25,206 nucleotides of DNA from a virus. A program made the translations under genes and the position numbers. Below, in pieces: positions 1 through 25,206 of the stretch. The notes under the pieces were generated by a model, which searched no databases, had not been told where the DNA came from, and worked only from the letters and a program-made list of their open reading frames with translations. Location of the stretch: positions 1 through 25,206 of IMG/VR virus record IMGVR_UViG_3300020474_000102; one strand, written 5' to 3'. How positions within the stretch are numbered: the stretch's first letter is position 1; each line of letters begins with the position of its first letter.

Positions 1-132
1 TCGGGTGCTTCGGGTGCGTCGGGTGCTTCAGGAGCGTCAGGTTCTCAAGGTGCTTCAGGTGCTCAAGGTGCTTCAGGTGCTCAAGGTGCGTCAGGTTCTC
101 AAGGAGCGTCGGGTGCTTCAGGTGCTAGTGGT
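1..132 (+). repeat. Tandem DNA repeats encoding collagen-like Gly-X-Y triplets
   Basis: Short units of 9 and 18 bases recur head to tail. The clearest are three successive 18-base copies of TCAGGTGCTCAAGGTGCT with one to a few changes each, flanked by 9-base GCTTCGGGT-like units. They encode Ser-Gly-Ala and Gln-Gly-Ala triplets. The array begins before the window. Such arrays often change copy number by slippage, so length may differ between strains. Confidence 0.85.
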
Positions 133-2082
133 AGAACATATGAAGGTACTCGTGAGGATGATTTAGTTGACGAAGAGATTGATGAAAGAATATTAAGAAT
201 TATTGGATTAGATGATACAGTTGGTATTGATTATGCTACTTACAGAACTCTCTTAAGAGAGAAGATGGGAGAAGGCAGGATGGGTAGCACCACCATGTCT
301 AATGAGGAAGTTGAATTAATAACAGAAGAATGGAAGAGAGTTAAAAATAAAGTTGGTAGATTTAGAGTAAGAAAAGATACTGCTGATGAAGGTGAGGATG
401 GTGCGCCTGGTGCTACTGGTGGTATTAATTCAGATAGTTTCTTTAATAAAAAACCACCAAGTGATGCTGCTGGTGTTACCCCAGACGGTGCAGAAGAGAG
501 TGAAGGTGGTTTAGGTGGTATAGAAGGAATAATTGATTCTATTAGAGCAACTGTAGAATCTATTTGTGATATTATACAGAAACAGTCTAGATTGATAATG
601 AATGATATCAATCGTAGAAGTAGGAATGCTCAGAAGGGTCGTCGTGCTGGTGCAGAATCTGGAATGGAGAAGAAGAAGGGTGGTGGAATATTAGGATATG
701 CGAAGAAAGCATTAAAACCTGTTATGGGTGTTTGGGAGATGCTTGTTAACTTCTTCAAGCAAATTATTATGGGTAGGATCTTATTCAAGTTTATAGATTG
801 GGTCGGTAATCCTGCTAATCAGGGTAAACTTGATGCTATTACTAGATTTATTGGTGATTGGTGGCCTGCTTTATTGGGTGCATTTGTAATGTTTGCAACT
901 CCTTTAGGTGGAGTGATAAAATTTATAGTTGGTAGTTTAATTAAACTAACAGGTTTTATGCTCAAGAAGGGCATACCTATGGCATTAAAAGCGATAGCAG
1001 CGAACCCGTGGGCAGCAGCAGCAGTAGCAGCAGGTGGATTAGCTGCATATGGTCTGTCTAAAATGGGTAAAGATAAGGAGGGTGAGGAAGAAGGAACTGA
1101 TACACAGGCAATGAGTGGAGGTGGTACAGTTGAGGAAGTAGTAATTAAAGGTCGTGATGCTGTAGATGGTAAAGATGGTTTAGATAGTATTCAAAAAATG
1201 GTTGGTGGTGGAGAAGTAATACCATTAACAAAAGGAGTTCCTTTATATAATCAAGGTGGAGAGATTACTGCTCAAACAGGTGAGAAAGTTAAAGGGGCAG
1301 AACCTGATACACAATTAATCGCTGCTCAACCTGGTGAAGTTATGATGAGTAGAGATGCTGTACAACAGTATGGTGCTGATACTCTCTTAGGTATGAACGC
1401 TGCTGCTGGAGGTTCAAATGTTCCTCAAATGGCAGAGGGTATACAAAAGATGTCTGGTGGTGGATTAGTTGGTACAACCGCACCTCAAGAAGCGAAACCT
1501 CCTATTGAAGTTGATTTGGGTAATAAAGATTCTGAGGAAGTAGATCTAACACCTGGTGCTGCTGGTGCTGCTGGTGCAGACGGTGCTCAAGGTGTAGCAG
1601 GTGCAGATGGTGCTACGGGAGCTCAAGGACCACAAGGTCTTGCTGGTGGAATGTTAAAAGGTATTGGTGGTACTTTAAAGAAAGCAGGTGGAGTTGCTAT
1701 GAAGGCGATGGACCCACTAGGAACTGGTAAAGGATTATTAGGTAGATTAGGTAAAGCAGTTGGTGGAGTTGTTAGTGGTATAAAGGATAAAATGGGTGGT
1801 CCAAAGGTAGAAGTTATGGCTAATTTAGCACCTACTTCAATACCTGAGATTGAAACGAGAATTGCTAAGTTAGAATTTGAGGTTGCTAAACCACCTGAAG
1901 CACCTGAACCTCCAACATCAAATGTTCAGAGTTTAGTTTTACCTGCACAGACTAAATCATCTTCTGCTCCTGGATCAGGATCAAAATCAGCAGAAAGATC
2001 TTTACCAGATTTTCCCGTATTTAAAGATACTCCCCAACGTAGGAATAATCTTGAATTATACGGTATTGTGGGGGTTAAATAA
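1..2082 (+). CDS. Tail/baseplate structural protein with collagen-like repeats (5' end outside window)
   Basis: The frame is open from base 1, so the gene starts upstream of the window; the ATG at 265 is internal. About 693 codons are visible. Codons 1-44 are Gly-X-Y triplets (GAS, GAQ, GSQ), encoded by near-identical tandem repeats. A second collagen-like block lies at about codons 518-550. Between them, around codons 288-322, is a Trp/hydrophobic stretch that could span or enter a membrane. Later comes the short motif GEVMMSRDAV (nt about 1333-1362), of a kind I associate with large phage tail proteins. The Ala/Gly-rich composition and the position ahead of the gp27/gp5-like hub genes suggest a virion structural protein, perhaps a tail or baseplate component or part of a tape-measure system. 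The stop overlaps the next start (TAATG). I do not recognise a specific T4 counterpart. Confidence 0.7.
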   Translation, partial: SGASGASGASGASGSQGASGAQGASGAQGASGSQGASGASGASGRTYEGTREDDLVDEEIDERILRIIGLDDTVGIDYATYRTLLREKMGEGRMGSTTMSNEEVELITEEWKRVKNKVGRFRVRKDTADEGEDGAPGATGGINSDSFFNKKPPSDAAGVTPDGAEESEGGLGGIEGIIDSIRATVESICDIIQKQSRLIMNDINRRSRNAQKGRRAGAESGMEKKKGGGILGYAKKALKPVMGVWEMLVNFFKQIIMGRILFKFIDWVGNPANQGKLDAITRFIGDWWPALLGAFVMFATPLGGVIKFIVGSLIKLTGFMLKKGIPMALKAIAANPWAAAAVAAGGLAAYGLSKMGKDKEGEEEGTDTQAMSGGGTVEEVVIKGRDAVDGKDGLDSIQKMVGGGEVIPLTKGVPLYNQGGEITAQTGEKVKGAEPDTQLIAAQPGEVMMSRDAVQQYGADTLLGMNAAAGGSNVPQMAEGIQKMSGGGLVGTTAPQEAKPPIEVDLGNKDSEEVDLTPGAAGAAGADGAQGVAGADGATGAQGPQGLAGGMLKGIGGTLKKAGGVAMKAMDPLGTGKGLLGRLGKAVGGVVSGIKDKMGGPKVEVMANLAPTSIPEIETRIAKLEFEVAKPPEAPEPPTSNVQSLVLPAQTKSSSAPGSGSKSAERSLPDFPVFKDTPQRRNNLELYGIVGVK

Positions 2083-4067
2083 TGGCAATTTCTGCTGGTA
2101 AATTGATGAATGTGTCTGCAGATAAAAAGGCACAATCAAAACCAAAAGCATCATTGGTAAGTACACCTAGTACTCAGTATTCTGTTCCATCTAGCGGTGG
2201 TGCTGATGGTGCTGGAGAAGATGGTGGTTCATCTAAAAGTGGTATATTAAAAAATCTATTAATTATTAAAGAGAAGACCATCACTATTGATGAGCATCTT
2301 AAAGAAACATATAAAAAACAAAAAAAGGATGTTCGAGATCAACGTTATGCTGAGAAGAAACAAAAAAGAAATTTTGCTGAGAATTTTTTAGAGAGGGATA
2401 ATAAGAAAAAATCAGAAGGAAAAAATCCTCTTGGTAAGGGGATGGCAACAGTTGAAAACTTCTTCATAAGTACCCTCTTGGGATTTGTTATGGTGAGGTT
2501 ATTACCATTTGTTGGTCCACTTGCTAAGTTCCTTAAATTTGCAGGAAAGGTATTTGATTTTATTATAAATTTTGCTGGTACTTTGTTTAATGCTTTTGCA
2601 GGTTTTGTCGAATTTGGATATAAAGCTGTTGATACTGTCAGAGGTGTAATTAAGAATGTTTTTGGTGAAGGAGGGGCAAAGAATTTTGATAAATTTACAA
2701 GCACCTTTACCAAATTTATGAATTTTGCCCTCATCCTTTTGATGGCAAGTTCTAATGTATTTAAAGGTCCTAAAGGTAAGGTAGGAAAGAAGATTGGTGA
2801 AAAGTTTAAAAAATCTAAACTAACAAAGAATACTAAACTTGGTAGGAAGTTACGCAAACTTAAGGCAAGAAAACTTAAGATGATGCGTAAACTTAAGTCT
2901 TCTAGGATAGGTAAGTTTGCAAAAGGTTTAAAAAAATTCTCACCTAAAAATCTTCTTAAGAGAGGTGGCAAATTCATTATGAAAGGAGGACCAGATAAAC
3001 TCCTTAAAGGTGGTGCTAAGATGCTTGGAAAGGGACTGCAATTTGGAAAAGGTTTAGCATCAAAAGGAGCAGGTAAAATTGGTGGATTTGCTGCAAAGAT
3101 ATTTGGTAAAGCTGCTAAGTTCATTGCTCCTGCAATGAAGAGTGCTAAACCATTTGTATCAAAATTCTTTGGTAAGATTCCTATTGTTGGTCCTTTAGTT
3201 GTTGGTATAGTCTCGGTAATATCAGGAGAACCTCTTGGTAAAGCATTATTCAGAACTCTTGGTGCTGCATTAGGTGGTGCATTAGGAACGTTTATACCTA
3301 TTCCTGTCTTAGGAACATTGATTGGTGAAACTATTGGTGTGTTTGTTGGTGATATGTTATATGAAGGTTTGATGGGTAAAGGTTGGGGAGCAGTAGGTAA
3401 AAAATTAATGGGTTCTTTAATGAAAATTTTTAGTGCTGGTAAAGCAGTTGCTAAATGGATTGGTGGAGGATTTACTAGATTCTTTAAGTCAGTACCTAAA
3501 ATTAAGATACCTGATATTCCTAAAGACCCTCCCAAATGGATACCTGGATGGGTTCCAATGAGAAATAAAGTTTGGAATGTATTTAAAACAGGATTAAAAG
3601 TATTAATAGGACCATTATCTTTATTGATGGGTAAAGAAGTGCCTAACCTTTTATGGTTAATGAATCCTATAGAGACTATTCCTGCAGCAATTAAATCATT
3701 TTTCCCACCTAAACCTCCAGGTGAAGAGAAAGAGACTAAGTTAGAAACTAGTGAGATAGAAGACAGTAAAGATGATAAGAAGAAGAAAAAGAAAAAGAAG
3801 GTTAATCCAAAAGATTTGAAGATTAGCAAACTTCAGGAGGAACTTAAAGCAGCTAAAAAGAAAAAGATTCTTATCTTTAAGGTTAACAGGGTTGATCTTG
3901 GTGGTGATTCTGTGGCAGAACAAACTGGTTATGAACAGACAGGAACAACTGTTATAACACAACCTATAGTTAAGGAGACTATTGTTCCATTACCTCGTGG
4001 TAAAAATATTGCACTTGCTACTCGTAGTGCAGAGACAAAAACTAATATGGAGGCAGCACTATCATGA
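2082..4067 (+). CDS. Large Lys-rich hydrophobic virion protein, possible tape measure
   Basis: This 661-residue protein starts at an ATG sharing one base with the previous stop (TAATG). Residues about 70-120 are highly charged. Residues about 124-180 are a hydrophobic run (ISTLLGFVMV and following). Residues about 230-340 are extremely Lys/Arg-rich with Gly-Lys repeats. Two further hydrophobic segments follow near 365-425 (IPIVGPLVVGIVSVISG, then a Gly/Ala/Ile-rich stretch). A Lys run sits near residue 570, before a mixed C-terminus. The alternation of basic helices and hydrophobic patches, plus the place just before the gp27-like hub, fit a tape-measure-like tail protein, but no family motif proves it. 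A long ORF on the opposite strand is a by-product of its composition. Confidence 0.6.
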   Translation: MAISAGKLMNVSADKKAQSKPKASLVSTPSTQYSVPSSGGADGAGEDGGSSKSGILKNLLIIKEKTITIDEHLKETYKKQKKDVRDQRYAEKKQKRNFAENFLERDNKKKSEGKNPLGKGMATVENFFISTLLGFVMVRLLPFVGPLAKFLKFAGKVFDFIINFAGTLFNAFAGFVEFGYKAVDTVRGVIKNVFGEGGAKNFDKFTSTFTKFMNFALILLMASSNVFKGPKGKVGKKIGEKFKKSKLTKNTKLGRKLRKLKARKLKMMRKLKSSRIGKFAKGLKKFSPKNLLKRGGKFIMKGGPDKLLKGGAKMLGKGLQFGKGLASKGAGKIGGFAAKIFGKAAKFIAPAMKSAKPFVSKFFGKIPIVGPLVVGIVSVISGEPLGKALFRTLGAALGGALGTFIPIPVLGTLIGETIGVFVGDMLYEGLMGKGWGAVGKKLMGSLMKIFSAGKAVAKWIGGGFTRFFKSVPKIKIPDIPKDPPKWIPGWVPMRNKVWNVFKTGLKVLIGPLSLLMGKEVPNLLWLMNPIETIPAAIKSFFPPKPPGEEKETKLETSEIEDSKDDKKKKKKKKVNPKDLKISKLQEELKAAKKKKILIFKVNRVDLGGDSVAEQTGYEQTGTTVITQPIVKETIVPLPRGKNIALATRSAETKTNMEAALS

Positions 4068-5362
4068 GTCAGTCTACTTCAGCTAATGCTGCTGTTCAAT
4101 CAGGTAACATTACCAAATGTCTAATACAATCTGTTCGAGAGGAAGGTAAAGAAGCAGATGTATCTCAAGGTATAGTAGATTTTAATTACTATGAGAGTAT
4201 ATTAGACAATACTTACAGATTTAATATATCAATTGTTGATACTGGACAACAGGGTTTGACAGTTTTACGTGAACTTCGATTGTCTGGATTTGAAAAGGTT
4301 GATTTAGTTTTTGAAGATAATAAAGGTGAGAAGTTGAGATTTGAGAATGATAATGCATTATGGGTATCTGAAATAACAAATATTATGTCTTCTACTGAAA
4401 ATACTACTTATAGTATTGATTTGGTATCTAAAGAATACCTTGCAAATGATCTTTGTAAGACTGAAGTATATTGTAGATATGATGGTGAAATATCTGATTC
4501 TGTTGAAGGTATTTTAAAAAGATATTTACAGACTGATAAAGGATATGAGGGTGATAAAACTAAGAACAACTATAATTTTATTGGTCAAGGTAAAAAACCA
4601 TTAAAGTTATGTACTGAACTTGCTAAGATGTCAATCTCAGAAGAAGCTGAGAATTCTGCAGGATACTTCTTTTATATGACTTATGATGGGTTCAGATTTA
4701 AAGCTGCAGATATACTGTTTAAACAAGAACCAAAGAAGAAGTATATATTTAACAATACTACAGATCTTCCTGATGGATATGATGAGAAAATACTTGAGTA
4801 TAATGCAAATAGTACCATAGATGTAAAAAGAAATTTGATGACTGGTACTTACGGATCAAAGGTTGAAACCTATAATCCACAGACTGATGAATATGATGAT
4901 GATGCACAGGAAGTTGCTAATGAAGATCAAAATCCTTATGGTGGTATGGATCTTCCTCAGATTGGTGAGGAGTTTAAAGATAAGTTTGGTGAAGTTAGTA
5001 GAAGATTTTTTAGGAAGTTAGATATTGGTGAGTTACCTTCAGGGGATATTGACGATCAACTTGAAAAAGCAATTGATGAGAATATCAAAGCAACTGATGT
5101 ATTTGCACAAGCTGCTATGCGTTATAATAAGATATTCACTAATCAATTAACAATAAAAGTTGCTGGGGATCTTAGTTTAAGAGCAGGTGATGTTATTAAG
5201 TGTGACTTCCCACAGCAAAGTACTGAAGAGATCCAAAGACCTGATGAGGAAATGAGTGGTTTTTATATGATCTCTGATATTTGTTATCATATGGAACCTG
5301 ATAGTTCTCTAACTAAAATGAATTTGGTTAGGGATTCCTATGGAAGGGCGACAGATTCTTGA
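4064..5362 (+). CDS. gp27-like baseplate central hub protein
   Basis: This 432-residue protein (T4 gp27 has 391) overlaps the previous gene by ATGA. It looks like a tail hub of the gp27/VgrG-barrel type: an N-terminal beta-rich domain, a central segment with AGYFFYMTYDGFRF near residue 200-215, and a C-terminal stretch where a 'low-barrier' motif (LSLRAGDVIKCDFP) is followed by GFYMISDICYHM and MNLVRDSYG, a pattern common at the end of hub proteins. The immediate context supports this: the next structural gene encodes a gp5-like protein, and gp27 and gp5 form the T4 hub-spike complex. Residues about 270-330 are acidic and probably flexible. Assignment is by architecture and gene order; I could not align it. 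Confidence 0.68.
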   Translation: MSQSTSANAAVQSGNITKCLIQSVREEGKEADVSQGIVDFNYYESILDNTYRFNISIVDTGQQGLTVLRELRLSGFEKVDLVFEDNKGEKLRFENDNALWVSEITNIMSSTENTTYSIDLVSKEYLANDLCKTEVYCRYDGEISDSVEGILKRYLQTDKGYEGDKTKNNYNFIGQGKKPLKLCTELAKMSISEEAENSAGYFFYMTYDGFRFKAADILFKQEPKKKYIFNNTTDLPDGYDEKILEYNANSTIDVKRNLMTGTYGSKVETYNPQTDEYDDDAQEVANEDQNPYGGMDLPQIGEEFKDKFGEVSRRFFRKLDIGELPSGDIDDQLEKAIDENIKATDVFAQAAMRYNKIFTNQLTIKVAGDLSLRAGDVIKCDFPQQSTEEIQRPDEEMSGFYMISDICYHMEPDSSLTKMNLVRDSYGRATDS

Positions 5363-5365
5363 ATT

Positions 5366-5379
5366 GGTAGTATACTACC
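5366..5379. promoter_or_regulatory. Perfect 14-bp palindrome upstream of the cp12-like gene
   Basis: GGTAGTATACTACC equals its own reverse complement and begins three bases after the hub gene's stop codon. It has no loop and no T-run follows, so it does not look like an intrinsic terminator. It could be a binding site for a dimeric regulator or a processing/structure signal. Function is inferred only. Confidence 0.4.
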
Positions 5380-5385
5380 TAAATA
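5379..5385 (+). promoter_or_regulatory. Possible late-type promoter element CTAAATA
   Basis: CTAAATA lies 23 bases before the cp12-like start and differs by one base from the ATAAATA core of T4-type late promoters. It abuts the palindrome. A short AT-rich match occurs easily by chance in this DNA, so this is tentative. Confidence 0.3.
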
Positions 5386-5395
5386 ATATTACTTA

Positions 5396-5402
5396 GAGGG
5401 AG
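5396..5402 (+). promoter_or_regulatory. Strong ribosome binding site of the cp12-like gene
   Basis: GAGGGAG ends six bases before the ATG at 5409. It is a much clearer Shine-Dalgarno match than those before most neighbouring genes, which rely on start/stop overlap. It fixes the start codon and suggests independent, efficient translation. Confidence 0.65.
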
Positions 5403-5408
5403 ACTTGT

Positions 5409-5636
5409 ATGAAAAGCATAGAAGATCACATTAAGAAGGATGAAGAAATCCTTGATGATCCTACAACTAATCCTGCTGCAAGAAGACATGCAAAGGAAGA
5501 GTTGCATGATTTAGTAGATTATGCAGAGCATCATAAAGATGAGATCGAAGCAGGAGATCACCATGATCCTAATGCACTTGAACTATGGTGTGATCAGCAT
5601 CCAGAAGAACCAGAGTGTTTAGTTTACGACGATTAA
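5409..5636 (+). CDS. cp12: CP12-like Calvin-cycle regulator
   Basis: This 75-residue acidic protein ends with the CP12 signature LELWCDQHPEEPECLVYDD. Two cysteines (C61, C70) are separated by eight residues, followed by the terminal V-Y-D-D that in CP12 binds GAPDH. Residues 20-45 form a charged helix (ARRHAKEELHDL) like the central CP12 helix. The N-terminal cysteine pair of plant and many bacterial CP12s is absent. Known role of the family: CP12 bridges GAPDH and phosphoribulokinase into an inactive complex. In cyanophages it is an auxiliary metabolic gene thought to slow carbon fixation and favour NADPH production. The gene sits alone between hub and spike genes, with its own leader, strong ribosome binding site and a nearby palindrome, so it looks like an inserted unit with its own control. 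The identification strongly suggests a cyanobacterial host. Confidence 0.87.
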   Translation: MKSIEDHIKKDEEILDDPTTNPAARRHAKEELHDLVDYAEHHKDEIEAGDHHDPNALELWCDQHPEEPECLVYDD

Positions 5637-5639
5637 TAC

Positions 5640-8117
5640 ATGGCAGCCATTTCTTTATATAATGCAGAAGGACACCTTTCCAAGCGTACTTGGGAAGGTA
5701 TTGTTGCGCCTAGAGAATCTTGGCCTAGACAAGAAGAATCTGCAACTAGTCCTAACGAGATAAAGAATTGGGGTCATAGAGTTAGAGTTAGAATAATTGG
5801 AGTTCATCCAAAAGATAAGCAGGATCTTCCAGACGATCAACTACCTTGGGCAGAAGTAAGAACTACTACTATGGGTAGTGGTCATAAGGGGACTGGATTG
5901 AGTATGGGAATTACTCAAGGTACTTGGGTTGAAGGTATTTGGGATGATCCAGATAATAAGTCTGGTCCTATTATTCTTGGTATTAAAGCAAATAAATCCA
6001 CCACACCTTTAGTTAAGGAGCAACCTACTACTAATGGTTTTAAACAGATGAGTGGGTTTACTAATGATGATTTAGTTCCTACTGATAGTATTCCAGCATC
6101 ACAAGGACAACCAATTGAGTCTAATATAAATCCTAATCTTCTTGCTGCTGGTGATACTAATATGCACAAGGAAGCAACCATTGGGTTGGCACAACCTAGT
6201 GAGTGTGAAAAGATTCCTATGGGTGAGATACAAAAATCAATCATAGGGATGCAACAAGATATTGAGAGAGCACAAGATCAACTTAAAAAATGGGAGAACA
6301 CCACTACAGGATGGATTGAGGATAAGCAAGAATATATTAAAGATAAACAAGATATTGCTGCTAACTTTGTATCCAGAGGTATGAAATGGATGATGAAGGA
6401 GCAGCGTAAAAATTTGATGGAGACTATTAACAAAGAAACTAAGGCATTATATCATGATGTGAATCCATTAGATCGAGATAAAGTTAAAGCTGCAAAAGAT
6501 ACCACATTAGAACTACTTTCTTGTGTTTACAGTAATGTTACCAAGAATCTATTTAAGATGGTTGGTGATTTTTTAGGCAAGATCATGGAAAAGTATATCA
6601 ATGTTCCCATGTGTGCCATCGAGAATTTTGTTGGTGGTTTAGTTGGTAATCTTTTAGGGACTATTGGCAATATGGTTGATAGTATAATGGGAAGAATTGC
6701 TAGTATACTTGGTAGTTCATTTAGTATTGCTGATTCTATTCTAGGTCTTGTTGATCAACTTGTAGGGTTCTTTAAATGTGATGATGCTCAGGAATGTCCA
6801 GAAGCAAATGAGTGGGATATATTTGATGGTGGTCAACCAGCAGCAACATTTAATGTTGATAATATTTTAAATCAAGCAAAGGAAGTTACATCAAACGCTT
6901 CAAAGTTAATGGTTGACTTTGATACACTTAAGAACTTCTCTCTAGATAATGTAGTTAATGCTGGAGTTAGTGCTGCTAACCAGTGTAATGTTGGTCCTTT
7001 ATTTTGTGGTCCTCCTACAGTAGAATTTTGGGGTGGTGGACTTGAGGCAGGTGCAAGTGGGCATGCTAGAGGTAATGCAATTGTTAGTGCAGCAGGAGAT
7101 ATTCTTGGAGTTGATATTATTGCCAGTGGATTAGGTTATCGGAAGCAACCATTTGTCACTATTAAAGATAATTGTGGTAAAGGTAAAGGTGTTACTGCTA
7201 GAGCAAATATACAAACAGATGGTGGTATAGATCCTAATACAGGTCAACCAACATTTAGTGTTGGATCAGTTACTATTTCTGAGGAAGGTTTTGGTTATCC
7301 CAATAAACCAGATGGTGATATGGGTGGTGATGGAAGAGTATGGGCAGATAAGAATCAAACTATTGTTAAAAGAGTAGATGGTAAGTGGGAACGATTTGAT
7401 CCTGATGAAGAGATACCAAATGTAGATACTACAACTCCTAATGTTGATGGTGGAGTCGGTGATCAAATTCTTAAACCAGAAGATAGGAATATTGTTGGTG
7501 TAGATGATTCATTAATTGGACCAGGTGGAACTATTACTCCAACTATGTTAGGGGGTGGAACTGGTGGAACTGGTGCTCCAGAAGGAGGAGGAGGTTCTCT
7601 TAGTGGTATTGGTGATGATGGAGATCAACCACAGGCAGATAGAATTGCTCGTAGAAAAGGAGTTACACCAATTGCAGGAACTGGTCCTAATGGTGAGACT
7701 GATTTTAATGCATTCCCCAATTTAAGTGTTGGTAGTTATCCTGTAGTTCTATATCTTTGTGGTATGGAGATTGAGAATTCTGGTTTAAATTACACATCAA
7801 CAGATCAGATTGTTATTTCACCTAATGATGCAGGTGCAGAAGTAAGACCAACATTTGGTCCTTGGGGTGTATTAACTAAGGTTGAGATTATTAACGGTGG
7901 AAGTGGATGGACAGAGAGACCTAATATCTACATTAGATCTCAAACAGGATATAATGCAGTTATAGTTCCACGTTTTTGTATACAGAGAGTTGGTGATGAT
8001 ACTGAAGGGGATATTCCTGCAGGTACTCCAACTCTTAGTGTTATTGATTGTGTTGGTGAGGTAAATAGAGGTGAGGTAGATCCTTCTACAGGTTATCGAA
8101 TAATAGAGAGTAAGTAA
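5640..8117 (+). CDS. gp5-like baseplate hub/spike protein, no lysozyme domain seen
   Basis: This 825-residue protein starts three bases after the cp12-like stop. Residues about 40-115 are a gp5-type OB fold: WGHRVRVRIIGVHPKD, then LPWAEV, GTWVEGIWDD and a final GPIILG, the order found in T4 gp5 and VgrG. T4 gp5 then has a lysozyme domain and a beta-helical needle. Here residues about 200-300 are a charged probable coiled coil (QQDIERAQDQLKKWE), and about 310-385 are Gly/Ile-rich hydrophobic. The C-terminal third carries repeated 'GxGY..P.V.I' beta units near residues 495-505, 540-550 and 740-790, separated by Gly-rich linkers (about 630-660). I see no lysozyme catalytic motif. Likely role: the trimeric hub under the membrane-piercing spike, bound to the gp27-like protein. 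The needle part may be supplied by the next gene. Confidence 0.8.
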   Translation: MAAISLYNAEGHLSKRTWEGIVAPRESWPRQEESATSPNEIKNWGHRVRVRIIGVHPKDKQDLPDDQLPWAEVRTTTMGSGHKGTGLSMGITQGTWVEGIWDDPDNKSGPIILGIKANKSTTPLVKEQPTTNGFKQMSGFTNDDLVPTDSIPASQGQPIESNINPNLLAAGDTNMHKEATIGLAQPSECEKIPMGEIQKSIIGMQQDIERAQDQLKKWENTTTGWIEDKQEYIKDKQDIAANFVSRGMKWMMKEQRKNLMETINKETKALYHDVNPLDRDKVKAAKDTTLELLSCVYSNVTKNLFKMVGDFLGKIMEKYINVPMCAIENFVGGLVGNLLGTIGNMVDSIMGRIASILGSSFSIADSILGLVDQLVGFFKCDDAQECPEANEWDIFDGGQPAATFNVDNILNQAKEVTSNASKLMVDFDTLKNFSLDNVVNAGVSAANQCNVGPLFCGPPTVEFWGGGLEAGASGHARGNAIVSAAGDILGVDIIASGLGYRKQPFVTIKDNCGKGKGVTARANIQTDGGIDPNTGQPTFSVGSVTISEEGFGYPNKPDGDMGGDGRVWADKNQTIVKRVDGKWERFDPDEEIPNVDTTTPNVDGGVGDQILKPEDRNIVGVDDSLIGPGGTITPTMLGGGTGGTGAPEGGGGSLSGIGDDGDQPQADRIARRKGVTPIAGTGPNGETDFNAFPNLSVGSYPVVLYLCGMEIENSGLNYTSTDQIVISPNDAGAEVRPTFGPWGVLTKVEIINGGSGWTERPNIYIRSQTGYNAVIVPRFCIQRVGDDTEGDIPAGTPTLSVIDCVGEVNRGEVDPSTGYRIIESK

Positions 8118-8680
8118 TGTCAAAAATAGCAGTTCACAACCCAGTTAAACTGAGTGATAGTTACGGACATTTAAAGTTCGGTCATATTAATCCTAATAAT
8201 GCACTAGCAGGTGTTCTTATTAGGAATGGTCATCCTGGTCAAGCATCCGAACATTATATGATGATGATGTCTACAGGAGCACAGAAGGGTGGCACTATTA
8301 ATAGATGTCCAGGTGTTTATCAAATACATTGTGGTGAGAGACCTGTAACTGATATTGGTTTTATGTTAAATGTTGCTGAGGGTGATATTGTTCTCAGAGC
8401 AAATCGTGGTAGAATAAGAATGGAGGCAGAGAATGTAGATATTCATGCTAACCAAGGTGTAATTAATCTTGACTCAAACGAGAAAATTAATATGAAGTCT
8501 AAGACTATTGAAGTTAATGGTGATTCTGTTGTAAAATTCTTCTCGTCAGGACTTTGTGAGATTATTGGACAGAATACACTAAACTTCTTTGGTGGTTTAG
8601 TTGATTGTGTTGATGGTGCTACTACAGGGTTACCATCTAAAGGTGCATCAAAATTTGAAGATCAACAAAGAGAGGTTTAA
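8117..8680 (+). CDS. Small beta-solenoid virion protein, possible separate spike needle
   Basis: This 187-residue protein is coupled to the gp5-like gene by TAATG. The N-terminal half is globular (H/G-rich, with a run of Met near residue 50). From about residue 85 there is a regular pattern of short alternating strands (IVLRANRGRIRMEAENVD, then INLDSN, INMKSK, TIEVNG). The spacing is close to the eight-residue beta-helix repeat that forms the C-terminal needle of T4 gp5. Because the gp5-like neighbour lacks an obvious needle, this may be the needle as a separate chain; this is inference. It could equally be another baseplate accessory protein. No PAAR motif is evident. Confidence 0.55.
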   Translation: MSKIAVHNPVKLSDSYGHLKFGHINPNNALAGVLIRNGHPGQASEHYMMMMSTGAQKGGTINRCPGVYQIHCGERPVTDIGFMLNVAEGDIVLRANRGRIRMEAENVDIHANQGVINLDSNEKINMKSKTIEVNGDSVVKFFSSGLCEIIGQNTLNFFGGLVDCVDGATTGLPSKGASKFEDQQREV

Positions 8681-9516
8681 TGAAGTTTCCAGACGTAGAA
8701 ATTAGGAAGACATTATTTGTCGGTGAAGGTAATCCTGGATCTGTTTTAGGTGTAGGTAAAGCACAGATTAGAGGTGGTGCTTATGTTGAAGCACCTATGG
8801 TTGTTGGTGCTCCAATATTTTTATTCTCGGAAGCAACAATGATGATCGCTAACACAGTTAACCCTGATGCAAGCTTTCCTCCACTTTCATTAAAAGTTAA
8901 GGGTGATTCTGTAATGGAGGGTAATGGCAGAATGTCAAATACCCTTAAGATATCAGGACCACAGACTGACTTATTGTATGTTGATGGAGATGCCTTCTTC
9001 ACTGGTGCAGTTGACTGTGGTAATAAAGGTAAACTTGCTTCGAGATTTGCTTCTGCTGATGGTAAACCAAAACCTTTTGATATAGAACATCCTACTAAAG
9101 GTAAAGGTCATAGACTTAGATATGCTTGTATTGAGGGACCAGAGGTTGCTGTATATCATAGAGGTAGACTAAAAGATCATGAGAGAATTGATCTACCATA
9201 TTATTGGAAGGATTTGGTTGCAGAAGAAAGTATTACTGTACAGTTACAACCTATTGGAGATAGACACTTCCATCTCAGCGTGGTAGAATTCAACAATGAG
9301 TTTATAATTATTAGTGAAGCAGATGACAAACCAATTGATTGCTTCTATCATGTCTATGGTGAACGAAAGGATATTAATCCACTGATCACAGAATATGAGG
9401 GTGATAGTTGGGCAGATTATCCAGATCCAAACTTTGACCCAAATAAAGTAGATTCTGATGAAAGGATATATAATGATCCTAGATTCTCTGGTCCTCCTAA
9501 TACAAACACAAAATAA
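8680..9516 (+). CDS. Tail-fibre-like virion structural protein
   Basis: This 278-residue protein is coupled by TAATG. The first 110 residues are beta-rich with repeated short strands, ending in DLLYVDGDAFFTGAVD, a pattern of fibre shafts. The second half begins with FDIEHPTKGKGHRLRYACIE and continues GPEVAVYHRGRL, LPYYWKDLV, ESITVQLQPIG and HVYGERKD. I know this arrangement as a recurrent C-terminal domain of cyanophage tail-fibre and structural proteins, where it often caps a fibre. The C-terminus is acidic and Asp/Pro-rich. The place after hub and spike genes fits a baseplate or short-fibre component. The exact T4 counterpart is unclear. Confidence 0.65.
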   Translation: MKFPDVEIRKTLFVGEGNPGSVLGVGKAQIRGGAYVEAPMVVGAPIFLFSEATMMIANTVNPDASFPPLSLKVKGDSVMEGNGRMSNTLKISGPQTDLLYVDGDAFFTGAVDCGNKGKLASRFASADGKPKPFDIEHPTKGKGHRLRYACIEGPEVAVYHRGRLKDHERIDLPYYWKDLVAEESITVQLQPIGDRHFHLSVVEFNNEFIIISEADDKPIDCFYHVYGERKDINPLITEYEGDSWADYPDPNFDPNKVDSDERIYNDPRFSGPPNTNTK

Positions 9517-9620
9517 TGCCTCGATATCGCTTCCTTGGTAACGGCAACGGAACCAAAAAGAAAAAGAAAAAAAAGCATACTGAGAGTGACAAACCTAAAA
9601 AGAAAAAATACAATGGATGA
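9516..9620 (+). CDS. 34-residue Lys-rich peptide (candidate small gene)
   Basis: The ATG at 9516 shares one base with the previous stop (TAATG), the coupling used by several neighbours. The TGA overlaps the start region of the cytidylyltransferase-like gene. The peptide begins MPRYRFLGNGNGT, then has seven Lys in a row, HTESDKP, four more Lys and YNG. A basic peptide of this kind could bind nucleic acid, but nothing shows this directly. The A-rich stretch could inflate Lys by chance. The start/stop overlaps at both ends are the main argument that it is translated. Confidence 0.5.
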   Translation: MPRYRFLGNGNGTKKKKKKKHTESDKPKKKKYNG

Positions 9621-10059
9621 ACAAACTTTAGTATTGGTAAGTGGAGGATTCGATCCTATACATAGTGGACATATTGAATACTTTAAAGCAGCAAAGCAAC
9701 TTGGAACTTTAGGAGTTGCTGTTAATTCTGATGATTGGTTAATTAGGAAGAAAGGTAAGTATTTTATGAATGTGGCAGAAAGGATGTCTATAATTAAAGA
9801 ATTGAAGTGTGTTGATGTTGCTATTGAATTTAATGATAAGGATGATACTGCTAATGATGCAATATGGATGGCACTTGAAATATATGATAAGGTAATATTT
9901 TGTAATGGTGGTGATAGGACTAGAGGTACTACTCCAGAGATGGAGAAGTATGGTGATAATCCTAGAGTCAGTTTTGTTTTTGGTGTTGGTGGGGAGGATA
10001 AAAAGAATAGTAGTTCATGGATTCTTAATAGATGGAATGAAGAAGTTAATATACACTGA
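9613..10059 (+). CDS. Cytidylyltransferase-like nucleotidyltransferase
   Basis: This 148-residue protein is the size of glycerol-3-phosphate/ethanolamine-phosphate cytidylyltransferases and of the RfaE/HldE C-terminal domain. Residues 11-20 read GGFDPIHSGH, the Rossmann-like first strand with the HxGH nucleotide-binding signature. A central NGGDR motif follows near residue 98, and KKNSSS near residue 131 stands where family members have a Ser/Thr-rich phosphate loop (usually SST). The family transfers a nucleotide to a phosphorylated sugar or alcohol; the substrate cannot be told here. I chose the ATG at 9613, not an upstream in-frame TTG at 9535, because the domain starts at once and the extra leader is only a shadow of the Lys-rich ORF. 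The gene overlaps the next by 23 bases. It may activate a sugar or polyol for the carbohydrate-cluster domain encoded downstream. Confidence 0.8.
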   Translation: MDEQTLVLVSGGFDPIHSGHIEYFKAAKQLGTLGVAVNSDDWLIRKKGKYFMNVAERMSIIKELKCVDVAIEFNDKDDTANDAIWMALEIYDKVIFCNGGDRTRGTTPEMEKYGDNPRVSFVFGVGGEDKKNSSSWILNRWNEEVNIH

Positions 10060-10531
10060 AGAGAATTTTATAACTCCAGAAGAATGTCAAGAACTTATTA
10101 AATTATCTAAGGCAAATCCAGACGAGATGCCTTACGGTGATGAGAGTAGAGGTGGTAATACATATCTAACAACTCTTGATGGAATATACTTTGAATCTCA
10201 AAAGAATAATGCTGTTGATAGAGTAACGAATGTTTGTAAAACATTTGATCAAAGGGTAATTATAGATTATGCAGGTGTGGTAAGGTGGCCTTCTGGTACT
10301 TTTATGAAACCTCATATTGATCCACATAGACCTAATCAAGAACCTGATTTATTTGCAGCAGTTCTTTATTTGAATGATGATTTTAATGGTGGGTACACTT
10401 GCTTTGATGATTATGAGATAAAACCAGAGACAGGTAAGTTACTTATCTTCTCAAATTCTGTGTATAAACATTCAGTCAGTAAGATTGATGATGGTGAGAG
10501 ATTTGCTCTTAGTATATGGTATAACCAATGA
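10037..10531 (+). CDS. 2-oxoglutarate/Fe(II) oxygenase (prolyl-4-hydroxylase-like), first of tandem pair
   Basis: This 164-residue protein has a complete facial triad: H93-x-D95 in MKPHIDPH, a distal H145 in YKHSVS, and R155 (GERFAL) for 2-oxoglutarate. The core strands AAVLYLND, GGYTCFDD and GKLLIFSN are typical of the small P4H-like 2OG-Fe(II) family common in cyanophages. Such enzymes hydroxylate protein side chains or small molecules using O2, Fe(II) and 2-oxoglutarate; the substrate is unknown. The start at ATG 10037 overlaps the previous gene by 23 bases. The frame stays open upstream to 9905, but that part is only the nucleotidyltransferase read in another frame. The next gene is a paralogue (see shared RWP.GTFMKPH.D and TGKLLIFSN). 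Confidence 0.85.
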   Translation: MKKLIYTEENFITPEECQELIKLSKANPDEMPYGDESRGGNTYLTTLDGIYFESQKNNAVDRVTNVCKTFDQRVIIDYAGVVRWPSGTFMKPHIDPHRPNQEPDLFAAVLYLNDDFNGGYTCFDDYEIKPETGKLLIFSNSVYKHSVSKIDDGERFALSIWYNQ

Positions 10532-11112
10532 AGAAAGTAATGTATGTTGAGGATGATTTTTTAAGTCCATCTTTATGTCAACCATTTATTGATCTTCATG
10601 AGAAGGAAAATGATTCCTTTTTAGAAACAGTAACCCATTCAAATTCTGGTGAGACTTTAAGTTATTCTCCTAAGATACCAGAACCAGATGGTGATTATGG
10701 TGCAATATATTTGGGTGGAGATGTACGTCCTGTTGATATTAAATTGACAAAGGATGAACTCTTTAAAAATGCTATTAGTAATGTAACCAGTATTTGTAAG
10801 ACATTTGTTAATGACATTCAATTGGATTATTGTGGTGTTATAAGATGGCCTAAGGGTACATTTATGAAACCTCATTATGATAAGTCTGAGATGTTTAGTC
10901 CCAATGTTCTTGCAGCATTTTTATATCTGAATGATAATTATATTGGTGGTCATACTCAATTTGATACGATAGATGAAGAAGTGTGGTTTGATGTTAAACC
11001 AAAAACTGGTAAGTTATTAATATTCTCAAATCGAGAGTACCTTCATCATGTTAGTGAAGTTGAGTCTGGAACTCGATATATACTGTCCTTCTGGTTTAAT
11101 GCCAAGACTTGA
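10528..11112 (+). CDS. 2-oxoglutarate/Fe(II) oxygenase (prolyl-4-hydroxylase-like), second of tandem pair
   Basis: This 194-residue paralogue of the preceding gene overlaps it by ATGA. Metal and cosubstrate residues are H116-x-D118 (KPHYDK), H173 (YLHHVS) and R183 (GTRYIL). The core strands FLYLNDN, GGHTQFD and TGKLLIFSNRE match its neighbour. It has about 25 extra residues near 35-75, between the N-terminal helix and the core, which probably line a different substrate pocket. Both copies keep all catalytic residues, so the duplication suggests two substrates rather than decay. Its TGA lies inside the -35 region of the promoter described next, so transcription can restart here. Confidence 0.85.
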   Translation: MKKVMYVEDDFLSPSLCQPFIDLHEKENDSFLETVTHSNSGETLSYSPKIPEPDGDYGAIYLGGDVRPVDIKLTKDELFKNAISNVTSICKTFVNDIQLDYCGVIRWPKGTFMKPHYDKSEMFSPNVLAAFLYLNDNYIGGHTQFDTIDEEVWFDVKPKTGKLLIFSNREYLHHVSEVESGTRYILSFWFNAKT

Positions 11113-11137
11113 CACGTTGATACTAGGAATATATAAT
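11109..11137 (+). promoter_or_regulatory. Perfect-consensus sigma70-type promoter
   Basis: TTGACA (11109-11114) and TATAAT (11132-11137) are exact consensus hexamers with a 17-base spacer. The -35 overlaps the stop codon of the second oxygenase. Transcription should begin near 11144 and serve the genes from 11211 onward. It would be read by unmodified host RNA polymerase, so this part of the block could be expressed early, independently of late transcription. Confidence 0.85.
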
Positions 11138-11145
11138 AGTACAGT

Positions 11146-11157
11146 AATCAATTGATT
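11146..11157. promoter_or_regulatory. 12-bp palindrome at the predicted transcription start
   Basis: AATCAATTGATT is self-complementary and begins two bases after the predicted start point (about 11144). A repressor bound there would block the consensus promoter, so it is operator-like. No binding protein is identified in the window. Confidence 0.4.
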
Positions 11158-11210
11158 CTCAGTTTTGTCCTTTGGTTACAAATTGTTTAGTGGGAGTACA
11201 AAAGATCTCT

Positions 11211-11762
11211 ATGGTAGAAAGAGTGCCCACTTTTAGACAACCAAACGCTATATTTTCAGCCCCGTTTTTTATAGAGCAAGTTGATTTAGATAAAATAACA
11301 TTAGAGTCTGAAGAGTACAGCGAATCCTTCCTCAGTGGTATAAAAACTACAATGGGGAAGGATCGTTTTTCTGATGAGAGTTACCAGTATGTCTCTCAAT
11401 TAATTTTTGAATGTATCGGACAGTTCTTAGATCAATCTTTTTATATTGGACAAGTCTGGAGAAATAAATATAATAAGGAAGACTGGCAAGATCCCCATAT
11501 TCATTCTGGTGCTCAATGGAGTTTTGTAATATATGAAACCGTTGAACACTCTAAAACAGTTTTTATGAATCCTTCTAGGAAGGTTATGATGAATCAATGG
11601 GGTATGTACACTGAGTCATTGATGATGGATTTTATCCCTCAAGTCCCAGCAGGACATATCATTATATTCCCTTCATGGATTGAGCATTTTGTTACTAGTG
11701 GTAATGAAGGGACAACTGTATCAGGTAATGTATATTTACAAGAACCACCAAAAGGACCATGA
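11211..11762 (+). CDS. 2OG-Fe(II) oxygenase-like protein with altered active site
   Basis: This 183-residue protein resembles the phage family in which an N-terminal region ('W.N.Y') leads to an H-x-H type motif, a jelly-roll core, and a final 'FPSW.EH.V'. Here the motifs are DPHIHSGAQWSFVIYE (H96, H98) and IIFPSWIEHFVTSG (H159). The Arg that usually contacts 2-oxoglutarate near the end (R.S..FN) is replaced by T-V-S-G-N (about residues 169-173), so activity or cosubstrate use may differ. ATG 11211 is chosen because the conserved part follows. The frame is also open from a TTG at 11172 and a GTG at 11190, and GGGAG at 11192-11196 is rather far from the ATG. It is the first gene after the consensus promoter, and its stop overlaps the next start (ATGA). 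Confidence 0.65.
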   Translation: MVERVPTFRQPNAIFSAPFFIEQVDLDKITLESEEYSESFLSGIKTTMGKDRFSDESYQYVSQLIFECIGQFLDQSFYIGQVWRNKYNKEDWQDPHIHSGAQWSFVIYETVEHSKTVFMNPSRKVMMNQWGMYTESLMMDFIPQVPAGHIIIFPSWIEHFVTSGNEGTTVSGNVYLQEPPKGP

Positions 11763-12040
11763 AACTTAAAATCACTTGGGAATATGTCTGGTATGAAGAA
11801 CAAGTCGTTCGGATGTGTTATATAAATGGTTATCCTTATACCTTTGAAGATCTTACACCAGAAGAATGTACAGATAAGAAGGTTGCTAGTGAAGCAAATC
11901 AGAATAAGGATAAAGGAGTATTATATACTTCACAAGACTTGTTTAGATTAGGACAATATCTTATAATGGAAGAAGCACATCCAGAGCATTTTGATTTGGA
12001 AGATCAAATAGAAAACCCTAGAGAATTACCACTAGACTAA
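11759..12040 (+). CDS. Hypothetical 93-residue acidic protein
   Basis: This gene is coupled on both sides (ATGA with the oxygenase-like gene, TAATG with the NifU-like gene). The sequence starts MKLKITWEYVWYEE with an apparent beta strand, has a central TPEECTDKK segment, and ends in an acidic tail (EDQIENPRELPLD). There is no membrane segment and no recognisable catalytic motif. The tight coupling suggests it works with its neighbours, but no function can be given. Confidence 0.7.
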   Translation: MKLKITWEYVWYEEQVVRMCYINGYPYTFEDLTPEECTDKKVASEANQNKDKGVLYTSQDLFRLGQYLIMEEAHPEHFDLEDQIENPRELPLD

Positions 12041-12276
12041 TGGAATTAACAGAAGAAAATGTAATGAAGGTTCTCGAAGACCTTATACCATATATTGAAG
12101 CAGATGGTGGATGGTTAGAGTTTGTAGAAATAGAAGAAGAAACGAACCTTGTTAAAGTAAGATTAGGTGGTGCATGTGAGTCATGTGCTATGAGTGCTAT
12201 GACCCTGAAACAGGGGATAGAAAAGAAAGTGATGATGGATATTCCTGATTGTGTTGGAGTTGTTCAGGTATTATGA
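12040..12276 (+). CDS. NifU-like Fe-S scaffold protein (NFU domain)
   Basis: These 78 residues are a complete stand-alone NifU C-terminal (NFU) domain. They show the helix VLEDLIPYIEADGG, a beta region, and GGACESCAMSAMTLKQGIE with the CxxC pair C46/C49 that holds a labile [4Fe-4S] cluster between two subunits. Family members pass clusters to apo-proteins; cyanobacteria use NfuA of this kind for photosystem I maturation. In this block it sits among Fe(II)-dependent oxygenase-like genes, so it may support Fe-protein demand during infection. It does not itself supply the mononuclear iron of those enzymes. Coupled upstream by TAATG and downstream by ATGA. Confidence 0.9.
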   Translation: MELTEENVMKVLEDLIPYIEADGGWLEFVEIEEETNLVKVRLGGACESCAMSAMTLKQGIEKKVMMDIPDCVGVVQVL

Positions 12277-12407
12277 TTTTAGCAACAGTATTGATAATTG
12301 TATCAGTCCCATTTGTGGCATTAACTTTATACATGGGAACAAAGGGTGGATATTATGATAGTGATGACTATAAAGGTGATGGATGTGCTCACGATGTGAA
12401 ACGATGA
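12273..12407 (+). CDS. 44-residue single-span membrane peptide
   Basis: The ATG at 12273 overlaps the NifU-like stop, and the TGA at 12405-12407 overlaps an in-frame ATG of the next gene (ATGA at both ends). Residues 2-21 are a hydrophobic span (ILATVLIIVSVPFVALTLYM). The tail is polar, with GGYYDSDDYKGD followed by C38 and H40. The organisation resembles small photosynthetic or phage single-span proteins, but it matches none that I can name. The double overlap and the clean membrane segment make it a credible gene. The tail probably lies outside the membrane; orientation is not clear. Confidence 0.7.
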   Translation: MILATVLIIVSVPFVALTLYMGTKGGYYDSDDYKGDGCAHDVKR

Positions 12408-13507
12408 GACGATACACATATGATGCGAAAAATTATCCCCTGTCAGAAATTGCTCTAGGGTCGATTCAAAAGCATTATCCTGATGTACAGGATTTGTCTT
12501 TATTACATGAGTATGTTCCTGCTAAGAAGATTGGAGAACTAGCAAAGATTATAGGTAAGGATTTAGCAGATACTAATTTTTATGAGATCTTTGATAAACT
12601 CTTAAATGATTATGTCTCTTTGGGTGAGATATTGGTACAAAGGTTTGGTAATATACGAATTAATATACCCAATCAAGATAAGGATGGAACTGTTTTACCA
12701 TTCCATCAAGGTCAATGGGTTGGTAATGGTTTAGGTCTTAGAACTATATGGTTACCTTTTACTGATGCCTATGATAGTAACTCTCTACAAATAGTAAACC
12801 TTATGGATAGTAGGGAAATTACTAATGCGTGTAAGGAGTGGGACTACCCTAGGCTTCAAGAGGAATGTCAGAAGTCCTGTGAACCAGTCAATATTAAGAA
12901 GGGTCAGTTTATATTGTTTACTCAGGAGCATATTCATGGTGCTGCTCCTAATAGAACTGGTAAAACTAGAATGAGTATTGATGTTAGACTTCTATTAAAA
13001 GGTGGTCAACCTCATAGGAAATGGCCTGGTGCATATTTTAGGAAATTGGGTGATACGAATATTCATTCACGTAAGGTCGAGATTAAACACAATGATAATG
13101 TTGTAATGTATGCTGAGTATGAGGGATTTAAGACGAGATATATTGATTTGCACTTCCAAACTTTGACCGTCAAAGACTATTGTAATAGGATGGGTTATAC
13201 ATTCCCACATCAAACTGGTGATAATGAGGGTAGAAAACATACTTATCTAGAGTATTTGATTCAAGAAGGTAATCTTGATCATATTATGATGTTTAGTATC
13301 TTTTCTTTACCTGATGATTATCATAGAAGAGACTATATTATGCGTTTGGCAGTCGCACTTAAAGTTAAGTTGCATTTTGCTAACGAAGAGTTTGTATTAG
13401 ATAGTTGGGAGATGCTAGATAAGATAGAGTACTTAAGAAACTTCACTACAGATTGGAGCAACCCAGTATATGAGAGTTCAAATATGGCACTCGCCAGGCA
13501 TGAATGA
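12404..13507 (+). CDS. Fusion: 2OG-Fe(II) oxygenase-like domain plus LIC12192-like 'sporadic carbohydrate cluster' domain
   Basis: This 367-residue protein has two parts. Residues 75-200 resemble the StrG-like/sporadic-carbohydrate-cluster oxygenases: RINIP, LPFHQGQWVGNG, TIWLPFTDAYDSNSLQIV, GQFILF, distal H178 (HIHGAA) and R189 (TRMSIDVR). The usual HxD is HxG here (H101-Q-G103). Residues about 235-335 resemble the LIC12192 family: YEGFKTRYIDLHFQTLTVKD, GNLDHIMMFSIFSLPDD, HRRDYI and HFANEEF. From memory these two families are adjacent genes in bacterial surface-carbohydrate loci; here they are one chain. Start: the ATG at 12404 overlaps the previous stop in the ATGA style of the block; an in-frame ATG at 12383 would add seven residues. 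Likely role: modification of a glycan or sugar precursor, perhaps with the cytidylyltransferase-like enzyme. Function is inferred. Confidence 0.72.
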   Translation: MRRYTYDAKNYPLSEIALGSIQKHYPDVQDLSLLHEYVPAKKIGELAKIIGKDLADTNFYEIFDKLLNDYVSLGEILVQRFGNIRINIPNQDKDGTVLPFHQGQWVGNGLGLRTIWLPFTDAYDSNSLQIVNLMDSREITNACKEWDYPRLQEECQKSCEPVNIKKGQFILFTQEHIHGAAPNRTGKTRMSIDVRLLLKGGQPHRKWPGAYFRKLGDTNIHSRKVEIKHNDNVVMYAEYEGFKTRYIDLHFQTLTVKDYCNRMGYTFPHQTGDNEGRKHTYLEYLIQEGNLDHIMMFSIFSLPDDYHRRDYIMRLAVALKVKLHFANEEFVLDSWEMLDKIEYLRNFTTDWSNPVYESSNMALARHE

Positions 13508-13676
13508 ATGGCGATGGTCTTTATATACCAGACGCTATGCACCTAAAGGAGATTACCATCAAGAGACTGGTAGTAGGAAGGAAATTCGTGATGCAATGAA
13601 TGATGTAGCAACTACTATTGAGCATTTATTGGAACAGAAGGAAAAAACCTGCGAACTTGAGGGTATAAATATATAA
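13470..13676 (+). CDS. Hypothetical 68-residue protein
   Basis: The gene overlaps the end of the fusion gene by 38 bases. The start at 13470 is chosen because GGAG lies 11 bases upstream and the WHSPGMNEWRWSLY stretch looks like an intact N-terminal strand. A shorter version could start at 13500. The middle (TGSRKEIRDAMNDVATTIEH) is a probable amphipathic helix, and the end is acidic. It is a small soluble protein, and I do not recognise a function. Its last codons contain the late promoter of the following gene. Confidence 0.6.
   Translation: MRVQIWHSPGMNEWRWSLYTRRYAPKGDYHQETGSRKEIRDAMNDVATTIEHLLEQKEKTCELEGINI
13664..13671 (+). promoter_or_regulatory. T4-type late promoter TATAAATA
   Basis: This is an exact match to the T4 late -10 element, which is read by the phage sigma factor gp55 with sliding-clamp activation. 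It lies 32 bases before the giant tail-fibre-like gene, inside the last codons of the preceding gene, so starts would fall near 13681. Other structural genes in the window show no such element directly upstream. Confidence 0.75.
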
Positions 13677-13703
13677 CATACAAAGCTTTATCAGTTAAAT
13701 AAA

Positions 13704-16700
13704 ATGGGTCTTAGTCGCTTAGATAATTTTCTGAAGAACAGTCGTGGAGATATTCTTTACGTTGATCCTTCTAGTATAGACTCAACCGATAGTATTGAGA
13801 ACCAAGGTAACTCTCTGGTAAGACCCTTTAAGACAATTCAAAGGGCACTGATTGAGGCTGCGAGATTCTCCTATCAAAAGGGGTTGGACAACGATAGGTT
13901 CAGTAGAACCACAATCATAGTATATCCAGGTGATCATACTATAGATAATCGTCCTGGTTGGATACCTATTCAAGATGCTCCTTTGTCTGGTAATACCTGG
14001 ATGACTAGAGGTGGATCTGGTGCTAGTGGATTAACAGAATTTACGTTAGATACGAATTTTAATATAGAGAGTGATGATAACGACCTTTATAAAGTTAACT
14101 CTGTCTACGGTGGAGTTATTATTCCCCGTGGTACATCTATTGTTGGTTTAGATCTTAGAAAGACTAAGGTTAGACCTAGATTTGTTCCAAATCCTGAAGA
14201 TGGAACGATTGATCGCACATGTTTATTCAGAGTTACAGGTACTTGTTACTTTAACCAGTTTACATTCTTTGATGCAGACCCCAATTCATTAATATATCAA
14301 GATTACGGTAATAATAAGTTTGTACCTAATAAGTCACACCACAAGTTAACTTGTTTTGAATATGCTGATGGTGTTAATCCAGTTAAGTTTAACGATTCAT
14401 ATTTAAATTATAATACAACGAGAACTGATCTCGATATGTATTATCAGAAGATTGGTTTATTGTATGGAACTTCTAGTGGAAGAGACATTACTCCAGACTT
14501 CCCTAATACAGGTCAAGACATACAGACCAAGATTGATGAATTTAGAATTGTTGGTTCTCAAGGTCAGAATATTGGTATTAGTAGTATTAAGGCAGGTGAT
14601 GGTAATACTGCTACTACTGAAATTACAGTAGATATTACTGAATCAATCACAGGACTTGATGTTGATACTCCAATTAGGATTGAAGGAGTTCCTGTTGGTG
14701 GATATAATGGTTCATTTGTTATTAATAAGGTAGAGAGTAGTAGTAGAATTAAGTATAATGTATCTTCTGCTCCTGCAAATGCACTCCCTAATATTGTAAG
14801 TGGATCACCAACACTTAATGTTGTTGTTGATTCTGTTACATCTGCTTCTCCATATATCTTTAACTGTTCATTAAGATCAGTTTATGGTATGTGTGGTCTC
14901 CATGCTGATGGTGATAAGGCAGATGGATTTAAATCTATGGTTGTTGCCCAATTCACTGGTATAGGACTTCAAAAAGATGACAATGCATTTGTTAAGTACA
15001 ACACTACGTCTGGTGTATATGAGGACAGTAATGCTGTATCTAATCTACACACAGATTCAAGAGCACTCTACAAACCCTCGTACACCAACTACCATATTAA
15101 AGCATCTAACAATGCGTTTTTACAATTAGTATCTACGTTTGGTATTGGTTATGCTAATCATTTTGTAGCAGAGAGTGGTGGTGACCATTCTATTACAAAC
15201 TCTAACTCTAACTTCGGTTCGAGAGCGATTGTTTGTAAAGGATTTAGGGCAGATGCCTTCCCAAGAGATGACACAGGATATGTTACACATTTCATTCCTC
15301 CACAAGAAATTACAACAACAGATATAGGTATTGAATTTTTACCTGTTGATGTTGAGAAGACAGTTGGTGTTGCTAATTCATCTAGATTATACTTATATAA
15401 TGAATTTAACGTAAATAACCCACCAAATACAGTATTAGAAGGTTATAGACTTGGTGCTGCTGCTCATGATGATTTAAAAGCAATCTTTAATATTAATGGT
15501 AATCAAGTTACTAGAAAGTCTAGGATAATTCTTCCTGATACCCAAGGTACTGGTACAAGAGAAGTAAGTTCTGTTAAGACAACTACTGTTGGTAGAAATA
15601 CTATTGGTATTAATAGTATTACCTCAAATATTTTTACTTTAACTGATAGTCATCAGTTTATTAATGGTGAATCTGTTAGGGTTATGAGTGATGATGGTGA
15701 ACTTCCTGATGGTATAGATCACAACTCAGTTTACTTTGCAATTACTTCTGGTATTAATAGTGACCAAGTTAAATTGGCACAGACTTTAAATGATACTATT
15801 AGTTTGTCTCCAATATCTGTTAACAGTAAAGGTGGTATTCTAAGTATTGAGTCTAGAGTATCGGATAAAGGATCAGGTGATGTTGGTCATCCTGTTCAAT
15901 ATGATAGTACTATTGGTCAGTGGTATGTTAATACAAGTACGATTAATAACGAGATCTATGATTCTGTTGTAGGTTTAGGAACTTCAACTTTAGGTAGTGC
16001 AACTCCAAGGACATTTATTAGTAGAAAACCTGATACTAGATCTCTAGATGATAGGATTTATAAGGTTAGATTTGTTGTACCTAAAGATGCTACAGTTCTA
16101 TCAAAACCACCAACTGATTCATTCGTTATTCAAGAATCTAGTTCTACTACTGGATTAACAGATGCAGAAGTTCTTAAGTTTAATAGTATTGATCCAGTTC
16201 AACTTAATAATACATCTGAATTAAGGAACCCAAGATTTATATCTAATGCGGTTTGGGATGCTGGTATTGGAACAGTTGGTGTTGCTACTCTTACTACTGA
16301 GATTCCACATGAATTATCTGTTGGATCTGTAGTTAAGGTTGTTAATGTACTATCTGGTCTTAATACAACTGGATTGGGTAATACTGGATATAATGGTGAA
16401 TATAAGGTAACTGGTAGAACATCTAGAAGAGAGTTTACTGTTGGTATTAAGACAGATCCAGGTGTATTTAATAATGATACTTCTGCAAGAAATACAAATC
16501 TTCCAAGGTATACTAGAACTGAAACTAAGAACACTTTATTTGTTTATAAGAAGGACGAGATACAAGAGTATGTCTCTAATGTAAAGGATGGCGTTTATCA
16601 CTTAACTTTAATTGATGCATCTAACCGTCCTAGTGTAGAACCATTCGATGAGATGAGGTTCGCACAACCAGTTAAGAGTCTATATCCTCAAATGGATAGA

Positions 16701-19544
16701 GATAATCCTGTATCTGATCCAAATCAGACTAGGACTTTTGCTCTACCATCACCTATTGGTTTAACTGAGGTTAATGATCCTCAGAACAGTCTTACTAAAG
16801 AGACTATTAACAAGAATATTAGAGACTTTGAGGTTGGTGTTGGAATTGTTGAAATTGAATCACAGAGTGGTACTGCTCATACACTAACAACAGAACTAGA
16901 TCATAACCTTAATAGAGTTAATGTTGTTGCAATATCTAGTGCTGGTTTTGGATATGGTGATGGATCTGGATCTATTCAGACACTTTTCAACGCTAATTTA
17001 GTTGGTATTGGAACCTCTGTAACTGGTAAGAACGCAACTGCCAACATCAAGATCAGTCCTACAGGTCAGATTACTGACGTTAAAATTGTTGATGGTGGAT
17101 CTGCATTTGGTATAGGTAACACACTTGCTGTAGTTGGTGTTGCTACTACCGCAGGATATGTTGAAGGTGTTGTTCAAGTAACTCATATACATGATGCAAC
17201 TAATGAGATATTAAATGTTGAGGGTATTCGAGATAGTGTATTTGATGATTACAATAATCTTTATAAGGTAACTAGTGTTCCTGTTGGAGAATCTAATAAA
17301 GTTAATGTATCGTCTGCGACTACGGTTTATGCTAATTATCAATTTACTGGTGATACGGCAATAGCAGGTGTTAATACCAATGGTTTGACGAAAATTAATA
17401 ATACTATTCTCTCAGATGTTACTTCATATGTAACTGGTGAGACAGTTGGTATAACTTCTCTTACATTTGATCATGTTGCTGGTATTGCTAGTGTTACTAC
17501 AGGTAAATCTCATGGTTTACTTAATAATAGCACTGCGAGAGTTATAGGATTTAATGAGACAATCTTTAATGGATCATTTACTGTTACTAATGTTTATACT
17601 GTAAATTCGTTTGCTATTAATGTTGGTATATCTACTGTAGCAGTAGTACCAACAGGAACTGGTTCCATATATCCTACAGGATTTACTGCTCAAGCAGGTG
17701 CTATTGATCCTGCTAATGAATTTGCGTCTGCGAGATTATCTCCTCAGTATGCAGGTATTACCACAGCAATTACTGTTGCATTAACAGACCCAACGATTAA
17801 TACACTAACAGTTCTTAATGCTCTTAAGTATAACTGGAATGTTGGTGATTATCTTATCGTTGATAATGAGATTATGCGTATCAGTGAGACTGTCGTACAG
17901 GATACAACACTTGATGTATTCCGTGGTCTTTTTGGAACGCAGAAACAAGATCATGCTATCGGAGCACAGATAAAGAGAGTTAAGTTTAAACCAATTGAAT
18001 TTAGACGTAACTCAATTATTCGTGCGTCAGGTCATACATTTGAATATCTTGGATATGGACCAGGTAACTATTCTACTGCATTACCATCAAGACAGGACAG
18101 GCAGTTTAGGAATGTAGAGAGAGTTCTATCACAGTCTGTATCTGATAATGCTGGTACTCCATACTATAATGGTTTGGATGACCAAGGTAACCAATATACT
18201 GTTAACAAGTTTACTAGTGGTTCCACTGGACAAGACTTGATTACTGGAGCACCAGTACCAACAATTCGAGGTGAAGATATTACTTCTAACAGTAATGCTG
18301 TTGGATTTGATGTTGAGGAAACCGATCAAATAACTGTCAACAGAAGTATTAAGGTTGATGGTGGAAGAGATAAGAATATTGTCTCTGAGTTTAATGGTCC
18401 TGTAGTCTTTAATAAGAAGGTAACTACAAACGCTCCTGTTGAAGCGAACAGTCTATTCATTCAGGGTACAGAAACTATTGCTAGAAAATATAGTGTTGGG
18501 GTATCAACTCCTGCTATCTCTGGTAACGTAGGTGATATAACATTTGATTCAGAACCATCTTCAGGTGGAACTGCTGGTTGGGTATACACTGATGACAATA
18601 ACTGGATGAAGTTTGGACCTATCCAAGCAAATCCAAATGGTGCTTATGTTGGTATCTTTAGTGGATCATTTGTAGGAGATGGTTCACAGTTACAAAACGT
18701 ATCTGATGTTTGGGTATTTGATGGTGTTGGTATATCTACCACAGCACAGGTTGGTATTGAAACTACACAGGCAAAGTCAGGTTATTCTTTATATGCTGCT
18801 GGTGCGGTTCTATTCGAGAACAGTGTTGAGTTCAGAATGGATACTGTTCTTTGGAATGTACCTGATGGTTGGTTGATTAATACTGGTATTACTACCTTTA
18901 ATCAACAACTTAATGCTAATACGTTTAGAACAGTTGGTATCTCGACTCATGAAGCAGACGTATTAATTACAACTAACCCAGCAACAACTGGAGATTCGGA
19001 TGGTAACTTCCTAAGATTTGTACAAACTGATACGATCTTAAATGCTGCTTATAAGTATGGTGGTATTAAGTGGGAAGGTTTTGATACTGGTAACGAAGGT
19101 ACTAGAGGATTTATTGAAGGTGTATCTGAAGGATCATCTGGACAGTTTGGTATTAGCTTTGGTACAATGGAGACTGGAGCATCTAATCCACAAGAGAGAC
19201 TTAGAATTGCAGCGAATGGTAACATAACTTCTACTGGTACAATCACAGTTACATCTGATGAAAGTATCAAGAGAGATGTTGAGACGATTCCACACGCTCT
19301 AAGTACGGTTCAACTGCTACGTGGTGTAAATTACATACGTAAGTCTAGTGGTCTTCCTGAAACTGGATTGATCGCACAAGAGGTTGAGAAGGTTCTTCCA
19401 GAACTTGTAGAAACACATCCTGATACAGGACTTAAATCAGTTGCATATCAGAACATGGTTGGTCTTTTGATTGAATCAATCAAGGAACAGCAATTACAGA
19501 TTGCAGAACTAAAAGAAAGAGTAAACAAACTAGAATCAAAATGA
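13704..19544 (+). CDS. Giant tail-fibre-like protein with C-terminal peptidase S74 chaperone
   Basis: This 1946-residue protein begins with a compact domain (GDILYVDPSSIDSTD, RPFKTIQRALIEAARFSYQ) known at the N-terminus of very long cyanophage fibre/structural proteins; TIIVYPGDHTI suggests a pectate-lyase-like beta-helix start. Most of the length is Gly/Thr/Val/Ile-rich beta structure, with 'SAGFGYGDGSG' and 'VDGGSAFGIG' units around residues 1070-1145. The last ~96 residues are an intramolecular chaperone of autoprocessing (S74) type: TSDESIKRD, LRGVNYIR, TGLIAQEVEKVLPELV, VAYQNMVGLLIESIKEQ and a terminal coiled coil. In endosialidases the chain cuts itself before the Ser of this motif after trimer folding; the equivalent residues here are S1851 and K1856. 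It is expressed from a late promoter. Likely a long fibre or baseplate fibre that contacts the host surface. Confidence 0.85.
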   Translation: MGLSRLDNFLKNSRGDILYVDPSSIDSTDSIENQGNSLVRPFKTIQRALIEAARFSYQKGLDNDRFSRTTIIVYPGDHTIDNRPGWIPIQDAPLSGNTWMTRGGSGASGLTEFTLDTNFNIESDDNDLYKVNSVYGGVIIPRGTSIVGLDLRKTKVRPRFVPNPEDGTIDRTCLFRVTGTCYFNQFTFFDADPNSLIYQDYGNNKFVPNKSHHKLTCFEYADGVNPVKFNDSYLNYNTTRTDLDMYYQKIGLLYGTSSGRDITPDFPNTGQDIQTKIDEFRIVGSQGQNIGISSIKAGDGNTATTEITVDITESITGLDVDTPIRIEGVPVGGYNGSFVINKVESSSRIKYNVSSAPANALPNIVSGSPTLNVVVDSVTSASPYIFNCSLRSVYGMCGLHADGDKADGFKSMVVAQFTGIGLQKDDNAFVKYNTTSGVYEDSNAVSNLHTDSRALYKPSYTNYHIKASNNAFLQLVSTFGIGYANHFVAESGGDHSITNSNSNFGSRAIVCKGFRADAFPRDDTGYVTHFIPPQEITTTDIGIEFLPVDVEKTVGVANSSRLYLYNEFNVNNPPNTVLEGYRLGAAAHDDLKAIFNINGNQVTRKSRIILPDTQGTGTREVSSVKTTTVGRNTIGINSITSNIFTLTDSHQFINGESVRVMSDDGELPDGIDHNSVYFAITSGINSDQVKLAQTLNDTISLSPISVNSKGGILSIESRVSDKGSGDVGHPVQYDSTIGQWYVNTSTINNEIYDSVVGLGTSTLGSATPRTFISRKPDTRSLDDRIYKVRFVVPKDATVLSKPPTDSFVIQESSSTTGLTDAEVLKFNSIDPVQLNNTSELRNPRFISNAVWDAGIGTVGVATLTTEIPHELSVGSVVKVVNVLSGLNTTGLGNTGYNGEYKVTGRTSRREFTVGIKTDPGVFNNDTSARNTNLPRYTRTETKNTLFVYKKDEIQEYVSNVKDGVYHLTLIDASNRPSVEPFDEMRFAQPVKSLYPQMDRDNPVSDPNQTRTFALPSPIGLTEVNDPQNSLTKETINKNIRDFEVGVGIVEIESQSGTAHTLTTELDHNLNRVNVVAISSAGFGYGDGSGSIQTLFNANLVGIGTSVTGKNATANIKISPTGQITDVKIVDGGSAFGIGNTLAVVGVATTAGYVEGVVQVTHIHDATNEILNVEGIRDSVFDDYNNLYKVTSVPVGESNKVNVSSATTVYANYQFTGDTAIAGVNTNGLTKINNTILSDVTSYVTGETVGITSLTFDHVAGIASVTTGKSHGLLNNSTARVIGFNETIFNGSFTVTNVYTVNSFAINVGISTVAVVPTGTGSIYPTGFTAQAGAIDPANEFASARLSPQYAGITTAITVALTDPTINTLTVLNALKYNWNVGDYLIVDNEIMRISETVVQDTTLDVFRGLFGTQKQDHAIGAQIKRVKFKPIEFRRNSIIRASGHTFEYLGYGPGNYSTALPSRQDRQFRNVERVLSQSVSDNAGTPYYNGLDDQGNQYTVNKFTSGSTGQDLITGAPVPTIRGEDITSNSNAVGFDVEETDQITVNRSIKVDGGRDKNIVSEFNGPVVFNKKVTTNAPVEANSLFIQGTETIARKYSVGVSTPAISGNVGDITFDSEPSSGGTAGWVYTDDNNWMKFGPIQANPNGAYVGIFSGSFVGDGSQLQNVSDVWVFDGVGISTTAQVGIETTQAKSGYSLYAAGAVLFENSVEFRMDTVLWNVPDGWLINTGITTFNQQLNANTFRTVGISTHEADVLITTNPATTGDSDGNFLRFVQTDTILNAAYKYGGIKWEGFDTGNEGTRGFIEGVSEGSSGQFGISFGTMETGASNPQERLRIAANGNITSTGTITVTSDESIKRDVETIPHALSTVQLLRGVNYIRKSSGLPETGLIAQEVEKVLPELVETHPDTGLKSVAYQNMVGLLIESIKEQQLQIAELKERVNKLESK

Positions 19545-19687
19545 AATTAAATAGACCATTAAGGCATTTGCGTTTAGACCAATGTCAGTTCTTTTGGTGG
19601 GATTCACGGATTGATCCAAGAGAACCAGATTACGATCCAGATTACGATCCGTCACAAACCCCTATCAAGGGGTTTTTTTTATGCTAA
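19541..19687 (+). CDS. 48-residue ORF running through the terminator
   Basis: The ATG overlaps the tail-fibre stop (ATGA), the normal coupling in this genome. The peptide starts MKLNRPLRHLRLDQCQFFWW, has acidic repeats (EPDYDPDYDP, from a 12-base tandem repeat GATTACGATCCA) and ends TPIKGFFLC. The last residues are encoded by the terminator hairpin and T-run, so termination would cut the message before the stop codon, while readthrough would complete it. It may be a genuine small gene, or a chance frame after the fibre gene. Confidence 0.45.
   Translation: MKLNRPLRHLRLDQCQFFWWDSRIDPREPDYDPDYDPSQTPIKGFFLC
19656..19680 (+). terminator. Strong intrinsic terminator after the tail-fibre gene
   Basis: AAACCCC pairs with GGGGTTT around the six-base loop TATCAA, followed by eight T residues in all (19673-19680). 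It closes the late structural transcript and separates it from the promoter directly downstream. Confidence 0.88.
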
Positions 19688-19690
19688 AAT
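19682..19690 (+). promoter_or_regulatory. Extended -10 promoter TGCTAAAAT
   Basis: TGCTAAAAT fits an extended -10 (TGN followed by a TATAAT-like hexamer). The T-run of the terminator is just upstream and there is no good -35, which extended -10 promoters tolerate. The same TATGCTANAATA string occurs before the DEAH helicase gene. The predicted start is near 19697, leaving only about 15 bases before ATG 19712. Confidence 0.6.
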
Positions 19691-19711
19691 AGGGTCAGTA
19701 AAATTAGATTG

Positions 19712-22700
19712 ATGCATTTTTATTGTGATGGATACAAAGACAAACCCCATAGGTTTGGATTTGGTGAGACTACACGATCATATGATAAGAGACATAAAGA
19801 TGGTGATTATGGTAAAGCAAATCAAGTTATAGATGTATATGATGGTGAACGCATCCAGTTGGGATACTGGGAGGATCAGTCTACAAGATTTGATGGAGAG
19901 TTGAATATAAACCATCAAGATCATGTTGTACATGCTTGGTTGAAGAAAGATATACCTGGTGTTAAGGAGATTGGTAGAGAGACTTTTGAGGTTAATGAGG
20001 ATATTATTAGTGTTGACGTTGTAGTTCAAATGATTGAAGAGAAATGGTTCTCTGGTGCAAAAAAGAAATGGAAGACGTTTGATCCACGCCCATATCAACA
20101 GAATTTTTTAAATAAGATATCTAAAGCATGGCAATCTGGTCACGAACAGTTTTTATTATTTGCAAAGTGTCGTGCTGGTAAGTCTGTAATGACTCTTCAA
20201 CATATTGTGAATTGGGATTATAAGTTTACTGTTGTATGTTCTAGATTTGATTCACCACAGCAATCATGGAGGGATGATTCTAATACCTTCTTCCCAACTA
20301 TTAAATATATTTCAGTTAAGGATAAGAATTGGAAACAGGATTTAGAATTTTGGATGGAACGTCCAGTTAATGTTGTTTTATGGGCAACTGTACAATCGTT
20401 AATGAATCGTGAGATACCTCAACCAGATTTACTTGTTGCTGATGAGTGTCATATAGGTTCTACAGCAAAACAGTTTACTGAACTTAAAGAGAGATATAAT
20501 ACTAAGATACTCTATCTATCTGGTACTGCTTACAGCATAGTATGGGATTTTAAGGATGATAATAAGTTTGTCTATAGTTATTTTGATGAGCAGTTAGATT
20601 CTATGAAGGGTGTATTTGATGAACCTCGTCCTAGGATGTTACCAACAATAAAAGTGTATGATACACCTGCATATCGTAAGATTTTTGGTAGTGATCCTGA
20701 TTCAATTAATAATACATTCCTGATAGATCAAGAGACTGACAAGTTTTTAAATCCAGAACTTCCTCGTGACTTTGCATATGATAACTTTGATCCTAAAGGT
20801 ACACAAAGAGAGGTTGGATTGAAGCAGAAGATCTTCCAAGGAAGATATATGATGATGGCACTATCTAAAATAGCAGCATGCCATGAGTTTAAAAAAATTG
20901 TTGATTGTTGGTGGCCTACTTTAGTTGTTACTAGTGATACTAAAAATAAGGCAGATGAAATTAATAAGTTTATTGAGGAACATCCAAAAGCACTTATTCT
21001 TACTTCATCTGCAAATGTATTAGGATTTACCAATGAGAAGATTGATACTATTATCAACTGTAAGGGTGGTGAATCTCTTGAGTTCTGGAATCAATTTGCC
21101 TTCCGTGGAGGATCAGGTACACATAATTGGCATATGATTGACTTCAATGGTAAACGTGCTCTTAAATCAATGCATGCTTCATTCCAGTTAGCATGTGATA
21201 GTAATCCTGAGTTGAGAGAGTATCATGAAACTCAGTTTATGGATCTTAAAGGTTATGATAATGGTTTTAGGGAACTAACAAAGGAAGAATTTGATAGTAT
21301 TCTATCTACTGATATTGATTCTACTATGACTACAATGGAAAGTTTAGAGTCAATTTTAAATTTAGATGATGTTGAGTTTAACTACAATGTAAATACTTTT
21401 GCTACAAATAATGAATCATCAAAGGTAATAAAAAAGGCACTTGCAGGTGATGAGGATATGAATAATGAGATTGGTTATAAAGCGGAGATTGATACTGTAA
21501 AAAAGTCTAATGAAGACCCTAACAAATGGAAGAAGAAAGTAGTTAGGGCAATTTTAAAGAGTATACCTCTTTGTATTTTTTATATCTTGAAGGAAGGTAA
21601 GAATGTTAATACTATAGATGATATTTTAAAATCACCAGTCTATATTGATATTAGTGGTGATACTGAGGGTATACTCTCTGATGTTATAGATGCTAATCAC
21701 AATAGTAGAGAGAAACTTACACGTCGTATCGGTACAGAGTCTAAAACTATCATAACAAGTATGAGAGAGTCTGTAACTAAGACTTTAGATACTCTCTCAG
21801 TGTCCTCTGCCATCCAGCAACCTATTCCTTTAATTCTTCTTGATCCAATGATTAATAAATTAAAAGACACCTCACAGACTCTTATACACTCTGATCCAAG
21901 CGGTTCTCATACTGCTAGGTTATTAGAACAAAATGTTAATGTTCATGAATTGACAGTCTGGGATGATTGTGCTAACCACAGAAATAGGGTAGAATATATT
22001 GATAAGCATGTTACCCTAACTAACGAACAACCAGTGTTACGTCCAACAGCGATTCTTGCTAATCCCCCTTATCAAGATCCAAACACTAAAGCAAAGAATA
22101 ATAAGCAATGGAATAAGTTCCTATTGCAGCATGTTGACATGTTAGTGGATGGTGGGGATATGTGTGAGGTTTGTCCTGCATCATTTATTGGTACTACTGG
22201 GTTTGGTAAGAAGTTCCTTAAACTTTGCTCTACGGTTTATAATTTAAAGGAGATTGATTATACAGCAGACCAACACTTCACTCAAGGAATAAAAATTTGT
22301 AGTTGGCATTTAACTAAAGAACCATATCAGGGTAAGACTAGAGTTATTACAGATGATGGTGAGTTTGATTGGGATCTTCGTGATGGTGTACCAGCATGGG
22401 GTGATAAAGTATTAGAGACTTCTATTTTGAATAAGATTGCTACCTCTAATCATCCACGTATCCCACTGAAGATGGGTCAAGCGATTGCTAAGGAAGATTA
22501 TTGTGATGATGGTAAGTATGAAGTCCTACATTCAGGTAATATTACTTGGAAGACTAATATAAAACCTGAGACTAGTGATGTATTGAAGTTTGTTGTACCA
22601 TACTCTATGTCATATAAGAAGAGATTTATAACCAATGCACATATTGGTATGCTCAATGCATGGTGTCCTATTGTAGATGAAGAAGAAGGTGAGAGATTAT

Positions 22701-22888
22701 CTAAGATCTTTGAGCATCCTTTGATTCAGTTATATGTTGATAAGTATAAGAGAACTGGTGGTTTTGCTCCTGCTGTTAAGAATGGAGAAGTACCTGATAT
22801 TACAGACTATGATGATCTAGATACTCAGTTCAACTTTACTGAAGATGAAGTTGCCTATCTGGTGGATAACAATGTCATCAAAGAATAG
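19712..22888 (+). CDS. Single-chain nuclease-helicase-DNA methyltransferase, restriction-modification-like
   Basis: This 1058-residue protein has three regions. (1) Residues 1-110: FGFGETTRSYDKRH, then HVVHAWL and GRETFEV, spaced like GIY-YIG nucleases of the T5orf172/MUG113 type (KIG.T...R ... lH..l ... EwF); this is the least certain part. (2) Residues 125-500: an SF2 helicase with Walker A AKCRAGKS (151-158), DECH (244-247), SGTAYS (270-275) and a motif VI-like NQFAFRGGSG. (3) Residues 690-1058: an N6-adenine methyltransferase with catalytic NPPY (784-787) and the degenerate motif I SDPSGSH (727-733), then a region that may read the target sequence. The order nuclease-helicase-methyltransferase recalls type I/ISP restriction enzymes such as LlaGI, with a different nuclease. 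The start is ATG 19712; an adjacent TTG (19709) is also in frame. It overlaps the next gene by 17 bases. Confidence 0.75.
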   Translation: MHFYCDGYKDKPHRFGFGETTRSYDKRHKDGDYGKANQVIDVYDGERIQLGYWEDQSTRFDGELNINHQDHVVHAWLKKDIPGVKEIGRETFEVNEDIISVDVVVQMIEEKWFSGAKKKWKTFDPRPYQQNFLNKISKAWQSGHEQFLLFAKCRAGKSVMTLQHIVNWDYKFTVVCSRFDSPQQSWRDDSNTFFPTIKYISVKDKNWKQDLEFWMERPVNVVLWATVQSLMNREIPQPDLLVADECHIGSTAKQFTELKERYNTKILYLSGTAYSIVWDFKDDNKFVYSYFDEQLDSMKGVFDEPRPRMLPTIKVYDTPAYRKIFGSDPDSINNTFLIDQETDKFLNPELPRDFAYDNFDPKGTQREVGLKQKIFQGRYMMMALSKIAACHEFKKIVDCWWPTLVVTSDTKNKADEINKFIEEHPKALILTSSANVLGFTNEKIDTIINCKGGESLEFWNQFAFRGGSGTHNWHMIDFNGKRALKSMHASFQLACDSNPELREYHETQFMDLKGYDNGFRELTKEEFDSILSTDIDSTMTTMESLESILNLDDVEFNYNVNTFATNNESSKVIKKALAGDEDMNNEIGYKAEIDTVKKSNEDPNKWKKKVVRAILKSIPLCIFYILKEGKNVNTIDDILKSPVYIDISGDTEGILSDVIDANHNSREKLTRRIGTESKTIITSMRESVTKTLDTLSVSSAIQQPIPLILLDPMINKLKDTSQTLIHSDPSGSHTARLLEQNVNVHELTVWDDCANHRNRVEYIDKHVTLTNEQPVLRPTAILANPPYQDPNTKAKNNKQWNKFLLQHVDMLVDGGDMCEVCPASFIGTTGFGKKFLKLCSTVYNLKEIDYTADQHFTQGIKICSWHLTKEPYQGKTRVITDDGEFDWDLRDGVPAWGDKVLETSILNKIATSNHPRIPLKMGQAIAKEDYCDDGKYEVLHSGNITWKTNIKPETSDVLKFVVPYSMSYKKRFITNAHIGMLNAWCPIVDEEEGERLSKIFEHPLIQLYVDKYKRTGGFAPAVKNGEVPDITDYDDLDTQFNFTEDEVAYLVDNNVIKE

Positions 22889-23288
22889 ACACAATCAAAA
22901 GATTGGATCTGACATCACTAGGAGTGATGATAGGATTGATATTACAGGTGAAGTATTTACTCCACCATCTTTGTGTGACAAGATGATTCGTGGTATACCT
23001 AAAAAGGTTCTTAAAGATCCAACTTCTACCTTTTTAGATAATGCAGCAGGTAATGGTAACTTTGTTATTCAGTTAAAGAAGGTACTGATGAGGTATCATA
23101 GTAGAGATCATATTGTTAATAATATGTTGTATGCTGTAGAGTTTATGGAAGATAATCATAAAGAGATGTGTGAGAGATTAGGTGTGCCTGTAGATCATCC
23201 TCATTATGTTAATGCTGATGCATTGGAATATCATTATCGTTTTGATGGAACTATTGGTGACGTTACATTAGACCAGTTCTTCGAGTGA
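22872..23288 (+). CDS. SAM-binding half of an N6-adenine DNA methyltransferase
   Basis: This 138-residue protein starts at ATG 22872, inside the end of the previous gene. It has motif X (ITGEVFTPP, residues 24-32), an intact motif I (FLDNAAGNGNF, 54-64), a motif II-like acidic residue in YAVEFMEDN (E90), and motif III NADALEY. In Eco57I/type I-like methyltransferases the catalytic NPPY motif should come next, but the chain ends at DQFFE with no NPPY. Either it is a truncated remnant, or it supplies SAM binding to the preceding protein, whose motif IV is intact but motif I looks eroded. The reading frame itself is clean, and the acidic end is followed at once by the promoters of the next gene. 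Confidence 0.75.
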   Translation: MSSKNRHNQKIGSDITRSDDRIDITGEVFTPPSLCDKMIRGIPKKVLKDPTSTFLDNAAGNGNFVIQLKKVLMRYHSRDHIVNNMLYAVEFMEDNHKEMCERLGVPVDHPHYVNADALEYHYRFDGTIGDVTLDQFFE

Positions 23289-23297
23289 CCCTATAAT
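23269..23297 (+). promoter_or_regulatory. Sigma70-type promoter upstream of the DEAH helicase
   Basis: TAGACC (23269-23274, four of six -35 bases) is spaced 17 bases from a perfect TATAAT (23292-23297). It lies across the end of the methyltransferase-like gene. The predicted start is near 23304, just before the helicase ATG. Confidence 0.5.
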
Positions 23298-23301
23298 TGT
23301 A

Positions 23302-23310
23302 TGCTATAAT
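23302..23310 (+). promoter_or_regulatory. Perfect extended -10 promoter TGCTATAAT
   Basis: TGCTATAAT matches the extended -10 consensus exactly and shares TATGCTANAATA with the promoter before the large restriction-like gene. The predicted start (about 23317) falls on an in-frame ATG, which would give a leaderless message. Confidence 0.55.
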
Positions 23311-23316
23311 ATGCAT

Positions 23317-24498
23317 ATGGAACTTCGTACACACCAAAAAGAAGCACTTGAGGTCATGAACCACAAGCGTAAGGGAATCATTTGTGTCCCCACTGGTGGT
23401 GGTAAGACGATGATTGCCATAGAGCATGCTAAGAAGTTGTTTGACAGACCTACATTCACTGGTCATAAGACCATTGTAGTTGTTGCTCCTAGACTTCTGC
23501 TTGCTAATCAGTTGTGTTCAGAATTTACTGAGCATATTATTAACGCATGTGTTCTACATGTTCATAGTGGAGATGCTGGTAACTACCACTCTACTACTAA
23601 ACCTGATAAGATCTCTACATTTTGTTATTACTTTCGTAAGCAACATAGAATTATCTTTACTACCTATCACTCTTTGAAGAAGGTAGTTGAGTCAGGTGTC
23701 CATGTAGATGCCATTTACTTTGATGAAGCACATAACTCAGTACAGAAGAACTTTTACCCTTCTGTAAAACATTTTGCAACCAGAGTTTTTAGTGGGTGCT
23801 ATTTCTTTACTGCTACTCCTAAGTTTAGCAGGACTGATAAGAGGGTTGGAATGAATGATGGTCTCTTTGGTGGGATTATCTACAATGTACCTGCACCCAA
23901 GTTAGTTGCGTCTGGTACTATTCTACCTCCAGAGATTAAGACTGTGAGTATTCCTGTTCCTAGAGAGAAGGATGATCATCATCTTGATTGTGAGACTCTC
24001 CTAGATCAGATTGTGAATGAAGATCACATGGAGAAGGTTCTAGTTGCTGCACCTAACACTAAGGTGATGATGAGGATGCTCAGTGAGACAGAATTCTGTT
24101 CCTTCCTTAAATGGTTAGGATATGATCTATTCTGGATTACTGCAAGGCATGGTGCTTTTATTAACAATAAGAAGGTATCTCGTGATGAGTTCTTTGATAC
24201 CATGAAGGAATATGGAGAAGATCCTGATAAGAAGTTCGTTCTTCTACACTACTCAATCTTGAGTGAGGGTATCTCTGTTCCTGGTTTGACATCTCTTATT
24301 CTTCTTAGGAATATGAATGTCATTGAGATGTGTCAGTCTGTTGGTCGTGTTATTCGTCCTGCACCAGACAAGCAGTTTGGGAACATCGTTGTTCCTACTT
24401 ATAGTAACAATGTTGGTATATCAACTGCTCGTCGTTTAGAGACTGTCTATGATACCGCCTTTGTCGAAGGCGATCCTGTTATTGCTAACATGAGATGA
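23317..24498 (+). CDS. SF2 DEAH-box DNA helicase, UvsW-like
   Basis: This 393-residue protein has complete SF2 helicase motifs: Q-motif-like THQKEAL (5-11), Walker A VPTGGGKT (24-31), DEAH (136-139), FTATP (164-168), and motif VI QSVGRVIRP (340-348). T4 UvsW, a recombination and fork-remodelling helicase, is 503 residues and carries an extra N-terminal DNA-binding domain; this chain begins directly at the helicase core. It could be a UvsW-type replication/recombination helicase or the motor of a restriction-like system together with the two preceding genes. Start: ATG 23317 (MELRTHQ) is preferred; ATG 23311 adds two residues and would need the upstream promoter. The stop overlaps the next start (ATGA). 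Confidence 0.82.
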   Translation: MELRTHQKEALEVMNHKRKGIICVPTGGGKTMIAIEHAKKLFDRPTFTGHKTIVVVAPRLLLANQLCSEFTEHIINACVLHVHSGDAGNYHSTTKPDKISTFCYYFRKQHRIIFTTYHSLKKVVESGVHVDAIYFDEAHNSVQKNFYPSVKHFATRVFSGCYFFTATPKFSRTDKRVGMNDGLFGGIIYNVPAPKLVASGTILPPEIKTVSIPVPREKDDHHLDCETLLDQIVNEDHMEKVLVAAPNTKVMMRMLSETEFCSFLKWLGYDLFWITARHGAFINNKKVSRDEFFDTMKEYGEDPDKKFVLLHYSILSEGISVPGLTSLILLRNMNVIEMCQSVGRVIRPAPDKQFGNIVVPTYSNNVGISTARRLETVYDTAFVEGDPVIANMR

Positions 24499-24740
24499 CT
24501 AAACAACTTGATACAAAAGAATACATGGTAGATGGATGGGATCGTGGACCTCGTGGTTCTCACCCATTCAAACGTGGAAGTCTCCATAATAAGATAGGTA
24601 TGGTCTTAATGTGGAGTTTCTACGGAATTGTAATAGCACAATTGATACATGCCTTTATAGTTCTCCCATTTTTTCCTATCTGGGCAGTTATATCTGCTAT
24701 AATGGTATTGATGTCTATTGTTGTTATAGTTGCACCATGA
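24495..24740 (+). CDS. Small two-span membrane protein
   Basis: This 81-residue protein is coupled by ATGA at both ends. Residues 1-32 are polar with WDRGPRGSHPFKRGS. Two hydrophobic segments follow at about 34-52 (IGMVLMWSFYGIVIAQLIH) and 55-79 (LPFFPIWAVISAIM and following). It probably has both ends on the same side of the membrane, and by the positive-inside rule the Arg/Lys-rich N-terminus would be cytoplasmic. I recognise no family. Its place between a helicase and a conserved phage gene gives no clear role. Confidence 0.7.
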   Translation: MTKQLDTKEYMVDGWDRGPRGSHPFKRGSLHNKIGMVLMWSFYGIVIAQLIHAFIVLPFFPIWAVISAIMVLMSIVVIVAP

Positions 24741-25206
24741 ATATCTTTGTCACCGATCCATCTCCAGTTAAGTCTGCTCAATGCTTACCCGATAAGCATG
24801 TAGTCAAGATGCCATTAGAATCATGTCAAATGCTTTCTATTGTTGCATCTCCTGAGTGGGGTCATGACTTTGGTTCTTTGCCTAAAGTTGATGGTACACC
24901 ATATAAAACTGCTAAGGGTGCATTTCGCAATCATCCTTGCACTATTTGGGCACAAGACAACTATCGTTGGTTGATAGAGCATGCTCTTGCATTATGTGCT
25001 GAGTATACCCATCGTTACAACAAAGTTCATAGTTGTCAACATACTATAGAACATGCAGACAGTATATTTCCAAACAATGATTTCCCTAAAAGTTTCACGA
25101 GAGCAATGCCCGACGAGTTTAAATATGACTCAAGCATTGACACTTTTACTGCTTACAAGAATTACATTAGCAGCAAACCTTGGGTTGCATCTAATTATCT
25201 TCGTGA
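24737..25206 (+). CDS. Conserved phage protein, possible Pyr_excise-like family (3' end outside window)
   Basis: 156 codons are visible; the gene runs off the window. It starts at ATG 24737, overlapping the previous stop (ATGA). The opening MNIFVTDPSPVKSAQC, then DKHVVKMPLESCQML, a central NHPCTIW, and NYRWLIEHALALCAEYTHRY belong to a pattern I have seen in many T4-like cyanophages ('N-I-F-V..D ... DKH.VKM.LE..QML ... HPC..W ... NY.WL'). I recall it being linked to the pyrimidine-dimer glycosylase (Pyr_excise) family in some annotations, but I cannot confirm that. There is no membrane segment. Confidence 0.65.
   Translation, partial: MNIFVTDPSPVKSAQCLPDKHVVKMPLESCQMLSIVASPEWGHDFGSLPKVDGTPYKTAKGAFRNHPCTIWAQDNYRWLIEHALALCAEYTHRYNKVHSCQHTIEHADSIFPNNDFPKSFTRAMPDEFKYDSSIDTFTAYKNYISSKPWVASNYLR

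Follow-up and report, generated by a model that had tools for sequence, protein, structure and literature searches.

A viral fusion of an HxG-site 2-oxoglutarate oxygenase with a LIC12192 domain of predicted serine-recombinase fold

Introduction

The closest described relatives of the gene studied here are found in bacteria, where oxygenases of the TIGR04324 (SpoChoClust_2) family pair with proteins of the TIGR04323 (LIC12192) family, and in streptomycin clusters, where the oxygenase StrG lies beside StrB1. At the level of the metal site, parallels are found among the Fe(II)/2-oxoglutarate (2OG) halogenases with HxG/A, which include SyrB2, WelO5 and AdaV. The use of HxG by Fe/2OG halogenases is described in the excerpted text of PMC11186838. 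According to the excerpted text of PMC8252765, however, human AspH is a hydroxylase with an HXG...H site and FIH retains some activity when its Asp is replaced by Gly, so that HxG alone is no proof of a halogenase. On the phage side, PMC2853527 reports a radical SAM/amidinotransferase module in Campylobacter phages. In the titles and abstract starts of open-licence papers on phage halogenases, HXG genome mining, phage amidinotransferases and aminocyclitols, phage radical SAM enzymes and cyclases, and StrG/StrB1, no description of an HxG fusion family was found.

Results

The window, that is, the whole stretch of DNA that was analysed, is a virus record of 25,206 bases (Table 1). Translation and NCBIfam matches bore out the coordinates, the start codon at 12404, residues H101, G103, H178 and R189 and the two domains that a preliminary description had assigned to the fusion gene. 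The longest open reading frame at this locus starts at 12383; the seven codons upstream of 12404 hold a stop codon in at least nine relatives, which makes 12404 the likely start. Residues 29-197 match TIGR04324 with 83 bits, under the curated cut-off of 150, and viral relatives score 59-90 bits (all eight tested singly fall under the same cut-off). The match of residues 237-344 to TIGR04323 (55.0 bits) lies right at the cut-off of 55, other viral relatives scoring in some cases just over this value and in others 40-45 bits. Both models are matched by 20 of 20 family members tested, and the Pfam PhyH model is matched above its cut-off (31.8 bits vs 22). Sequence comparison of the whole protein with solved structures gave no meaningful match, and the family profile retrieved only PtlH from PDB sequences (E 0.016). 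PtlH is also the closest solved fold to the oxygenase half of the predicted model (Z 14.3, rmsd 3.3 over 200 residues; pLDDT 89.0 and pTM 0.86 for the full-length model). The oxygenase half combines the PhyH profile, a modelled double-stranded beta-helix fold and the two metal histidines and 2OG arginine of a PhyH-type 2OG/Fe(II) oxygenase.

Table 1. Coordinates of the fusion gene, its domains and key residues, and two neighbouring genes in the window
Feature	Coordinates	Strand	Basis
Neighbouring 2OG-Fe(II) oxygenase, PF13640 53.1 bits, HxD (MKPHYDKSE)	10528..11112	+	Pfam, translation
Fusion gene (HxG 2OG/Fe(II) oxygenase domain + LIC12192 domain)	12404..13507	+	367 aa plus stop
Domain 1, residues 1-205, StrG/TIGR04324-like PhyH-type oxygenase	12404..13018	+	NCBIfam, Pfam, fold match PtlH
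H101-Q102-G103 (HxG replacing HxD)	12704..12712	+	translation, alignment
E175, putative replacement acidic ligand or second-sphere residue	12926..12928	+	viral-clade invariant
H178, distal iron-ligand histidine	12935..12937	+	alignment
R189, presumed 2OG-binding arginine	12968..12970	+	alignment
Domain 2 (TIGR04323/LIC12192), residues 224-352, predicted fold of a serine-recombinase catalytic domain	13073..13459	+	NCBIfam, model
1946-aa gene downstream of the fusion, putatively tail-fibre-like	13704..19544	+	position

Viral relatives were gathered by four pattern scans yielding 17, 22, 79 and 80 loci, the third taking 80 of 84 matches and the fourth 80 of 131, and the fetched loci amount to 146 distinct contigs by our own grouping. 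The third scan was biased to the site, one of its patterns containing HQG and the other covering E175; the patterns of the other three are located away from both the HxG site and E175. Not one of the 99 full-length distinct viral proteins lacks H101, G103, E175, H178 or R189, and the same is true of the 74 that remain when the unbiased scans only are counted. Likewise, HQG is found in the 100 of 100 distinct domain-1 rows that reach the site (108 rows, eight of them fragments that stop short), and identity to the window protein goes down to about 32%. The family encodes G103 by three synonymous codons (GGT 53, GGA 31, GGC 15), and dN/dS (Nei-Gojobori, window against five relatives) is about 0.19-0.25 for the oxygenase half and about 0.04-0.09 for the domain 2 half. 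G103 is fixed in the viral family and under purifying selection.

A scan of genome contigs for bacterial members returned none, and these were instead reached through an amidinotransferase scan and genome searches. Of the 42 bacterial rows, 39 have Asp here, as do all six StrG-type rows; the three remaining bacterial rows have a gap (L295, L296 and L302) and are partial alignments in which the pattern print displays HRD. The bacterial HxD...H triad of TIGR04324 is not matched by the viral rows. The alignment proposed in the preliminary description has thus established the change from Asp to Gly, first noticed in the window, as real and family-wide (99/99 viral rows against Asp in 39/42 bacterial ones). 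A deletion of the Asp, suggested by the PtlH alignment, was discarded, given that the spacing from the His to Trp116 is equal in bacterial TIGR04324-type and viral rows.

The fusion follows the same division. At least one frame with both domains together occurs in 141 of the 146 viral contigs, and the other five give a match to one domain only, four of them being visibly cut by the stretch end. In bacteria, by contrast, the domains are separate in 32 of 32 loci that hold both (31 distinct, as L258 and L286 are the identical place), always on the same strand with domain 2 downstream and never fused, an order of genes that equals the order of domains in the viral protein. This upholds the earlier view that the fusion is real and that LIC12192 is normally a separate neighbour in bacteria, the gene lying directly downstream in every one of these loci. 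Bacterial rows L274 and L295-L302 are distant oxygenases with no domain-2 partner. The viral HxG rows form one clade (support 99/98; 98% of bootstrap trees) in a tree built from 76 rows, some of the bacterial ones standing on long branches. Since the bacterial rows are split and carry HxD, and the viral rows all stand on one side of the 99/98 branch, fusion and loss of the Asp share the branch to the viral clade. Alignment and tree together point to the viral HxG variant as a real, single-origin and active-looking form of a known kind of oxygenase. A tblastn search of 50,697 records of isolated phages, with the window, L084 and L108 as queries, gave no fusion homologue, and none of the 50 matches listed in a BFVD structure search exceeds a TM of 0.36 over the query, most of them being single 2OG oxygenases. 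Seven distinct contigs hold two different HxG fusion paralogues each (L082/L103, L083/L104, L081/L105, L085, L099, L100 and L101), with the copies on opposite strands within the stretch in six of them.

Besides the glycine, several positions around the pocket differ between viruses and bacteria. Asp at position 108 (24 of 42 bacterial rows) becomes Asn in the viruses, Glu at position 112 (30/42) becomes Leu, Cys or Met, Val at position 114 (31/42) becomes Thr, and the Asn, Thr, Ser or Ala of bacteria at position 175 becomes Glu. These changes could reflect either the removal of acids around an anion-friendly pocket or the displacement of the carboxylate to E175. The suggestion that a Gln might replace the missing ligand loses ground, as position 104 varies among the viruses (Q/K/R/I/V/A) and the invariant Q102 is only the "x" of HxG. 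E175, which did not appear in the preliminary description, is a candidate for a replacement carboxylate; acting as a third protein ligand, it could turn the apparent two-His site into a relocated triad. Lying three residues before the distal His, it would then substitute for the Asp in an ordinary hydroxylase with a moved ligand. Its presence in 99 of 99 viral and none of 48 bacterial or StrG rows (where N, T, S, A, H, R or D is found), together with its origin on the D103G branch, speaks for such a move, which we nevertheless regard as unlikely: that branch also carries changes at about a dozen further positions, so that E175 is no unique partner of the glycine, and we know of no 2OG enzyme with a carboxylate ligand relocated in this manner.

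The preliminary description had proposed a halogenase-type or otherwise altered enzyme. The altered site stands; the diagnosis of a halogenase is not supported, in view of AspH and of the halogenase models, none of which the protein matches above cut-off. An Fe(II)/2OG halogenase would be a special case of an open two-His site, in which a halide would occupy the position of the Asp and pass to a substrate radical. The excerpt of PMC11186838 presents HxG/A as a screen for such halogenases, the domain is of the PhyH type, and the change of D108 to Asn and the loss of E112 cut the negative charge near the site. A weak local match to the chlorinating-enzyme model TIGR01762, seen in eight of 20 members, points the same way, but its 17 bits compare with a cut-off of 226.3 and cover the distal-His strand only. 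Furthermore, the window protein has no match to the WelO5 family PF22814 at E<=1, PDB sequence searches returned no halogenase chain, an invariant acid (E175) was gained nearby, and AspH hydroxylates despite its HxG (excerpt of PMC8252765). Taken as a whole, this evidence leaves halogenation a rather unlikely activity.

Domain 2 was also modelled alone (pLDDT 86.8). The first hit of this model in VIA is the gamma-delta resolvase 2gm5_C (Z 12.1, rmsd 3.0, 111 residues), and ranks 1-30 are all recombinases or entries titled as DNA-binding relatives, other folds starting at rank 31 (Z 6.5). In agreement with this, the first 35 rows of a Foldseek search are all serine recombinases (best E 3.5e-5), and hhalign of three profiles against ten resolvases gave collinear alignments (E 1.6e-4, 4.4e-5 and 2.6e-4; probabilities 50, 69 and 42%). 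By sequence alone, domain 2 retrieved no serine recombinase from the PDB. The LIC12192/TIGR04323 domain is predicted from these models to fold like the catalytic domain of serine recombinases without their catalytic residues, and a probable fold can now be assigned to LIC12192. In hhalign, E238, E240, S301 and D304 fall on the resolvase columns that we take to be the catalytic Arg, Ser, Arg and Arg; with the Ser and Arg positions lost, the idea of domain 2 as a working recombinase was dropped. A full-text search of open-licence papers for LIC12192 and for the cluster name found no paper.

That the partner domain also lacks the catalytic residues of its fold, with one metal ligand gone from the first, would suit a catalytically dead pseudo-oxygenase serving as a binding or scaffolding protein. 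We consider this very unlikely, because the two histidines and the 2OG arginine persist without exception down to about 32% identity, with purifying selection on the gene, and because two ligands suffice in AspH, as the excerpt of PMC8252765 indicates.

The surroundings of the fusion differ among the viral clades. In clade 1, which contains the window and contigs like it, the gene is flanked by baseplate genes, other 2OG oxygenases or tRNA genes on one side and by a large gene of ~1,940 residues on the other; the 1946-aa gene of the window stays beside the fusion in the window-like relatives L027, L035, L042 and L049. For the tail protein gene of the window (4064-5362), T4-like cyanophages give the nearest matches, with an identity of at most about 37% (178 records). 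In L027, L028, L030, L032 and L035, a tRNA-Thr (tgt) gene lies no more than about 20 bases from the start of the fusion and may mark an insertion point; no tRNA is present in the window. Shortly upstream of the fusion in the window, 9535-10059 encodes a cytidylyltransferase-like protein (PF01467; nearest PHROG heptose adenylyltransferase), a hint of nucleotide-sugar work. Farther downstream, 19709-23288 holds a 1059-aa ResIII helicase-like gene and, after it, a short frame resembling an N6-methylase (score below cut-off), an arrangement that recalls restriction-modification or methylase loci.

In clades 2 and 3, a StrB1-like amidinotransferase lies near the fusion in 41 of 81 contigs, and aminotransferase-like, epimerase, radical SAM and DegT-type genes surround it. 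For that of L090, the best-matching chain is the inosamine-phosphate amidinotransferase 1bwd at 299 bits, the next chain reaching 175. Within the stretches covered, none of the 65 clade 1 contigs has an amidinotransferase, and neither does any of 15 whole records in a search run without a positive control. A cyclase is present in five of 20 records tested, and its nearest chain is 4p53 (titled "Cyclase"; 259 bits), which we take to be EEVS. In L120, L130, L143, L144 and L303-L305, the HxG fusion adjoins an EEVS-like cyclase, a kinase, an SDR, a DegT-type aminotransferase, many radical SAM genes and an amidinotransferase, and one cyclase cluster has thymidylate synthase and phage ATPase genes on the same record. 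A small 2OG-oxygenase-like family with canonical HxD (L144:8372-8893) often directly adjoins the fusion.

The possibility that these clusters are misfiled host DNA is countered by two viral records with the fusion: L110 (363,943 bases), with gp23 (the T4-type major capsid protein) and a terminase match, and L163 (216,704 bases), with gp23. The viral origin of the cyclase-bearing records is less sure, as that of L128 has phage-family genes yet no gp23 or phrog_2 match. In the isolated Synechococcus phage S-SCSM2R, the neighbours of an amidinotransferase are glycosyltransferases, a radical SAM gene and a homologue of the small oxygenase that adjoins the fusion elsewhere; the stretch read holds no HxG fusion. 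Outside the viruses, the marine Chloroflexi contig L168 has two StrG-like genes (6888-7589 and 11810-12598) that adjoin a StrB1-like amidinotransferase, possibly an unstudied guanidino-sugar cluster.

Discussion

The explanation that we favour, and judge fairly probable, is an active Fe(II)/2-oxoglutarate enzyme with a two-His iron site, whose ancestry lies among the StrG/TIGR04324 oxygenases. Along the branch to the viral clade, Gly would have replaced the Asp that binds the metal, and the gene would have fused in frame with the LIC12192 gene behind it. Iron would be bound by H101 and H178 only and 2OG held with R189, leaving near G103 an open coordination position that water, a substrate carboxylate or a halide might occupy. 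The substrate may be a sugar- or cyclitol-type metabolite, which would be oxidised or, less surely, halogenated, and the recombinase-fold domain might assemble the enzyme or present a ligand rather than cut DNA. In general terms, the fusion enzyme of these aquatic phages probably carries out unusual chemistry on a sugar-like molecule. It is highly improbable that the true situation is something other than an active two-His enzyme, a relocated carboxylate or a dead protein. It is important to remark that, with clade 1 devoid of the amidinotransferase, the cyclitol inference for the window depends on relatives whose identity is about 33%. A bolder and doubtful scenario is that a phage halogenase-like or other two-histidine Fe/2OG enzyme, linked to a dead recombinase fold, tailors the product of a virus-borne aminocyclitol-type pathway made up of the EEVS-like cyclase, aminotransferases, radical SAM enzymes and StrB1-like amidinotransferase; what is made during infection might be a cyclitol or glycan with a guanidino group and perhaps a halogen.

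What is new here is the predicted recombinase-like fold of the LIC12192 domain, E175 as a candidate ligand and the presence of an amidinotransferase near the fusion in distant clades. For the metal site of 2OG oxygenases, the family amounts to a clean natural experiment, with one origin of the change from Asp to Gly, its fixation in 99 distinct proteins and split HxD bacterial relatives for comparison. It also points to large virus-borne clusters of aminocyclitol or guanidino-sugar character, and a phage product of new chemistry may await isolation.

Relation to Known Systems

The Fe/2OG halogenases have the HxG/A site in common with the viral enzyme, although it does not match the halogenase models. 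Human AspH has a like site, HXG...H with two His ligands (excerpt of PMC8252765), but it acts on proteins, and the likeness is one of site motif. PtlH/PhyH-type hydroxylases have a like fold, a weak profile match and the common stretch HQ(D)G...RTxW, whereas PtlH keeps its Asp and has no fused domain. In the Campylobacter phage CP220/CPt10 module, an amidinotransferase stands among radical SAM genes as in the viral clusters, with no HxG fusion in the stretch of CPt10 read. StrG is homologous to domain 1 (D1 profile E about 1e-10) and its setting beside StrB1 is echoed by the StrB1-like neighbour in viral clades 2 and 3, but StrG has HRD and is unfused, with no domain 2 located in its vicinity. 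The bacterial TIGR04324 and TIGR04323 pair has the same two domains in the same order as the virus, and H178, R189, W116 and the PGG[FY]-like stretch at the C-terminal end of domain 1 are common to both; the bacterial pair consists of two genes with HxD, whereas the viral form is one gene with HxG.

Follow-up and report, generated by a model that had tools for sequence, protein, structure and literature searches.

A probable N6-adenine DNA methyltransferase in two parts: overlapping cyanophage genes that appear to encode separate cofactor and catalytic halves

SAM binding and the catalytic NPPY motif are taught as parts of a single adenine-methyltransferase chain, and in the known members of the gamma class of N6-adenine methyltransferases (CamA, M.TaqI, HsdM and the Eco57I/N6_Mtase group) both motifs do indeed lie on one polypeptide. 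The pair of phage genes described here encodes the same motifs (X, I-III and IV), with predicted folds of the same kind, but distributes them over two proteins. In the type ISP enzymes LlaGI and LlaBIII a nuclease, an SF2 helicase, a gamma-type methyltransferase and a target-recognition region are combined in one long chain, and the larger of the two phage proteins resembles them in this; type ISP enzymes have an Mrr-like nuclease, whereas here the nuclease is GIY-YIG-like, the cofactor half is detached, the enzyme is phage-encoded and a frameshift signal precedes the methyltransferase part. The methyltransferases of the MADS and BREX systems (MAD2 and PglX/BrxX, respectively) are similar to both halves by profile or fold, but are single chains within larger defence systems.

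To our knowledge no adenine methyltransferase divided between its cofactor and catalytic halves has been described, and a search covering part of the literature found no report of a natural one. Natural two-polypeptide DNA methyltransferases do exist, namely M.AquI and M.EcoHK31I (PMC3404938), and these are like the present case in needing two polypeptides; however, they are cytosine-C5 enzymes, and they are split in the variable region and motifs IX-X rather than between a cofactor and a catalytic half (PMC3404938). A rather different point of contact is the PADLOC model PDLC03375 (Type II methyltransferase, 348 aa), which starts at the NPPY strand and matches a bacterial catalytic partner of the kind described below. 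It is catalogued as an ordinary methyltransferase, and no record of a cofactor subunit for it was found; a half-length model being already present in PADLOC, it follows that such halves are catalogued without their partner.

The window, by which is meant the whole stretch of DNA analysed (25,206 nucleotides), is a 25-kb virus fragment of T4-like cyanophage type. Its features of interest are collected in Table 1. For the large gene there is an alternative TTG start at 19709, which would give a product of 1059 aa. The overlap with the small gene is of a kind seen in most relatives, and among the relatives compared there was no locus in which the two genes share one frame. A reading made earlier from the sequence alone (the sequence-only reading) had drawn attention to NPPY, SDPSGSH, GEVFTPP, FLDNAAGNGNF and the 17-base overlap, and had placed all of them correctly. 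Further downstream, the window carries genes resembling a UvsW-type helicase (23311-24498) and a pyrimidine-dimer glycosylase (24611-25204), both typical of T4-like phages.

Table 1 Features of the two-gene locus in window coordinates.
Feature	Position	Strand	Remarks
Large gene	19712-22888	+	1058 aa from ATG; nuclease, SF2 helicase, degenerate cofactor half, catalytic half, target-recognition region
GIY-YIG/T5orf172-like nuclease domain	19712-19996	+	residues 1-95 of large protein
SF2 helicase N-terminal part (ResIII)	20078-20530	+	residues 123-273; Pfam PF04851, E 6.8e-9
SD-like GGAG	21484-21487	+	11 bases upstream of slippery site
Slippery heptamer A_AAA_AAG	21499-21505	+	after a -1 slip, GTC is followed by stop TAA (21508-21510)
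Stem 3' of slippery site	21517-21548	+	21517-21523 pairs with 21542-21548; compensatory changes among relatives
Degenerate cofactor half of large protein	21830-22021	+	residues 707-770; AlphaFold strands 723-726, 747-750, 768-770
SDPSGSH, replacing motif I in large protein	21890-21910	+	residues 727-733
Catalytic half and target-recognition region	22043-22885	+	Eco57I and PDB profile matches
Motif IV NPPY of large protein	22061-22072	+	residues 784-787
Overlap of large and small genes	22872-22888	+	17 bases, +1 frame
Small gene	22872-23288	+	ATG start, 138 aa; detached cofactor half
Motif X GEVFTPP of small protein	22947-22967	+	sequence motif
Motif I FLDNAAGNGNF of small protein	23031-23063	+	sequence motif
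Motif II MEDN (within VEFMEDN) of small protein	23145-23156	+	sequence motif

Comparison of the large protein with the type ISP architecture can be made domain by domain. At its N-terminus no match to an Mrr-like nuclease was found, and the relationship is instead to T5orf172/GIY-YIG: residues G18, R27 and E90 are invariant across 13 relatives, T5orf172 (a GIY-YIG relative) is matched by two of the 13 family members (best 3.4e-4) and MUG113 by one. The SF2 helicase is present in the same chain, as in type ISP enzymes, and ResIII is matched by 8/13 relatives. A complete methyltransferase in that chain is what is missing, in the sense that a motif scan of its full length found no Gly-rich motif I anywhere; Eco57I is matched by 11 of the 13 relatives (best 1.4e-13), and when the family profile is compared with the PDB, M.TaqI, HsdM and BsaXI are matched only from beta-4/NPPY onwards. 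Taken together, these domains suggest a restriction-modification-like system, perhaps directed against competing phages or host DNA while the phage DNA is shielded by methylation, a role that we infer from the domains.

The small protein belongs to a well-defined family, and the division of motifs goes far beyond chance. Along its whole length it matches phrog_4376 (E 2.4e-61), and it also matches 59 phage records at E<=1e-3 as well as 372 stretches of IMG/VR. In profile searches the family aligns with adenine methyltransferases in their N-terminal cofactor half (CamA 27-84; N6_Mtase 25-88). Motif X and the Gly-rich motif I of the proposed two-protein enzyme occur in the small protein only, just as motif IV occurs in the large protein only; a motif III-like stretch is also present in the small protein, and the chain then ends before motif IV. 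AlphaFold predicts for it a helix-beta1-alpha-beta2-alpha-beta3 core at pLDDT 92-98, with no beta-4, and Foldseek places this model against CamA, HsdM, BsaXI, PglX, LlaGI and M.BseCI, in each case as the cofactor half. The conserved tail is disordered in this model of the protein alone although Y120 and F124 within it are invariant, which suggests that it may bind a partner. A small gene 96% identical to that of the window was also found on a contig (L095) assigned to a Rhodobacteraceae MAG, probably as phage DNA in the bin.

The sequence-only reading had suggested looking for co-occurrence in cyanophages, for fused versions and for large homologues lacking a small partner. The small gene does accompany NPPY genes in cyanophages. 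It lies directly downstream of P-SSM2-type halves in 63 of 63 distinct sequences and adjoins window-type halves in all 26 loci that lie away from a contig edge (there being one further locus at an edge), while the 33 phage records with a large-protein homologue all encode it too, so that no large homologue without its partner was found, although these counts include many close relatives and are hence not independent events. Canonical motif I is missing from the NPPY partner in 120/121 distinct pairs, and in these, as in the window, the two motifs do not occur together on one polypeptide. Pairs missed by the motif pattern were read by eye; most proved to have NPPY and several lay at contig edges, while one partner had NSPY (L048) and one locus had no partner (L096). 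Variants of motif IV in otherwise normal partners comprise NAPY, NSPY, NYPY and NFPF (L052, L048, L003 and L009 7959-8912, respectively), the activity of which is uncertain.

Across the 121 pairs the N-half of the partner takes several forms (degenerate DPxG, LAKEP, FDxF or DAxG), and in about half of them it is absent, the protein beginning at the beta-4 strand that precedes NPPY. A partner that starts there cannot hold a cofactor site alone. Examples are gp36 of P-SSM2, whose sequence opens with MKFTLAIGNPPY and whose gene overlaps the small gene of that phage, gp37, and another partner beginning MNFTILSNPPY; in the L036/L199 type a partner free of any pseudo-half is 60% identical to the catalytic half of the window and has the same small gene. 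The invariant residues of the small protein are identical whether or not its partner has an N-half, i.e. they are not relaxed where one is present. In ACG-2014f there is a single small gene, plus a second beta-4-start half (L010 4989-5894) about 100 kb away, near which there is no small gene. Two partners, L009 525-1724 (DPAMGGGQY) and L268 2827-3990 (DPAAGGGQF), have both a Gly-rich motif I and NPPY with the small gene still adjoining, and the small subunit may therefore have a role beyond standing in for a lost motif. Bacterial genomes also have the two-gene arrangement: in L221-L224 an NPPY partner with a full N-half has DPFTKSG, in which Lys takes the place of the first motif I Gly, beside a neighbour of 207-243 aa with the canonical motif I FLEPACGSGNF, and these two-gene methyltransferases are the best Eco57I matches among 119 genomes.

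That the two families cover complementary parts of one enzyme is seen most directly with the PADLOC mad2 profile, on which the small protein of the window spans 270-353 and a bacterial small protein 269-353, while catalytic halves begin at 355 and 357, just past this coverage. Both halves also occur in a natural single ORF, L274 1740-3050 (436 aa, TTG start), ordered as the window's genes are, i.e. catalytic then cofactor: the window's catalytic-half family matches its first 294 residues (hhalign E 1.5e-11), and the small family matches residues 308-436 (hhalign E 4.5e-24). A split two-gene version, 52% identical to L274 over the first half, is present on a Curtobacterium chromosome, and phrog_11371 is a second family covering both halves. 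No longer homologue containing NPPY was found among the small ORFs scanned; the sole two-half protein found is this permuted fusion, which supports the pairing. A direct small-then-NPPY fusion was also sought by DNA pattern, and the two matches were both due to chance.

Gene anatomy, pairing and fusion would thus fit two genes, neither of them complete, for one methyltransferase, and we consider it likely, on the strength of these comparisons, that the two proteins make up a single N6-adenine-type DNA methyltransferase, whose Rossmann fold is divided into a cofactor half and a catalytic half. The sequence-only reading had raised the same idea of one enzyme in trans, which now appears well supported by the conserved layout, the beta-4-start partners, the mad2 coverage and the natural fusion. 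The small protein would supply motif X and beta-1 to beta-3 with motifs I-III, and would bind SAM, while the C-terminal part of the large protein would supply beta-4 onwards (NPPY and later motifs) and the target-recognition region; physical association in trans would then create one active site for methylation, probably co-translationally given that the genes overlap. With the GIY-YIG-like nuclease and SF2 helicase that the large chain contributes as well, the whole would be a restriction-modification-like enzyme, whose modification activity would depend on the small subunit.

The main caveat arises from the large protein itself. The division of motifs noted at the outset stands, in that the small protein has no NPPY and the large one no Gly-rich motif I, but the small protein also has motifs II and III and the large one is not simply missing its N-half: in an AlphaFold model of residues 701-1058 alone (mean pLDDT 85.7) the chain takes up a complete CamA-like methyltransferase fold, whose strands beta-1 to beta-3 fall in the DPSG region, and the docking site for the small half is therefore predicted to be occupied in the isolated large protein. 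On this model the window phage would have its cofactor half twice, in cis as a degenerate copy and in trans as a canonical one. This makes it necessary to consider that the large protein is itself a complete methyltransferase, binding SAM through a non-canonical motif I (DPxGxH), with the small protein as a regulatory or stabilising subunit. Such a reading would accommodate the complete fold with its motif II-like acid D751, the Foldseek alignment of the model along most of CamA, the retention of the DPxG loop over distant relatives (which is unexpected for a pure relic) and the two partner types with apparently intact motif I beside a small gene (L009 525-1724 and L268), which do argue for caution. 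However, the SDPSG loop is one residue short and has no GxG, so that a SAM pocket of its own is only half in evidence; profile similarity to methyltransferases begins only at beta-4, the partners 60% identical have no N-half whatever, and motif I of the small protein is retained while the partner loop varies widely or is absent. We therefore think it unlikely that the large protein is complete in this sense.

If the two proteins do form one enzyme, then in the window phage the small protein would have to displace the folded degenerate half or else pack beside it. Replacement of the cis half is the step that we favour, because no cis copy is present in homologues that share 60% identity in the catalytic half and because the invariant positions of the small protein are not relaxed. 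A larger heterodimer of two lobes, in which SAM on the small protein meets NPPY on the large one across an interface and the large protein keeps its own N-half, would leave the folded DPxG half in place and would account for partners retaining full N-halves, but it fits poorly with the beta-4-start partners and the permuted fusion, both of which call for one Rossmann sheet to be completed directly, and it seems to us quite improbable. As for the possibility that the small gene is a methyltransferase that has been truncated or is decaying, with no function in this phage, its lack of motif IV is what such a gene might show, but membership of a conserved family of near-constant length beside NPPY genes, with invariant residues in motifs X, I and II and with overlapping start codons, makes this scarcely credible. 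Family conservation, invariant motifs and adjacency led us to discard both the truncated gene and the decoy SAM-binding subunit that the sequence-only reading had entertained, the latter finding no support.

The description of the large protein as a single-chain enzyme is only part of the story. A long chain is encoded, but a dnaX-like -1 signal lies between its helicase and methyltransferase parts, and the gene is therefore likely to yield two products, a nuclease-helicase of approximately 600 aa without the methyltransferase part as well as the long form. As in dnaX-type programmed frameshifting, the signal consists of an upstream SD-like element, the slippery heptamer A_AAA_AAG and a downstream stem; unlike dnaX, it separates a nuclease-helicase from a methyltransferase, and either the short or the long product may be the one in frame depending on the phage. 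SD-like element and heptamer are found at constant spacing across 18 relatives representing both reading-frame states. In nine of these, including the window's own gene, the frame is open and a -1 slip reaches a stop one codon on, while in the nine others the methyltransferase part is reachable only via the -1 slip. In the stem, 92.8% of cells are paired and at four pairs both sides have changed; when it is slid, the share paired is 20-39%. Among the relatives inspected the signal is absent from L023, L052, L056 and MA01, and an Rfam search of the window gave no match.

A wider proposition, which we put forward tentatively, is that cyanophages and some bacteria have a modular adenine methyltransferase, in which a universal small SAM-binding subunit may serve catalytic/target-recognition halves that are interchangeable and of which a genome sometimes has more than one, while in the lineage of the window programmed frameshifting may set the ratio of nuclease-helicase to nuclease-helicase-methyltransferase. 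A conserved natural split, if real, found across hundreds of viral contigs and in model phages (P-SSM2, for instance), would account for both “hypothetical” genes and missed methyltransferases; an adenine methyltransferase already in two parts would then be at hand for engineering, and one could see how a phage might tie modification to a second subunit. With gp36/gp37 of P-SSM2 the idea is immediately testable.

Two minor observations may be added. Outside the cyanophages, Klebsiella phage KpV477 (L091) shows the same split: one gene (1466-2611) joins a LEM-3-like GIY-YIG domain to an NPPY half, and a separate 158-aa cofactor half (2923-3399) is encoded two genes downstream of it. Beside small/catalytic genes in L005 (5482-6084) and L007 (4436-4999) there are proteins of about 190-200 aa that gave no Pfam match and have a QxKxK-like pattern; they are possibly PD-(D/E)XK-like nucleases.
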